Part shown: in pieces, positions 1 to 64,000 of the stretch
How positions within the stretch are numbered: position 1 is the stretch's first letter
How the letters are laid out: every line of letters starts with the position of its first letter
Assembly (NCBI RefSeq): GCF_000826685.1
Contig: NZ_JROO01000019.1
Span: 1-64,000, forward strand
Length of the DNA: 64,000 bases
Direction of reading: 5' to 3'
Source: Streptomonospora alba
GTDB lineage: Bacteria; Actinomycetota; Actinomycetes; Streptosporangiales; Streptosporangiaceae
Program-made: the position numbers and the translations under genes
The notes under the pieces: model-generated
Database searches by the model: none
What the model was told of the DNA's origin: nothing
What the model saw: the letters and a program-made list of their open reading frames with translations, nothing else

Positions 1-210
1 ACCTACGACCAGGTCAACGCCGGCGGTTCGGTCTCCTGGGACGCCATGCAGCCGGGCGACCTGATCTTCTTCTACAGCGGTCCGGACCACGTGGGCATGT
101 ACGTGGGCGGCAACAAGATGGTGCACGCCTCCAACCCGCGTAAGCCGGTGCAAGAGGTCTCGCTGGACAGCTACTACCAGAGCAACTTCCATTCGGCCGT
201 CCGGCCCTGA
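1..210 (+). CDS. C-terminal end of an NlpC/P60 family cell-wall hydrolase (5' end outside window)
   Basis: Only the last 69 residues are present, read in frame 1 to a TGA at 208-210. The segment PGDLIFFYSGPDHVGMYVGG followed by MVHAS is the classic second half of an NlpC/P60 papain-like domain, and the His of DHVGMY is the expected catalytic histidine. The nucleophilic Cys and any signal peptide or coiled coil lie upstream of the window. Family members are secreted peptidoglycan D,L-endopeptidases that act in the cell wall. The domain runs nearly to the stop codon, as is usual for RipA-like actinobacterial proteins. Substrate and full architecture cannot be judged from this fragment. Confidence 0.88.
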   Translation, partial: TYDQVNAGGSVSWDAMQPGDLIFFYSGPDHVGMYVGGNKMVHASNPRKPVQEVSLDSYYQSNFHSAVRP

Positions 211-217
211 CGCCCGC

Positions 218-886
218 ATGCGGCGCGCGGAGGTGGTGGCGGCGCTCGACGCAGAGGTCGCGGTCGCGGCGCCGGTCCTGAGCGGCATCTCCGCCGCCGC
301 GGCCCGGCGCTCGACCCGCTGCTCCCCCTGGGGCGTCCTGGCTCTGGCCGTGCACACTGCGGGTGCGCTCGTGCGCGTCTGCGACGCACTGGACGGACCG
401 CGGCCCCCGGCGGCGCGGGTCTCGGTGCTGGGGTACTTCCGGCCCGATGCACGGTTCTCGCCCGAGGTCGACGCCCGGAGGATCTCCGACGCCGCCGAGG
501 CGGCCGACCACGCCGACCCCGGCGAGCCGGGCAGGGCGCTGGAGCGCACGTGGCGCGACCTGCGGCCCCGGGTGGAGGCCGAGCCCCGCGGAAGCGTGGT
601 GCGGACCCGGCACGGCGACGCGATGGCACTGGAGGATTTCCTTCTCACCCGCGTGGTCGAGCTGGTGGTGCACGGCCTGGACCTCGCCGACGCCCTTGAG
701 CACGAAGCCTGGACGGCGCCTCCCGCGCTGGAGGCCGTGGCGGATCTGCTGTTGCCCGCCGGTACGGGCGGTCTGGAGATGAGCACCCTGGAGGCCGTAC
801 GCGCGGCCACCGGGCGCGCTCTGCCGAGCGGGCCCGGACCGGACGCGCTGGAGAACGCGGGCGTATGCTTCCCGGCGCTGGGCTGA
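218..886 (+). CDS. Mycothiol-dependent maleylpyruvate isomerase / DinB-like domain protein
   Basis: The 222-residue protein starts at ATG 218, 7 bp after the preceding stop. The stretch ALEDFLLTRVVELVVHGLDL (about residues 137-156) is the helix with the conserved His seen in the MDMPI N-terminal domain (DinB-like four-helix bundle), where His residues bind a metal and mycothiol is the thiol cofactor. Actinobacteria carry many such paralogues with unknown substrates. The N-terminal half is Ala/Arg rich and less recognisable. The tight spacing to the NlpC gene suggests co-transcription but no functional link is evident. A precise reaction cannot be assigned. Confidence 0.6.
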   Translation: MRRAEVVAALDAEVAVAAPVLSGISAAAARRSTRCSPWGVLALAVHTAGALVRVCDALDGPRPPAARVSVLGYFRPDARFSPEVDARRISDAAEAADHADPGEPGRALERTWRDLRPRVEAEPRGSVVRTRHGDAMALEDFLLTRVVELVVHGLDLADALEHEAWTAPPALEAVADLLLPAGTGGLEMSTLEAVRAATGRALPSGPGPDALENAGVCFPALG

Positions 887-937
887 GGCGCGCCGCTCGG
901 AACCCCGGGTGGGAACCCTGCCCCTAGACTCGGGCCC

Positions 938-2089
938 GTGCCGCGAACGCTCATCGTCACCAACGACTTTCCCCCGCGCCCCGGCGGGATCCAGGCCTTC
1001 GTCCACGAACTCGCGCTGCGCCGGCCTCCCGGCTCGGTGGTCGTGTACTGCTCGACACCGTCTCCGCGGGACTCGGCCGCGTGGGGCCGGGCCGAGGAGT
1101 TCGACCTGGGCCTGCCCTTCCCCGTCGTACGGGAGCGGACCTCCATGCTGCTGCCCACCCCCGCGGTGCGGCGGCGGGCCGAGCGGATCGCCGCGCTGGA
1201 GGAGTGCGACTCGGTGCTCTTCGGCGCCGCCGCTCCGCTGGGGCTGATGGCCCGCGGACTCCGCCGGGCCGGCGTGCGCCGCATCGTGGGACTGACCCAC
1301 GGCCACGAGACCGGGTGGTCGGTGCTGCCGGGCGCGCGCCGGGCGCTGCACCGCATCGGCGAGGACACCGACACGCTCACCTACCTCGGCGAGTACACGC
1401 GCACCCGGCTGGCGCGGGCGCTCTCGCCCGCCGCCGCCGCACGCATGCGCCAACTGGCTCCAGGCGTGGACACCGAGCGGTTCCGTCCCGGCGCGGGGGG
1501 AGTGGACGTGCGCGAGCGCCACGGCCTCACCGGCCGCCCCGTGGTGGTGTGCGTCTCGCGCCTGGTTGAGCGCAAGGGCCAGGACACGCTGGTGCGGGCC
1601 TGGCCGCGCATCCTGGCCGACGTGCCCGAGGCGGCGCTGCTGCTGGTCGGAGGCGGCCCCTACCGGCGGCGCCTGGAGGCGTTGGCGCACGAGCAGGGAG
1701 TCGCCGACTCGGTGTGCTTCGCCGGCGACGTCGCGGCCGAGGAGCTGCCCGCCTACTACGACGCGGGCGACGTGTTCGCCATGCCGTGCCGTACCCGAAA
1801 CGGCGGCCTGGACGTCGAAGGGCTGGGGATCGTCTACCTGGAGGCCTCGGCGACCGGCCTGCCGGTGGTGGCCGGGCGCTCCGGCGGCGCGCCCGATGCG
1901 GTACGCGAGGGCGAGACCGGCCGGGTGGTCGACGGCGCGCGCCCCGGCCCGGCGGCGCGGGCGCTCATCCGGCTGCTGCGCAACCCGGAGCGGGCCGCGG
2001 CCATGGGCGAGGGCGGGCGCGCGTGGGTGCAGCGGGAGTGGAACTGGCAGGGCGTCTCGGCGCGGCTGGGGGAGCTGCTGGAGCCCTGA
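938..2089 (+). CDS. pimB: GT4 glycosyltransferase, probable PimB' phosphatidylinositol monomannoside mannosyltransferase
   Basis: A 383-residue GT-B enzyme read from GTG 938. The N-terminus MPRTLIVTNDFPPRPGGIQ and the C-terminal EGLGIVYLEASATGLPVVAG (around residue 290-310; the E-x7-E nucleotide-sugar motif of GT4) match the actinobacterial GDP-mannose-dependent alpha-1,6 mannosyltransferases that add the second mannose to PIM1 at the cytoplasmic membrane. Length is normal for the family. It converges on the acyl-CoA ligase at 2201-3997, and the pairing of a PimB-like gene with a fadD gene is, from memory, also found in Streptomyces. Other GT4 mannosyltransferases (PimC-like) cannot be excluded without alignment. 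Confidence 0.78.
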   Translation: MPRTLIVTNDFPPRPGGIQAFVHELALRRPPGSVVVYCSTPSPRDSAAWGRAEEFDLGLPFPVVRERTSMLLPTPAVRRRAERIAALEECDSVLFGAAAPLGLMARGLRRAGVRRIVGLTHGHETGWSVLPGARRALHRIGEDTDTLTYLGEYTRTRLARALSPAAAARMRQLAPGVDTERFRPGAGGVDVRERHGLTGRPVVVCVSRLVERKGQDTLVRAWPRILADVPEAALLLVGGGPYRRRLEALAHEQGVADSVCFAGDVAAEELPAYYDAGDVFAMPCRTRNGGLDVEGLGIVYLEASATGLPVVAGRSGGAPDAVREGETGRVVDGARPGPAARALIRLLRNPERAAAMGEGGRAWVQREWNWQGVSARLGELLEP

Positions 2090-2200
2090 ACCGCCCGCTT
2101 CCGCCGCGCACGGCGGCGTGCCGCGACGGGGAGCACGGCACGGCCGCGGCGGGGGCGAAGCAGCACCGCCCGCGCCCGCCGCGGCCTCCCGGACGAGCGC

Positions 2201-3997
2201 TCAGCTGCTGTAGAGGCGCTCGATCTCGTCGTTGAACTGCTTGATCACCACGTGCCGCTTGATCTTGAGCGAGGGCGTCATCTGGCCGCCCTCCTCGGAG
2301 AAGTCGATCGGCAGGATGGTGAACTTGCGAATCGACTCCGCGCGCGAGACCGCCTTGTTGGCGTCGTCGACCGCCTCCTGGACGGTGGCGACCAGGTCGG
2401 GGTCCTCCACCATGTCGGGGATGTCGCCGGTCTTCGAGTTCTGCTGCTTCCAGAACTCGAAGGCCTCGGGGTCGATGGTGATCAGCGCGGAGACGAAGTT
2501 GCGGTTGTCGCCGACGACCATGCACTGGCTGACGATGGCATGGCTGCGCAGCCGGTCCTCGATCACCGCGGGAGCGACGTTCTTGCCCCCGGCGGTCACG
2601 ATGATCTCCTTCTTGCGGCCGGTGATCGACAGGTAGCCGTCCTCGTCCAGCTGGCCGAGGTCGCCGGTGCGGTACCAGCCGTCCTCGTCGAAGGCCTCCT
2701 CGGTGGCCTTCTCGTTCTTCCAGTAGCCGCGCATCACGTGGTCGCCCTTGACGAGGACCTCCCCGTCGTCGGCGATGCGGTGGCTGACGCCCGGCAGCGG
2801 CGGGCCGACGGTGCCGATCTTGTTCTTGGACGGGCTGTTCACACCCGTGGGAGCCGAGGTTTCGGTCAGCCCGTAGCCTTCGATGATCGTCAGCCCCACG
2901 CCGCGGAAGAAGTGGCCCAGCCGTTCGCCCAGCGCCGAGCCGCCCGAGACGGAGTAGCGGGCCTGTCCGCCGACCGCCGCCAGGATCTTGCCGTAGACGA
3001 GCCGCTCGAACAGGGCGTGGCGCAGCCGCAACGACAGCGGGACCCGGCCGGCGTCCAGTGCGCGGCTGTAGGCGACCGCGGTCTCGGCGGCGGCGCGGAA
3101 GATGCGGCCGCGGCCCTCGGAGACGGCCTTCTGCTCGGCCTTGTTGTAGACCTTCTCGAACACTCGCGGCATGGCCAGCAGGAAGGTGGGTCGGAAGGTG
3201 CCGAGCGCGTCGATGACCTCGGGCCCGGTGGAGGGGAAGTGCCCCATCACCGTGCGGGACTCCACGCAGCCGACCTGGATGATGCGGGCGAAGGAGTGCG
3301 CCAGCGGCAGGAACAGCAGCGTCGAGCGTCCTTCGATCGAGAAGACCTCGTGCAGCGGGCCGTGGACGGCGTTGAGAATGGTGAAGAGCAGGTTGCGGTG
3401 GGTCAGCTCGCAGCCCTTGGGGCGGCCGGTGGTGCCGGAGGTGTAGATGAGGGTCGCCAACTCGTCGGCGGTGCCGGCCGTGCGCCGCTCAGCGACGGTG
3501 GAGTCGGCCACCTCGGCGCCGGTCTGCTGGAACTCGGCGAAAGCCGGTCCGTCGATCTGCCAGACGTTCTCCAGTCCGGACAGCTCGGAGCGCACGGCCT
3601 CGACCCGGGCGGCGTGCTCCTCGTTCTCGACGAAGACCGCCCGGCTGCCGGAGTCGCCGAGGATCCAGGCGACCTGCTCCTCGGACGAGGACTCGTAGAT
3701 CGGTACCGCCACACCCCCCACGGACCAGATCCCGTAGTCGACCACGGTCCACTCGTAGCGGGTGCGGGACATCAGGCCGACCCTGTCGCCGTGCTCGACG
3801 CCGGCGGCGATGAGCGCTTTGGCGACCGCGACGACGTCGTCGCGGAACCGCGCGCAGGTGACGTCGCGCCACTGGCCCGCCTCCTGGCGGCGCATGGTGA
3901 CGGCGTCGGGCTCTTCCTCGGCCCGCGCAAAGAGCGTGTCGGGCAGCCGCGACTCGGCCGCGACCTCCACCTTCACCGGACTGCTGTATTCGCGCAC
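2201..3997 (-). CDS. Long-chain fatty-acid--CoA ligase (FadD15-type AMP-binding enzyme)
   Basis: A 598-residue adenylate-forming enzyme starting at GTG 3997. It shows the AMP-binding P-loop YTSGTTGRPKG (residues 185-195), the GYGLTETSAP motif, GWYRTGDLG and the hinge/lysine region ITGRKKEIIVTAGGKNVAP. Members activate long-chain fatty acids with ATP and CoA on the cytosolic side of the membrane. The length matches the FadD15/FAA1-like group of about 600 residues. A near-perfect KstR-like inverted repeat lies about 73 bp upstream of the start (4070-4083), suggesting control by a TetR-family lipid regulator. Acyl chain length preference cannot be read from the sequence. Confidence 0.92.
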   Translation of the reverse strand: MREYSSPVKVEVAAESRLPDTLFARAEEEPDAVTMRRQEAGQWRDVTCARFRDDVVAVAKALIAAGVEHGDRVGLMSRTRYEWTVVDYGIWSVGGVAVPIYESSSEEQVAWILGDSGSRAVFVENEEHAARVEAVRSELSGLENVWQIDGPAFAEFQQTGAEVADSTVAERRTAGTADELATLIYTSGTTGRPKGCELTHRNLLFTILNAVHGPLHEVFSIEGRSTLLFLPLAHSFARIIQVGCVESRTVMGHFPSTGPEVIDALGTFRPTFLLAMPRVFEKVYNKAEQKAVSEGRGRIFRAAAETAVAYSRALDAGRVPLSLRLRHALFERLVYGKILAAVGGQARYSVSGGSALGERLGHFFRGVGLTIIEGYGLTETSAPTGVNSPSKNKIGTVGPPLPGVSHRIADDGEVLVKGDHVMRGYWKNEKATEEAFDEDGWYRTGDLGQLDEDGYLSITGRKKEIIVTAGGKNVAPAVIEDRLRSHAIVSQCMVVGDNRNFVSALITIDPEAFEFWKQQNSKTGDIPDMVEDPDLVATVQEAVDDANKAVSRAESIRKFTILPIDFSEEGGQMTPSLKIKRHVVIKQFNDEIERLYSS

Positions 3998-4069
3998 GTG
4001 ATTGCTCCCGGACGGCTGACATGAACGAGGGGGACAGCAACGACGGTAACAACTCTCCTTACCGCCGGG

Positions 4070-4083
4070 TAGAACACGTTCTC
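4070..4083. promoter_or_regulatory. KstR-like inverted repeat upstream of the fadD15-type gene
   Basis: The sequence TAGAACACGTTCTC contains AGAAC-AC-GTTCT, a perfect 5-bp inverted repeat with a 2-bp spacer. It matches the actinobacterial KstR pattern TnnAACnnGTTnnA except for the last base. It sits between the divergent ligase (start 3997) and the gene at 4257, 73 bp from the ligase start. Operator function is inferred from the match and the location. Confidence 0.5.
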
Positions 4084-4256
4084 ACCTGGTATCCGAAAGT
4101 GATCCTCCGGCGGCCCTGCGAACTCGTCGCAGCCCGGCCTCCGGGACACGCCGGGGTCGTCCCCGATTTCCCCCGGGCGCGCCGCCCCGCGGCGCCGCGG
4201 GGCGGCTAACGTGACGGTCAGAAGCGAACAACAGAGAAGGCGGGGTTGAAGTCACC

Positions 4257-4712
4257 ATGGCCGAACCCGAACGCGACAACGATCGTGGCACCGGCCGCCC
4301 CGACCAGGGCGGCAACGGATCGCAGGACATCATCGACGAGGCGCTGCGCATGGTCGACTCCCTGCAGCGGCGGCTGCTGGTCGCCGGGGTGCGCCGCGGG
4401 GCCTCCGCGGTCTCGGCGCCGCCGCGCAAGGGCGACGTGTGGGAGGAGGCCGTCAAGTACGACCAGCCCCAGCCCTCCCCGATTGAGGAGCTGATGGGCA
4501 TCGCGCGTGCGAAGGGCCCGGAGGTCGTAGGCCACCTGGGCCGGGCGGGCGTCGCTGTCGTCGGCGCGGTCGGAGAGACGCTGGGCGTGGTCGAGCGCGC
4601 ACTGGAGCGGCGCACCCCCGACCCCGGGTCCGGCGACTCCGGTGCCGACCGCGGCTCCGGCTACGAGCGCGGCAAGGTGTCGCCGCCCAGGGAGATCTCC
4701 CGCGGCGAGTGA
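4257..4712 (+). CDS. Uncharacterised actinobacterial protein (DUF5304-like)
   Basis: A 151-residue polar protein from ATG 4257, preceded by GAAGGCGGGG about 10 bp upstream. The middle (residues 25-110) has helices such as IIDEALRMVDSLQRRLLVAG and a conserved-looking DVWEEAVKYDQPQPSPIEEL segment; the ends are charged and disordered (the C-terminus is rich in Gly, Ser, Asp). No signal peptide or membrane segment is evident. From memory, a DUF5304 protein sits directly before glucokinase in Streptomyces, and the next gene here is glucokinase. Function is unknown. Confidence 0.62.
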   Translation: MAEPERDNDRGTGRPDQGGNGSQDIIDEALRMVDSLQRRLLVAGVRRGASAVSAPPRKGDVWEEAVKYDQPQPSPIEELMGIARAKGPEVVGHLGRAGVAVVGAVGETLGVVERALERRTPDPGSGDSGADRGSGYERGKVSPPREISRGE

Positions 4713-4842
4713 ACTAGAATCCCGCGGGAACTGGTACAGACCATCTGCCGCGCCGCACGCACAGCCCGCGCTCCGCCGTCCGCCGAGCCGCGAGCGTCGC
4801 CCGGCGCCGCTGCGCAGCCGGAGACGACAGGAGGAGCCGCGC

Positions 4843-5793
4843 ATGCGGATGACGATCGGCGTCGACATCGGCGGCACCAAGGTGGCCGTCGGACTCGCCG
4901 ACTCCGAGGGGCGGATCCACGACGTCGTCAAGCACCCCACTCCCTACGGCGACGGCGAGGCACTCGCCGACGTCGTAGGCGAGGCGGTGCGCGAGCTGTG
5001 CGACAAGCACGCCGACGGCGTCATCGCCGCCGTCGGCGTGGGCACCGCCGGTTTCGTCGACGCCGACCGGGCCACCATCGTGCTCGGCGCCAACCTCGGC
5101 CTGGCCGAGGAGCCCTTCAAGGAGCGGCTGCGGCGGCGCGTGGACCTGCCGGTGGTGGTGGAGAACGACGCCAACGCCGCCGCCTGGGCCGAGGTCCGCT
5201 TCGGCGCCGGCCGCGGAAGCGAGCACGTCGTCTGCGTCACCCTGGGCACCGGTGTGGGCGGCGCCGTGGTCATGAACGGCGAACTCCAGCGTGGCCGCTA
5301 CGGCGTCGCCGGCGAGGTCGGCCACTACCGGGTCGTGCCCTTCGGCCGCCGGTGCGGGTGCGGCAACCACGGCTGCTGGGAGCAGTACGCCAGCGGCCGC
5401 GCCCTGGTCGGCGAGGCCCTCGACCTGGCCCGCGCCGAACCCAAGCGCGCCGAGCGGATGGTGGAGCTGGCCGGAGGAACCGCCGAGGACATCCAGGGGC
5501 GTGAGATCACCCGGGCCGCCGAGGAGGGCGACGAGGGTGCCCTCGCCTGCTTCCACGCGGTGGGGGAGTGGGTGGGGCTGGGCCTCGCCGACCTCGCCGC
5601 GATCCTCGATCCGGAGGTGTTCGTGATCGGGGGCGGAGTCTCCGACGCCGGCGACATCCTGCTCGGCCCCGTCCGCGACTCCTTCGCCCGGCACGTCACC
5701 GGGCGCGCTACTCGCCGCCTGGCCGAGGTGCGCATCGCCGAACTCGGCTCCCAGGCGGGCATCGTCGGCGCCGCCGACCTCGCGCTGCGGTAG
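4843..5793 (+). CDS. glk: ROK-family glucokinase
   Basis: I chose ATG 4843 because GAGGAG (4831-4836) lies 6 bp upstream; the open frame extends further upstream but without homology-like sequence. The 316-residue product begins MRMTIGVDIGGTKVAVG (ATP phosphate-1 loop) and carries the ROK zinc motif CGCGNHGCWE at about residues 171-180, the sugar-binding END motif in VVENDANAAAW and an LGTGVGGAVV loop. It phosphorylates glucose with ATP in the cytosol and in Streptomyces the homologue also mediates carbon catabolite control. It stands next to a DUF5304-like gene and near phosphofructokinase and the amylase. Confidence in family and reaction is high. Confidence 0.93.
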   Translation: MRMTIGVDIGGTKVAVGLADSEGRIHDVVKHPTPYGDGEALADVVGEAVRELCDKHADGVIAAVGVGTAGFVDADRATIVLGANLGLAEEPFKERLRRRVDLPVVVENDANAAAWAEVRFGAGRGSEHVVCVTLGTGVGGAVVMNGELQRGRYGVAGEVGHYRVVPFGRRCGCGNHGCWEQYASGRALVGEALDLARAEPKRAERMVELAGGTAEDIQGREITRAAEEGDEGALACFHAVGEWVGLGLADLAAILDPEVFVIGGGVSDAGDILLGPVRDSFARHVTGRATRRLAEVRIAELGSQAGIVGAADLALR

Positions 5794-6096
5794 GGCCGCA
5801 CGGCGATACCGGCGCGGCCCGCCGAGTAGGGAGCAGGGGCGTCCGCAGGGCAGCCGTCCGCGCATCGGCGCGGGACGACGCGAGCGCGCGTTCGCCATGG
5901 ACGGACCCGCCGGACCCGCCCCGGACCGGGCCGCACAAGCCACGACGGGGAGCCCCGAGGATGGGCGTGTCCCGGGTGGCCCCGGCTCTCAGCGCCGAGG
6001 CACGGAAGGTCCGTCCGGAACGGCGACGGCCCGGACGGGTGGCCGCCGGTGGCGGTCGCCACCCATGGTGTGCCGCAATACGGGTAGCCAGAAGGT

Positions 6097-6825
6097 GTGT
6101 CCGACACCGAGATCCGCGTGCTCAGCTACAACGTGGACGGCCTGCGCGACGACGCCGATGCGGCGGCGCGGGTCGTCGAGGGCTGCAACCCCGACATCCT
6201 GTGCTTGCAGGAGGCGCCGCGGCTGCTGTTCTGGCGCTCCCGGCGCCGCACCTTCGACCGATCGGTCGGCATGGTCCCGGCGATCAGCCGGCGCACCGGC
6301 GGGCTGGCCGTCCTCTACCGTCCGGCCGCAGGGATCGAGGTGTACCGCATCGGCCACCGTGTGCTGCGCCGCTACCCGGGCCTGCGGGACCGCGCGCTGG
6401 CCTTGACCGCGCTGCACGTGTCGGGACGGCCGCTGCTCGTGGGCTGCACCCACCTCGATCTCCATCCCGGTGCGCGCCTGCACCACGCCGGCGAGGTGGT
6501 CGACCGGATGGCGGCCTTCGCCGCCGAGAACCCGGGGCCGTCCGTGCTCGCCGCCGACGTCAACTGCCGGCCCGGCGGACCGGCCTGGCGGCTCATCGCC
6601 GCGGGGCTGCGCGACGCCGCCGGAGAGCACCCCTGGGGAGGTGAGGCGACGTTTCCCGCGCAACCGTCGCGCCGGCGCATCGACGGCGTCTTCACCTCGG
6701 GTGGGGTGGAGGTGCGCCGCGCCGGGGTGCCCGTCGACCTGGTCGATCCCGCCGACATGGACGCGGCGAGCGACCACCGGCCGGTGCTGGCCGACCTGGT
6801 GCTGCGCAGCGACCCCACCGAGTGA
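6097..6825 (+). CDS. Endonuclease/exonuclease/phosphatase (EEP) family protein
   Basis: A 242-residue cytosolic protein from GTG 6097. All EEP signatures are visible: LSYNVDGL (Asn), CLQEAP (metal-binding Glu), CTHLDLHPG, VLAADVNCRPGG (catalytic Asp and Asn), RRIDGVF and the terminal ASDHRPV (Asp-His pair). The fold hydrolyses phosphodiester or phosphomonoester bonds with a divalent metal; substrates range from DNA to inositol phosphates and lipids. It lacks a signal peptide. The 303 bp before it (5794-6096) hold no recognisable gene, and it is followed by a strong hairpin at 6890-6925. The specific substrate is unknown. Confidence 0.82.
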   Translation: MSDTEIRVLSYNVDGLRDDADAAARVVEGCNPDILCLQEAPRLLFWRSRRRTFDRSVGMVPAISRRTGGLAVLYRPAAGIEVYRIGHRVLRRYPGLRDRALALTALHVSGRPLLVGCTHLDLHPGARLHHAGEVVDRMAAFAAENPGPSVLAADVNCRPGGPAWRLIAAGLRDAAGEHPWGGEATFPAQPSRRRIDGVFTSGGVEVRRAGVPVDLVDPADMDAASDHRPVLADLVLRSDPTE

Positions 6826-6889
6826 CGGAGCGCGGTCGGCACCGGGCGCCCCGGCGACGCGGGACGCGCCGGGAAGGGGAGAACGTCGA

Positions 6890-6925
6890 GGCGGGCGGCC
6901 CGCGGAGGGGAGCGGGCCGCCCGCC
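6890..6925. terminator. Bidirectional GC hairpin between EEP gene and amylase
   Basis: A perfect 14-bp stem (6890-6903 with 6912-6925) and an 8-nt loop lie between the convergent stops at 6825 and 6974. No U-tract follows, as is common in actinomycetes. Confidence 0.75.
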
Positions 6926-6973
6926 GGTGTGCGGGGCCGGGTCAGCGCTGCTGCGGGCCCCGGGCCCCGAGGC

Positions 6974-8854
6974 TCAGCGCCATCGGGCGGTGAAGGCCTG
7001 GGCACAGTCCTCGCCGGGGGAGTCGGCGGAGGCCGAGCGGTTGCCGCCCGACTCCCATGCGACCGTCCCGTCGGGGTCGATCTTCACGAGCTTGTACTCG
7101 AAGGCCGTGCCCTCGGGCAGCTCCGCCGATCCCGTCCAGGTCGGATAGCCCCCGGCCTCGGTCGACAGCTCGACGCTCTGCGCCGGGTCCCATGAGCCCA
7201 GTTCGGGGATCGACCCGACCACATGCACGCTCTGCCCGTGCCAGGTCTCGGCTCGGGCGGAGAACTCGGCGGTGACGGCGGCGCACTCGCCGTCGCCGGG
7301 CGGTGGCGCGGTGGCGCCGCAGTCCTGGGCGTCGGCGCACAGGGCGTCCGTGTGCAGAGCGACGGCGCCCTCGGCGGGCACGGTCACGGTCACCTCGCCG
7401 CCGGCGACCTCGTAGGCCTCCGACTCGCACGCGTCCGCGGCTCCGATCGTGCCGTTGGCGACGTCGCAGTAGCTGCCGTCGGGCAGCGCTGTGGGTGCGG
7501 TCAGCGTCCAGGCCGAGCCGGTGGCGTTGAAGGCGGCGAATCCGCGTTCGCCCCGGTCGAAGGCGATCCGGCCCTGGGAGTCCCGGGCGCGCTCGGTCGC
7601 GGGCGTGTCACCGACGGCCGTGGCGAAGGTGGGCATCGCGTTCAGGTCGCGGTGCTCGCAGTACCAGCCGTCCTGCCCGCACTCGGTGGGCGCGGTGACT
7701 GCGCCGGCCGGGTTGCCCTCCTCGGTGCCGGTGGACGGCGGGCCCTGCTTGTCGGAGTCGAAGTCGTAGCTCGACATCACCTTGGCGGTGCCGTAAGGCT
7801 GGGCGATGGTCAGCGCTTGGGCGAGGGTGTGGCGCTGCCCCATGCCCTGGCGGCTGATGGAGGTGTCGTTGCGCTGGGTGTCGTGATTGTCGACGAAGAC
7901 GACGGCCTGGTCGCCGTCGACGGCCATGCCCTCGCGCACGGTGTCCAGCACGCCGGTCAGCCGCCCGTCGCGGACCTGGGCGCCGACCTGGCTGTGGTAG
8001 CGCGTGTCCGTGACGTCGCCCAGGTGGGTGTAGCCGGGCGGGCGGATGGACTCGGGGCCGCCGCCTTCGAGGACCTCCTGGAAGACGTAGGGCCGCCCGC
8101 CGAATCCGGGGACCTCGTCCAGGCGCGTGTAGATCGACTCCAGGTCGCCGGCCGGCATGTGCTTGGCGGCGTCGACGCGGAAACCGGCGACGCCCAGGCC
8201 GATCAGGTCGTTGAGGTAGTCGGCGACGGTGCTGCGCACGTGCTCGGAGCCGGTGTCGAGGTCCGACAGCGACACCAGTTCGCAGCCCTGCACCTCGTGG
8301 GGGTCGTTCCAGTCGGAGATGTCGCTGCGGCAGTCGCTGAAATCGCCGTCGCCGTAGGGCACGTGGGGGTAGGAGTACTTCCCGTAGGCGCTGCCGTCGC
8401 TCCCGGGCCCGCTGCCCGTCGACCCGGTTCCGGTCATGTGGTTGATCACCGCGTCGACGTAGATCCGCACGCCCGAGTCGCGGCAGCGCTCGACCATGTC
8501 GGCGAATTCGGCGCGGGTGCCGCGGCGGGTGTTGTCGATGGAGTAGGAGACCGGCTGGTAGTCCTGCCACCAGGGGTGGCCTTCACCCTCCAGCACGACG
8601 TGCTCCTGGGGCGGCGAGACCTGCACGGCGCCGTAGCCGTTGGGGCCCAGGACGTCTTCGCACTCCCGGGCGACGGACTCCCAGCGCCACTGGAACAGGT
8701 GGACGATGGGCCCGCTGTCGGCCGCGGCCGCGGTGGTGACCGCGGGTTCGGCGGGGGCGGGGTCTGCTGCCGCGGGCGCGGCCGTGGCGGCTGCGCCCGT
8801 CGCTGCCAGCACGGCGCACGCGGCCGCGGCGCCGAGTCGTCGGATCTGCTGCAT
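6974..8854 (-). CDS. Secreted alpha-amylase (GH13) with C-terminal CBM20 starch-binding domain
   Basis: I chose ATG 8854, which has GGGAGG just upstream and opens directly on a Sec signal peptide (MQQIRRLGAAAACAVLAATG, probable cleavage after APAAA). The mature protein has the GH13 catalytic set: VDAVINH, GFRVDAAKHM (nucleophile Asp228), FQEVLEG (acid/base Glu260) and FVDNHDTQ (Asp325). Residues about 525-626 form a CBM20 (SVHVVGSIPELGSWDPAQ and the EYKLVKIDPDG strand). Total 626 residues, similar to Streptomyces and Thermobifida amylases. It degrades starch outside the cell, feeding the glucokinase and phosphofructokinase nearby. A LacI-type palindrome lies in the 540-bp upstream gap. Confidence 0.95.
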   Translation of the reverse strand: MQQIRRLGAAAACAVLAATGAAATAAPAAADPAPAEPAVTTAAAADSGPIVHLFQWRWESVARECEDVLGPNGYGAVQVSPPQEHVVLEGEGHPWWQDYQPVSYSIDNTRRGTRAEFADMVERCRDSGVRIYVDAVINHMTGTGSTGSGPGSDGSAYGKYSYPHVPYGDGDFSDCRSDISDWNDPHEVQGCELVSLSDLDTGSEHVRSTVADYLNDLIGLGVAGFRVDAAKHMPAGDLESIYTRLDEVPGFGGRPYVFQEVLEGGGPESIRPPGYTHLGDVTDTRYHSQVGAQVRDGRLTGVLDTVREGMAVDGDQAVVFVDNHDTQRNDTSISRQGMGQRHTLAQALTIAQPYGTAKVMSSYDFDSDKQGPPSTGTEEGNPAGAVTAPTECGQDGWYCEHRDLNAMPTFATAVGDTPATERARDSQGRIAFDRGERGFAAFNATGSAWTLTAPTALPDGSYCDVANGTIGAADACESEAYEVAGGEVTVTVPAEGAVALHTDALCADAQDCGATAPPPGDGECAAVTAEFSARAETWHGQSVHVVGSIPELGSWDPAQSVELSTEAGGYPTWTGSAELPEGTAFEYKLVKIDPDGTVAWESGGNRSASADSPGEDCAQAFTARWR

Positions 8855-9394
8855 CGCGCCTCCCGGGGCGGATGGGGGGACAGAGCACCGGCGCCGCAAT
8901 CGCTTTCACGCGGTTTCAGAAAACAGTTGCGCGCCAGGAGGTGAACTTAGCAAGCGGCTGCGCCCGTGTGAATGGGGCCACACGTGACCGTCGGATCCAT
9001 GGCGTCGCTCCGGTGAGCTGGGCATGGGTGGTGGACGTGGCCGGGGCGACACGGTCGGTGATGTCCGGGGTGCGTCGTGGTCAGCGGCGATCGCGGAGTG
9101 TGAAAGTCAGCTGATCGCGAAAATCCACGGAAGAGGATGCAACCGACGCAAACGTTTGCAGACGTGCGTGGCGGCCGGGGAGGAACGTCCAGGCCGCGAC
9201 TGCGGCAGGCCCAATGGGGCGCGCCTCGCTCCGCGAGCGAGGCGGCCCGCCGCCGAGTGGACCCGCACCATGCGGGGGAAGGCCCCCACCCGGCAGCGGA
9301 GGTCGGCGGCACAGAGAGGCACACGACGCGGAGCGTCCCCGATAGGTGCCCAAGAGGGCGGGCCCCCGGGTGCCCTCCGGAGTGCGGCGCGCTC
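8855..9394 (-). other. 540-bp non-coding region upstream of the amylase
   Basis: No credible gene is seen. The region contains the palindrome at 9149-9160, a weak inverted repeat GTGTG...CACAC around 8968-8985, and a short stem (9354-9359 with 9372-9377) near the end of the plsC gene. It probably holds the amylase promoter and the plsC transcript end. Confidence 0.5.
9149..9160. promoter_or_regulatory. LacI-family type palindrome GCAAACGTTTGC upstream of amylase
   Basis: A perfect 12-bp palindrome with the central CG typical of LacI-family operators. It lies 295 bp upstream of the amylase start and 235 bp past the plsC stop. Control of the amylase by a maltose- or glucan-responsive LacI repressor is an inference; no such repressor gene is in the window. 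Confidence 0.45.
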
Positions 9395-10291
9395 CTAGGC
9401 CGCGGCGCCGGGACCGCCCTCGGAGCGCTGCTCGTCGGGGTCCTCGGGGGCGGGCACGCCTTCGGGGTCGGTGTCGGCCTCGGCGGCCGTCCCCTTCTTC
9501 TTCCGGCCCTTGCGCCCGCGCTTGCCCTGCGCCTTGCGCTCGGCCCGCTCCGCGCGCTTGCGCTCCTTCTCGCCGGCGCTCTGCTCCTTCTTCTCCTCCT
9601 TGGCCGCCGCCTCCAGCTCCGACTTGACCGACTGCGCGTAGCGGTCGACGTACTCCTGGCCCGACAGCTCCATGAGGGCGTACATGATCTCGTCGGTGAC
9701 GGCGCGCAGTACGCGGGGGTCCTTCTCCATGCCGTAATAGCGGGAGAAGTCCAGCGGCTTGCCGAAGACGACCTTGGGCCGGATGCCGAGCTTGGGCAGG
9801 GTGCGTCCGGGCGGCATGATCTTGTCGGCGTTGATCATGGCCATCGGCACCACCGGCGCCCTGGACTCCAGCGCCATGCGCGCCACGCCGGTGCGCCCTC
9901 GGTAGAGGCGGCCGTCGGGGGAGCGGGTGCCCTCGGGATAGATCCCCAGCAGCCTGCCCTGCTTGAGCACCTTCAGCCCGGTGCGCAGCGCGGCCTCGCT
10001 CGACTTTCCGCCGGAGCGGTCGATGGGGATCTGCCCGACCCCGGTGAAGAAGAGGCGGCTGAGCAGTCCCTTGGGGCCGGTGCCGGTGAAGTACTCGGCC
10101 TTGGCCAGGAACGCGATCTTGCGGGGGAGAGGGAGCGGGCCGAAGAAGTGGTCGGAGAAGGACAGGTGGTTGCCGACCATGAGCGCCGGCCCCTCCCGGG
10201 GCACGTTCTCGACGCCCTCGGCGCGCGGCTGCCACAGCACCGCGATCACAGGTCCCAGAATCGCCTTGACAATCCAGTAGAACACCGGCAC
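9395..10291 (-). CDS. 1-acyl-sn-glycerol-3-phosphate acyltransferase (PlsC-like)
   Basis: The frame is open to 10354, but I place the start at GTG 10291 (VPVFYWIVKAILGP), where the conserved membrane-associated helix begins. The 298-residue product has the acyltransferase motif NHLSFSD (His42, Asp47), the GVGQIPIDR block and YPEGTRSPDGRLYRG. It transfers an acyl group to lysophosphatidate at the inner membrane face. An unusual C-terminal tail of about 80 residues is highly charged, first Lys/Glu/Arg-rich (EKERKRAERAERKAQGKRGR) then acidic; it looks disordered. It is divergent from the esterase at 10617. Confidence 0.88.
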   Translation of the reverse strand: MPVFYWIVKAILGPVIAVLWQPRAEGVENVPREGPALMVGNHLSFSDHFFGPLPLPRKIAFLAKAEYFTGTGPKGLLSRLFFTGVGQIPIDRSGGKSSEAALRTGLKVLKQGRLLGIYPEGTRSPDGRLYRGRTGVARMALESRAPVVPMAMINADKIMPPGRTLPKLGIRPKVVFGKPLDFSRYYGMEKDPRVLRAVTDEIMYALMELSGQEYVDRYAQSVKSELEAAAKEEKKEQSAGEKERKRAERAERKAQGKRGRKGRKKKGTAAEADTDPEGVPAPEDPDEQRSEGGPGAAA

Positions 10292-10616
10292 ATCACCCCC
10301 GCCCACGCGGGGCGCGCCTCGACGAACTCGACACGTCAGCCTTCCCGCTTCCACGAACGATCGCGGTCATCTTCCCATTGTCGTGGGCTGCCCACCAACG
10401 GCGGAACGAGTTACCTGCGGGTAGTCGACGGTGCGCCGGCGCCGAGGGCCGACGACCGCCCCCCGCGCAGCGGCCACAACCGGCGGTGGAGCCCCGTTCC
10501 GACGTCCACTCGGCGGGGTATCCGGGGAAGCGGAGCGCGTACAAATTTCATAAAGTCGGTTCAGCACGGCTGCGGCCCGCCGGCCGCACCCCCACCGGAG
10601 TCGAGGAGGGCCATCC
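10292..10616. other. Divergent intergenic region plsC / esterase
   Basis: This 325-bp stretch has no gene I can support. It contains an AT-rich island at about 10540-10556 (GTACAAATTTCATAAAG) that stands out from the GC-rich surroundings and may include the promoter of the esterase transcript. Confidence 0.35.
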
Positions 10617-11384
10617 ATGCCGACGATGCCGGGTGCCGAGCCCTATCGCCGATCCGGTGGTGAAACCGGAGTGCTGCTATGCCACGGTTTCACCGGTTCG
10701 CCCCGCTCCATGCTTCCCTGGGCGCAGCACCTGGCGGACGCCGGGCACACCGTCGACGTCCCGCTGCTACCCGGTCACGGAACCTCCTGGCAGGACATGG
10801 CCGCGACCACGAGCACCCAGTGGCTGGCCGAGGTGGAGTCCGCGCTGCTGCGGCTGCACGGACTGTGCGGCACCGTCTTCGTCATGGGCCTGTCGATGGG
10901 CGGCTGCCTGGCGCTGCGCCTGGCCGAGCTGCACCCCGACAAGGTCCGCGGCGTGGTGGTGGTGAACCCGTCGCTGGCCGTGGAGAACCTGCTGCTGCCC
11001 GTGGCCCGGCTGCTGGCGCCGCTGGTGCCCACCACCCCGGCCGTGGGCGACGACATCAAGAAGCCCGGTGCGTCGGAGGGGTCCTACGCCAAGGTGCCGA
11101 CCGCGGCCGCCGCGACACTCCCGAGGCTGTGGCGCGCTACAAAACGGGACATGCCGACCATCACAGCACCGATTCTCGCGTACCGGAGTCCGGAAGATCA
11201 TGTCGTGGGGCCCAGGAGTCTGCGTATCCTCACAAGTAGGGCGGTGAACGCGCAGCTGCGCGTCCACTCCCTGGACAACAGCTACCACGTGGCCACTCTG
11301 GACCACGACGCCTCAACCATCTTCGACGGGAGCCTCGCGTTCGTGCGCGAGCACAGCAGAAGCGGGGAAGGGACGAAGCGATGA
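10617..11384 (+). CDS. Alpha/beta hydrolase, carboxylesterase / monoacylglycerol lipase type
   Basis: A 255-residue cytosolic hydrolase from ATG 10617. It shows LCHGFTGSP (oxyanion region), the nucleophile elbow GLSMGG with Ser93, a SPEDHVV segment holding the acid Asp and a C-terminal NSYHVATLDHD with the catalytic His. The pattern is that of the Est30/thermostable monoacylglycerol lipase group. It overlaps the following gene by 4 bp (ATGA at 11381-11384), so the two are translationally coupled. With plsC next door a role in acyl lipid turnover is reasonable but inferred. Confidence 0.85.
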   Translation: MPTMPGAEPYRRSGGETGVLLCHGFTGSPRSMLPWAQHLADAGHTVDVPLLPGHGTSWQDMAATTSTQWLAEVESALLRLHGLCGTVFVMGLSMGGCLALRLAELHPDKVRGVVVVNPSLAVENLLLPVARLLAPLVPTTPAVGDDIKKPGASEGSYAKVPTAAAATLPRLWRATKRDMPTITAPILAYRSPEDHVVGPRSLRILTSRAVNAQLRVHSLDNSYHVATLDHDASTIFDGSLAFVREHSRSGEGTKR

Positions 11385-12202
11385 CACATCGCCGGGGCAA
11401 CGGCCTGCTCGCCGAGACCTACCTCCCGCTCATCGTGCTCCCCACGGCTCTGGCCGACCAGATGCTCGACGCACTGCGCGACCGCGAGATCGCGGCCTAT
11501 GCCGTGCAGGTGGACGAAGAGGTGTCCGGCGACGGCGACACGGTGGAGGAGTCCGCCACCGACCACCTCTACGTCGACGCCCGCCAGCGTGCGGCCGCCG
11601 AGGCGATCCTCCGCGACCAGCTGCCCGACCTGGAGCACCGCGGCCTCGAACCGGGCGGCGCCGAGTCCGGTGAGGGCCCCCGGCGGCAGACGCGGGTGGA
11701 GCCCGACGGGGGCGCCGGACCGAGCGCACCCGCCAACGGTGACGACGACGTGTGGGCCGACCTGGTCGCACGCTTCTATGACACCCCGGCGGCCGACGAG
11801 GCCGCGTGGCCCGACGCCGAGAACCTCTCCGCGGAGGAGCGCGCCGAGTCCGGCTCCGGCGACGCCGATGCCGCCGAGCCCGAGGCCACGGAGGACGCGG
11901 ACGCCGACGACCCCCCGCGTGCCCGCGTGGTCCGCCCGGCCGAGCCGGGCGACGACCACGAGCACTTCGTCCCGCCTCCGCCGCCGCCCCTGCCCCGCGG
12001 CGACCTCACCAGCCGTCTCTCGTGGGCCGGGCTGTTCGGGGGCCCGTTGCTGCTGCTGGGCTCCATGCTGCTGGGGACCTCGCTGCCCGGCTGGCTGGCC
12101 TTCCTGGCCGTGGCCGCCTTCATCGCCGGGTTCGTCGTACTGGTGGTGCGCATGGGCGATCGCCCGCCGGACGACGGACCCGACGACGGCGCCGTGGTGT
12201 GA
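11381..12202 (+). CDS. Hypothetical protein with C-terminal two-helix membrane hairpin
   Basis: A 273-residue protein coupled to the esterase by a 4-bp overlap. Residues 1-90 look globular (LPLIVLPTALADQMLDALRD and DHLYVDARQRAAAEAILRDQ resemble a small ACT-like alpha/beta unit), residues 95-205 are acidic and low complexity (Asp/Glu/Ala), and two membrane segments follow at about 213-235 and 237-258 before a short acidic tail. The layout suggests a membrane-anchored protein with its N-terminus in the cytoplasm. I do not recognise the family. It precedes macS in the same orientation. Confidence 0.7.
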   Translation: MTHRRGNGLLAETYLPLIVLPTALADQMLDALRDREIAAYAVQVDEEVSGDGDTVEESATDHLYVDARQRAAAEAILRDQLPDLEHRGLEPGGAESGEGPRRQTRVEPDGGAGPSAPANGDDDVWADLVARFYDTPAADEAAWPDAENLSAEERAESGSGDADAAEPEATEDADADDPPRARVVRPAEPGDDHEHFVPPPPPPLPRGDLTSRLSWAGLFGGPLLLLGSMLLGTSLPGWLAFLAVAAFIAGFVVLVVRMGDRPPDDGPDDGAVV

Positions 12203-12307
12203 AGCCCGGGCCGGCCGCCTGCGGCCGGCGCCGCGCCCGATCGCGGCGCCCCGCCGCTTCGCGGCACGGCGCCCGCCCGTTCCCCCACCCGGCAGGACCC
12301 TTCGCTG

Positions 12308-13657
12308 ATGAGCCCCGAATCCCCCGATCCCGACCCCGCCCCCGCGGCCGCGCCTTCCGCGGCCGCTCCGGGACCGGCTTCCGCGTCGGCGGGATCGAAA
12401 CCCGCGGGCCCTCCCGCGAGCGCCGCGGCGGGCCGCGGCCCCGGCGCCCGGCCCACCGGGCCGCACGGGTTCTCCACGCCCCTGTGGCGCGCGATCGCCG
12501 TCTTCCGCGCCGCGTCGGTGGTCTATGCCGTCTTCCTGATGGCCCCGCACCTGGACCTGCTGGCGCGGCCGGGGGTCGCATGGGCGGTACTGGTCGCCAT
12601 GGCGGCCTGGACCGCCGCCTCGGCCGTGCTCTACGCCCGCCCGCACCGCCGCGGCAGAGCCCTGCTCGCCACCGACCTCGCGGTCGCCTTCTGCTGCCTG
12701 GCCGCCACAGCGGTGGCGGTCGAACCCGGCTACCTGCGCATGGCCCCGCCGCTGACCACCACCTGGTTCGCGGGCGCGGTGCTGGCGGCTGCGGTGCTGG
12801 GCGGGCGGCGCATCGCCCTGGTCGCGGCACTCGCCCACGGCGTGGTCGACATCGCGATGCGGACCGGGCTGGGCCTGGCCATCACCGCCGCGGTCCCGCG
12901 CGGCGTGGTGCTGCTGCTCCTGGCCGGGTACTCGGTCGGCTACCTGGCGAACTACGCCGCGGTCGCCGAGCGGCGCCTCGCCGAAGCGGTCGAGCTGGAG
13001 GCGCGCACCCGCGAACGCGAGCGCCTGGGCCGTTCGATCCACGACTCCGTGCTGCAGGTGCTGGCGATGGTGCAGCGACGCGGTGCCGAGGCGGGCGGCG
13101 AGGCCGCCGAGCTCGGCTCGCTCGCCGGCGAACAGGAGGCCCGGCTGCGGGCGCTGATCGGCGGACGCCACGGCACGTCGGCGTCCGATCCCGCCGGGGC
13201 GGACGTGGGGGAGGGCGCGGAGGCGAGCAGCGCCCTCGCCGCCGCCCCCACCGCATGGAACGCGGCACCGCCGGCCGCCGACCTGGCCTCCCTGCTCGAC
13301 GCGCACGCCGGAGCCCGCGTGACGGTCTCGGCCCCGGCGACCGAGGTCGCCATGGCGCCCCGGAGGGCCCGCGAGATCGACGCCGCCGTTCGCGAGGCCC
13401 TGGGCAACGTCGAACGCCACTGCCCGCCCGAGGCCCGCGTCTGGCTGCTTCTGGAGCACGAGGGCGAGACGGTCACGGTGACGGTGCGCGACGACGGCCC
13501 CGGCATCGCCCCCGACCGCCTCGCCGAGGCGGCCGCCGAAGGGCGGATGGGCGTCGCCCAGTCCATCCGCGGCCGCATCGCCGATCTCGGAGGAACCACC
13601 GAGATCACCACGGCCCCGGGCCAGGGCACCGAAATCGAGATGCGCGTCCCCGGATGA
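12308..13657 (+). CDS. macS: Sensor histidine kinase, MacS-like (DUF5931 type)
   Basis: A 449-residue sensor from ATG 12308. After a low-complexity Pro/Ala N-terminus, residues about 55-210 form a multi-helix membrane sensor (WRAIAVFRAASVVYAVFLMA onward), followed by the dimerisation helix ERERLGRSIHDSVLQVLAMV with the phospho-acceptor His245 and an HATPase_c domain (REALGNVERH N-box, VRDDGPGIAPDR G-box). This is the MacS arrangement of the Streptomyces MacRS pair controlling morphogenesis and a lipoprotein target. Its expected partner, a MacR-like regulator, is not adjacent here but at 20247-20912. Assignment rests on remembered family features, not an alignment. Confidence 0.78.
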   Translation: MSPESPDPDPAPAAAPSAAAPGPASASAGSKPAGPPASAAAGRGPGARPTGPHGFSTPLWRAIAVFRAASVVYAVFLMAPHLDLLARPGVAWAVLVAMAAWTAASAVLYARPHRRGRALLATDLAVAFCCLAATAVAVEPGYLRMAPPLTTTWFAGAVLAAAVLGGRRIALVAALAHGVVDIAMRTGLGLAITAAVPRGVVLLLLAGYSVGYLANYAAVAERRLAEAVELEARTRERERLGRSIHDSVLQVLAMVQRRGAEAGGEAAELGSLAGEQEARLRALIGGRHGTSASDPAGADVGEGAEASSALAAAPTAWNAAPPAADLASLLDAHAGARVTVSAPATEVAMAPRRAREIDAAVREALGNVERHCPPEARVWLLLEHEGETVTVTVRDDGPGIAPDRLAEAAAEGRMGVAQSIRGRIADLGGTTEITTAPGQGTEIEMRVPG

Positions 13658-13754
13658 GCGGGAGCGCGGGATGCCCGCACCGCTGTCGTCGCTGCACCGT
13701 CGGGCGCAACAACCTGGCGCCGACGGCAGAGGACGGCCGCCGCCGCCCCGCCCG

Positions 13755-14357
13755 CTACCCCAGCGGCGGGCCGTCGCCCGGGACCTCCTGGTAGGAGTAG
13801 CGCTGCTCCTTCCAGGGGTCGGCGCGGTTGTGGTAGCCGCGCTCCTCCCAGAAGCCGCGGCGGTCCGCGGTCAGGTACTCGATCGCGCGGACCCACTTCA
13901 CGCTCTTCCAGCCGTACAGGTGCGGTACCACCAGGCGCAGCGGGTAGCCGTACTCGGGGGCGAGGCGCTCGCCGCCGCGGTGGGTGGCCAGCAGGACGTT
14001 GCGGGCGAGGAAGTCGTCGAGGCGCATGTTGGCGCTGTAGCCGTACTCGGCCCACACCATCACGTGGGTGACCGAGGGGTCGGGAGGGGCCAGCCGCACC
14101 AGGGCCTCGGTGGACACTCCGCTCCAGTGCTCGTCGGGCAGGGTGAACCTGGTCACGCAGTGGAAGTCGGCGACGGTGCTCACCCTCGGCAGGGCGTCGA
14201 ACTCGGGCCAGCTCCACCGGAACTCGCCCAGCGACTCGGTGAATCCGTAGACGCGCAGATCCCACCTGTGCGCACGGAACCGCGGCACGGGGCCGTAGTG
14301 CAGGGCGGGCCGGTCGCGTGGCACGTGCTGCCCCGGCGGCAGCGGCTGATCCGACAA
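13755..14357 (-). CDS. Sulfite oxidase-like molybdopterin oxidoreductase
   Basis: I chose TTG 14357 because AAGGAGAG lies 5 bp upstream; an ATG at 14387 has a weaker site. The 200-residue product is a single oxidoreductase molybdopterin-binding (SUOX-like) domain: VADFHCVTRF supplies the molybdenum-ligating Cys, and GYPLRLVVPHLYGWKSVKWV is the conserved pterin-binding block. No signal peptide or heme domain is present, so it is probably a cytoplasmic YedY-like enzyme lacking the Tat leader. Substrate unknown. It diverges from the aroF leader region with about 110 bp between. Confidence 0.85.
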   Translation of the reverse strand: MSDQPLPPGQHVPRDRPALHYGPVPRFRAHRWDLRVYGFTESLGEFRWSWPEFDALPRVSTVADFHCVTRFTLPDEHWSGVSTEALVRLAPPDPSVTHVMVWAEYGYSANMRLDDFLARNVLLATHRGGERLAPEYGYPLRLVVPHLYGWKSVKWVRAIEYLTADRRGFWEERGYHNRADPWKEQRYSYQEVPGDGPPLG

Positions 14358-14453
14358 TCGCTCTCCTTCGTGCGCCTCGCCCGCCATCCTGCCAGGGGCG
14401 CGAAATCGGCAACCCGACCCCTCCTCTCGTACGGGGCGGCTCGGCGGATGCGT

Positions 14454-14459
14454 TATAGT
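14454..14459 (+). promoter_or_regulatory. Probable -10 element of the aroF attenuator transcript
   Basis: TATAGT lies 7 nt before the leader-peptide ATG at 14467. If it is the -10 box, transcription would start at or within a base of that ATG, making the leader peptide leaderless. No good -35 hexamer is visible. Confidence 0.5.
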
Positions 14460-14466
14460 CGCAGAC

Positions 14467-14541
14467 ATGCAGCAGAGCTTTTGGCGCTTTTATGGCTACC
14501 GGCCCACGGCTAGGACGGTCGCCCGCCAAGCGCTGCGCTGA
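14467..14541 (+). CDS. Aromatic amino-acid leader peptide of the aroF attenuator
   Basis: A 24-residue reading frame MQQSFWRFYGYRPTARTVAR... ends at TGA 14539-14541. Residues 5-11 (FWRFYGY) contain Phe, Trp, Phe, Tyr and Tyr, all three end-products of the shikimate pathway. It is followed 16 nt later by a perfect terminator hairpin and then by the DAHP synthase gene, the first enzyme of that pathway. Its role is sensing charged aromatic tRNAs by ribosome stalling, inferred from position and composition. It has no Shine-Dalgarno sequence, consistent with leaderless initiation. Confidence 0.8.
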   Translation: MQQSFWRFYGYRPTARTVARQALR

Positions 14542-14556
14542 CACGGACGACTTCAG

Positions 14557-14590
14557 GAGCCCCGGGCCGGAAACGGCCCGGGGCTCTTCT
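14557..14590 (+). terminator. Attenuator hairpin upstream of DAHP synthase
   Basis: A perfect 13-bp stem (14557-14569 with 14574-14586) closes a GAAA tetraloop and is followed by TTCT. The 5' arm segment GGGCCGG (14564-14570) can alternatively pair with CCGGCCC (14499-14505) at the end of the aromatic codon run, a plausible antiterminator. Confidence 0.78.
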
Positions 14591-14694
14591 GCTGCCCGGT
14601 CGTATCCGCCGCCCGGCCCCGCTCCCCGTCCATCCGGCAGACAACCTCCACCGCGTCCGGGAACGGACACCACGTGCCGAAGGGACAGCACACA

Positions 14695-15741
14695 ATGGTC
14701 ATCGTCATGGGGCCTGGGGCCACACGTGAACATATCGACGCACTCGTCGACCTCGTCACCAGCGCGGGGGGCGAGGCCTACGTGACCCGCGGCGTGAGCC
14801 GCACGATCATCGGCCTGGTCGGCGACGTGCGCCAGTTCGAGACCCTGGACCTGCGCGCGATGCCCGGCGTCAGCGACGTCTTGCGCATCAGCGTCCCCTA
14901 CAAGCTCGTCAGCAGCGAGAACCAGCCCGGCCGCTCCACGGTCAGCGTCGGCGGCGTGCCCATCGGCGGCGACAACATGACCGTCATCGCCGGCCCCTGT
15001 GCGGTCGAGACCCCCGACCAGACGCTGGAGTCGGCGCACATGGCCCGCGCGGCCGGCGCGTCGCTGCTGCGCGGGGGCGCCTACAAGCCCCGCACCTCCC
15101 CCTACGCCTTCCAGGGCTTGGGCGAGACCGGCCTGAAGATCCTCGCCGACGTGCGCGCCGAGACCGGGCTGCCGATCGTCACCGAGGTGGTCGACGCCGC
15201 GGACGTGGATCTGGTCGCCGGCTACGCCGACATGCTGCAGATCGGCACCCGCAACATGCAGAACTTCGCCCTGCTGCAGGCGGCGGGCGAGGCCGGCCGC
15301 CCCGTGCTCCTGAAGCGCGGGATGAACGCCACCATCGAGGAGTGGCTGATGGCCGCGGAGTACATCGCTCAGCGTGGCAACCTCGACATCGTCCTGTGCG
15401 AGCGCGGGATCCGAACCTTCGAGAAGGCCACCCGCAACACCCTCGACATCAGTGCGGTGCCGGTGGCCCAGAGCCTGTCGCACCTGCCGGTGATCGTGGA
15501 CCCCTCGCACTCGGGCGGCAAGCGCGAACTGGTGCTGCCGCTGTCGCGGTCGGCGATCGCGGTCGGCGCCGACGGTGTCATCGTCGACGTGCACCCCACC
15601 CCCGAGACCGCGCTGTGCGACGGGCCCCAAGCGCTGGTCGGCGAGGACATCCCGCAGCTGGCCGAGGCCGCCGCCACGCTGTCGCCGCTGGTGGGCCGAA
15701 CCCTCACCGCCGCGCCGGAGCCGGTCGGGGCGGGCGTCTAG
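14695..15741 (+). CDS. aroF: 3-deoxy-7-phosphoheptulonate (DAHP) synthase, type I-beta
   Basis: ATG 14695 is preferred (MVIVMGPGAT, with AAGGGA 9 bp upstream); GTG 14674 is an alternative. The 348-residue protein has an N-terminal ferredoxin-like regulatory domain (about residues 1-75) and a TIM barrel with IAGPCAVE, LRGGAYKPRTSPYAFQG, LLKRGMNATIEEW, CERGIRTFE and VDPSHSGGKRE, which hold the PEP, metal and phosphate ligands. It condenses PEP and erythrose-4-phosphate to enter the shikimate pathway. This is the short, archaeal/Bacillus-like type rather than the plant-like AroH of many actinomycetes. Expression is probably set by the upstream attenuator. Confidence 0.93.
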   Translation: MVIVMGPGATREHIDALVDLVTSAGGEAYVTRGVSRTIIGLVGDVRQFETLDLRAMPGVSDVLRISVPYKLVSSENQPGRSTVSVGGVPIGGDNMTVIAGPCAVETPDQTLESAHMARAAGASLLRGGAYKPRTSPYAFQGLGETGLKILADVRAETGLPIVTEVVDAADVDLVAGYADMLQIGTRNMQNFALLQAAGEAGRPVLLKRGMNATIEEWLMAAEYIAQRGNLDIVLCERGIRTFEKATRNTLDISAVPVAQSLSHLPVIVDPSHSGGKRELVLPLSRSAIAVGADGVIVDVHPTPETALCDGPQALVGEDIPQLAEAAATLSPLVGRTLTAAPEPVGAGV

Positions 15742-15765
15742 CGCCGGACGCGCCGGAGGTTGCGA

Positions 15766-15799
15766 GTCCGGCGGGCGCCGCGCACGGTGCCCGCCGGAC
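15766..15799. terminator. Bidirectional hairpin between aroF and thiI
   Basis: A perfect 11-bp stem (15766-15776 with 15789-15799) sits between the convergent stops at 15741 and 15834. Confidence 0.7.
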
Positions 15800-15833
15800 C
15801 GGGGCCCGCAGCGGGGCGGCGGGCCCCGCGGCG

Positions 15834-17108
15834 TCAGACCTTTTCGGGGGCTTCCTCGCCCAGGAAGCTGGGGCGGTGCAGCTTCTTGCCCGTGAGCAGG
15901 TACTCGGCCAGCTCCTCGGCGTCCAGCCGCTTCTCGATCTGGCGCAGGTCGGGGATCTTGGCGGCGGTCTCGGCCTGACGCGGTGTGAGCAGCGTGCAGC
16001 AGTCCTCGTCGGGCAGTTCCGAGATCGCCAGGGTGCCCATGCGCCGCGCCTGGTCCATGATCTCGGTCTTGTCCATGCCGATCAGCGGGCGCAGGATCGG
16101 CAGGTCGACCGCGTCGTCCAGCGCCGTCAGGTTGGTCATGGTCTGGCTGGAGACCTGGCCCAGCGCGTCACCGGTGATCAGCGCCTCTGCGTTGAGGTCG
16201 TCGGCCAGCGCCTCGGCGGTCTTGAGCATGAGCCGCCGCTGGGCGATGACCTGCAGCCGGTCCGCGCCGGAGGTCTTCAGCTGCTGCTGGGCCTTGCCGA
16301 AGGGGACGACGAACAGCCGCGATCCCACCTGGTACCGGTCGAGCTGGCGCACGAGGCTGTAGGCCTTGTAGATGGACTCCGGCCCGGTGAACGGCATGCC
16401 GGAGAAGTGCAGGAAGTCGACCTTCAGACCGCGGCGCATCATCCGGTGCGCGGCCACGGGCGAGTCGATCCCGCCCGACATAAGCACCAGTGCGCGTCCG
16501 CTCATCCCCACGGGCAGGCCGCCCTGGCCGGGGATGCCGTCGGTGAAGACGAAGACCTCGTCCTTGTCGACCTCGATGGAGACCGTGTTCTGCGGGCGCT
16601 TGAGGTTGACCGGCAGGCCGTACGCCTCGACCACCGCCGCGCCCACGTGCCCGGCCAGCTGCGAGGAGGTCAGCGGGAACCGCTTGTCGCGGCGGCGGGC
16701 CCGGACCGCGAAGGAGCCGCTGCGGTCGGCCATCGCCTCGACAGCGGCCCGGGTGACGGTGTCGAGGTCCTTGGGCACGCGGCGCACCAGGTGCACCCAC
16801 ACCACGCCCATGACGTTGCTCATCCGCTCGGCCAGTTCGGCCACCTCGGCGTCGGAGGCGTCGGGCATGCGGACGAAGACGACGCCCGAACCGCGCCGGC
16901 TCAGCTTGATCGGGCTCAGACCGCGCGCCGCCGCGCGGATGTTGTTGTGCAGGCGGCGCTCGAACAGGCTGCGGTTGCTGCCCTTGAGCACGATCTCGCC
17001 GAGCTTCATCAGCACGCACAGCTCGTGCGGTCCGGACGCGGACCGCTCGCGGACGGCGGCCTCGGCCTCGCGCCCTTCGACGGCCTCGGGCTCGGACATG
17101 ACGGCCAT
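15834..17108 (-). CDS. thiI: tRNA 4-thiouridine synthase ThiI
   Basis: The start is placed at ATG 17108 (GGGAG 8 bp upstream); upstream extension is not family-like. The 424-residue protein has a ferredoxin-like/THUMP region (CVLMKLGEIVLKGSNR to about residue 170) and an adenylating PP-loop domain with ALVLMSGGIDSPVAAH (SGGxDS). It lacks the C-terminal rhodanese domain of E. coli ThiI, like Bacillus ThiI. It places sulfur at U8 of tRNA and can supply sulfur for thiamine thiazole. It ends in a CTLLTPRQAET region. The thiamine operon lies 6 kb away. Confidence 0.93.
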   Translation of the reverse strand: MAVMSEPEAVEGREAEAAVRERSASGPHELCVLMKLGEIVLKGSNRSLFERRLHNNIRAAARGLSPIKLSRRGSGVVFVRMPDASDAEVAELAERMSNVMGVVWVHLVRRVPKDLDTVTRAAVEAMADRSGSFAVRARRRDKRFPLTSSQLAGHVGAAVVEAYGLPVNLKRPQNTVSIEVDKDEVFVFTDGIPGQGGLPVGMSGRALVLMSGGIDSPVAAHRMMRRGLKVDFLHFSGMPFTGPESIYKAYSLVRQLDRYQVGSRLFVVPFGKAQQQLKTSGADRLQVIAQRRLMLKTAEALADDLNAEALITGDALGQVSSQTMTNLTALDDAVDLPILRPLIGMDKTEIMDQARRMGTLAISELPDEDCCTLLTPRQAETAAKIPDLRQIEKRLDAEELAEYLLTGKKLHRPSFLGEEAPEKV

Positions 17109-17255
17109 GACAGCGGCTCCCAGACGACTCGACGGATGAGGGGAGGGCGGAAGGGCGCTTCCCCTCGCCACTTCCAGTATCGGACATCGCAACGACCGAT
17201 CGGGACGGCCGCATTCCCGCCTGCGAGCCCGCACGCGCCCGTCTCGACGCACCGG

Positions 17256-17295
17256 CGCGCCCCCCGGCCGCCGAGGGCGGCGGCCGGGGGGCGCG
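17256..17295 (-). terminator. Terminator after phosphofructokinase
   Basis: A perfect 17-bp stem (17256-17272 with 17279-17295) with a 6-nt loop lies 25 bp past the pfkA stop, in the gap before the co-directional thiI start. Confidence 0.8.
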
Positions 17296-17319
17296 GTGCG
17301 GGGCCGGCGCTGAGGAGGC

Positions 17320-18345
17320 TCAGCCGAAGAAGACCTCGGCCTCCTCGAAGCGTTCGGTCGGCACCGTCTTGAGCTTGTCGGTGGCCGCCGAGAGGTCCAC
17401 CCGCTTGATGTCGGTGCCCTGCAGCGCCACCATCTTGCCGAACTCCTGGTCGTGCACGGCCTCGATGGCGTTGACGCCCAGCCGCGTGGCCAGCACCCGG
17501 TCGAAGGCCGAGGGGGTGCCGCCGCGCTGCACGTGGCCCAGCACCACCGAGCGGGCCTCCTTGCCGGTGCGCGACTCGATCTCCTCGGAGAGGCGCTGGC
17601 CGATGCCGCCCAGACGGACGTGGCCGAAGGCGTCCTTCTCGCCGGCGGACAGCTCCATCTGGCCGTCCTTGGGGTGGGCGCCCTCGGCGACGACCAGGAT
17701 GGGGGCGTAGTTGGTGCGGAACCGGCTCTCCACGTGCGCCACGACCTCGTCGATGTCGAAGGGGCGCTCGGGGATGAGGATCACATTGCCGCCGGCCGCC
17801 ATACCCGAGTGCAGCGCGATCCAGCCGGCGTGGCGGCCCATGACCTCCACGACCAGCGCGCGGTGGTGCGACTCGGCGGTGGTGTGCAGCCGGTCGATCG
17901 CCTCGGTGGCGATGTTGACGGCCGTGTCGAAGCCGAAGGTGTAGTCGGTGGCGTTGAGGTCGTTGTCGATGGTCTTGGGCACGCCCACGACGTTGACGCC
18001 CTGGTCGGTCAGCTGGGTGGCCACGCCCAGCGTGTCCTCGCCGCCGATGGCCACCAGAGCGTCGATGCCCAGCTCGCTCATGTTCTGCTTGACGCGCTCG
18101 ACACCGCCCTCGATCTTCATCAGGTTGGTACGCGAGGACCCCAGGATCGTTCCGCCGCGCGGCAGGATCCCGCTGACGGCCGCCCGGTCCAAGGGCATGG
18201 TGTCGCCCTCCAGCGGGCCGCGCCAGCCGTCCCGGAACCCGACGAACTCGTAGCCGTAGTCCTTGATGCCCTTGCGGACCACTGCGCGGATGACCGCGTT
18301 CAGCCCCGGGCAGTCGCCGCCACCGGTCAGCACCCCGACTCGCAT
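17320..18345 (-). CDS. pfkA: 6-phosphofructokinase (PfkA, group III)
   Basis: A 341-residue enzyme from ATG 18345. It starts MRVGVLTGGGDCPGLNAVIR (phosphate donor loop), has PKTIDNDL with the catalytic Asp, EVMGRHAGWIA and LGHVQRGGTPSAFDR (fructose-6-phosphate binding). The donor-specificity loop reads IGGEDT and the second position reads PKT: at the residues known as 104 and 124 in E. coli numbering, Asp and Lys are the pair usually seen in pyrophosphate-dependent enzymes, whereas ATP enzymes mostly have Gly at 104. The phosphoryl donor is therefore uncertain. It diverges from glpK across a 272-bp promoter region. Confidence 0.92.
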   Translation of the reverse strand: MRVGVLTGGGDCPGLNAVIRAVVRKGIKDYGYEFVGFRDGWRGPLEGDTMPLDRAAVSGILPRGGTILGSSRTNLMKIEGGVERVKQNMSELGIDALVAIGGEDTLGVATQLTDQGVNVVGVPKTIDNDLNATDYTFGFDTAVNIATEAIDRLHTTAESHHRALVVEVMGRHAGWIALHSGMAAGGNVILIPERPFDIDEVVAHVESRFRTNYAPILVVAEGAHPKDGQMELSAGEKDAFGHVRLGGIGQRLSEEIESRTGKEARSVVLGHVQRGGTPSAFDRVLATRLGVNAIEAVHDQEFGKMVALQGTDIKRVDLSAATDKLKTVPTERFEEAEVFFG

Positions 18346-18575
18346 GCGTACACTCCTCGAATTCCTGTGGACAACCTGACCGCCTCAGTCGGCGCGGGGG
18401 CGCCTTTCGGGCGGCGCGGAGCGGGACGACGGCTGTGTGCCGCAGTACAGACGACCACAACGTGGCCGGTGTCACTGAAGGCGGCCGCCGAGCGTTGGAA
18501 GCCGCACCCGTGGGGGTAAGTCCCCCGGATGGCGGATCGGAGCTGGGGGCGCGCCTTCAGTCCCGCACCGTCTGC

Positions 18576-18589
18576 ATGGTCTAGACCAT
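18576..18589. promoter_or_regulatory. DasR/GntR-like palindrome upstream of glpK
   Basis: ATGGTCTAGACCAT is a perfect 14-bp palindrome with the TGGTCTAGACCA core of Streptomyces DasR (dre) sites. It ends 29 bp before the glpK ATG and is 231 bp from the pfkA start. A role for a GntR/HutC regulator is inferred from the match. Confidence 0.6.
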
Positions 18590-18617
18590 AGTCGCCCAAC
18601 GTGCTGGAGGCCAACCC

Positions 18618-20096
18618 ATGTCCGTCCTTGCGCTCGACGCCGGCACCACCGGCGTGACCGCCCTCGTCGTCGACGAGAACGGTGGTGTCCTGTCCCGCGG
18701 CTACCAGGAGTTCGCTCAGCATTACCCCGAGACCGGCTGGGTCGAGCACATTCCCGAGGAGATCTGGCAGGCGACCCTGCAGGCGTGCCAGACCGCCCTG
18801 GACGGCACCGACGATCGGCCCACGTGTGTGGGCATCACCAACCAGCGCGAGACAGCGGTGCTGTGGAACCGGAAGCGCGGCAGCTCGCCCCGCAGAGCCA
18901 TCGTCTGGCAGGACCGGCGCACCGCCGGCATCTGCGCGGAGCTGCGCGAGGCCGGACACGAGGGCCGCGTCACCGAGGTCACCGGACTGCGGCTCGACCC
19001 TTACTTCACCGGCACCAAGCTCACCTGGATCCGCCGCAACGACCAGCGGGCATGGAGCGGGGTGGAGTCCGGGGAAACCGCCATCGGCACCGTCGACTCC
19101 TACGTCATCAGCCGCATGACCGCCGGCGCCCGGCACGTGACCGACGCCTCCAACGCCTCGCGCACCCTCCTCTACGACATCCACCGGGGCGCCTGGTCGG
19201 AGGAGATGTGCGACCTGCTGGGCGTTCCCGTCTCCGCGCTGCCCGAGGTCGTGCCCTCCTACGGCGTCGTCGGCGAGACCGATCCGGACGAGTTCCTCGG
19301 CCTGCGTCTGCCCATCGCAGGCATCGCCGGCGACCAGCAGGCCGCCATGTTCGGGCAGAACTGCTACACCCCCGGCACCTCCAAGTGCACCTACGGCACC
19401 GGGTCCTTCGTCCTGGTCAACACCGGCGACCGGCCGGTATCCCCCGAGTACGGGCTGCTGAGCACGGTGCTGTGGCAGCACCCCGACGGCCGCCTGGACT
19501 ACGCTCTGGAGGGCTCGATCTTCGTCACCGGCGCGGCCGTGCAGTGGCTGCGCGACGGGCTCGGACTCATCGACAGCGCCGCCCAGTCCGAGGGCTTGGC
19601 CGCCACCGTGCCCGACTCCGGCGGCGTGGTGTTCGTTCCGGCCCTGACCGGCTTGGGAGCCCCCGACTGGGACCCCCATGCGCGCGGCGCCATCTTCGGC
19701 ATCACCCGCGGCACCCAGCGCGCCCACATCGCCCGCGCGACCCTGGACGCCATCGCCTTCGAGGTGCGCGACGTCGCCGAGTCCATGGCCGCCGCCTCCG
19801 GCACCGCGATTCCCGAGCTGCGCGTGGACGGCGGTGCTTCGACCAACGACCTCCTCTGCCGGATCCAGGCCGACCAGCTCCAGGTGAGTGTGGCCCGGCC
19901 CGAGGTGCAGGAGACCACGGCGCTGGGCGCCGCATTCCTGGCGGGGCTGGCCACAGGTGTGTGGTCCTCCACCGACGAGCTCTCCCAGACGTGGAATCTG
20001 GACCGCCGCTTCGAGCCCGGCGCGCGCGACGACGCCGCCCACCGGCGCTGGCGCGCCGCCGTCGAGCGTTCCAAGGGCTGGGCCGAACTGGGCTGA
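18618..20096 (+). CDS. glpK: Glycerol kinase
   Basis: A 492-residue FGGY-family kinase from ATG 18618, preceded by GCTGGAGG. Motifs match GlpK closely: GWVEHIPEEIW, GITNQRETAVLW, AIVWQDRRTAG (substrate-binding Arg and Glu), FTGTKLTWI, VTDASNASRTLLYDI, GIAGDQQAAMFGQNCYTPG and the ATP-binding GTGSF. It phosphorylates glycerol to glycerol-3-phosphate in the cytosol. No GlpF or GlpD gene is adjacent. The palindrome just upstream suggests GntR-type regulation, tying glycerol use to amino-sugar or sugar-phosphate status. A hairpin at 20145-20187 ends the transcript. Confidence 0.94.
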   Translation: MSVLALDAGTTGVTALVVDENGGVLSRGYQEFAQHYPETGWVEHIPEEIWQATLQACQTALDGTDDRPTCVGITNQRETAVLWNRKRGSSPRRAIVWQDRRTAGICAELREAGHEGRVTEVTGLRLDPYFTGTKLTWIRRNDQRAWSGVESGETAIGTVDSYVISRMTAGARHVTDASNASRTLLYDIHRGAWSEEMCDLLGVPVSALPEVVPSYGVVGETDPDEFLGLRLPIAGIAGDQQAAMFGQNCYTPGTSKCTYGTGSFVLVNTGDRPVSPEYGLLSTVLWQHPDGRLDYALEGSIFVTGAAVQWLRDGLGLIDSAAQSEGLAATVPDSGGVVFVPALTGLGAPDWDPHARGAIFGITRGTQRAHIARATLDAIAFEVRDVAESMAAASGTAIPELRVDGGASTNDLLCRIQADQLQVSVARPEVQETTALGAAFLAGLATGVWSSTDELSQTWNLDRRFEPGARDDAAHRRWRAAVERSKGWAELG

Positions 20097-20144
20097 CCTC
20101 GCGCGCCGTTCCCACCCGCCCGTCCCGTATCCCCTCCGGAGGAT

Positions 20145-20187
20145 CCCCTCCGCGGCCGCACCGCACGACGGCGCGGCCGCGGAGGGG
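20145..20187. terminator. Bidirectional hairpin between glpK and macR
   Basis: A perfect 15-bp stem (20145-20159 with 20173-20187) with a 13-nt loop lies between the convergent stops at 20096 and 20247. Confidence 0.75.
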
Positions 20188-20246
20188 CGGGCTGCAGGCG
20201 GACGCCTGCGGTGGCACAGGCGGATGCGAAGGGGCGGCCCGGCGTG

Positions 20247-20912
20247 CTACTCCTCGTCGAGGCCCCGGTCGATGGCGTAGCGCGCCAGCTCGACCCGGTT
20301 GTGCAGGTGCAGCTTGCTCAGCGTGTTCTGCACGTGGTTCTGCACGGTGCGGTGGGAGACCGACAGCCGCTCGGCGATCTGCTTGTAGCCCAGGCCCTTG
20401 GCCACGAGCCGCAGCACCTCGGTCTCGCGCGGTGTCAGCGACGGTGCGTCCGCCTCGCCGACGTGGTCGGGAGCGGCGGCCATCCGCCGGTACTCGCCCA
20501 GCACCAGCCCGGCCAGCCCGGGCGTGTAGACCGCCTCGCCGGCGTGCACCAGGCGCACCGCCTCAAGCAGCTCCTCGCGCCGGGCCGACTTGACCAGGTA
20601 GCCGGTGGCGCCGGCCTTGACCGCCTCCAGCACGTCGGCCTGCTCGCCGCTGGCCGACAGCACCAGCACCCGTGGCGGCTCGGCGCCCTCCAGCAGCCGG
20701 CGGGTCACCTCCACACCCCCGATGTCGGGCAGTTGGAGGTCGATCACGGCCACTGTGGGGCGCACCGCCGGGGCGACGCGCACCGCCTTGGCGCCCTCGC
20801 CCGCGGTGGCCACCACATCCAGGCCGGCCTCGGCGAGGTCGCGCGCCACAGCATCGCGCCACATCGGGTGGTCGTCGACGACCATGACGCGGATCGGGGA
20901 CTGGTCTGCCAT
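20247..20912 (-). CDS. macR: NarL/LuxR-family response regulator, MacR-like
   Basis: A 221-residue regulator from ATG 20912. The receiver domain has the acidic pair in MVVDDHPMWRD (Asp13/Asp14), phospho-acceptor Asp58 in AVIDLQLPD, and the Lys of YLVKSARR. The C-terminal LuxR helix-turn-helix reads LTPRETEVLRLVAKGLGYKQIAERL followed by SHRTVQNHVQNTLSKLHLHNR. The long VQNHVQNTLSKL...NRVELARYAIDRGLDEE tail matches my memory of MacR. It lies 64 bp downstream of the PASTA kinase in the same direction and is 6.6 kb from the macS gene, its likely cognate sensor. Confidence 0.8.
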   Translation of the reverse strand: MADQSPIRVMVVDDHPMWRDAVARDLAEAGLDVVATAGEGAKAVRVAPAVRPTVAVIDLQLPDIGGVEVTRRLLEGAEPPRVLVLSASGEQADVLEAVKAGATGYLVKSARREELLEAVRLVHAGEAVYTPGLAGLVLGEYRRMAAAPDHVGEADAPSLTPRETEVLRLVAKGLGYKQIAERLSVSHRTVQNHVQNTLSKLHLHNRVELARYAIDRGLDEE

Positions 20913-20976
20913 GAGGCGACCCTAGCGAACACCGCCGCGTCGGAGGGGTGGCAGGGAGCCGAGCCGAGTCGGCGTC

Positions 20977-22923
20977 TCAGTCGTCGCCGCCGTTGCCGTT
21001 TCCGTTGCCATTGCCGTTTCCACCGTTGCCGCCGCCGTCTTCGCCGTCACCGCCGCCGCCTCCGAACGGGCTGGCGATCAGCTCGATCTCCGTGCCCTCC
21101 TCGGCCGAGCCCTGCGGGCTGTAGCGGGTCACGTTGTCGCCCCCGAGGACGCGGGTGACCTTCACCTTGAAGCCCAGTTCCTCCAGGCGCTTCTTGGCGT
21201 CGTCGACCTTCCATCCGCTCACATCCGGGATCTCGATCTCGTCGGGACCCGAGGAGACGGTGATCGTGACCGTCTCGCCGGAGCTGACGGTCTCGCCGGC
21301 CGCGGGGTCCTGAGAGACCACCTCGCCCTCCGGCACGTCCTCGCTGGCCTCCTCGGCGACCGAGACCTGGAGTCCGGCCTCCTGCAGCTTGCTCTGCGCC
21401 TGGTCCTGCTGCATCCCCTCGACGTCGGGGACGTCGAAGCCCGCGCTGACGGTGAGCGTGACTGGCGCCTCCCGGTCGGCCTCGGCACCCGGCTCGGGGT
21501 CGGTGCTGATCACCGTCCCGGCGGGCTGGTCCTGGGAGGAGGTCTCCTCCTCGACGACATCGGCGAAACCGTCGTCCTCCAGCGCCGATCGGGCGTCGCC
21601 GGCCTGTTGGCCCACCAGGTCGGGCATGTCCACGTGCAGGGGCCCCTTGGACAAGGAGACCGTCACCGTGTCGCCGGGCAGGACGCGCTCGCCCACGGCG
21701 GGCTCGACCTCGGCGATGGCGCCGGGCTCCTCCTCGGAGTAGACGCGCTCCTCGCTCACCTCGATCTGCACGGGAACACTGCCCAGAACCGCGCGGGCGC
21801 CCTGCTCCTGCATGCCGACGACGTCGGGCACGGGTTCGTAGCGGCCCAGCAGGAACCACCAGCCGAACCCCAGCAGCGCCACGGCGAGCACACCGGCGAC
21901 CAGGATCATCGGGTAGCTGCGGCGGTCCAGACCGCGGCGCCTGCCGCGCGGCGGATCCGGCGGCTCCGAATCGCCCAGCCCGCCGGTTTCGACCACGAGG
22001 GTGCTGTTGTCCCCGCTGGAGGCGGGCAGGGCGTTCGTCGCCCGGTCGCCGGTTCCGGCGGCCGCATCGGCGCCGGCGGGTAGCGCCGCCTTGGCGTTCA
22101 GCACCGCCGCGAGGTACTGGCCGGCGTCGCCCAGCCGGTAGCTGGGATCGCGTTCGGTGGCGCGGGTGACCAGCGTGTCGACCTGCGGCGGCACGCCCGC
22201 CACGGTGCGCGAGGGGCGCGGCACGTCCTCGTTGACGTGCTGGTAGGCGATGGCGATGGGGGTGTCGCCGGTGTGCGGCTGGGAGCCGGTCAGCAGCTCG
22301 TAGAGCATGATGCCGGCCGCGTAGACGTCGGTGCGCGCGTCGGCGGCACCCTGCTCGATCTGCTCGGGCGCCAGGTAGGCGGCGGTGCCCATGACGGCAC
22401 CGGTGCGCGTGTTGCCCTGCTGTGAGGACTCCACCGCCCGCGCGAGGCCGAAGTCGGCGACCTTGACCCGGCCGTCCTCGGTCAGCAGCACGTTCTCGGG
22501 TTTGACGTCGCGGTGGACGAGCCCGGCCTGGTGGGCGGCGCCCAACGCCGCCAGCACCGGCGAGATCACCCCCAGCGCGTCGGCCGGAGCCAGGCGGCCG
22601 CGCTCGTTGAGCATGTCGCGCAGCGTCTTGCCCGGCACGTACTCCATGGCCAGGTACACGTGGCCCAGGTCGGCGCCCTGGTCGTAGACCTGCACCACGT
22701 TGGGGTGGGAGAGCTTCGCCACCGAGTGCGCCTCGTTGATGAACCGGCGCACGAACGAGGGGTCCTCGGCCAGCGAGGCGTGCATCACCTTGCAGGCCAG
22801 GCGCCGGTCCAACCGGAGATCGCGTGCGACGTAGACAGTGGCCATGCCGCCGCTGGCCACCCGCGCCTCGACGTGGTAGCGCTGATCGAGTGTCGTGCCC
22901 ACCAGAGGGTCGGCAGTCGTCAT
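20977..22923 (-). CDS. PASTA-domain Ser/Thr protein kinase (PknB/StkP type)
   Basis: Read from ATG 22923 (GTG 22929 also possible), 648 residues. The kinase domain (about 10-280) has the glycine loop VASGGMATVY, Lys45 in LACKVMH, HRDVKPEN (Asp139), DFG at 157-159 and the APEQ motif. A single membrane helix (about 334-358, MILVAGVLAVALLGFGWWFL) is followed by four extracellular PASTA repeats (about 362-625), each with the (V/I)PDVxG start, which bind muropeptides or lipid II. The C-terminus is a Gly/Asn repeat tail. It senses cell-wall state and phosphorylates growth and division proteins. MacR is the next gene downstream. Confidence 0.95.
   Translation of the reverse strand: MTTADPLVGTTLDQRYHVEARVASGGMATVYVARDLRLDRRLACKVMHASLAEDPSFVRRFINEAHSVAKLSHPNVVQVYDQGADLGHVYLAMEYVPGKTLRDMLNERGRLAPADALGVISPVLAALGAAHQAGLVHRDVKPENVLLTEDGRVKVADFGLARAVESSQQGNTRTGAVMGTAAYLAPEQIEQGAADARTDVYAAGIMLYELLTGSQPHTGDTPIAIAYQHVNEDVPRPSRTVAGVPPQVDTLVTRATERDPSYRLGDAGQYLAAVLNAKAALPAGADAAAGTGDRATNALPASSGDNSTLVVETGGLGDSEPPDPPRGRRRGLDRRSYPMILVAGVLAVALLGFGWWFLLGRYEPVPDVVGMQEQGARAVLGSVPVQIEVSEERVYSEEEPGAIAEVEPAVGERVLPGDTVTVSLSKGPLHVDMPDLVGQQAGDARSALEDDGFADVVEEETSSQDQPAGTVISTDPEPGAEADREAPVTLTVSAGFDVPDVEGMQQDQAQSKLQEAGLQVSVAEEASEDVPEGEVVSQDPAAGETVSSGETVTITVSSGPDEIEIPDVSGWKVDDAKKRLEELGFKVKVTRVLGGDNVTRYSPQGSAEEGTEIELIASPFGGGGGDGEDGGGNGGNGNGNGNGNGGDD
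20983..21058 (-). repeat. Low-complexity Gly/Asn-encoding tract at the kinase C-terminus
   Basis: Tandem CCGTTG/CCGTTT-type hexamers encode a GNGNGNGN tail beyond the last PASTA repeat. Such tracts are prone to length variation; a flexible surface tail is inferred. Confidence 0.6.
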
Positions 22924-22991
22924 GTCCACACCCGGGAGTGTAAGGCGTCCGGTGTCCGCGGGCGGCGCCAGCGGGGCACTTGGACGCGGAT

Positions 22992-23032
22992 GGCCGGTGT
23001 ATAAGCCCCTGGCCTGGGGCGATACACCGGCC
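22992..23032. repeat. Long inverted repeat upstream of the PASTA kinase
   Basis: Perfect 11-bp arms (22992-23002 and 23022-23032) enclose a GCCCC/GGGGC inner stem. It lies 69 bp upstream of the kinase start and downstream of thiG. It could be a second terminator of the thi operon or a promoter-proximal operator. Confidence 0.55.
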
Positions 23033-23056
23033 GAGGTGACGTTGCCTACCCATGCC

Positions 23057-23092
23057 GCCGGGCCCCTGCACCGGTCGGTGCAGGGACCCGGC
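23057..23092 (-). terminator. Terminator of the thi operon
   Basis: A 16-bp stem with one mismatch (23057-23072 with 23077-23092) and a GGTC loop begins 20 bp after the thiG stop. Confidence 0.72.
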
Positions 23093-23111
23093 GCAGGGAG
23101 GACCGGTTTCT

Positions 23112-23975
<864 letters not shown>

Positions 23976-24006
23976 TCAGTCGATACCGCTCGCGGGCCGG
24001 TGCGCG

Positions 24007-24207
24007 TCAGCCTCCTTGGACCGCGGTGAGTACGTCGATGCTGTCGTTCTCGCCGACCTCGGTGGTGGCCCAACCGGCCTTGGGCACGACCTCGTCGTTG
24101 AGCGCGACGGCGACGCCGCCGGGCTCCTGCGTCAGCGAGCGCACGACCTCCTCCACCGTCGTCCGCGGTGCCACCGCACGGCGCTCGCCGTTGATGATCA
24201 CGTCCAC
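24007..24207 (-). CDS. thiS: Sulfur carrier protein ThiS
   Basis: A 66-residue ubiquitin-fold protein from GTG 24207, overlapping the thiO end by 10 bp. It begins MDVIINGERRAVAP and ends DVLTAVQGG, with the required C-terminal Gly-Gly that is adenylated and thiocarboxylated. It delivers sulfur to ThiG. The overlap with thiO and the short gap to thiG indicate one transcript. Confidence 0.94.
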   Translation of the reverse strand: MDVIINGERRAVAPRTTVEEVVRSLTQEPGGVAVALNDEVVPKAGWATTEVGENDSIDVLTAVQGG

Positions 24208-25412
24208 TGATCGCCTCCCTCGATGGGGCCGCCGTCCGCGACGGCGGCACGACCGCCGGTGACGCGGGTGGCGGCGAACCGGCGCGCGTAGTCGGGGAGC
24301 GCGCCGGTGGTCAGCGCCCGGGCCATGGCGTCGCCGGTGACCGGGGTGAGCAGCACGCCGTGGCGGAAATGCCCGGCGGCCAGGTGCAGGCCGGGCACCG
24401 CGGTCGGGCCCAGCAGCGGCTCGTTGTCGGGGGAGCCGGGGCGCAGCCCTACACAGGTCTCGGCGACTTCCAGCTCACTGACGCCGGGCACGAGTGCGTG
24501 GGCGTCGCGCAGCACCTCCCACAGCCCGCCGGCGGTCAGCCGGGTGTCGAAGCCCTGCTCCTCCTGGGTCGCCCCCAGCACGATCTCGCCGCTGTCGCGC
24601 GGCACCAGGTAGACGGGCGATCCCTTGACCAGGCCCCGCACGGTGCGGGTGACGAGGGGCGGCTCGCCCTCGGGCGTGCGCAGGCGCAGCAGCTGGCCCT
24701 TGACGGGGCGCAGCGGCGGCACGACGCCTTCGGGGATGCCCGCGATCGAGGGGGTGTCCACGCCGGCGGCGAGCACCACCTGCCCGGCGGTGATCTCGCC
24801 GCCGGAATCGAGCACGACGCCGCGGGCGCGCCCGTCTTCGACGACGAGCCTGTGGACCCTGTCGCGCACGCCCACGGTCCCGCGGCGCTCGGCGGCCGCA
24901 CGCAGCGCCTGCAGCAGCGCGCGCGGGTCGACCGAGTGGTCGCCGTCAGCCAGATAGCCGCCGCGCACCGAGGGCGCGAGCATCGGCTCCAGCCGGCGGC
25001 ATTCGCGACCGGTCAGTCGCTGCGTGGCGAGCCCGAGACTCTCGCGCAGGTCGCCGAGGTGGCCGAGCCGGGCCATGTCGTCCGCGTCGAAGGCGACCTG
25101 CAGCGTGCCCTCGGCGCGGTAGCCCGCCGACGCGCCGCTGTCCTGCTCAAGCTCGGCGACGAACCCGGGGAAGCGGTCGCGGGAGCGCACGCACAGGCGC
25201 ATCAGCTCCTCTTCGCCGAAGGAGGCCTCGGTGGCGGGGGTGAGCATCCCGGCGGCCACGGTCGAGGCGGAGGGCCCGCCGAGCCGTTCGGCCACCACGG
25301 TGACACTCAGCCCGGCGCGGGCGGCCCGCCAGGCGGTGACCAGGCCGATGAGCCCGCCGCCGACCACGAGCACGTCGACGGGCGACTGTGAGGAAGGGGT
25401 TGTCGCTGACAC
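24198..25412 (-). CDS. thiO: Glycine oxidase ThiO
   Basis: A 404-residue FAD enzyme from GTG 25412. The Rossmann motif VVGGGLIGLVTAWRAARAG is at residues about 15-33, and the DAO-type C-terminal block VGLRPGSPDNEPLLGPT with GHFRHGVLLTPVTG completes the flavin site. It oxidises glycine to dehydroglycine for thiazole assembly by ThiG. It is the first gene after the TPP riboswitch, whose 3' end is only about 11 nt from the GTG, so ligand binding probably masks translation initiation. Confidence 0.94.
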   Translation of the reverse strand: MSATTPSSQSPVDVLVVGGGLIGLVTAWRAARAGLSVTVVAERLGGPSASTVAAGMLTPATEASFGEEELMRLCVRSRDRFPGFVAELEQDSGASAGYRAEGTLQVAFDADDMARLGHLGDLRESLGLATQRLTGRECRRLEPMLAPSVRGGYLADGDHSVDPRALLQALRAAAERRGTVGVRDRVHRLVVEDGRARGVVLDSGGEITAGQVVLAAGVDTPSIAGIPEGVVPPLRPVKGQLLRLRTPEGEPPLVTRTVRGLVKGSPVYLVPRDSGEIVLGATQEEQGFDTRLTAGGLWEVLRDAHALVPGVSELEVAETCVGLRPGSPDNEPLLGPTAVPGLHLAAGHFRHGVLLTPVTGDAMARALTTGALPDYARRFAATRVTGGRAAVADGGPIEGGDQWT

Positions 25413-25423
25413 GTCCCTGCTGC

Positions 25424-25516
25424 CACTTCCTTCGCCGGTATGACCCGGATCAGGTTCATGCGGTCGGAGGCCGTCAGCCTCCCTCTCAGCCGGGTCCCGC
25501 CCCGGCTCCCGCGGGT
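25424..25516 (-). ncRNA. TPP (thi-box) riboswitch upstream of thiO
   Basis: On the minus strand the conserved thi-box elements appear in order: GGGAGCC (5' P1 side), CGGGACCCGGCTGAGAGG (CUGAGA core), then GACCGCATGAACCTGATC and CATACCGGCGAAGGAAGTG. These are the pyrimidine- and pyrophosphate-sensing cores. The switch precedes thiO immediately, fitting repression of thiamine synthesis by TPP through sequestration of the ribosome site. Confidence 0.95.
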
Positions 25517-25923
25517 GATCTCTCGTCCGCCTCCCATTCTAGATGATTGAGTCCGATGTCTCCGGTCGCCGGGGAGACGGCTCACCTCCGCTGGGCGGCC
25601 TTGTGGCCTGCCAAGCGGCGGGCGTCCTGGGAGAGGAGAAGCGGCAGCGACGGCCGCACGGGGCGGGCCCGCGCCCACCGGAACCGGCGCCCGCCGGCAC
25701 CCATATGTCCGTATGTCCGTTATGCCGGGTTTCGCGGCATCCAGTGCGCGGAAATCACCACATCCACGCCCTTTTTTGGCAATGTCCGCGCCTTGGATGC
25801 TGACCCCCCGCGGCGGGCGATGACCGGGGCCTCCGGTGGTCAGGGCTACGCTTACAGCGATACGCGGCGAGGCGGCGCACGCGGACGCGTTTGGCGCCGG
25901 GGCGGATGTGGGACATTTGGATC
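25517..25923. other. Non-coding region between the TPP riboswitch and the Rv2175c-like gene
   Basis: About 400 bp with no supportable gene. It should contain the divergent promoters. A tandem TATGTCCG duplication occurs at about 25704-25719, followed by a short stem ATGCCG/CGGCAT (25722-25727 with 25735-25740). Confidence 0.4.
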
Positions 25924-26283
25924 GTGAATGAGAACGACCGCGACACCGACGCCCTCGTCGGCGAATGGATGACGCTGAAAGAGGCGGCCAAGGAGCTGAA
26001 CGTCAGCCCCAACCGCGTCAAGCAGTTCATCTCCGACCACAAGCTGCTGGGCGTCCGGCGCAAGGGCGAACTTTGCATTCCCGCCGCCTTCGTCTCCGAG
26101 GGCGACGTCGTCAAGGGCCTGCCCGGCACGCTCACCGTCCTCGCCGACTCCGGATTCACCACAGACGAAGCGCTGCAGTGGATGTTCACCCCGGACGACT
26201 CGCTTCCGGGAGCGCCCATCGAGGCGCTGAACGAGAACCGCGGCACCGAGGTCCGCCGCCGCGCCCAGGCCATGGCCTTCTGA
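25924..26283 (+). CDS. Rv2175c-family winged-helix DNA-binding protein
   Basis: Read from GTG 25924 (ATG 25906 also possible), 119 residues. DALVGEWMTLKEAAKELNVS followed by NRVKQFISDHKLLGVRRKGE is a MerR/excisionase-like winged helix, and the C-terminal region (GTLTVLADSGFTTDEALQWMF) matches the Rv2175c helical tail. In Mycobacterium tuberculosis Rv2175c binds DNA and is phosphorylated by the Ser/Thr kinase PknL, which abolishes binding. Here a PASTA kinase gene lies 3 kb away, across the thi operon. Target genes are unknown. Confidence 0.8.
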   Translation: MNENDRDTDALVGEWMTLKEAAKELNVSPNRVKQFISDHKLLGVRRKGELCIPAAFVSEGDVVKGLPGTLTVLADSGFTTDEALQWMFTPDDSLPGAPIEALNENRGTEVRRRAQAMAF

Positions 26284-26341
26284 TCGCCTGCCCGGCCGAT
26301 CGCGATGATCGGCCGGGTGCCGCGCCCGTTACCCTGGCCCG

Positions 26342-26992
26342 GTGAACGCGAGTCTGCGAGAGCGCCTGGACCGGGCGCGCCTGTACCTGTGCACCGACGC
26401 CCGCGCCGAACAAGGCGATCTGGCGGAGTTCCTCGACGCCGCGCTGGCCGGGGGCGTCGACATCGTCCAGCTGCGCGACAAGACACTGGAGGCCCGCCAG
26501 GAGTTGGCCGCGCTGGAGACCGTGCGTGCGGCCTGCGCACGGCACGGCGCGCTGATGTCGGTCAACGACCGCGCCGACATCGCGCTGGCGGCGGGCGCCG
26601 ACGTGCTGCACCTGGGGCAGAACGACCTGCCGGTGCGCCACGCACGCGCCGTGGTCGGCCCCGATCCGCTGATCGGCCGCTCCAACAACGACGCGGCGCT
26701 GGCGGCGGAGTCGGCCGATGAGGAGGGCGTCGACTACTTCTGCGTCGGCCCGACCTGGTCCACCCCCACCAAGCCGGGCCGCCCGGCCGCGGGGCTGGAG
26801 TTGGTGGAGCGCACCGCCGCGATGGCCCCGGACCGCCCGTGGTTCGCCATCGGCGGCATCGACCTGGCCAACCTCGATCGCGTGCTCCAGGCCGGAGCCC
26901 GCCGCGTGGTCGTCGTGCGTGCCGTCACCGAAGCCGAGGACCCCCGCGCCGCCGCGGCCGAGTTCCGGCGCAGGCTCGCCGCCGCGGAGTGA
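26342..26992 (+). CDS. thiE: Thiamine-phosphate synthase ThiE
   Basis: A 216-residue TIM-barrel protein from GTG 26342. It has the pyrimidine/thiazole-binding blocks [39 protein letters not shown] and [19 protein letters not shown], and the phosphate-binding FAIGGI. It couples HMP-pyrophosphate with thiazole phosphate, the last step that yields thiamine monophosphate. It is transcribed away from the thiO operon and shows no riboswitch of its own. It begins 58 bp after the Rv2175c-like gene and may share its transcript. Confidence 0.93.
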
Positions 26993-27020
26993 GTCCGGGT
27001 GCCGCGGGGCGGCACCCGCA

Positions 27021-27037
27021 ACCTAACAACGTTAGGT
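27021..27037. promoter_or_regulatory. TetR-type inverted repeat upstream of the AlkK-like ligase
   Basis: ACCTAAC-AAC-GTTAGGT is a perfect 7-bp inverted repeat with a 3-bp spacer, 93 bp before the ligase ATG. A second, smaller repeat GTGAC-ACCA-GTCAC is at 27088-27101. The size and symmetry fit a TetR/AcrR operator, commonly linked to acyl-CoA metabolism genes. Confidence 0.55.
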
Positions 27038-27129
27038 AACGATGTCCCCCGCATGCTTTCCCCCACGCCCGGCGCCTTCTAGCGTCAGTGACACCAGTCA
27101 CGTCCACGCAGCGCGAAGGGTGAGGGCGA

Positions 27130-28755
<1,626 letters not shown>

Positions 28756-29064
28756 ACGGCGCGACTCACACCGGCGCGTGGTGAAGCGCGCTGGGACGGG
28801 TGCGCAGGCAGCCCTCGATGGACTGGGCGGGCCGGCGCCGGTCCGTCGGTTCGGGCACGGCGGGGATACCGCCTCCAGCCCGCCCGCGACGGCGGCGCAG
28901 GCGGCCGGGGCGGGGCCTGCCCGCGCGTCCCGCGGGCGGAGCCCGGACCGCGGCGCGGCGCCGCCCCGGCCTGCTCCCGGGCACGGACGCCCGGTGCCAC
29001 CGGCCGGAACCTCCGGCGGCCCCGCCGCGCTACCGCGGCCGGGACGACCGCGGACGCCGTGGAA
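28756..29064. other. Convergent gap at the left edge of the biosynthetic cluster
   Basis: A 309-bp GC-rich stretch between the AlkK-like ligase and the sulfotransferase. No gene, att-like repeat or mobile remnant is visible; short GC inverted repeats could act as terminators. Confidence 0.45.
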
Positions 29065-29727
29065 TCACCGGGACGCGAGCAGCTTCTGGATGTGCTTGTT
29101 GGACTCCCGGCTGAAGCCGCTCCGCTCGTTCTTCCTGGGAAACGGCACGTCGGGCACGGGGACCCCGAGGAATTCGCAGAGCGGTTCCCAGCCTTCCCCC
29201 ACGTTGTAGGTCAGCAGCCGGTCCGACGGGATCTCTGCCTGCACGTCGGCGATGTGCTGCTTGTATGCGGAGATCATGTGCCGCTTGTCGTGGATGGAGC
29301 CGCCGAAGACGCGCTGCTCCACGCTCATCCGGTCCATCGCCAGGAAGGCCCTCAGGGCGGGGCTTTGCCGCTCCGCGAGCCAGGTGAGCGGACGCGTCAG
29401 CGGACTCCGCTTGAAGACCGTGGCCTGCGTGCTCTCATACCACCGTTCCGCATCGCGCACGGTCAGAATCAGCTTCGCCTCGGGGTAGTGGTCGGCGAGC
29501 TCGCGCCAGTACGCGGCGGTCGGCCAGTCGACAGCCGAGTTGTAGCCGGCGAAGAGGCCGTCCCAGTCGGCCGAGTGGCCCATGGCGATGTCGAGCCACC
29601 GGTAGATTCGCGGCGGATGTTCGGCGATCTCGTACATGTGGTCGCAGGGGCCGTAGCCGAGATGCTCCAACGCCGACTTGAGCGAATAGGTGCCCGTACG
29701 CCCGAAGCCGACCCCTATCACCTGCAT
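29065..29727 (-). CDS. PAPS-dependent sulfotransferase family protein
   Basis: A 220-residue protein from ATG 29727. The N-terminal GVGFGRTGTYSLKSALEHLG is the 5'-phosphosulfate loop of the single-domain Sulfotransfer_4 group, and KLILTVRDAERWYEST is the 3'-phosphate-binding block with its conserved Arg. The family moves sulfate from PAPS onto hydroxyl or amine acceptors in the cytosol. It lies 45 bp downstream of the glycosyltransferase gene in the same direction, so it is probably co-transcribed with sugar-attachment genes, and sulfation of the glycoside or aglycone is a reasonable inference. No PAPS synthesis gene is nearby. Confidence 0.82.
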   Translation of the reverse strand: MQVIGVGFGRTGTYSLKSALEHLGYGPCDHMYEIAEHPPRIYRWLDIAMGHSADWDGLFAGYNSAVDWPTAAYWRELADHYPEAKLILTVRDAERWYESTQATVFKRSPLTRPLTWLAERQSPALRAFLAMDRMSVEQRVFGGSIHDKRHMISAYKQHIADVQAEIPSDRLLTYNVGEGWEPLCEFLGVPVPDVPFPRKNERSGFSRESNKHIQKLLASR

Positions 29728-29772
29728 CGGATCACTCTCCTTGCATTCGCGCCGACGCCGTGGCCGCGGGGG

Positions 29773-31044
29773 TCACCCGTGGGCCCGGTGCTTCTCGGTC
29801 AGACGTTCCAGATCCGCCACGATTCCGTGGGGCGTAGGGGTCTGGGCGATTTGCCGCTGCAGGTTCTGCGCCCCCTGGACGAGGTGCGGGTCCTCCAGCA
29901 GCCGCGAGACCCGGTCCCGGATGCCTTCCGCGGTGGCCGAGGCGGCGTGCGCATGCAGCCCCGCACCGGCACCGCTGAGGTGCTCGGCCCGCACCCAGGC
30001 GTCCGCGTGCCTGATGGGCAGCAGCAGCTGGGGCACCCCGCACAGCGCCGCGGTCGAGGCCGCGCCGAACCCGCCGTGGTGCACCACCGCCGAACAGGTC
30101 GGCAGGAGCATGTGGAAGGGCACGAAGTCCGTCACCCGGACGTTGTCGGGCAGGGCGCCGAGCTTGTCCCGCTCGTTCTCGGTCAGTACCGCCACCACCT
30201 CGACGTCGAGGTCGGCGACGGCTTGCACCGCTTCCGCCACGGGAAAGACGCTGTTGTTGAGCTTGGCGTCGAGCGATCCGCGGCCGGACAGCGCGACACG
30301 CGGGCGCTCGGGCCGGTCGAAGACCCACTCCGGTGCGGGGCGGCGATCGTGGTAGGGCACATAGCGCATGGGCAGGCGTTCGCCGGGCAGCCGGAACTGC
30401 AGCGCTTCGGGCACCTGGTCGATCGTCCACTGGCCGAGCACGGCCTCCTCGTCGAATTCGCAGCCGTGCTCCTGGAGGGACTGCGCGAGCCACTCGCCGA
30501 GGGGGTCGTGACGCTCGGCGGGCGGTTGCTGCTCGCTGAGCCGTCGCCATGTCCGGCGCATCGCGGCGTAGATGTCCACCGACCACAGCAGGCGCGCGTG
30601 GGCCGCGCCGACGGCACGGGCGGCGACGCCTCCGGCGTAGGTGATGGGGTCCCAGATGACGAGGTCGGGCCGCCATGCGCGGGCGTACTCCACCAGCCCT
30701 TCGAGGATCGGGGCGTTGTAGGGCAGCAGCCCGTAGGGCACGGAGGCCTGGTACTTGAGCAGGACTTCTTCCCAGCTCAGTCGCTGGTCGAACGGGTCGC
30801 TCCAGTCGGCGATCTCGTTCTCGATGGATCCCAACTCGTCCTCGGCGGACTGCAGCAGCTCGTCCATGCCGTGGTCCTCGCCGACCGGCACGGGGGGCAG
30901 GCCGGCCGAGGCGATCGTTTCGGCCATCGACGGGCCGCTGGCGACCCGCACGTCGTGTCCGGCCGCGATCAGCGCCCATGCCAGCGGGACCTGGGCATAC
31001 AGATGGGACGGTTCGCCGACGGTAGCGAATAGAACACGCATCAT
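29773..31044 (-). CDS. Macrolide glycosyltransferase, activator-dependent (DesVII/EryCIII) type
   Basis: A 423-residue GT1 enzyme from ATG 31044. The N-terminus RVLFATVGEPSHLYAQVPLAWAL and the helix EEVLLKYQASVPYG resemble DesVII, EryCIII and TylM2; the donor site is HHGGFGAASTAALCGVPQLLLP. It should attach the cluster's dTDP-deoxyaminosugar to the polyketide. Enzymes of this group usually need a P450-like activator (DesVIII/EryCII), and none is encoded in the window. It sits 19 bp after the aminotransferase gene, probably in one operon. Confidence 0.87.
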   Translation of the reverse strand: MMRVLFATVGEPSHLYAQVPLAWALIAAGHDVRVASGPSMAETIASAGLPPVPVGEDHGMDELLQSAEDELGSIENEIADWSDPFDQRLSWEEVLLKYQASVPYGLLPYNAPILEGLVEYARAWRPDLVIWDPITYAGGVAARAVGAAHARLLWSVDIYAAMRRTWRRLSEQQPPAERHDPLGEWLAQSLQEHGCEFDEEAVLGQWTIDQVPEALQFRLPGERLPMRYVPYHDRRPAPEWVFDRPERPRVALSGRGSLDAKLNNSVFPVAEAVQAVADLDVEVVAVLTENERDKLGALPDNVRVTDFVPFHMLLPTCSAVVHHGGFGAASTAALCGVPQLLLPIRHADAWVRAEHLSGAGAGLHAHAASATAEGIRDRVSRLLEDPHLVQGAQNLQRQIAQTPTPHGIVADLERLTEKHRAHG

Positions 31045-31063
31045 GCTCCCTGTCTCGGAAACG

Positions 31064-32173
31064 TCAGGGGACGGCCAGGACGTCGCGCAGCGCCTTGACG
31101 ACGAGGTCCTGCCGCTCTTCGGGAAGGGACGGGTACATCGGGAGGGAGAAGATCTCTGCGGCGAGCCGCTCCGTGACCGGCAGCGCTCCCTCTTCGTAGC
31201 CCAGGTGCGCGAAGCCGGACATCGTGTGCACGGGCCAGGGGTAGCTGACGTTCAGCGAGATCCCGTAGGCCGCGAGCTCCGCGAGAATCTCGTCGCGCCG
31301 GGGATGCCGGGCGACGTAGACGTAGTACACGTGCTCGTTGCCTTCGGCGGTGCGCGGAAGCACGAGCTCGGTGTCGGCCAGGGCCTCGGCGTAGTGCCGG
31401 GCGACCCGCCTGCGTCCTTCGACGTAGGCGTCCAGCCGGGGCAGCTTCCGGCGCAGGATCTCGGCCTGGACCGCGTCCAGGCGGCTGTTGTGGCCCGGCG
31501 TGCTGACGACGTAGTACCGGTCTTCCATGCCGTAGTAGCGCAGTCGGCGCAGTGCTGCCGCGGTCGCATCGTCGGAGGTTGCCACCGCCCCGCCGTCGCC
31601 GTAGGCGCCCAGCACCTTCGTCGGATAGAACGAGAAGGCCGCCGCCGTCCCGAAGGTGCCGGCTAGCCGCCCCCCTTGCCGTGCGCCGTGCGCCTGGGCA
31701 CAGTCCTCCAGGATCGGCAGGTCGTTGCGCTCGGCCACGGCGCGGATCGCGTCCATGTCGGCGCACTGGCCGTAGAGGTGTACGACCAGCAGGCACCGGG
31801 TGCGTTCGGTGATGGCGTCTTCGAGCCGGTCGGCGTCCATCAGGTAGTCGGACTCGCGCACGTCCACGAACACCGGCGTCGCGCCGATCTGGTCGATCGC
31901 GACCACGGTCGGCGCCGCCGTGTTGGACACGGTGACGACCTCGTCGCCCCGGCCTACGCCCAGCGCCCGGAGCCCGAGCACGAGCGCGTTGGTCCCGTTG
32001 TCGACGCCTGCGCAATGCCGCAGCCCGTGGTATTCGGCGAACTCCTCCTCGAAAGCCCGGACACTGGGCCCTAGAATCAGCTGCCCGGACGCGAAAACGG
32101 TTTCGACCGCGTCGAGGATGTCGGCGCGTTCCTCTTCGTACTCATCCAGGTAATTCCATACGCGTATGGCCAT
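31064..32173 (-). CDS. NDP-sugar aminotransferase (DegT/DnrJ/EryC1/StrS family)
   Basis: A 369-residue PLP enzyme from ATG 32173. [17 protein letters not shown] contains the Schiff-base Lys186, EDCAQAHGA holds the pyridine-binding Asp, and [18 protein letters not shown] is the phosphate-binding start. The family transaminates dTDP-keto-6-deoxysugars. With a 2,3-dehydratase, a C-methyltransferase and no 3-ketoreductase in the cluster, C3 amination as by EvaB is the best assignment; C4 amination cannot be excluded. It leads a leftward operon with the glycosyltransferase and sulfotransferase, and paired CTAGGGG boxes lie 95-118 bp upstream. Confidence 0.88.
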
Positions 32174-32267
32174 GACGCTCCCCTGCAGTCTTGACGAACC
32201 GATTCATGCCCAGGCGAATCTATTGGGGGCCCGGGAAGATTTGCCACTCGGCCGCTCATGTTAAGGG

Positions 32268-32291
32268 CCCCTAGATGTCGGCCGCCCCTAG
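32268..32291 (-). promoter_or_regulatory. Paired CTAGGGG boxes, aminotransferase/CSD divergent promoter
   Basis: CCCCTAG occurs at 32268-32274 and 32285-32291 (CTAGGGG on the minus strand), 17 bp apart. The same heptamer or close variants recur in three other promoter regions of the cluster. CTAG is rare in such DNA, so the pairing is notable; binding by a pathway regulator is inferred. Confidence 0.5.
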
Positions 32292-32401
32292 GGTGCGTCC
32301 GCGGAATGCAGTCGGGATAGGGGTACCGGATTCCGGTCGGACCGTGCCATCATCCACTACCGCTGATTGGTTGTTGGGCAGTAGAGGTTGGACGGTGCTG
32401 T

Positions 32402-32818
32402 ATGGAGACCGGTGTAGTCGTCCGTTTCGACGAGGAGCGCGGTTACGGTTTCATCGAGCCGGACGCCGGCGGCGAGGACGTCTTCATCCACGCTTCGGCG
32501 CTCGAGGAGGAGATCAAGCCGCTGCTGCACACGGGCAGGCGGGTGCGGTTCGACTCGGTCGGCGGCCACCGCGGCAGGAAGGCCTTCGACGTACAGCTCT
32601 CCGCTGAGTCGGCGCGGTCGGAGCCGTCGGTGCCGGACTCCCCGCGCACGGCCGCGGAGGAGGACTGCGGGACGGCGGCGCGGCTGGCCGAGGAGGAGCT
32701 GAGCCGGCAGATCACCGAGCTCCTGCTGGCAGAGGCGCCCGATCTTACGGGCGCGCAGGTGGCCGTGGTGCGCGAGGCCGTCGGCCGGTTCGCCGAAGAG
32801 CACGGGTGGACGCGGTGA
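32402..32818 (+). CDS. Cold-shock domain protein with C-terminal helical extension
   Basis: A 138-residue protein from ATG 32402. Residues 1-66 form a cold-shock domain: TGVVVRFDEERGYGFIEPD holds RNP1-like YGFI and DVFIHASAL holds RNP2. It differs from 67-residue CspA proteins by a 70-residue tail, of which residues about 90-135 look helical (AARLAEEELSRQITELLLAE). The domain binds single-stranded nucleic acid and can act as an RNA chaperone or antiterminator. It stands alone between the aminotransferase operon and the rfbAB genes inside the biosynthetic region. A regulatory role for cluster transcripts is possible but unproven. Confidence 0.85.
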   Translation: METGVVVRFDEERGYGFIEPDAGGEDVFIHASALEEEIKPLLHTGRRVRFDSVGGHRGRKAFDVQLSAESARSEPSVPDSPRTAAEEDCGTAARLAEEELSRQITELLLAEAPDLTGAQVAVVREAVGRFAEEHGWTR

Positions 32819-32899
32819 GGGCCGGGCCGCGAGGAGTGCGGCTGCGGCCATAGGCAGGGGCGGTGGGGTCCGGGGTCGGCGAGGCACTCTGGGGGAATC

Positions 32900-33787
32900 G
32901 TGAAAGGGATCATACTGGCGGGCGGATCGGGAACGCGGCTGCACCCGACCACGCTCTCAATCTCGAAGCAGTTGCTCCCCGTCTACAACAAACCGATGAT
33001 CTACTATCCCCTGTCGGTCCTGATGCTTGCCGGAATCCGGGATATCCTTGTTATCTCGACTCCCCGGGACGTTGCGCTGTTCAAGGATCTGCTGGGCGAC
33101 GGGGCGAGACTGGGAATCGATCTCTCATACGCCGAGCAGCCGGAACCCAACGGGCTCGCCGAAGCGTTCGTCATCGGGGCCGACCACATCGGGAACGACA
33201 CGTGCGCGCTCATTCTGGGCGACAACATATTCCACGGACCGGTGTTCTCGTCGGTGCTGCAGGAGAACGCCGAGTGCGTCGACGGGTGTGTGCTCTTCGG
33301 GTATCCGGTCAGCGATCCCGCCCGATACGGAATCGCCGTGCGGGACTCCGACGAACGCCTGGTCGGCTTGGAGGAGAAGCCGGCGGATCCCAAGTCGAAC
33401 TGCGCTGTCACCGGTCTCTACTTCTATGACAGCGAGGTGGTCGACATCGCCCGGGATCTCGTTCCCTCGGAGCGCGGCGAACTGGAGATCACCGACGTGA
33501 ACCGCGTGTACCTCAAGAACGGCAAAGCGCGGCTGGTGGATCTGGGACGGGGATTCGCCTGGCTCGACACGGGCACACACGACGCCCTGCTGCAGGCATG
33601 CACCTACGTCCAGACGATGGAGCAGCGCCAGGGGATACGGATCGCGTGCCTGGAGGAGGTCGCACTGCGGATGGGATTCATCGACGCCGAAGCGTGCTAC
33701 CGGCTGGGCGCCCAGCTGTCGGGAACCGAATACGGCCGCTATGTCATGGACATCGCCGGCGAACACGCTTCGGCCGTCGCACGTTAG
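32900..33787 (+). CDS. rfbA: Glucose-1-phosphate thymidylyltransferase
   Basis: A 295-residue nucleotidyltransferase from GTG 32900. GGSGTRLHPTTLSISKQLLP is the nucleotide-binding signature, followed by YNKPMIYYPLSVLMLAGI, LGDNIFHG and GFAWLDTGTHDAL. It makes dTDP-glucose, the first committed precursor of the deoxysugar. It is followed after 9 bp by the 4,6-dehydratase gene. Base composition is slightly less GC-rich at its start than that of neighbours. A homologue of StrD/DesIII type in this context is almost certain. Confidence 0.95.
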   Translation: MKGIILAGGSGTRLHPTTLSISKQLLPVYNKPMIYYPLSVLMLAGIRDILVISTPRDVALFKDLLGDGARLGIDLSYAEQPEPNGLAEAFVIGADHIGNDTCALILGDNIFHGPVFSSVLQENAECVDGCVLFGYPVSDPARYGIAVRDSDERLVGLEEKPADPKSNCAVTGLYFYDSEVVDIARDLVPSERGELEITDVNRVYLKNGKARLVDLGRGFAWLDTGTHDALLQACTYVQTMEQRQGIRIACLEEVALRMGFIDAEACYRLGAQLSGTEYGRYVMDIAGEHASAVAR

Positions 33788-33796
33788 GGGGCGGCG

Positions 33797-34771
33797 GTGC
33801 GCATCGTGGTCACCGGCGGAGCCGGATTCATCGGATCCCATTTCGTATTGGGCCTGCTGGGCGGGGAGTATCCCGGACTGCCGGCGACGGAGGTGATCGT
33901 CCTCGACAAGGTCACCTATGCCGGCGACCCCCGAGTGCTGGAGGAGGCGGCCGATCCGCGGGTGTCGCTGGTCCGCACCGACATCTGCGACCGGTCGGCG
34001 GTGCTGCGGCTGATGGAGGGGGCCGACGTCGTGGTCCACTTCGCAGCCGAGACCCATGTCGACCGATCCATCTCCGGACCGGGCGAGTTCGTGCGGACCA
34101 ACGTCGCGGGGACGCAGAACCTCCTGCACTGCGCACTCCAGGTGGGCGTGGGGAGATTCGTGCACGTCTCCACCGACGAGGTCTACGGCTCGATCGACCG
34201 GGGCTCCTGGAACGAGGACAGCGCGCTGGAGCCCAACTCCCCCTATTCCGCGTCGAAAGCAGCGTCCGACCTGATGGTGCGCTCCTATCACCGGACCTAC
34301 GGGCTGGACGCCTGCATCACGCGCTGCTCCAACAACTACGGGCCCCGGCAGTTCCCGGAGAAGCTGATCCCCCGGTTCGTCACGACCCTGCTTGAGGGGG
34401 GCCGGGTCCCGCTCTACGGCGACGGCTCCAACGTCCGCGAGTGGCTGCATGTCAGCGACCACTGCCGGGGCGTGGCCCTGGTCGCCGCGCGGGGGCGGGC
34501 GGGGGAGACCTACAACATCGGGGGCGGCACGGAGCTGACCAATCGCGAGTTGACCGAGAGAATCCTGTCCATCATGGGCGTGGACTGGGGCAGTGTGCAG
34601 CAGGTGGCCGACCGCAAGGGCCATGATCAGCGCTATTCCGTGGATCATCAGAAGATCTCCGACGAGCTCGGGTACGAACCGAGGACGAGCCTCGCCGACG
34701 GGCTCAAGGAGGTCGTGCAGTGGTACACGGAGAACCGGGAATGGTGGAAGCCGATACAGGCGCCGGCCTGA
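33797..34771 (+). CDS. rfbB: dTDP-glucose 4,6-dehydratase
   Basis: A 324-residue extended SDR from GTG 33797. It has the NAD loop GGAGFIGSHF, HFAAETHVDRSI, STDEVYGS (active-site Thr-Asp-Glu), the catalytic YSASK and RCSNNYGPRQFPEKLIP. It forms dTDP-4-keto-6-deoxyglucose. With rfbA it forms a two-gene rightward operon, ended by the hairpin at 34817-34859 that separates it from the leftward 2,3-dehydratase operon. Confidence 0.95.
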   Translation: MRIVVTGGAGFIGSHFVLGLLGGEYPGLPATEVIVLDKVTYAGDPRVLEEAADPRVSLVRTDICDRSAVLRLMEGADVVVHFAAETHVDRSISGPGEFVRTNVAGTQNLLHCALQVGVGRFVHVSTDEVYGSIDRGSWNEDSALEPNSPYSASKAASDLMVRSYHRTYGLDACITRCSNNYGPRQFPEKLIPRFVTTLLEGGRVPLYGDGSNVREWLHVSDHCRGVALVAARGRAGETYNIGGGTELTNRELTERILSIMGVDWGSVQQVADRKGHDQRYSVDHQKISDELGYEPRTSLADGLKEVVQWYTENREWWKPIQAPA

Positions 34772-34816
34772 GCACCGCCTGCGTCCGGGCAGGAGAGGGC
34801 GGCCCGTAGCGAAACC

Positions 34817-34859
34817 CCGCCGGGGGCCGCCGATCCCGCGGAGCGGCGGCCCCCGGCGG
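34817..34859. terminator. Bidirectional hairpin between rfbB and the 2,3-dehydratase gene
   Basis: A perfect 16-bp stem (34817-34832 with 34844-34859) with an 11-nt loop lies between convergent stops at 34771 and 34865. Confidence 0.78.
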
Positions 34860-34864
34860 CGGGA

Positions 34865-36223
34865 TCACGGCAGCAGCGCGGTCCCCAGACAGGCGACCAG
34901 ACTGCGCGCCTGGACGTTGAAGTAGTGGCTGTGGTCCAGCAGGCAGGAGATCTGGGGATACGACAGCCAGAGGTAGTCGGGGTCGTCGTCGGGGGCGTCC
35001 AGCACCGCCGCATCGAGGACCACGTTGCGGGTGCGCGCGTGGTAGAAGCGCCCTCCCTCCTCGGACTGGACGGCGTCGAAGCGGATGCGCCCGGGCTCGG
35101 CCGCCGCCACCCGATCCAGGAACCGCGGCGGGCGTAGGACCCCGTCCCGGTAGTTCTCCGGCGTGCACTGCAGCGTCGGTCCGAGCTCGACCCCTTCGCG
35201 GAAGCCCGGTTCGGCGCGCAGGCGCAGCAGGGCGTGCGGGGTATCTCCGATGTCCTTGACCGCCAGAGCCGCCAGGCCAGGGCCGCACGGTTCGATCATC
35301 GGCTGGGACCATTGGCGGACCTCCCGCCCCGAGGTGGCGACGTCGACGCCGATGACGTTGAAGAAGCGGCCGCTCTCATGCCGGATCGCACCCGAGTCGG
35401 TCCGGTGCCACCGCTCGACCGAGGCCAGGGGGATGCGCGCCGCTGACAACCCGGTGCGGGCGCGGGCTTCGGTGATCCTGCTCAGTACCTCGGTCATCGA
35501 ATGCCGCGCTCCCCGGTCGGGGTCTCCCCCTCCGCCCAGCGGCAGGCAGGAAAGCACCGTCCTGGCGTCCATGTTCACCACGTCGTCCTCGCCGAGCAGC
35601 TCGTACACCTGGCCCAGCGTCAGCCAGCAGAAGTCCTCCAGAACAGGCACCGGCTCGTCGGGCGCCTCGACGACCATGTTGCGGTTGTGCTTGCGCAGGA
35701 ACCACGATCCCTGCTCCGATTGCAGCGAGTCCGCGATGATCCGCTCCGCCGGCGGGTCCAGGAAGTACTCCAGGTACGGGACCGCTTTGCCGCGGTGCAC
35801 GCCCGTGTAGTTGCTCCGGGTGGCTTGCACGGTCGGGGACAGCTGGGCGCCGTCGACGTTGCCCGGCTCCGTCTTGGCCTGCATCAGAAGATGCAGCACC
35901 CCGTCGAACTCCTTGGCGAGAATGCCGAGTATCCCGATCTCGGGCTGCTCGATTATCGGCTGGGACCAGCGCTCCGTCGGGCCCTGCGGGTGGTGCGCGC
36001 CGAGCCCGCACACGGTGAAGAACCCGCCGCTTGCATGGCCGATGTCGCCGGTCTCGGGATCGGCCGCCCAACCGCTGAGCGCGTGGAGCGGTGCGCGTGT
36101 CACCCGCGCCTTCCGCTCGCGGACGCGCGCGGCGAACCACGTGCGGAAGCGGGACAGGCTGACGGAACCGTCCGGACCGGTGCGCGTCGAGCGGGCGATC
36201 CGGTCGGCCTCCGGCGCCCTCAC
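34865..36223 (-). CDS. NDP-hexose 2,3-dehydratase (EvaA/TylX3 family)
   Basis: I start at GTG 36223, which overlaps the upstream stop in a 4-bp GTGA, giving 452 residues; the frame stays open to 36256. The protein is an internal duplication, as in this family: repeat one has RWSQPIIEQPEIGILGILAK and QLSPTVQATRSNY, repeat two has QWSQPMIEPCGPGLAALAVK and ELGPTLQCTPENY. The enzyme removes the C2 hydroxyl of dTDP-4-keto-6-deoxyglucose to give a 2-deoxy-3,4-diketo sugar, which is then aminated or reduced at C3. Coupled translation with the C-methyltransferase marks both as one sugar-tailoring unit. Confidence 0.92.
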   Translation of the reverse strand: MRAPEADRIARSTRTGPDGSVSLSRFRTWFAARVRERKARVTRAPLHALSGWAADPETGDIGHASGGFFTVCGLGAHHPQGPTERWSQPIIEQPEIGILGILAKEFDGVLHLLMQAKTEPGNVDGAQLSPTVQATRSNYTGVHRGKAVPYLEYFLDPPAERIIADSLQSEQGSWFLRKHNRNMVVEAPDEPVPVLEDFCWLTLGQVYELLGEDDVVNMDARTVLSCLPLGGGGDPDRGARHSMTEVLSRITEARARTGLSAARIPLASVERWHRTDSGAIRHESGRFFNVIGVDVATSGREVRQWSQPMIEPCGPGLAALAVKDIGDTPHALLRLRAEPGFREGVELGPTLQCTPENYRDGVLRPPRFLDRVAAAEPGRIRFDAVQSEEGGRFYHARTRNVVLDAAVLDAPDDDPDYLWLSYPQISCLLDHSHYFNVQARSLVACLGTALLP

Positions 36224-37446
36224 AGGACGTTCACATCGGGGATGTAGCGGATCCACGCGCCGCCGGCGTCGCGGAACTCCTGCTCCTTGGCCATGATCTC
36301 CTCGGCATGGTTCCAGGCGAAGAGCAGCGCGTAGTCGGGGACGTCGGTGTGGAACGCCTCGGCGGGCCGCACCGGGATGTGCGAGCCGGGAGTGAGCCGC
36401 CCCTGCTTGGCCTCGGTGGTGTCGCAGACGAACTCCACCAGGTCGGGGCCGAGCCCGCAGTAGTTCGCCACGGTCGCGCTCTTGGCGGTTGCCCCGTAGG
36501 CGGCCACGCGCTTGCCCTGCTCGTTCAGTCGCGTCAGTAGCCGGACCAGGTCGTCGCGAACAGCGGCGACCTTGGTGGCGAACGCGTCCAGCGTCTCGCG
36601 CCGGGACAGACCCAGCGCATCCTCCTCAGAGATCAGCTCGGCGACGCCGGGGGCGGCCGTGTGGGCACCGGCGTGGGCGAGCGTGTAGCGCACCTCGCCC
36701 CCGTGCACCGGGAGCCGCTCCACGTCGACGAGCTCAAGCCCGTAGCGGGCCGCCGCGGCCTGCACCGAGCGCGCGGTGAAGAGGTAGTAGTGCTCGTCGT
36801 AGATCTGGTCGAAGGCGGTGTGGCGGACCACGTCGGCGAAATAGGGGTCCTCGAAGACGAACACCCCCGACGGAGCGAGAAGGGTCTTGATCCCCTCCAG
36901 GACCGAGTGGAGGTAGGGGATGTGGCACAGCGTGTTGGCCGCGTAGACGACGTCGGCATGCCCTTCGGCGTCGAGGATCGCCTCGGCGGTGGACTCCTCG
37001 AAGAACTCGGTCCAGACCTGCACGCCCCTGCCGCGGGCCCGCTCGGCGACGCTTTCGGAGGGCTCGATCCCGAGGTGGCGCACACCGGCCTCGGCGAGGG
37101 TCTTCAGCATGACGCCGTCGTTGCTGCCGAGTTCCACTGCGAACGCGTCGCTGCGGTTCAGGCGGGTGCTCAGGAAGCGCTGCGCGATTTCGGTGAAATG
37201 CTCGCGCATGACCTCCGACCCCGAGGAAAGGTACGGGTACTCGTCGTTGAACATCCGGTCCCGAGGGACTTCCCGCATCAACTGAACCATGGTGCAGGAC
37301 TCGCAGATCCCGGCGCTGAGCGTGAAGAAATACTCGTCCTCGACTTGATACGGCCTGGGAAAACGATTGGACAGCGGTTGGCGTCCGAAGTCGATGAATT
37401 CCCGCAACGGTCCGTCGCAGACGCGGCAGCGGGGGGTCTCGGACAT
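36220..37446 (-). CDS. NDP-sugar 3-C-methyltransferase (EvaC/TylCIII/TcaB9 family)
   Basis: ATG 37446 has GGAGGAG 7 bp upstream; the longer open frame adds only Arg/Pro-rich sequence. The 408-residue product has a zinc-binding N-terminal domain (CRVCDG and CESC), a SAM site VELGSNDGVMLKTLAEAGV, the YDEHYYLFTA motif containing the family's catalytic Tyr/His, and the C-terminal GATAKSATVANYCGL nucleotide-binding domain. It methylates C3 of a 4-keto-2,6-dideoxy sugar. In vancosamine synthesis this follows C3 amination, which fits the aminotransferase present here. It starts a leftward two-gene operon. Confidence 0.93.
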   Translation of the reverse strand: MSETPRCRVCDGPLREFIDFGRQPLSNRFPRPYQVEDEYFFTLSAGICESCTMVQLMREVPRDRMFNDEYPYLSSGSEVMREHFTEIAQRFLSTRLNRSDAFAVELGSNDGVMLKTLAEAGVRHLGIEPSESVAERARGRGVQVWTEFFEESTAEAILDAEGHADVVYAANTLCHIPYLHSVLEGIKTLLAPSGVFVFEDPYFADVVRHTAFDQIYDEHYYLFTARSVQAAAARYGLELVDVERLPVHGGEVRYTLAHAGAHTAAPGVAELISEEDALGLSRRETLDAFATKVAAVRDDLVRLLTRLNEQGKRVAAYGATAKSATVANYCGLGPDLVEFVCDTTEAKQGRLTPGSHIPVRPAEAFHTDVPDYALLFAWNHAEEIMAKEQEFRDAGGAWIRYIPDVNVL

Positions 37447-37616
37447 GACTGGTCTCCTCCGGGGTCGCGGTGAACTTCGGCGGCGTTGCGTGCCGCACGC
37501 CGAACCACCGTGCGGGCGTCCGGTCCGGCGCGGCGCGGACGGCGGACTCCGCGGTCGCCGGTCGCGATCCCGTCCATGCTGGCGTGGTGTTTCCGGGTAT
37601 GCCACCCGTATCTTTT

Positions 37617-37634
37617 CCCCGGTTGGAACCGGGG
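37617..37634. repeat. 18-bp inverted repeat in the methyltransferase/ABC divergent promoter
   Basis: CCCCGGTT-GG-AACCGGGG is perfect and ends 3 bp before a CTAGGGG box. Possible operator; no regulator can be named. Confidence 0.45.
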
Positions 37635-37637
37635 AGT

Positions 37638-37656
37638 CTAGGGGGACGAATAGGGG
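37638..37656 (+). promoter_or_regulatory. Paired CTAGGGG/ATAGGGG boxes, methyltransferase/ABC divergent promoter
   Basis: CTAGGGG at 37638-37644 and ATAGGGG at 37650-37656, 12 bp apart. Same box family as at 32268, 41936 and 44491. Lies 84-102 bp before the ABC gene and about 190 bp before the methyltransferase. Confidence 0.5.
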
Positions 37657-37668
37657 ATTGCGGAGCCG

Positions 37669-37696
37669 TGACAGCTATCACGGCCGACCCGTGATA
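37669..37696. promoter_or_regulatory. Three-half-site operator before the ABC exporter
   Basis: TGACA-gc-TATCA followed after exactly 11 nt by TGATA. Its reverse complement has the same architecture as the element at 42302-42329 (half-site, 11 nt, half-site, 2 nt, half-site). It ends 43 bp before the ABC gene ATG. Confidence 0.55.
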
Positions 37697-37739
37697 GACG
37701 ATCGAGGCGCCGATCGGGCGTCTCCTGCATGCTGTCGGC

Positions 37740-38690
37740 ATGGATGAAACACTGACGTCCGGACAAGGAGAGAGCGGGACGCCGCCGCCAGGCGAGCATT
37801 CCGCAGTGGACGCACAGAGCCTCTACAAAACCTATGGCGAGGTCCGAGCGGTCGACGGCGTCGATCTGCGCATCGCTCCGGGAGAAGTCGTGGCTCTGCT
37901 CGGCCCCAACGGAGCGGGCAAGTCCACCACCGTCGACATGCTTGTAGGTCTGACCAAGCCCGACTCGGGCGAGGTGCGCGTCTTCGGCCGCCGGCCGTAC
38001 GACGCCATCCAGCACGGCATGATCGGAGCGATGCTCCAGGAAGGCGCGCTGCTGGACGACGCCACGGTGGAGGAGATGGTGGGGATGGTGGCCTCGCTCC
38101 ACAGTGCCCCCATGAAAGTCTCGGACGCGCTGCGGCGGGCGGGCATCGAGGACCTCGCGCGCAGAAGGTCCACCAAGCTCTCCGGCGGGCAGCAGCAGCG
38201 GGTGCGCTTCGCCATCGCCGTGGTATCCAACCCCGACCTGCTTCTGCTCGACGAGCCCACCGCCGGCATGGACGTGGCCACGCGCCGTGACTTCTGGGCG
38301 TCGATGAAGGAGTTCACATCGACGGGCAAGACGGTCATGTTCGCTACGCACTACCTGGAGGAGGCCGAGGAGGCCGCCGACCGGGTCGTCTTCCTGAGGC
38401 GCGGCCGGGTCGTCGCGGACGGTTCGGTCGAGCAGATCCGGTCCCTGGCGGCTGGACGGACGCTGACCGCCACGATCCCCGGCGTCGACGAGGAATCGGT
38501 GCGGGCGCTGCCCTGCGTGGTCGACGTCGACGTTCGCATGGCCAAGGCGACCATCCTCAGCTCCGACTCCGATACGACGCTGCGGGCCATGCTCCCGCGG
38601 TTTCCTCAGGCCAGGGACATCGAGGTGGTCGGGGTCGGTCTCGACGAGGCGTTCCTCGTACTCACGGCACAGGAAGGCGAGGAGTCATGA
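37740..38690 (+). CDS. ABC-2 type exporter ATP-binding subunit (DrrA-like)
   Basis: A 316-residue ATPase from ATG 37740. It has Walker A LGPNGAGKST, Q-loop MLQEGALL, signature LSGGQQQR, Walker B LLLLDEPTAG and the H-loop ATHYLEEAEE, plus a C-terminal regulatory tail as in DrrA. It powers export of a hydrophobic compound by the adjacent permease. It overlaps that permease start by 4 bp. The operon continues with a histidine kinase and response regulator, an order typical of drug-sensing exporter loci, so self-resistance to the polyketide is the likely role. Confidence 0.92.
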   Translation: MDETLTSGQGESGTPPPGEHSAVDAQSLYKTYGEVRAVDGVDLRIAPGEVVALLGPNGAGKSTTVDMLVGLTKPDSGEVRVFGRRPYDAIQHGMIGAMLQEGALLDDATVEEMVGMVASLHSAPMKVSDALRRAGIEDLARRRSTKLSGGQQQRVRFAIAVVSNPDLLLLDEPTAGMDVATRRDFWASMKEFTSTGKTVMFATHYLEEAEEAADRVVFLRRGRVVADGSVEQIRSLAAGRTLTATIPGVDEESVRALPCVVDVDVRMAKATILSSDSDTTLRAMLPRFPQARDIEVVGVGLDEAFLVLTAQEGEES

Positions 38691-39439
38691 AGGGCGGCTA
38701 CCTGAAGCTCGAGCTGCGGAGGGTGCTCAGGGAGCCGGGCACGATCCTGTTCGTCCTCGGCTTTCCGGCGGCCTTCTACGTTCTCGAAGTCATCATCTTC
38801 CAGGGCCAGTGGCCTGAGGAGAAGGCGCAGTACGAGCCGGCGGCCGTGCTGATGCCCGCTATGGCCGCCTGGGGCGTGCTGATCTCCGGGATGCTCGTCG
38901 GTACCCGCGTGGTCAACGAGCGCAAGGCGGGATGGCAGCGGCAGCTTCGCCTGACCCCCTTGACGAGCGGGCACTATCTGCTGGGCAAGGCGGCCGTGGG
39001 TATGGCCGTCGCGGTCCCCCCGCCCTTCGTCGTCGCGTTGGTAGGGGCCCTGTTCCTGGACGTCCGCCTGGAGCCGACCGGTTGGCTTTTCGTCACCCTG
39101 CTCGTCTCGATCGGCGGGCTGCCCTTCGCTGTGCTCGGCTTGTTCATCGGCCAGATGGGCACCCGGGAGAACGTTCAGCAGATCACCATCATCGGCATGC
39201 TGGTGCTGGCCATCTTCGGCGGCATCTTCATCCCCCTCCAGTCCCTGCCGACGTGGTTCACCTACATCTCCTACGTCACGCCCAGCTACTGGCTGTCGGA
39301 ACTGGGCAAGTCGGGCCTGTCCGGTGAGGGGGTCGGCGCACAGAACCCCGTCCTCGCGGGTGCCGTTCTCCTAGCATGGTCCGTGGTATTGGCGGCGGCG
39401 GTGATCTGGCGCTACCGCCACGATTCGGCCCGGACCTGA
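38687..39439 (+). CDS. ABC-2 type exporter membrane subunit
   Basis: A 250-residue integral membrane protein from ATG 38687, overlapping the ATPase gene by 4 bp. About six membrane segments are evident (TILFVLGFPAAFYVLEVIIF; LMPAMAAWGVLISGML; AVGMAVAVPPPFVVALVGALF; LFVTLLVSIGGLPFAVLGLF; IIGMLVLAIFGGIFIPL; VLAGAVLLAWSVVLAAAVIW). It pairs with the DrrA-like ATPase to export the product or a toxin. The histidine kinase gene begins 12 bp downstream. Confidence 0.9.
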   Translation: MKGGYLKLELRRVLREPGTILFVLGFPAAFYVLEVIIFQGQWPEEKAQYEPAAVLMPAMAAWGVLISGMLVGTRVVNERKAGWQRQLRLTPLTSGHYLLGKAAVGMAVAVPPPFVVALVGALFLDVRLEPTGWLFVTLLVSIGGLPFAVLGLFIGQMGTRENVQQITIIGMLVLAIFGGIFIPLQSLPTWFTYISYVTPSYWLSELGKSGLSGEGVGAQNPVLAGAVLLAWSVVLAAAVIWRYRHDSART

Positions 39440-39451
39440 TCGGCACACGTC

Positions 39452-40645
39452 ATGACCACATCGGAGGCTGAGCGCACCGCCGCTACGGCAGGATGGCGCG
39501 AGGAGATCGGTCGGCGGCTCCTCGCGCCGCCCTCGGCGCACGGCGGACGCGCCCTGTGGACGTCCGTCGGCGTCACGCTGCTTTTCAGCGCGCTGATGCT
39601 GCCCTATGCCCTCGACGCGCTCGGCGAGCTCGACACCGCACGGCGGCGATGGGCCGAGGGGGTCGGCACCGCTTACGTCAGCTCCTATCTGCTCTTCGTG
39701 GCCCTGGGGGAGACGAAGGCATGGGGCGTTCGCCTGCTGATGTGCGCGCTGCTGCTGTGCCTGGGCGGTGTGCTCGTCGCCCTGATGGGGGTGAAGAACG
39801 CCTGGGTCCTGGTCTTCGCGCTGTGCGTGATCGGCGCCTTCGCCCGTACCGTGACGGCGGCGGGCGCGGTCGTCGTCGTCGTGGCCGCGGTCGGGCTGGC
39901 CGCGTTCCTGGAAGACTCCCTCGCCAGTGTCATGTCCGAGCTCATCCTGCTCGCGACCGTCGGCGTCGCGATGATCCTGTTCATGCAGCTGGTGGAGGCC
40001 AACGAGCAGTTGCGGCGGGCACGCGACCGGATCGCGGAGTTCGCCGTGGTCGAGGAGCGTGAGCGGGTCGCCAGAGACCTGCACGACATCCTCGGCCACA
40101 GCCTGACGACGATCACCGTCAAGGCCGGGCTCGTCCGCCGCCTGCTGGAGGATTCGGGCCAGGAGGCGATAGCCGGGGAAGCCGGAGAGGTCGAGCGGTT
40201 CGCCCGGGACGCGCTGGCCGACGTCCGGGCCACGGTCTCCGGGTACCGCTCGGTGACCCTCGCCGGCGAGTTGGCCGCCGCCGCCTCCGCTCTGCGGGCC
40301 GTGGGGATATCCGCCCGGCTTCCGCACGCCGTGGACGACGTCGATCCGCAGGCCCGGCAGGTCTTCGGCTATGTCGTGCGCGAGGCGGTGACCAACGCGG
40401 TGCGCCACTCGCGGGCCGCTCAGGTGGAGGTCCGGCTCGGCCGCGACTGGCTGGTCGTGGAAGACGACGGGCCGGGCGTGGGAGCTGTCCGGATAGGCAA
40501 CGGGCTGCGCGGCTTGCAGGAGCGCGTCGCGGCGCAAGGCGGGACACTGGAGGTAGAGCGCCCGCCGGGCGGGGGGTTCGCGGTACGGGCCCGGGTGCCC
40601 GCCGACAGCGGTCGAAGCAGTACGGCGCATGGGGGTCCGCGATGA
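39452..40645 (+). CDS. DesK-like sensor histidine kinase of the exporter operon
   Basis: A 397-residue kinase from ATG 39452. Four to six membrane helices (residues about 35-180) form a sensor without a large extracellular domain. The HisKA_3 helix reads EERERVARDLHDILGHSLTT with His211, followed by an HATPase domain (REAVTNAVRHSRA N-box, VEDDGPGVG, NGLRGLQERV). This is the DesK/LiaS/LnrJ class, often intramembrane-sensing and encoded with ABC-2 exporters. It overlaps the response regulator gene by 4 bp. Confidence 0.9.
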   Translation: MTTSEAERTAATAGWREEIGRRLLAPPSAHGGRALWTSVGVTLLFSALMLPYALDALGELDTARRRWAEGVGTAYVSSYLLFVALGETKAWGVRLLMCALLLCLGGVLVALMGVKNAWVLVFALCVIGAFARTVTAAGAVVVVVAAVGLAAFLEDSLASVMSELILLATVGVAMILFMQLVEANEQLRRARDRIAEFAVVEERERVARDLHDILGHSLTTITVKAGLVRRLLEDSGQEAIAGEAGEVERFARDALADVRATVSGYRSVTLAGELAAAASALRAVGISARLPHAVDDVDPQARQVFGYVVREAVTNAVRHSRAAQVEVRLGRDWLVVEDDGPGVGAVRIGNGLRGLQERVAAQGGTLEVERPPGGGFAVRARVPADSGRSSTAHGGPR

Positions 40646-41247
40646 TCAGAGTTCTGCTGGCCGACGACCAGGCCCTGGTCCGCGGCGCGCTGGCGTCCAT
40701 GCTCAACCTGGAATCGGACATCACCGTGGTGGCCCACGTGGGCTCCGGAGAGGAGGTGCTGCCCGCCGCGAAAGACGCCCGCCCCGACGTCGCGCTGATC
40801 GACATCCAGATGCCGGGAAAGGACGGCCTCGCCGCCTCCGCCGAGCTGCACAGCGCCCTGCCCGACTGCCGCATCCTCATCTGCACCACGTTCGGCCGCC
40901 CGGGCTACCTCGCGCGGGCGATGTCGGCCGGCGCCACCGGCTTCGTGGTCAAAGACGCGCCGCCGGAGGAACTGGGCAAGGCCGTCCGCAAGGTGGCGCG
41001 CGGGATCAAGGTCGTCGATCCCGCGCTGGCCACCGAGTCGCTCATCCACGGGATCAACCCCCTGACGCAGCGGGAGCAGGAGGTCCTGCGGGCGGTCGGG
41101 CAGGGCAGCACCGTCGGTGACATGGCGGCGCGTCTCCACCTGACCGAAGGCACCGTGCGCAACCACCTGTCGGCGGCGATCGGCAAGACCGATGCACGGA
41201 CCAGTTCGGAGGCGGCCCTGGTGGCCGAGCAGCGCGGCTGGCTGTGA
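40642..41247 (+). CDS. NarL-family response regulator of the exporter operon
   Basis: A 201-residue DesR-like regulator from ATG 40642. Receiver: LLADDQALVRG acidic pair, phospho-acceptor Asp54 in ALIDIQMPGKDG, and Lys in FVVKDAPPEE. DNA-binding domain: LTQREQEVLRAVGQGSTVGD with TEGTVRNHLSAAIGKT recognition helix. It is the partner of the overlapping kinase. The three-half-site element found upstream of this operon and upstream of the MGT gene at 42381 is a candidate binding site, which would give coordinated, inducible self-resistance. Confidence 0.9.
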   Translation: MIRVLLADDQALVRGALASMLNLESDITVVAHVGSGEEVLPAAKDARPDVALIDIQMPGKDGLAASAELHSALPDCRILICTTFGRPGYLARAMSAGATGFVVKDAPPEELGKAVRKVARGIKVVDPALATESLIHGINPLTQREQEVLRAVGQGSTVGDMAARLHLTEGTVRNHLSAAIGKTDARTSSEAALVAEQRGWL

Positions 41248-41287
41248 TGCGCAGGCGGGCCCCGTGCCGACGGCGGAAGAGCGGGGC

Positions 41288-41896
41288 TCAGGCCGCTGAG
41301 CGCGCGAGCGCCGCCTCGGCTTCCCGGCAGGCGTCGAAGTCGGGCAGCAGTCCCCGCGACATCGCGTCGGCGAGCGACTGGGCCTCAGCGTCGCGGGGCG
41401 ACTGCACCGGCGGCAGGTCGGGCAGCGCTATGTCCAACTCGGGGTCGAAGACCGATACGGCCAACTCGTTCTCCGGAACGTACTGGGCCGAGAGGAGGTA
41501 GCAGACGACCGTCTCGTCCTCAAGCGAGACCACACCGTGGCCCACCCCCACCGGGAGATAGACCGCCTTGGGCTCGGCAGGGTCGAGCGTCACGGCGTCC
41601 CATCGCCCCCAGGTGGGCGAGTCCACCCTGAGGTCGACGACCAGGTCGAGGGCCTTCCCCGCCGGGCAGTACACGAACTTGGCGCATCCCGGCGGCGTCG
41701 CGGTGAAGTGGAGGCCGCGGATGACGCCGCGGCGGGAGCGGGTGTAGCTGGCCTGCCTGACGGGGAAGGGCCGGTGTCCGAGCGCGTGAGCGAAGTCGGA
41801 CTCCGTCAGCGCCGAGGTGAAGGAGCCGCGTTCGTCGGGAAAGGTGGGGAAGCCGAACTCGACGGCTCCCTCGACGTCGAGGGTACGGAAACTCAT
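41288..41896 (-). CDS. dTDP-sugar 3,5-(or 5-)epimerase, RmlC/EvaD family
   Basis: Start at ATG 41896 (MSFRTLDVEGAVEF), the normal RmlC-like start; the frame is open to 41926. The 202-residue cupin has FPDERGSFTSALTESDF, RQASYTRSRRGVIRGLHF (catalytic His region), GKALDLVVDLR, and YLPVGVGHGVVSLEDETVV. It epimerises C5 and/or C3 of 4-keto sugars to L-configured products; EvaD in the vancosamine route acts at C5. Its gene lies 40 bp past the response regulator and faces it. A TTAGGGG box is 40 bp upstream of the start. Confidence 0.9.
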   Translation of the reverse strand: MSFRTLDVEGAVEFGFPTFPDERGSFTSALTESDFAHALGHRPFPVRQASYTRSRRGVIRGLHFTATPPGCAKFVYCPAGKALDLVVDLRVDSPTWGRWDAVTLDPAEPKAVYLPVGVGHGVVSLEDETVVCYLLSAQYVPENELAVSVFDPELDIALPDLPPVQSPRDAEAQSLADAMSRGLLPDFDACREAEAALARSAA

Positions 41897-41935
41897 TGCC
41901 ACCGTATTCTGGACCCGCCCGCGCACTCCGCGACA

Positions 41936-41983
41936 CCCCTAAATCAGTCCCGGGGCCCGCCCTTCTTTCGCGGTACCCCCTGA
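41936..41983 (-). promoter_or_regulatory. TTAGGGG and TCAGGGG boxes upstream of the epimerase
   Basis: On the minus strand TTAGGGG (41936-41942) and TCAGGGG (41977-41983) precede the epimerase start by 40 and 81 bp. They are variants of the CTAGGGG boxes found elsewhere in the cluster. Confidence 0.4.
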
Positions 41984-42026
41984 CTTTTCTTCGGTCCCGG
42001 GTGGTGTACAAACACCCGGGGGCGGG

Positions 42027-42200
42027 TCACGCGTCCTTGCGGTGCTTGCTCAGGCTCATTCCCACGGCGACCCCGATGACCACGCCCACGGGGATCAGGA
42101 TGTGCGCCCCGATCGCGTACATCCCGACGACCCAGCCGATGACTCCACCGAGTATGGAGGTGGCGGACATGATGACGATCTGCCTGGTGCCCTGGCTCAT
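42027..42200 (-). CDS. Small two-helix membrane protein (57 residues)
   Basis: A short reading frame from ATG 42200 with GAAGGGA 8 bp upstream. The product MSQGTRQIVIMSATSILGGV... has two hydrophobic segments (about residues 8-30 and 33-50) joined by a tight turn and ends in a basic tail SKHRKDA. Codon usage is strongly GC3-biased, supporting real coding. I do not recognise a family. Its position beside the MGT gene and epimerase suggests a cluster-associated accessory membrane peptide, perhaps linked to export or resistance, but nothing in the sequence proves this. Confidence 0.6.
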   Translation of the reverse strand: MSQGTRQIVIMSATSILGGVIGWVVGMYAIGAHILIPVGVVIGVAVGMSLSKHRKDA

Positions 42201-42301
42201 AGCCGGGATCCCTTCATCCGAGTGTTTCAGCGGACGATTGCCGTCCTCTTCGCTGTCTGGTTACATGTTGCCGGTCGGTGCCCCTGGAGACATAGGCGAG
42301 T

Positions 42302-42329
42302 TGTCACGCCCGATGCATGACAGGTGTCA
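42302..42329. promoter_or_regulatory. Three-half-site operator before the MGT glycosyltransferase
   Basis: TGTCA, 11 nt, TGACA-gg-TGTCA. Compared with the reverse complement of 37669-37696, 17 of 28 positions agree and 13 of the 15 half-site bases agree. It ends 51 bp before the MGT ATG. Confidence 0.55.
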
Positions 42330-42380
42330 TCGGTGGACTCGGCATCGAGCCGGCGACGATTAAAGAACGGTACTGAAGAG

Positions 42381-43562
42381 ATGGCGCACATCGTTTTCCT
42401 GGCGCCTCCCGCCGTGGGGCACGTCAATCCGACGCTGGGGCTGGTCTGCGAACTGGTCTCCCGCGGGCACAGGGTGAGTTACCCGTGTACGGAGGAGTTC
42501 GCCGACCGGGTCAAGGCCGTCGGCGCCGAGCCGGTGCTCTACGAGACGACGATGCCGGGAGCGGGGGAGAAACCGCTCACCCTGCACGGATACGACGTCG
42601 CCCGCGGACTGCTGGCGGGGCTGCGGGAGACGCGGAGGCTCTCGGAGGGCCTGGACGACTGGTTCCGCCGGAACCGTCCCGACCTCGTCGTCTTCGACGG
42701 CCTGGTCGCGTGGTGGGGGAGGCTGCTGGCGTACCGGCACGGGATTCCGGCGATACCGTGCTGGGCCAATTTCGCCTCCAACGACGAATGGTCGCTGACC
42801 GACGAATACGTCAAGCTGCCCAAGCTCGACCTGCGCCTCTACTGGTTCATCCTCCGGATGCAGCGGCTCGCCGCGCGCGAGGGCCTCTCGGTGATCGAGC
42901 TGATGGACTCGGTCGGCCGAGGGATCCGCGGTCACCTGGTCTTTGTGCCCCGGTCCTTCCAGTACGCGGGCGACACCTTCGACGACGGCTTCCATTTCGT
43001 GGGGCCGTGCCTGCGGCCGCGCGAGATCGAAGGGCGCTGGCGACCGCCGTCGGACCGCCCGGTCTTCCTGGTCTCCATGGGGACGCTGTACCACAATCAG
43101 CCCGGCATCTTCGCGGCCGTCATGGAGGCCTTCGCCGACACCCGGTGGCACGTCGTGCTTGCGACCGGGCCCGACGTCGACCCCGCGGCGCTCGGCGACG
43201 TCCCCTCCAACTTCGAGGTCAGTCCCAGCGTCCCCCAGCTCGACGTGCTCGAACACGCGCAGCTTTTCCTCACCCATGCCGGCATGGGCGGCGTGATGGA
43301 GGCGCTGCATTTCGGGGTCCCGATGATCGCGGTGCCGCAGATGGCCGAGCAGCGCGCGAACGCCGACCGCATCGAGCAGCTCGGCGTGGGCCGCACGCTG
43401 CGGCCCGACGCACCCGACTTCGCCGACCGGCTGCGCGCCCTCGCAGCCGAGTTGCCCGGCGACCCGTCGGTGCGGGAGGCCGTCGCCGGTCTCCAGCGGG
43501 AGATGGCGGCCGGCGGCCTGCCCGCGGCGGTCAAGGTGGTCGAAGAGGCCCTCAGCGAATGA
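42381..43562 (+). CDS. MGT-family glycosyltransferase (macrolide-inactivation type, OleD/OleI-like)
   Basis: I start at ATG 42381 (MAHIVFLAPPAVGHVNPTLG), giving 393 residues; the frame extends upstream without family similarity. The donor site reads LTHAGMGGVMEALHFGVPMIAVPQMAEQRANADRI, and VSMGTLYHN is the inter-domain loop, as in OleD/OleI and MgtA. Such enzymes glucosylate macrolides inside the cell to inactivate them. It shares an operator-like element with the ABC exporter operon, which supports a resistance role, but a tailoring role cannot be excluded. It overlaps the convergent oxidoreductase gene by 11 bp. Confidence 0.88.
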   Translation: MAHIVFLAPPAVGHVNPTLGLVCELVSRGHRVSYPCTEEFADRVKAVGAEPVLYETTMPGAGEKPLTLHGYDVARGLLAGLRETRRLSEGLDDWFRRNRPDLVVFDGLVAWWGRLLAYRHGIPAIPCWANFASNDEWSLTDEYVKLPKLDLRLYWFILRMQRLAAREGLSVIELMDSVGRGIRGHLVFVPRSFQYAGDTFDDGFHFVGPCLRPREIEGRWRPPSDRPVFLVSMGTLYHNQPGIFAAVMEAFADTRWHVVLATGPDVDPAALGDVPSNFEVSPSVPQLDVLEHAQLFLTHAGMGGVMEALHFGVPMIAVPQMAEQRANADRIEQLGVGRTLRPDAPDFADRLRALAAELPGDPSVREAVAGLQREMAAGGLPAAVKVVEEALSE

Positions 43563-44433
43563 GCTTGATGACCTTCCCGAAATCCTCCATGGCCGGCTCC
43601 ATCACCGTGAAGTAGGTGAGGCCGAGTTCGGCGCTGTGCCGGCGGATCTGCTCGGCGATCTGCGGCGCCGTCCCGACGAACAGCATCGGCACGTCGAGCA
43701 GCTGGTCGGTGTCGAGGTCGGGGCCGTACCTGCGCAATGCCTCGGCGGCCGCACGGCGGTCCCGGGTCAGCACCGTCTGCTTGGACAGCACGTTGAACTC
43801 CGGCTGCACCGAACGCTCCGCGGACTCGCGCCGGACGAAGTCGACCCGTTCCCGCAGGGCCGGTCCGTCCACCAGCCCCGTCCGCCCGAACTCCGGGCGG
43901 AAGGGGGCGCCGGTGAAACTCACGACCTCCGCGTTGCGCGCCGCCAGACGCAGGACGCGCCTGCCGTGGCCCCCGATGGCCAGCGGCGGCCGCGGACGCT
44001 GCACGGGCTGCGGGGACCCTTCGTCGGCGAAGAGGCCCTCCAGCTGCGCCACAGCGGACTCCAGCCGACCGACCCGGTCGGCCGCGGTGCCGAAGGGGAC
44101 TCCGGCCGCAGTGAATTCCTGCTCCACATACCCGGTGCCGAGCCCCAGCTCAAGGCGGCCGTCGAGCAGAATGTCCGCGGTCGCGATGTCCCGGGCCATC
44201 AGGGTGTGATTGTAAAAGTTGGCGTTGAGGACGTACGTGGCTATTTTCGGGCGCGTTGTGGCCGATCCCGCCAGGACCGCCGAAGGAAACGGCGACATGA
44301 GGTTCAAATGGTCGGGAACCCCGATTGCGTCGTAACCGAGCCCTTCCGCTCTCCGGCATTTCTCCATCCATTCATCCGGAGTGCAGCCGGAGGAGATCAT
44401 GACAACGCCGAATTTGAGCCGTCGATCGAGCAT
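43552..44433 (-). CDS. LLM-class F420-dependent oxidoreductase
   Basis: A 293-residue TIM-barrel protein from ATG 44433. It begins MLDRRLKFGVVMISSG and has RRAEGLGYDAIGVPDHL, the ARDIATADILLDGRLELGLGTGY block of luciferase-like monooxygenases, and LAIGGHGRRVLRLAARNAEVVSF. Actinomycete members of this group commonly use coenzyme F420 for hydride transfer on tailoring or redox substrates. It converges on the MGT gene with an 11-bp overlap and diverges from the first PKS gene. It could modify the polyketide or sugar; the substrate is unknown. Confidence 0.85.
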   Translation of the reverse strand: MLDRRLKFGVVMISSGCTPDEWMEKCRRAEGLGYDAIGVPDHLNLMSPFPSAVLAGSATTRPKIATYVLNANFYNHTLMARDIATADILLDGRLELGLGTGYVEQEFTAAGVPFGTAADRVGRLESAVAQLEGLFADEGSPQPVQRPRPPLAIGGHGRRVLRLAARNAEVVSFTGAPFRPEFGRTGLVDGPALRERVDFVRRESAERSVQPEFNVLSKQTVLTRDRRAAAEALRRYGPDLDTDQLLDVPMLFVGTAPQIAEQIRRHSAELGLTYFTVMEPAMEDFGKVIKLIR

Positions 44434-44482
44434 GGTTAACAGTACCGCGTGTCCTCGCGCGGGGTCCCGTCCCCGGAGGAAT

Positions 44483-44510
44483 TCAGGGGGATAGGGGGAG
44501 GTACTAGGGG
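44483..44510 (+). promoter_or_regulatory. TCAGGGG-ATAGGGG-CTAGGGG box array before the PKS genes
   Basis: Three boxes at 44483-44489, 44491-44497 and 44504-44510 in the divergent region between the oxidoreductase and the first PKS gene, the last about 120 bp before the PKS start. Same box family as the three other cluster promoters. Confidence 0.5.
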
Positions 44511-44629
44511 TTGTTGCCCCCGCTCGGCGGGCGGCAGGGTCTATTGCCGAGCGCGTTTGTATCTCGTTTGTCGTGCGCTCGCTGGAAGGTGGAGAAGGTG
44601 CAGCAGATCGCGCGTGGCGGTGGCGACTC

Positions 44630-47600
44630 ATGGCTTCGGTAGCGGAGGGCGCGGAGGTAGCCGTCGTCGGCATCTCGTGCAGGATGCCCGGGGCGACCGG
44701 CCCGGAACCGCTGTGGCGGGTGCTGCGGGACGGCGTGGACGCGGTCGGCACGGCCCCGGAGGGACGCTTGCGCGACGGGCGGGAACTGCCCGGGTTCGTC
44801 GGCCGCGGCGGTTTCCTGGACGACGTCGAGGGGTTCGACGCCCCGTTCTTCGGCACCTCCCCCCGCGAGGCCGCGGAGATGGACCCCCACCAGCGGCTCT
44901 CCCTGGAACTGGCCTGGGAGGCGCTGGAGGACCTGGGCACCGACGTGCGGACCCTGCCCGGCACCGGACTCTACATCGGCGCCATGGTCGACGACTACGC
45001 GATCATGCGGGCCGCCGCCCCGGGCGGAGCCGACATCACTCCGCATACGGCCACGGGATCGGCGCGCTCCATGATCGCCAACCGGGTCTCCTTCGCGCTC
45101 GGGCTGCGCGGCCCGAGCATGGTGGTCGACACCGGCCAGTCGTCCTCGCTGGTCGCCGTGCATATGGCGTGCGAGAGCCTGCGGACCGGAGAGAACGAAC
45201 TCGCCCTCGCCGGCGGCGTGCACCTGAACCTCTCCGGCCGGACCGTCGCGAAGATGGGGGCCTTCGGTGCGCTCTCGCCCAGCGGCCGCTGCCATACCTT
45301 CGACGAGCGGGCCGACGGGTTCGTGCGCGGCGAGGGCGGCGGCTTCGTGGTGCTCAAGCCGCTCCACGCCGCCGTCGCCGACGGTGACCGGGTCTACTGC
45401 GTCATCCCCGGCAGCGCTGTCAACAACGACGGCGGCGGTGACAGCCTCACGGCCCCCAGCACGGCTGCGCAGGCGGAGGTCCTGCGGGCCGCGTACCGGC
45501 GTTCGGGGGTGGCGCCGGATTCGGTCCACTACCTTGAGCTGCACGGTACCGGCACGCCGGCGGGCGACCCGGTGGAGGCCGCGGCGCTGGGCGAGGTCCT
45601 GGGAGGCGGCCGCGAACCCCAAGCACCCCTCCGCGTCGGCTCGGTCAAGACCAACATCGGTCACCTCGAAGGCGCTGCGGGCATCGCGGGCCTGCTCAAG
45701 ACCGTGCTGTCGATCCACCACGACGAGCTGCCGCCCAGCCTCAACTTCGCGCGGCCCGGCTCCCGCGTGCCGCTGGAGCGGATGAACCTGCGGGTGCTGA
45801 CGGCCCCGGAGCCCTGGCCGGAGCGGCCCGTGGCGGGTGTTTCGTCCTTCGGCATGGGCGGAACCAACTGCCACGTCGTCCTCACCGGACCTCCCGAGGA
45901 CGCCGCTGCCGAGCCGCAGAGCGCGCACCGGCCCGCCGTCGTGCCGTGGACGGTCTCGGCACACACTCCCCGGGCCCTTCGCGCCCAGGCCGCCCGCCTC
46001 GCCGAGTACGCCGCGGCCGACGGTGCGCCGGCCCCCGCCGACATCGGCTACTCCCTGACACGGCGCACCGGCCTGCCCCACCGGATGGCGGTCTCAGGCC
46101 GGGACCGCGACGAGCTTCTGCGAGGGCTGCGGGCGTTCGCGGACGGCTTGCCGGCTTCCGGCGTCGCCGAGGGGAGGGCCGCGGAGGGAGCCACGGCGGT
46201 GCTCTTCACCGGCCAGGGGGCTCAGCGCCCGGGCATGGGCCGCGAACTGCACGCGCGGTTCGGCGTATTCGCCCAGGAGTTCGACCGGGTCGCCGCGCTT
46301 ATCGACCGGCGACTGGAGCAGCCGCTGGTCGACGTGCTCTGGGCGGAGGCCGGATCGGATCGGGCCGAACTCCTCGACCAGACGCTCTACACCCAGTGCG
46401 CCACCTTCGCCCTGGAGGTCGCCCTCTACCGCCTCTTCGAGCACTGGGGCCTGGCACCGGACTACCTGCTCGGCCACTCCATCGGCGAGCTGGCCGCCGC
46501 GCACGTCGCCGGGGTGCTGAGCCTTGAGGACTCCTGTGAACTCGTGGCCGCCCGCGGGTCGCTGATGCAGGCTCTGCCGCGGACCGGCGCCATGGTCTCC
46601 GTGCAGGCCGCGGAGTCGAGAGTGGCGCCCCTGGTCGCCGCGCGCGCCGGCGCCGTCGACATCGCCGGGGTCAACGGTCCGGCCGCCACTGTCGTCGCGG
46701 GCGAGGAGGGCGTGGTCGAGGAGATCGCCGCGCAGTTGCGGGAGGAGGGGGTCAAGACGCGTCGGCTCCGCGTCAGCCATGCGTTCCACTCGCCCCTGAT
46801 CGAGCCCATGCTGGAGGATTTCCGGCAGGTGGCCGCGGGGTTGACCTATCGGGACCCCGCCGTCCCCGTGGTGTCCAACGTGACGGGCTGCGTCGTGGCG
46901 GCGGGGGAGATGAGCACGGCCGGCTACTGGGTCGAGCACGCCCGCCGCGCGGTGCGCTTCCTCGACGGCGTGCGGACCCTTGAGCACGCGGGCGTCACAC
47001 GCTGCCTGGAGCTGGGGCCCGACGGGGTGCTGACGGCCGCAGCGCGGGAAGCCTACGCATCACCGGCCGCGTTCGTCGCCGGCCTGCGGCGCGACCGCGA
47101 CGAGCCGAGCACCGCCGTCGCCGCGCTCGCGGAGATGCACGTGCACGGCGAGACCGTGGACTGGGAGGCGTTCTTCGGCGGCGGCGCCGTCCGGGTGCCG
47201 CTGCCCCGGTACGCGTTGCAGCGCCGTCCGTACCCGATCGCGCACGCCCCGGCCGACGGCTCCGACGCCGGGCAGGCCGGCGGACCCCGGCCCCCCGCGG
47301 CCGCGGACGAGTCGGCGGGGGAGCCGGACGCGAGCGGGCCGGCTCCGGCCGGGCAGGCCGCCTCCGAACACGCCCGGTCGGCCGGCGCCGACCCGCTGCG
47401 GCTCGTCCGCTCCCACGCCGCCGCACTGCTGGGCTACGACGGTCCGGACGACGTCGATCCGGTGCTGCCCTTCAAAGACCTGGGGATGAACTCGCTCACC
47501 GCGGTGGAGTTCAGAGACCGGCTCGCCCGCGTCACGGGGGCCGACCTGCCCAGCTCACTGGTCTTCGACTATCCGACGCCCTCCGCCCTCGCCGACCGCA

Positions 47601-50600
47601 TCGCCGCCGAGGACGGGGAGGCGGCCCGGCCGGGCACCGGCCGGCCGGCGGGGCCCTCGGCCGAACCGATCGCGATCGTGTCGATGGCCTGCCGCTTTCC
47701 CGGCGGGGCCGACTCGCCCGAGCGGCTGTGGGAGCTGCTGAGCGAAGGGCGGGACGCCGTCGGGGGATTCCCGCAGGACCGGGGATGGGACGTGGCCGCG
47801 CTGCTGGACCCGGCTGCCGGAGGGCCCGGCACCGGCCTCGCCCGCGAGGGCGGCTTCCTGCACGAGGCCACCGCGTTCGACCCGGAGTTCTTCGGTATCT
47901 CGCACCGCGAGGCGGCGTCGATGGAGCCCCAGCAGCGGCTCCTGCTGGAGACCGCCTGGGAGGCCGCCGAACGCGCCGGTATCGTCCCGGATTCGCTGCG
48001 GGGCAGCGAAACGGGCGTGTTCGTAGGCGCCATGCCGCAGAAGTACGGCCCGGCGGAGGAGGAAGCCGGCGAGGACGCCGCCGGCTACCTGCTGACGGGC
48101 ACGACCACGAGCGTGGCATCGGGCAGGATCGCCTATACCCTCGGGCTGGAAGGGCCCGCCCTCTCGGTCGACACGGCCTGCTCGGCCTCCCTCGTCGCGA
48201 TCCACCTGGCCGTGCGTGCGCTCCGCAACGGCGAGTGCGGCCAGGCGCTGGCCGGCGGCGCCACGGTCATGTCCTCCCCCGGCATCTTCGCCGAGTTCAG
48301 CAGGCAGGGAGGGATGTCGCCCAGCGGCCGGTGCAGGGCCTTCTCGGCCGACACCGACGGGACCGGATGGGGCGAGGGAGCGGGCATGCTCTTCCTCGAA
48401 CGCCTCTCCGACGCCCGCCGCCGGGGCCACCGGGTGCTGGCCGTCCTCCGCGGCAGCGCGGTCAACCAGGACGGTGCGAGCAACGGGCTCACGGCCCCCA
48501 GCGGCCCCGCTCAGAAGCGGGTCATCCGCCAAGCGCTGGCGGACGCGCGGCTGGAGGCGTCCGACGTCCAGGCGGTCGAGGCCCACGGGACGGGCACACG
48601 GCTCGGCGACCCAGTGGAGGCCAACGCACTCGCGGCCACATACGGAGCGGGCTCCGACGAGCACCCCGTCTGGCTGGGGTCGCTGAAATCCAACGTCGGC
48701 CACACGCAGGCGGCGGCCGGCGTCGGCGGCGTGATCAAAATGGTGCTGGCCCTGCGCCACCGGATGCTGCCGCAGACCCTGCACGTCAGTGAGCCCACGC
48801 CGCATGTCGATTGGGACGCGTCGCGGCTGCGCCTGCTCACCGAGTCGCGTTCCTGGCCCCGGACCGAGGGGCCGCGCCGGGCGGCCGTGTCGTCCTTCGG
48901 CATCAGCGGCACGAACGCGCACGCGATCCTGGAGGAGCCCCCGGAGGAGCAGGGCGCCGCCGACGCACCGCCCGGCGCGGCCGAGGGCGACAGGCCGGAA
49001 CCGGCGGGACCGCTTGAAGCGGTGCCGATCGTGGTCTCGGCCAAGAGCGAGGGCGCCCTGCGCGCCCAGGCGGGAAGGCTGCGGGAGTTCGTCACCCGAC
49101 GGCAGCCGGACCTCGCGGATCTCGGCGCCTCCCTGGTCTCGGCACGCACCGCCTTCGCGTGCCGGGCGGCCGTGCTGGCCGGTGACACCCGCGAGCTGGC
49201 CGAGGGGCTCTCAGCGCTCGAGCAGGGCCGCGACGCGGCCGAGCGGATGCAGGCGACAGCGCCCACCGAGTCTTCGCGGGTGGCCTTCGTCTTCCCGGGA
49301 CAGGGCTCCCAATGGCAGGGGATGGCCGCCGGCCTGTGGGAGGCCTACCCTGCCTTCGCCGCGGAACTGGAGGCGTGCGCCGAGGCGCTGGGGCCGTTCG
49401 TGGACTGGGACCCCATGGACGTCCTGCTGGACCGCCCGGGCGCCCCGCCGATGTCGCGGGTGGACGTCGCCCAGCCCGTGCTGTTCGCCACGATGGCCTC
49501 CCTGGCCGCCCTGTGGCGCGACCACGGTGTGGAGCCCGCCGCGGTGATCGGGCACTCGCAGGGCGAGGTGGCCGCGGCCTACGTGGCGGGCGGCCTTTCG
49601 CTGGAGGACGCTGCCCGCGTTGTGGCCAGACGCAGCCAGGCGTGGTCCGAGCTGCGGGGGCGGGGCGCCATGCTCGCGGCCTCGCTTTCGCCCGAGGAGG
49701 CCGGAGAGCGGATCGCTCCCTGGGGCGACGCGCTCGCGGTCGCGGCGGTCAACGCTCCCCGGTCGGTCGCGGTCTCGGGATCGCCGGAGGCCGTCGAGGA
49801 GCTCGAGGCCGAGTTGACCGCGCAGGGCGTCATGGCGCGGCGGGTTCCCGAGGTCGACGTCGCCGGCCATTCGCCGCAGGTCGAGGTGCTGCGGGAGCGG
49901 CTGCTGGCCGACCTCGGGCCGGTGTCGCCGCGCGCAGGCGTGATTCCGTTCTACTCCACGGTGACCGGCGGCCTCTTCGATACGGGCGGGCTCGACGCCC
50001 ACTACTGGTATCGGAACCTCCGAGAGCGGGTGCGCTTCCACGAGGGCACCCGCGCGGTGCTGGAGGCGGGAACGGCGGCGCTCGTGGAGACCGCGCCGCA
50101 TCCGGTGCTCGCTTCGGCGCTGCGTGAGACCGCCGAAGAGCACGGTCGGCCGTCGTCCGCACTCGCGACCCTCGCGCGCCGGGACGGCGGCCCTCGCCGC
50201 TTCCTCTCGGCACTCGCCGACGCCCACGTCCACGGCGTCGCCGTCGACTGGGAGCGGGTCTTCGGGCGTAGAGAGCCGGTGGACCTGCCCACCTACCCCT
50301 TCCAGCGGCGGCGCTACTGGCTGCAGGCCCGCCAGGGGCCGGGAGACGTCTCCGCCGCCGGACTCGTCGCCGAGACGCACCCCCTGCTCACCGCCGGCAC
50401 CGTCCTTCCCGATTCCGCGCAGCTGCTGTTCACCGGGCGCCTGTCCGCCGAGACCCACGCGCTGCTGGACGACCACCGGGTCCGGGGCACCGCCGTCGCG
50501 CCCCCGGAGCTCTTCTTGGACCTCGTCCTGCACGTGGGCGGGCATGTGCAGTGCGACGTCGTCGAGGAGCTGACCGTCGAGCACCCCATGGCCCTCCCGG

Positions 50601-53600
50601 ACACGGGTGCGCTCGTCCTGCACGTACTCGTGAGCCCCGAAGAGGACGGCCACCGCACCGTCCGCATGTACTCGCGCTCGGCCGAGTCCCGGTCCGGCGG
50701 CTGGACGCAGCACGCGCGGGCGGTGCTCACCCCCGAGGAGCCGACCGCGCCGGCGGTCGCAGACCAGCCCGCCGGCGGGTCTTCGGAGCCGCCGGACTAC
50801 GCCGGACTCGCCCGCAACGGCCTCGGCCTGGGCCCTGCGTTGCAGACCCTCTCCCGATCCTGGCGCAGCGGCGCCGAGGTGCTCGCTGAGGCGGCCGTCG
50901 GCGACGGCGGCCCGGTCGGCGACGCGGGAAGCGCGTCCTTCACCCTCCACCCCGCGCTGCTGGCGGGCGCGGTGCGCGCGTACCGCAGCGCGGCGGGACC
51001 GGCCGCGATGGCGACGACCTGGCGGCGGGTGGCGGTCTTCCGCACCGGCGCGGAGGGCCTGCACGTGCGCATCACCCCGGCGGGACCGGACGAGGCGTGC
51101 CTCGTCGCATCCGACGCCGAGGGAAGGGCCGTGTTGACCGCGGAGTCGGTCCGCTTCACCGAGCCCGGACCGGAGTGGAGCAGGCCGACCGGGAAGGCGG
51201 CCGCCGACGCGCTGTTCCGCGTCGCCTGGGTGCCGCGCCGCGGCACCCCCGGGGCCGCCGAGGAGCCGGATCCCGAGGTCGTCCGCCACGAACCGCCGGA
51301 GGAGCCCTCGGACCTGGCCGGCGCCGCCCGCACCGCGGTCAGCGCCGTCCTCGAACGGCTCCAGCGGGGCCTGCCGGGGGGAGGCCGGGTCGCCGTCGTG
51401 ACCCGGGGCGCCGTGGTCACCGGCCGCGGAGAGGGTGAAGACGCCGACCCCGCCGGCGCGGCGGTGTGGGGCCTGGTCCGCTCGGCCCGCGCCGAGTACC
51501 CGGACCAGCCGGTGATCGCCGACACCGACGGCTCGCCGGAGTCGGAGGCCGCATTGGCCGCCGCGCTGCGGTCCGGCGAGCCGGAGTTCGCGCTGCGCGA
51601 CGGCGTCGTATACGTGCCACGCCTGGAGCGCGCGGCGGCGGACGCGCAGGCGCCGCCTCCTCCCGGCGACGGGACCGTGCTGATCACCGGTGCTTCGGGA
51701 ACCCTGGGGCGGCGGATCGCTCGCCACGTCGTCGCCGAGCACGGGGTCCGGCGGCTACTGCTGGTCAGCCGGCGGGGCGCGGCGGCCGAGGGCGCCCGGG
51801 AACTGGCCGAGGAACTCGCGGAGGCCGGTGCGCAGGCCCACTGGGCTTCCTGCGATGCGGCCGATCGGGAGCAATTGGTCGCCCTGCTGGCGTCGGTCCC
51901 GGCCGAACACCCGCTCACCGGCGTGATCCACGCCGCCGGAGTACTCGAGGACGCGCTGGTCTCGTCCCTCACCGCCGACCAGGTCGACGCGGTGCTGCGG
52001 CCGAAGGCCGACGCGGCGGCCAACCTGCACGAGCTGACCGCCGAGCTGCCGTTGTCCTGGTTCGTGCTCTACTCCTCGATCATGGCCACCTTCGGCGGTC
52101 CCGGCCAGGCCAACTACGCCGCGGCCAACGCCTTCCTCGACGGCCTCGCCCTGCACCGGCGCAGCCGGGGCCTTCCGGCCGCCTCCCTGGGATGGGGGTA
52201 CTGGGACGAGCGCAGCGGCATGAGCGAGCACCTGAGCGAGGCCGACCTCGCGCGCATCGCCCGCTCCGGCGTCGTCCCGCTCTCCTCGGCGGAGGGTGCG
52301 GATCTGTTCGACGCCGCCCTGGCGGCGCAGGAGGCGCACACCCTGCCGGTCCGGCTCGACCCGGCCACGCTTCGCTCCCAGGCGGCGGACGGTTCGCTGC
52401 CGCCGCTGTTCGCGTCGCTGGCAGGCGGCCGCCGCGCGGCGGCCCCGGCGGTCGCCGGAGCCGGGGATTCGCTGGCCGACCGGCTCCGGGGCATGGACTC
52501 CCGGGATCGGGACACCGCCCTTCTCGACCTCGTCCGCGAACAGGCGGCCGCCGTCGTCGCCAACCCCGACCCCCACTCGATCGGACCCGACAACGCGTTC
52601 AAGGACGCGGGATTCGACTCCCTCACCTCGGTGGAGCTGCGGAACCGGCTGAACGGCAAGACCGGTCTCCACCTGCCGACGACGCTGCTCTTCGACCACC
52701 CCACGCCTGCCGCGGTCGCCCGGCACCTGCGCACCCGCCTGCTGGGAGAGGAGGCCGCCCCCGCTGCGCCGCCCGCTGGCGGAGGCGTCCCCGGCGACGC
52801 CGAGGACCCCGTCGCGATCGTGGCCATGAGCTGTCGGCTTCCGGGCGACGTGCGCAGTCCCGAGGACCTGTGGGCGCTGCTGCTGGAAGAGCGCGACGCC
52901 GTAGGGCCGTTCCCGACCGACCGCGGATGGCCGCCGGACCTCTACGACCCCGATCCGGGCCGCAGCGGGAAGTCGCGGGTGCAATCCGGCGGCTTCGTCT
53001 ACGACGCGCCCGACTTCGACGCCGCGTTCTTCGGGATCTCACCGCGCGAGGCGGCGGCGATGGATCCGCAGCAGCGGCTGCTTCTCGAAGTCTCGTGGGA
53101 GGCGATGGAGCGGGCCGGCATCCCGCCCGGCTCACTGGCCGGGGAGCCGGTCGGCGTCTATGTCGGCACCAACATGCAGGATTACGCCGCCGAGCAGCGG
53201 CAGACACCGCAGGACGCGGAGGGGTACCTGCTCACGGGCCGGTCGCAGAGCGTGGTCTCCGGCCGCGTCGCCTACGTGCTGGGACTGGAGGGCCCGGCCG
53301 TCACCGTGGACACGGCGTGTTCGTCCTCACTGGTCTCGATGCACCTGGCCGCCCAGGCGCTGCGCCAGGGTGAATGCTCACTCGCCCTGGCCGCAGGCGT
53401 GACCCTCATGTCCCGACCGCAGCTGTTCGTCGAGTTCAGCCGCCAGCGCGGGCTGGCCCCGGACGGGCGCTGCAAGGCGTTCTCCGACGCCGCCGACGGC
53501 ACCGGCTGGTCCGAAGGCGCCGGTGTGGTCGTGCTGGAGCGGCTTTCCGACGCGCGCCGCAGCGGTCACCCGGTGATCGGGCTGGTGCGCTCCAGCGCGA

Positions 53601-56600
53601 TCAATCAGGACGGCGCGAGCAACGGCCTGTCGGCGCCGAACGGTCCGGCTCAGCAGCGGGTCATCCGCCAGGCTCTGCAGAGCGCCGACCTGGGTTCGGC
53701 CGATGTCGACGCCGTCGAGGCCCACGGGACGGGGACGGTGCTGGGCGATCCGATCGAGGCGCATGCCCTGCTGGCCACCTACGGCCAGGACCGGGCGCCC
53801 GACCGGCCGCTGCTGGTGGGCGCGCTGAAGAGCGCCATCGGCCACACCCAGGCCGCCGCCGGCGTGTCGGGCGTGATCAAGATGCTCTTGGCGATGCGGG
53901 AGGGTGCGCTGCCCCGGAACCTGCACTGCCGAACGCCCTCCAGCCACGTGGACTGGTCCTCCGGCGCGGTACGGCTCGTGGACGAGCCGCTGCCGTGGCC
54001 GGAGCGGGACGGCGGACCCCGCCGAGCGGGTGTATCCGCGTTCGGCATCAGCGGCACGAACGCGCACGTGATCCTCGAAGCGCCGCCGTCCGTGCACGAC
54101 GGGGCGCCGGACGCCGAAGCGCGGTCCGCCGGCGACGGGGACGAGGACGGAGCAGGCAGGGCCTGCGTACCCGTCGCTGTGTGGCCGTTGTCGGCGCACA
54201 CCGCCTCGGCGCTGCGTGAACAGGCCGATCGGCTGCACAGGCACGTGGCCGCTCGCGAGGAGCTGTGCGCACAGGACGTCGGTTACTCCCTGGCCACCAC
54301 CCGGGCCGCATTCGAACACCGGGCCGCCGCCGTCGGACGCGACCGCGGCGAGCTGCTCGCCTCCCTGCAGGGGATCGCCGCCACGGGCGGCGCGGTGGCC
54401 GGAACCGCGACCGGAGGCACGACCGCCTTCCTGTTCACCGGTCAGGGAGCGCAGCGCCCGGGGATGGGCCGGGAGCTGTACGACCGCTTCCCCGTTTTCG
54501 CCGAGGCCTTCGACGCCGCCTGTGAGGAGTTCGACCGCCATCTCGGCCGGCCGCTCGGCGGCATCGTGTTCGCGGAGGAAGGCACACCCGAGGCCGCCGA
54601 GCTGGACCGCACCGAGTTCGCGCAGCCGGCCCTCTTCGCACTGGAGGCGGCCCTGTACCGGCTGCTGTCCAGTTGGGGCCTCGCTCCCGGCGCGCTGCTC
54701 GGCCACTCGATCGGCGAACTGGTCGCCGCACACGTCGCGGGGGTGTGGTCGCTGCAGGACGCCTGCGCGCTGGTGGCGGCGCGGGGCCGGCTCATGCAGC
54801 GGCTGCCGGCCGAAGGGGCGATGATCGCGGTCGAGGCCGCCGAAGAGGACGTCCGCGCCGCGATCGCAGGTCAGGAGAACGCCGTCTCACTGGCCGCGGT
54901 GAACGGGCCGCGGTCCTGCGTGGTCTCCGGCGACGCCGCCGTCGCCGAGAAGGCCGCCGAGACGCTGGGCGTGAAGGCGAAGCGGCTGCGGGTCAGCCAC
55001 GCGTTCCACTCACCGCATATGGAACCGATGCTCGACGATTTCCGTGCTGTCGCGGAAGGGCTCTCCTACGCCGAGCCGACCGTCCCGGTCGTGTCCAACG
55101 TGACCGGCGACTGGGCTGCGGCTGAGCTGGCCGATCCCGCCTACTGGGTCGCTCAGGCCCGCCGGGCGGTCCGTTTCTACGACGGCCTGCTGGCGCTGCG
55201 CGCCGCCGGGGTGGAGCGGTTCGCCGAGATCGGCCCCGCCGGCGTGCTGACCGCGGCGGTGCGCGGCGCCCTGGAGGACGAGCCTGCGGCTCCGGCCGCC
55301 GTTGCGGTCCTGAACCGCAGCGGGTCGGAGGCGTTGAGCGCCGCGTCCGCGGCGGCCCGGCTGCACACCGCCGGCCAGCCCCTCGACTGGGAGGCCTACT
55401 ACGGCGGGGCGTGCCGCCGCGTCGACCTGCCCACCTACCCTTTCCAGCGCAGGCGGTACTGGATCGACGACGCCGCCCCCGCGGAGTCCGGGCAGGCGCC
55501 GGACGGCGCGGCAGGCGCACCCGAGGATCGGCGGGAGCGGGAATTCTGGCACGCCGTCGAGCGGGAGGACCTCTCCGGTCTGCGTGCGCTCCTGGGGCTG
55601 GCCGAGGACGCACCACCGGAGTCCCTGCTCCCGGCGCTGTCGGCGTGGCGGCGCCGGTCGACGGCGGATTCCTGCGCCTACGGGCTGGCTTGGAGGCCCC
55701 GCACCCTGCGGCCGGGCACCCCGGCGGGGCGGTGGCTGGTCGTGGCCCCGCACGGAGCGGATGAGGAGCTCGACGCGGTTCTCCGGCAGCTGCATCGCGC
55801 CGGTACCGAGGCCGTCGCGGTATCACTGGAGGCCACGGCCTGCGACCGCGCATCGGCGGCAGACACGCTGCGCGCCTGCGTACCCGACGGCGTCGAGAGC
55901 GCCGAAGGGATCATCTCGCTGCTCGGCCTGGAGGAACGCGCCCGCAGCGGCTCCCCCGGCATACCGGCGGGGCCGGCCGCCACCGTGTGCCTCGTGCAAG
56001 CACTCGACGACCTGGGGGCGCCGGGCCGCCTGTGGCTGGTGACCCGCGATGCGGTGGCTGCCGGGCAGGTCGGCGGGCGCATCCGCCCGGACCAGGCCGC
56101 CGTATGGGGGATGGGACGCGTACTCGGGCTCGAACGGCCGGACCGCTTCGGGGGGCTCGTGGACCTCCCCGAGCAGGTCGAAGCCCCGATCGCCGATGCG
56201 TTCGCCGCTGTACTGGCCGGGCAGGACGACGAGGACCAGTTCGCCGTCCGCCCGGAGGGCGTGCTCGTGCCCCGCATCGTCCGCGCCCGGTTTCCCGGCG
56301 GCGACCGGGAGTGGCGAACGGGCGCAACGGCGCTGATCACCGGCGGAAGCGGCGGCATCGCCTCGCACGTCGCCGACTGGCTGGCCGACCGCGGCCCCGA
56401 CCACGTCGTCCTGGCCAGCCGCAGCGGCGGCGAACCGCCCGCGGCCGAGCGGCTGCGCCGGCAGGGCATCCGAGTGACCGCCGCCGCCTGTGACACGGCC
56501 GACCCCGAGGCCCTGAGGCGGCTCGTCGCCGATGTCGAAGCCGACGGTCCGTCCGTGCGCTCGGTGTTCCACGCTGCCGGTACCGTCGCGTTCTCCCCGC

Positions 56601-57490
56601 TGGCGGAGACCGATCCGGCCGAGGTGGCCGAGGTCGCCGCCGGAAAGGTCGCCGGGGCGCGCACCCTGGACGCGGTCTTCGGCGAGCGCGAACTCGACGC
56701 GTTCGTGCTCTTCTCCTCGGTCGCGGGAGTGTGGGGCAGCGGCGGCCAGGGCGCCTACGCCGCGGCCAACGCCTTCCTGGACGGCCTCGCCCTCGACCGG
56801 CGCCGCCGCGGCCTCGCCGCGACCTCCCTGGCGTGGGGGCCCTGGGCGGGCGCCGGCATGAACAGCCGGGAAGGGGTCGAGGAGTACCTGGTCCGGCGCG
56901 GGCTGCGGCCGATGCCGCCCGGCACGGCCCTGGCCGCGCTCGAAGCGGCGCTTGCCGGGGCCGAGCCGTCCGTCGTGGTCGCCGACGTCGACTGGGACCG
57001 CTTCGCCGTGGGCTATGCCGCGGACCGAGTGCGGCCGCTGATCGCCGAGATGCGTCCCGCTGACCCCGGCACGGCCGGCGGCGGCGCCGACAGCGACGGG
57101 AAACCCGCAGCGAGCACGGCCGAGCGGTTGCGGGACCTGCCCGCCGCCGAGCGGGACCGCGAGCTGCTGTCCCTCGTGCGCCGCCAGACGGCGGCCGTCC
57201 TGGGCCACCCCTCGGCCGATGCCGTCGCGCCGGCCAGAGCATTCCACGACGCCGGCTTCGACTCGCTGATGGCCGTCGAACTGCGCACCCGGATCAGCGA
57301 CGAGACCGGCCTGCCGGTAAGCGCGATGGCGGTCTTCGACTACCCGGATCCGCAGGCGCTCGCCGGCCACCTCGCCGACCTGGTGGCAGGAGGGTCCGGC
57401 GCCTCCGAGCCGCCCGTCCAACAGCGCCTGGAGACGTCGACCGCCGACGAGCTCTTCGACTTCATCGACCACGAGCTGGGGTTCTCATGA
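44630..57490 (+). CDS. Modular type I polyketide synthase: loading module (KSQ-AT-ACP) plus modules 1 and 2
   Basis: Read from ATG 44630 (GTG 44573 possible), 4286 residues. Loading module: KSQ with DTGQSSS (Gln170 replaces Cys), AT with GHSIGE (Ser617) and HAFH, hence malonyl-CoA decarboxylated to an acetyl starter, ACP (Ser955). Module 1: KS (Cys1184), AT with GHSQGE (Ser1643) but VAGH instead of YASH, DH with intact HxxxGxxxxP (His1949) but HPALLAG where HPALLDA is expected (Ala2112 replaces Asp), KR with [11 protein letters not shown] and Tyr2496 (B-type), ACP (Ser2664). Module 2: KS (Cys2897), malonyl AT (Ser3360, HAFH), KR lacking LDD (A-type, Tyr4043), ACP (Ser4212), C-terminal docking tail. 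It overlaps the next PKS gene by 4 bp. Confidence 0.95.
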
Positions 57491-60400
57491 GCGACGAGAA
57501 GCTGCTGGCCTACCTCAGAAAGGTGACCGGCGAACTGCACGAAGCCCGGCGGAAGCTGAAGGAGACCGCAGCATCGCCCGACGACCCGATCGCGGTGGTG
57601 GCGGCGAGCTGCCGCTTCCCCGGCGGCGTCGCCGGCCCTGAAGACCTCTGGGACCTGCTGGAGGGCGAGCGGGACGCCGTCTCCCGCTTCCCCGAGAACC
57701 GCGGCTGGCCCGCCGACCTGTTCTCGGCCGAGCCCGACGCCCCCGGAAAGGCCTCCACGGACCGCGGCGGGTTCCTGCACGACCCGGCCGGCTTCGACGC
57801 CGACGCCTTCGGAATCTCCCCCCGTGAGGCGACCGCCATGGACCCCCAGCAGCGCATCATGCTCGAACTCGCCTGGGAGGCGTTCGAACGGGCCGGAATC
57901 GCGCCCTCATCAGTGCGCGGCACACCCGCCGGCGTGTTCGTCGGCGGATGCTCGTTCCAGTACGAGGGCGACTACATCGACGCCCCCGAGGAACTGGGCG
58001 GCCACCTCCTCACCGGAAACGTCACCAGTGTGCTCTCGGGCCGCATCAGCTACGCGTTCGGACTGGAGGGCCCGGCCGTCACGCTGGACACCGGATGCTC
58101 GTCCGCGCTTGTCGCCATGCACCTGGCCGCGCGTTCACTGCGGCAGGGCGAGTGCTCCCTCGCGCTGGCCGGAGGCGTCGCGGTCATGTCCACGCCCGGG
58201 GTGTTCGTCGAGTTCAGTCGGCAGCGCGGGCTCGCGCCCGACGGCCGCTGCAAGTCGTTCGCGGCCGCCGCCGACGGCACCGGATGGAGCGAGGGCGGCG
58301 GATTCGTCCTGCTGGAGCGCCTCTCCGACGCCGAGGCGGCCGGCCATCCGGTCCTCGCGCTGGTCCGGGGCACCGCCACCAACCAGGACGGGGCGAGCAA
58401 CGGGCTGACCGCGCCCAACGGCCGCGCCCAGCGGCGGGTGATCCACCGAGCCGTGGAGGACGCCGGAGTGTCCCCCGACTCCGTGGACGTCGTAGAGGGC
58501 CACGGGACGGGGACCCCTTTGGGCGACCCGATCGAGGTCAACGCGCTCATGGAGACCTACGGCCGGGAGCGGCCCGCGAACCGGCCGCTGCGGCTGGGAT
58601 CGGTGAAGTCCAACATCGGCCACACCCAGGCCGCCGCCGGCGTCGCCGGCGTGATCAAGACCCTGCTCTGCCTGGAGCGAGAGAAGCTGCCCAGGACTCT
58701 GCACGTCGACGCCCCCACACCGGAGGTCGACTGGAGCGAGGGCGGCGTGGCGCTGCTGAGCGAATCCGTCGCCTGGCCGCGTGGCGACCGGGTGCGGCGG
58801 GCCGGCGTCTCGGGCTTCGGCATCAGCGGCACCAACGCCCATGTGATCTTGGAAGAGGCTCCTCTGCCGGACACGGTGCCCGACGAAAGCACCGGCGACG
58901 CCGAGGACGCAGGCGATGCCGGGGACACACCGGGAGTCCCGCTTCCGTGGGTGCTGTCGGCCCGCAGCGAACAGGCGCTGCGGGGCCAGGCGGCACGGCT
59001 GTACGACCACGCCGCCGCGAGCGACGACTCCGTCCGCAGCATCGGATCCCTTCTGGCGACCACGCGCTCGTCGTTCGAGCACCGGGCCGTCGTCGTCGGC
59101 GCCGATCGCCGCGAGCTCCTGGAGGGGCTGGATCCGCTGCGTTCCGGCGGCTCGGCGCCGGCAGCCGCGACCGGTACCGCACAGACCCCGGCGGAGCCCG
59201 TCTTCGTCTTCCCCGGACAAGGCTCGCAGTGGCCCGCAATGGCGCGCGACCTGTTCGAATCCTCGCCGGTGTTCCGCAGGCGCGTCCAGGAGTGCGCCGA
59301 CGCCCTCGCCGACCATGTGGAGCGGTCGCCGATCGACGTCCTGCGCGCGGCTCCCGGCGGCCCCCCGGACGACCGCGTCGACGTGGTCCAGCCGGCGCTG
59401 TTCTCGGTGATGGTCGGTCTCGCCGCGGTATGGCGCTCCTACGGCGTCGAACCGGCGGCCGTGATCGGGCACTCGCAGGGGGAGATCGCTGCCGCCTGCG
59501 TCGCCGGAGCCCTGTCGCTGGAGGACGCAGCGCGCGTGGTGGGGATCCGCTCCCGAGCCCTGCTGTCGCTCTCGGGCACCGGGGGGATGCTGTCGCTTGG
59601 CCTGCCGGCCGAGGAGGCCCGCGACCTGGTGGACCGATGGGAGGACCGGCTCTGCCTGGCCGCGGTGAACAGCCCCTACGACACCGTGGTCTCCGGCGAT
59701 CCCGAGGCGCTCGGCGAGCTGCAGGCGGCCGCCGCCGCGCGGGGGGCGCGCGCCCGGATGGTGGCGGTCGATTACGCCTCCCACTCGCCCCATGTCGAGC
59801 GCATCCGCGAACCGCTCCTGCGCGACCTGGCGGGAATCCGACCCGCCGACTGCGATGTGTCCTTCTTCTCGACGGTGACGGGCGACCGGTTCGACACGGC
59901 GGATGCGGACGGGGGCTACTGGTTCCGCAATCTGCGCGAGCCGGTACGCCTGGACGCGGCCGCCCAGGCGGCTCACCGGAGCGGACTCGCGACGTTCATC
60001 GAGGTCAGCCCGCACCCGGTGCTCACCCTTCCGCTGCAGCAGGCTCTGCCCGAGGCCGACGTCCTCGGCACGCTCCGCCGGGACGAGCCCGGCCCCCGGC
60101 GGTTCCTGCTGTCACTCGGCGAGGCCTACGCCGCGGGGGCGGACGTGGACTGGTCGGCCGCGTTCGGGGAGACGGCGGGCAGGCGGGGCTCGCTGCCCAC
60201 CTACGCCTTCCACCGGCGCAGCTACTGGCTACCGCCGCGCCGGGCGGCGGCTGCGGAGGCGCCCGACCGCATCGGGTCGTGGACCTACCGGCCCTCGTGG
60301 AGGGCGGTATCGGAGTCCGGGGAACCGGCCCGGGGCCTGTGGCTGCTGCTCACCGCTCCCGAGGCGGACGCGGAGCCGGTCGCGTCGGCCCTGGTCCGGT

Positions 60401-62199
60401 CGGGAGCCGACGCGCTCCGCGTGGAGGTGGAACCCGCGCCGGACCGGGGCGCCCTCGCCGAGCGGCTGCGCGTGGCCGCGGACGGCCGCGAGGTCGCGGG
60501 GGTGCTGTCCCTGCTGGCGGACGCCGACGCCGGCGGCGACGGCGGCCTGGACCGGGGCTCCGTACCCGACGCTGTCCTGGGCACGGTCACCGCATACCAG
60601 GCGCTGGGCGACGCCGGAATCGAGTCTCCCCTGTGGTGCGTGACGCGCGCGGCCTTCTCTGTGGGGGCCGGCGACCCCCCGCCCCGCCCCGGGCAGACGA
60701 TGATCTGGGGTCTGGGCGCCTCACTCGAGGCCGAGCGGCCCGAACGCCCGGTCGGGCTGCTGGATCTGGCCGCCGACGCCGGGCCGCGCGAACTGGACCG
60801 TATGGCCGCGACGGTGCCCCGGACGAGCGAGCGGCGGTGCGCCGTGCGTCCGGAGGGCGGGTTCGTCCGCCGCCTGGTGCGCGCCCCCCTGACAGCCGCC
60901 GAGGCGCAGATCACCGAGGGGACGGTGCTGATCACCGGAGGGCTCGGAGGACTCGGCGGCCGACTGGCCCGCCGCCTCGTCCGGGGCGGGGCCCGCCGCC
61001 TCTTGCTGCTCGGCCGCCGGGGCATGGACACGCCCGGCGCCGACGCGCTGTGCGAGGAGCTGACCGGGCTCGGCGCCACGGTGGCGGTGCGTGCGTGCGA
61101 CGCAGCGGACCGCTCGGCGCTGGCCGAGGTGATCGGGGAGATCCCCGAGGAGCATCCCCTGACCGCTGTCGTCCACGCCGCGGGGGTCCTCGGCGACGCT
61201 CCCGCCGACCGGCTCGGCCCGGACGCGCTTCATCCGGTGCTGTCCGCCAAAGCGGCGTCGGCCTGGAACCTCCACGAGCTCACCCGCGACTCGCCGATCG
61301 CGGCCTTCGTGCTGTTCTCCTCGGTAGGAGCCGTCCTCGGCTCCGCAGGCCAGGCGAACTATGCGGCCGCGAGCGCCTTCCTGGACGGCCTCGCCGCGCA
61401 CCGCAGGGCCCGCGGACTGCCCGCCACCTCCATCGGGTGGACGGTCCTGCAGGGCTCGGGAATGCTCGGCCCCGACGCCGAGCGGTGGTTCAGCGCACGC
61501 GGCGCGGCCCCGCTCGAACCGGACGCGGCGTTCGAGGCCCTGGGCCGGGCGGTCGCAACGGGCGAAGCCCACGTGGTGGTCGGCGACATCGAGTGGGGGC
61601 CGTTCACCGCCCCGGACGGCATCGCCGCGCCGGGGCCGCTGCTCGACGAGATCCCCGAGGCCGCCCGAACGGGCGCCGAAGAAGGCGCCCAGCAGCGACG
61701 GGAACTGCCCGCGGACCGGGACGAGGCCGTGGGCCGCCTGCGTGAGCTCGTGGCGGAGCAGGTCGCCGCAGCCCTCGGCCACGAGCACGGGGCGGCGGTA
61801 CCCGCGAACCGGCCGCTTCGGGAACTGGGCCTGGACTCGGTGACGTCGGTCGCGCTGCGCAACCGCCTCGGCTCCGCCTGCGGTGTGCGCCTCCCGGTCA
61901 CCCTCGCCTTCGACCACCCCTCGGTCGCCGCGATCGCCGACTACCTCTACGGCGAACTGGCGCCGGACACCTCCTCCGACGCCGCAGCCGAACTCGAACG
62001 GCTGGAGAGCCTCCTGGCCTCCGGGGGCGAGCTGCGGAGCGCCCTACTGGAACGGCTCCGCTCGACGCTGTGGAGATGGGACCGCGCCGATCCCGCCGCG
62101 AGCGGTGTCGACCGCGCCGGCGACCTGAGCGAGGCGACCGACGACGAGATGTTCGCGATGCTCGACAACGAACTGGGAACCGCGCATGACAGCCAATGA
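57487..62199 (+). CDS. Modular type I polyketide synthase, module 3 (KS-AT-KR-ACP)
   Basis: A 1570-residue single-module protein from ATG 57487, coupled to the previous gene. The N-terminal coiled coil ([20 protein letters not shown]) is a class 1 docking domain. KS has DTGCSSAL with Cys204 intact. AT has RVDVVQP, GHSQGE (Ser663) and YASH (763-766), so methylmalonyl-CoA. The KR (about 1145-1330) has TGGLGGLG, an LGD at the B-type position and Tyr1292, but its YAAAN motif reads YAAAS (Ser1296) and the usual GWGxW reads GWTVLQ, so activity is probable but not certain. ACP serine is Ser1451 (GLDSVTS). A C-terminal helical docking tail follows. It overlaps the next gene by 14 bp. Confidence 0.95.
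58381..58433 (+). repeat. 53-bp exact repeat shared with the next PKS gene (copy 1)
   Basis: Encodes the KS segment from NQDGASNGL into APNGRAQ. Identical at every base to 63089-63141. Confidence 0.85.
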
Positions 62200-64000
62200 G
62201 AACAGGCTTCGGGAGTACCTGAAGCAGACCGCCGCGGAGCTGCGGTCCGCCCGGGCGCGGCTGCGCGAGTTCGAGGAGCGCAGCCACGAGCCGATCGCGA
62301 TCGTCTCGGCGGCCTGCCGGTTTCCGGGCGGCGTGCGGTCGGCGAACGAGCTGTGGCGGATCGTCGAGGCCGGGCGCGACGTCGTCGGCCCGTTCCCCGC
62401 CGATCGGGGCTGGGACACCGCCTCCCTGTACGACCCCGACGGCGGGCGCCCCGGCACGACCTACGTCCGCGAAGGCGGATTCCTGGAGGACGTGGCGCTG
62501 TTCGACGCCGGCTTCTTCGACATCTCGCCGCGGGAGGCGACGTCGATGGATCCGCAGCAGCGGATCTTCCTCGAGACCTGCTGGGAGGCGTTCGAACAGG
62601 CCAGGATCGTCCCCGCGACGCTGCGCGGCACCTCCACGGGCGTTTACCTGGGCGCGACCGACCACGACTACGGCCGCGGGATCGCCCGGGTGCCCGAGCG
62701 GCTGCGCGGCAGCCTGCTGATCGGCCGCTCGGGTGCGGTCTCCGCCGGACGCGTCTCCTACGTCCTCGGGCTGGAGGGTCCGGCGGTCACCGTCGACACC
62801 ATGTGCTCCTCGTCGCTGGTCGCCCTGCACCTGGCGGCCGAGTCGCTGCGGCGCGACGAATGCACGATGGCGCTGGCCGGCGGAACCACGGTCATGTCCA
62901 CGCCCGAGGGTTTCATCGAGTTCAGCGCCCAGCAGGCACTCTCCCCCGACGGGCGCTGCCGCTCCTTCGGCGCCGGCGCCGAAGGCACCGGATGGTGCGA
63001 AGGCGCCGGCGTCGCGCTTCTCGAACGGCTCAGCGACGCGCGCCGCAACGGCCACCCCGTGCTGGCCGTGCTGCGGGGGAGCGCCGTCAACCAGGACGGG
63101 GCGAGCAACGGGCTGACCGCGCCCAACGGCCGCGCCCAGCGCCAGGTGATCAAGCAGGCGCTGAGCAACGCCAGGGTCGCCCCCGAGGAGGTGGACCTGG
63201 TCGAGGCGCACGGAACGGGGACGCCGCTGGGCGACCCCGTGGAAGCCCACGCCCTGATCGCCACCTACGGGCACGGGCGCGAAGACCGGCAGCCGCTGCG
63301 GCTGGGGTCGCTCAAGTCCAATCTCGGCCACGCCGCATCGGCGGCCGGAATCGGCGGTGTCATCAAGACGGTGATGGCACTGCAGAACCGCGTCCTGCCG
63401 CGGACCCTGTACGCCGACCCTCCTTCCTCCGCAATCGACTGGTCGGCGGGAAGCGTGGCACTGCTGACGGAGAACCTGCCGTGGGAGCACAACGGGCACC
63501 CCCGCCGGGCGGGGGTCTCCGCGTTCGGCGCGAGCGGCACCAACGCCCACGTGGTTCTGGAGGAGGCACCGCCGTCCGAGGAGCCGGCCCCGGCTTCCGC
63601 CGGCGTGCGGAGCGGCGGCGCCGGCGTCCTCGGCGCGGAGGCCCCGGTCACGTGGCTGCTGTCGGCCCGCAGCGAAGCCGCCTTGCGCGGCCAGGCCCGC
63701 CGGCTGGCCGATCACGCGGTACGGGCGCAGGACACCCGCCCCGCCGACATCGCGTGGTCGCTGATGCGCACGCGGACGACCTCCTTCGAGCACCGCGCCG
63801 CTGTCACCGGCGCCGACCGCGACGAGCTCCTCGCCGGCCTCGAAGAGCTGGCGACCGGCTCCCAGGGGCAGGGCCTCGTCTGCGGGCGCGTGCTAGGGGA
63901 CCCGGGGCGGCCCGTGTTCGTCTTCCCCGGCCAGGGAGCGCAGTGGCCCGGCATGGCACGGAGCCTGGCGGAGAGCTCGCCGGTCTTCGCGGCCGCGCTC
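62186..64000 (+). CDS. Modular type I polyketide synthase, module 4 start (partial, runs off window)
   Basis: Starts at ATG 62186 inside the end of the previous gene and stays open to the window edge (605 residues seen). The N-terminal docking coil [20 protein letters not shown] is followed by a complete KS (about residues 33-460) with Cys207 in [21 protein letters not shown] and KSNLGHAASAAG, then the KS-AT linker and the first residues of an AT ([18 protein letters not shown]). The AT specificity motifs and any reducing domains lie outside. The Met before the active-site Cys (TMCSSS) is a minor variation. Confidence 0.95.
   Translation, partial: MTANENRLREYLKQTAAELRSARARLREFEERSHEPIAIVSAACRFPGGVRSANELWRIVEAGRDVVGPFPADRGWDTASLYDPDGGRPGTTYVREGGFLEDVALFDAGFFDISPREATSMDPQQRIFLETCWEAFEQARIVPATLRGTSTGVYLGATDHDYGRGIARVPERLRGSLLIGRSGAVSAGRVSYVLGLEGPAVTVDTMCSSSLVALHLAAESLRRDECTMALAGGTTVMSTPEGFIEFSAQQALSPDGRCRSFGAGAEGTGWCEGAGVALLERLSDARRNGHPVLAVLRGSAVNQDGASNGLTAPNGRAQRQVIKQALSNARVAPEEVDLVEAHGTGTPLGDPVEAHALIATYGHGREDRQPLRLGSLKSNLGHAASAAGIGGVIKTVMALQNRVLPRTLYADPPSSAIDWSAGSVALLTENLPWEHNGHPRRAGVSAFGASGTNAHVVLEEAPPSEEPAPASAGVRSGGAGVLGAEAPVTWLLSARSEAALRGQARRLADHAVRAQDTRPADIAWSLMRTRTTSFEHRAAVTGADRDELLAGLEELATGSQGQGLVCGRVLGDPGRPVFVFPGQGAQWPGMARSLAESSPVFAAAL
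63089..63141 (+). repeat. 53-bp exact repeat shared with the previous PKS gene (copy 2)
   Basis: Second copy of 58381-58433, in the homologous KS position. Exact identity including third codon positions suggests recent duplication or gene conversion. Confidence 0.85.

Follow-up and report, generated by a model that had tools for sequence, protein, structure and literature searches.

The window analysed here, a stretch of 64,000 nucleotides from Streptomonospora alba (contig NZ_JROO01000019.1), contains an aroF gene on the forward strand (14695-15741), preceded by a likely ribosome-binding site, AAGGGA, at 14680-14685. Pfam assigns the aroF product to type I DAHP synthase with a ferredoxin-like domain (DAHP_synth_1 and DAHP_snth_FXD), in agreement with the original prediction that this gene encodes the first enzyme of the shikimate pathway, and aroF is the presumed target of the elements described in the following, all of which are located on the same strand. 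A -10-like box, TATAGT (14454-14459), is separated by 7 nt from an ATG at 14467, which opens a leader ORF of 24 codons (MQQSFWRFYGYRPTARTVARQALR; 14467-14541, with the TGA stop codon at 14539-14541) that lacks a Shine-Dalgarno-like sequence and is kept in relatives. Codons 5 to 11 of this frame (14479-14499), UUU UGG CGC UUU UAU GGC UAC, encode the cluster Phe5-Trp6-Arg7-Phe8-Tyr9-Gly10-Tyr11. Downstream of the leader ORF, a hairpin of 13 perfect pairs spans positions 14557-14586, its arms GAGCCCCGGGCCG (14557-14569) and CGGCCCGGGGCTC (14574-14586) enclosing a GAAA loop. It is followed by a U-poor tail, TTCTGCTGCC, in which the U tract is weak, and 108 nt separate the hairpin end from aroF. 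The segment GGGCCGG (14564-14570, hereafter segment T), the last G of which is part of the loop, is common to the 5' arm of this putative terminator and to a putative antiterminator, since it is also complementary to CCGGCCC (14499-14505, hereafter segment A) at the end of the aromatic cluster. The frame, the cluster, the hairpin and this alternative pairing were thus found as the original prediction had described them, and the same pairing reads CGGACCC:GGGTCCG in other families.

On the opposite strand, the longest frame of an oxidoreductase-like gene (13755-14468) begins inside the leader; this gene gave weak NCBIfam matches to the MsrP and sulfite dehydrogenase models, and its true start is probably located further in. 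An Rfam scan of window positions 13000-16500 and six further loci returned four matches, all of them under the gathering score. Likewise, no NCBIfam family was matched by six leader peptides, which are very short queries of a kind that HMMER may miss.

The leader locus is a real and conserved element. A DNA pattern encoding FWRFYGY was found in 60 of 200 genomes sampled from the order, among them all 6 that represent the genus of the window, and the reversed pattern that served as a control was absent among the matches listed. Among the 80 named loci that carry a close aroF gene, which are the best 80 of 541, an aromatic leader was present upstream in 64 cases and absent in 14, while too little sequence was available in the remaining 2. 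The frame, the box and the hairpin recur 5' of aroF in relatives. The original prediction had named the absence of frame and hairpin in close relatives as a result that would refute it, and this absence was not observed, both being present upstream of aroF there. The leader sequences vary strongly between groups, as exemplified by the peptides of Nocardiopsis (MQRNFWRFYGYRP...KALR), Actinomadura (VRNVVYFFWFDQPGRLVCQTLR) and Planobispora (MRTAFWFWYGDGPVSRTVRPQMLR), and the overall plan is kept. Gaps inside the alignment of the leader ORFs are mostly multiples of three, the hairpin is conserved between leader and gene, and several relatives have a T-rich tail after it. For closer study, we used a set of 50 leaders that comprised the window and 49 of the 64 leader-bearing loci. 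Six loci (L009, L011, L013, L034, L036, L060) were left out because they are close to kept ones, and nine others, which had been accepted as leaders by inspection, because they are divergent (L016, L019, L025, L064, L065, L075, L076, L078 and, judged by eye only, L080).

A TAnnnT box is located 6-9 nt 5' of the start codon in all of these 50 leaders, and a Shine-Dalgarno-like motif in none of them. The start codon is ATG in 35 leaders and GTG in 15, seven of the start codons (L020, L026, L046, L048, L049, L054, L066) having been shifted manually to an internal position. This combination of box spacing and missing Shine-Dalgarno motif suggests a leaderless transcript and, in the window, the 7-nt distance from box to ATG implies that transcription probably begins at or beside the A of the ATG at 14467.

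Codons for Phe, Trp and Tyr occur together in 43 of the 50 DAHP synthase leaders, and the other 7 contain Phe and Tyr codons only. As a reference for their positions we used the Pro codon inside segment A, which is absent from two of the DAHP synthase leaders and from three of the leaders upstream of chorismate mutase genes that are introduced below. Among the 48 DAHP synthase leaders with this reference, an aromatic codon is found at offsets -8 to -4 in 58, 60, 71, 92 and 92% of cases, respectively, at -3 in 29%, at -2 in 25%, and at -10, -9 and -1 in 2-4%. The 22 chorismate mutase leaders have aromatic codons mainly at offsets -8, -6 and -4 (82, 100 and 91%); offsets -7 and -5 are aromatic in 23 and 9%, respectively. 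The choice of codons is also unusual: UUU makes up 59 of the 99 Phe codons of the leaders versus 2 of 279 in the corresponding aroF genes, and UAU 50 of the 70 Tyr codons versus 4 of 233. In 35 long ORFs of the window that were picked by a script, the corresponding counts are 11 of 461 for UUU and 37 of 329 for UAU, and within the first 14 codons of the chorismate mutase leaders, UUU accounts for 25 of 46 and UAU for 23 of 31. An alternative possible source of this excess is an A/U-rich 5' end that would aid leaderless initiation.

Beyond the scheme of the original prediction, folding and energy comparisons point to two further helices. A putative anti-antiterminator, H1, is formed by GGCUACCG (14494-14501) and CGGUCGCC (14516-14523) with one U-C mismatch, and a putative helper helix, H2, by GGUCGCCCG (14517-14525) and CGGACGACU (14544-14552), the latter being located immediately 3' of the stop codon. 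H2 is nested within the antiterminator pairing of A with T (A:T). The 3' arm of H1 overlaps the 5' arm of H2 and, with this arm shared, the two helices are mutually exclusive. H1 reads GACCAGCC:GGCUGGUC in Actinomadura and, with a bulge, GGCGACGG:CCGUUCGCC in Streptosporangiaceae, and H2 reads CGUUCGCC:GGCGAACG in other leaders. A third candidate, H0, would pair GCAGC at the 5' end (14469-14473) with GCUGC near the end of the ORF (14532-14536).

These pairings were evaluated by swapping arms between leaders, an approach that is free of alignment and was chosen because, by inspection, the register of H1 and H2 changes from clade to clade. In the 50 leaders, the mean energy of each leader's own pairing was lower than that of the best of 5000 permutations for H1 (-14.16 versus -12.60), H2 (-13.89 versus -12.49), the terminator (-30.00 versus -28.14) and, as the weakest case, A:T (-13.48 versus -13.02), where it should be noted that the permutations disregard the relatedness of the sequences. 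Since swaps within clades retain most of the energy, the pairing signal lies largely between clades. When the chorismate mutase leaders were added, H1, H2 and A:T were again below all 5000 permutations in a test that used 70 of the 75 leaders, the other 5 having no Pro codon in the chosen range. The H1 5' arms of the chorismate mutase leaders, however, paired no worse with the 3' arms of DAHP synthase leaders (-15.39) than with their own (-14.90). In a second test, the native codons outpaired 95% of synonymous versions in 32 of the 50 leaders for A:T, in 24 for H2 and in 10 for H1. For the window itself, the corresponding fractions were 0.043 for H2, 0.063 for A:T, which just misses the threshold, and 0.507 for H1, which fails the test. 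The evidence for H0 is weaker: its own energy of -13.83 was only narrowly below the best of 5000 permutations (-13.69), and the synonymous test was passed by 15 of the 50 leaders, with a fraction of 0.057 in the window. H0 may limit re-initiation, and thereby leader translation, and at one locus (L030) the 5' end of the leader has a 10-bp match with the end of the ORF (GCGCAACGUC:GACGUUGCGC). RNAalifold applied to a MAFFT alignment recovered the terminator alone, and not H1, H2 or A:T. Within the terminator there is a 13-pair consensus, four pairs of which have changes on both sides that keep the pairing.

We consider it likely, with a probability of roughly 0.8, that this locus is a ribosome-mediated transcription attenuator acting in cis on aroF, as judged from sequence comparison and modelling. 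In this mechanism, RNA polymerase would start at the leader AUG or directly next to it, and a ribosome would load at the 5' end of the transcript without the help of a Shine-Dalgarno sequence. If Phe-tRNA or Trp-tRNA were scarce, the ribosome would stall on codons 5-8 and hinder H1, thus allowing H2 (14517-14525 with 14544-14552) to form and to bring segment A (14499-14505) to segment T (14564-14570). With T kept from its terminator partner, the polymerase would read into aroF. With plentiful aromatic aminoacyl-tRNAs, on the other hand, the ribosome would reach the stop codon and block H2, and the terminator would form.

The effect of a stalled ribosome was modelled on transcripts cut at the end of segment T, in which a mask reaching from 15 nt upstream to 12 nt downstream of the first A-site base represented the assumed ribosome footprint. 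This model serves only as a proxy for the kinetics. When the full-length transcript of the window was folded at equilibrium, no switch was seen, the terminator winning at every ribosome position, and since equilibrium always favours the terminator, the switch would have to be kinetic. With a ribosome stalled at Phe5 or Trp6 of the window, the minimum-energy fold combines A:T with H2. A similar A:T pairing is also predicted without a ribosome or with a ribosome at the stop codon, but it is less stable. In the 50 DAHP synthase leaders, the mean energy needed to free T was 16.1 kcal/mol with the ribosome at the best aromatic codon, 13.3 at the first and 6.1 at the last, which is mostly Tyr, as compared to 9.7 at the stop codon and 8.3 without a ribosome. 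The chorismate mutase leaders gave 15.3 for the best and 9.6 for the last aromatic codon, 9.5 at the stop codon and 6.2 without a ribosome. The best aromatic codon exceeded the stop codon by at least 2 kcal/mol in 49 of the 50 DAHP synthase leaders and in 24 of the 25 chorismate mutase leaders, and the top position over the whole ORF was aromatic in 37 and 20 of them, respectively. Positions one and two codons before the stop codon averaged 12.2 and 12.1 in the 50 leaders and were exceeded by the best aromatic codon by at least 2 kcal/mol in 37 and 41 leaders, respectively. In the window, the ribosome one codon before the stop codon scores 18.8 kcal/mol, the same as at Trp6. Shuffling the codon order in the 3' half of 12 of the 50 leaders (72 shuffles) lowered the difference between best and stop from 8.6 in the native leaders to 4.1 (sd 3.0). 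The fact that the shuffles remain positive indicates that part of the excess is built into a comparison of the best of several positions with a single one.

These results lend only partial support to the view of the original prediction that the leader senses all three aromatic amino acids. In the window, the energy to free T is 18.7 kcal/mol for a ribosome at Phe5, 18.8 at Trp6 and 15.5 at Phe8, and stalls at these codons are thus predicted to favour the antiterminator. The values for Tyr9 (8.4) and Tyr11 (3.6) are low, and since a ribosome at either of these codons covers CCGGCCC itself, an equal reading of all three amino acids appears doubtful. We give about even odds to a refinement of the attenuator, not exclusive with it, in which mainly Phe and Trp are sensed and the last Tyr codons have a role in structure or spacing rather than in sensing, as would fit the low average of the last aromatic codon across the set. 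This view finds a parallel in the aroF operon of C. glutamicum, which, according to a review (PMC11802643), is unaffected by Tyr availability even though the leader peptide AroR contains Tyr. Conversely, the comparison depends on an assumed ribosome footprint, Tyr is the best position in some leaders (L151, L166, L178, L202, L203), and it is the first aromatic codon in the Actinomadura-type leaders.

The attenuator itself has to be weighed against three other explanations. That the short ORF is translated without any attenuation, the hairpin merely ending or separating transcripts, is improbable in our view. The conservation of the leader as a frame, with alignment gaps mostly in multiples of three, would be expected in this case as well, but it would leave unexplained why A:T and H2 are stronger than permuted pairings and, in many leaders, than synonymous versions, and why the spacing between the aromatic codons and segment A is nearly constant. 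Control at the level of translation, with the structures sequestering the aroF ribosome site and no stop of transcription, would fit the U-poor tail of the window, but we regard it as very unlikely given the 108 nt between the hairpin end and aroF and the T-rich tails of several relatives. It is hardly credible that the elements reflect chance or are a side product of promoter sequences belonging to the divergent oxidoreductase gene, whose ORF as listed starts at 14468 and overlaps the leader start, because the aromatic codons and the pairings are kept across genera despite changed sequences.

The distribution of the predicted attenuator was assessed with an RNA model built from 43 of the 50 leaders. 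Of 296 genomes of the class, 154 are matched by this model at E-values of 0.01 or less, and many of the matches listed extend over the hairpin end only. All 28 genomes of the window's family among those listed are matched, 27 of them strongly; the match in the 28th (G022) is weak and lies at a place (L177) where no leader was seen. The model was also applied to 9 of the 14 genomes in which an aroF copy lacks a leader. Four of these (the genomes of L037, L050, L069 and L072) have a second aroF-like gene with a leader (L237, L236, L234 and L235, respectively). The other five are genomes of Streptomyces, Amycolatopsis and Actinophytocola, four of which have a chorismate mutase leader; at the one match viewed in Amycolatopsis sp. 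A133 (L238), no such leader was found. Outside the order, matches over the full length of the model pointed to chorismate mutase genes in a Streptomyces-type family, which we infer to be the Streptomycetaceae from the named matches and the gene content. Chorismate mutase leaders were present in Streptomyces sp. AP-93, Amycolatopsis sp. CA-128772, Actinophytocola gossypii and A. algeriensis. The identity of the downstream gene was supported by Pfam (CM_2) for three representatives and by a motif for the remainder. Among 25 unique leaders selected by the box and the downstream chorismate mutase motif, Trp is present in 2, versus 43 of the 50 DAHP synthase leaders, counts that are not independent because the sequences are related, and none of six further chorismate mutase leaders (L139, L169, L240, L241, L250, L253) contains Trp. 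Related bacteria thus seem to reuse the device before chorismate mutase, mostly without Trp codons.

Upstream of class II DAHP synthase genes at 25 Streptomyces-type loci, where the orientation was guessed from the open frame, no recurring boxed aromatic leader was found. One locus (L229) has a lone boxed candidate for an aromatic leader, VRDRERRYHHWWQHLERPPRGAAA, 5' of this gene. At five loci (L214, L215, L226, L231, L232), a PKQEQTYTRF-like short frame recurs in the same position; it spans several genera of the Streptomyces-type family and may belong to another gene. Some of the 40 model-match places that were inspected turned out to be threonyl-tRNA synthetase-type leaders or chance hairpins, and were rejected. 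At five loci (L162, L164, L168, L176, L244), an MKRAA..TTTP.SVPAR-like leader and a strong terminator are located 5' of an apparent threonyl-tRNA synthetase gene; this name was given by appearance, a 90-residue fragment of the L162 gene product having matched no Pfam family. In S. lividans, a thrL leader before thrS is described in the accessible part of PMC8079986.

Attenuators of this general kind are known. The trp and pheA attenuators of E. coli respond to one regulatory amino acid, and their leaders have a Shine-Dalgarno sequence. They share with the present leaders a choice between antiterminator and terminator that is governed by ribosome stalling, a mechanism predicted here, but they differ from them in that the latter contain several aromatic residues and no Shine-Dalgarno sequence. 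The aroF gene of C. glutamicum encodes another subtype of DAHP synthase, and its AroR leader is reportedly leaderless. AroR is the closest case: the accessible passages describe a Phe-Tyr-Phe leader upstream of aroF (Neshat et al. 2014), for which stall-dependent attenuation under Phe limitation was reported (PMC4046766, PMC11802643), and the latter source also names the E. coli trp and pheA attenuators. By this description, the leaders studied here resemble AroR as short aromatic leaders upstream of a DAHP synthase gene. Most of them include Trp, which the passages on AroR do not mention, and the same plan also occurs at chorismate mutase. The leader peptides of S. lividans (trpL1, trpL2, leuL1, leuL2, ilvL, metL and thrL, which are described as leaderless, and alaL), as far as presented in the accessible part of PMC8079986, are likewise short and mostly leaderless ORFs with hairpins and a downstream amino-acid gene, and none of the eight listed there belongs to DAHP synthase or chorismate mutase. 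In mycobacteria, leaderless short ORFs that respond to cysteine are attenuators as well (Canestrari et al. 2020, cited in PMC13236596); the likeness, taken from the title, does not extend to the amino acid or the target. The original prediction had described the leader as a compact sensor unlike the classic trp leader, but AroR and the leaderless leaders of S. lividans are precedents for it.

In the open-access literature, we found no description of the three-amino-acid codon set, of this architecture or of its reuse at chorismate mutase, and the words chorismate, DAHP, aromatic and phenylalanine do not occur in the accessible main text of PMC4833913 and PMC2965389. A comparison from 2005, which covered Streptomyces coelicolor, S. 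avermitilis and Thermobifida fusca among others, states in its accessible part that no conserved RNA regulatory structures were found upstream of phenylalanine and tyrosine operons (PMC1262725). The attenuator proposed here would fill this stated gap. If real, it would represent an RNA control point over the supply of aromatic precursors in the Streptosporangiales and in Streptomyces-type bacteria, which are known for antibiotics. As a tentative generalisation, which we rate at somewhat less than an even chance, one leaderless plan may act as an exchangeable sensor of aromatic amino acids and have its codon set matched to the controlled node, with Phe, Trp and Tyr at the DAHP synthase of the Streptosporangiales, and with Phe and Tyr, Trp being mostly absent, at the chorismate mutase of the Streptomyces-type family and the Pseudonocardiaceae. 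The rare UUU and UAU codons would then act as slow, starvation-sensitive stops, and pairing between the start and the end of the ORF would restrict the leader to about one round of translation. A codon content that shifts with the target gene would provide a natural test of leader-codon specificity, and the use of rare codons a clear and testable prediction.

Further downstream in the window, sugar-nucleotide-type ORFs (32900-34771) and very long polyketide synthase-like ORFs (44573-57490 and 57487-62199) were observed and, as judged from their first residues only, the region 32900-62199 is probably a polyketide gene cluster.
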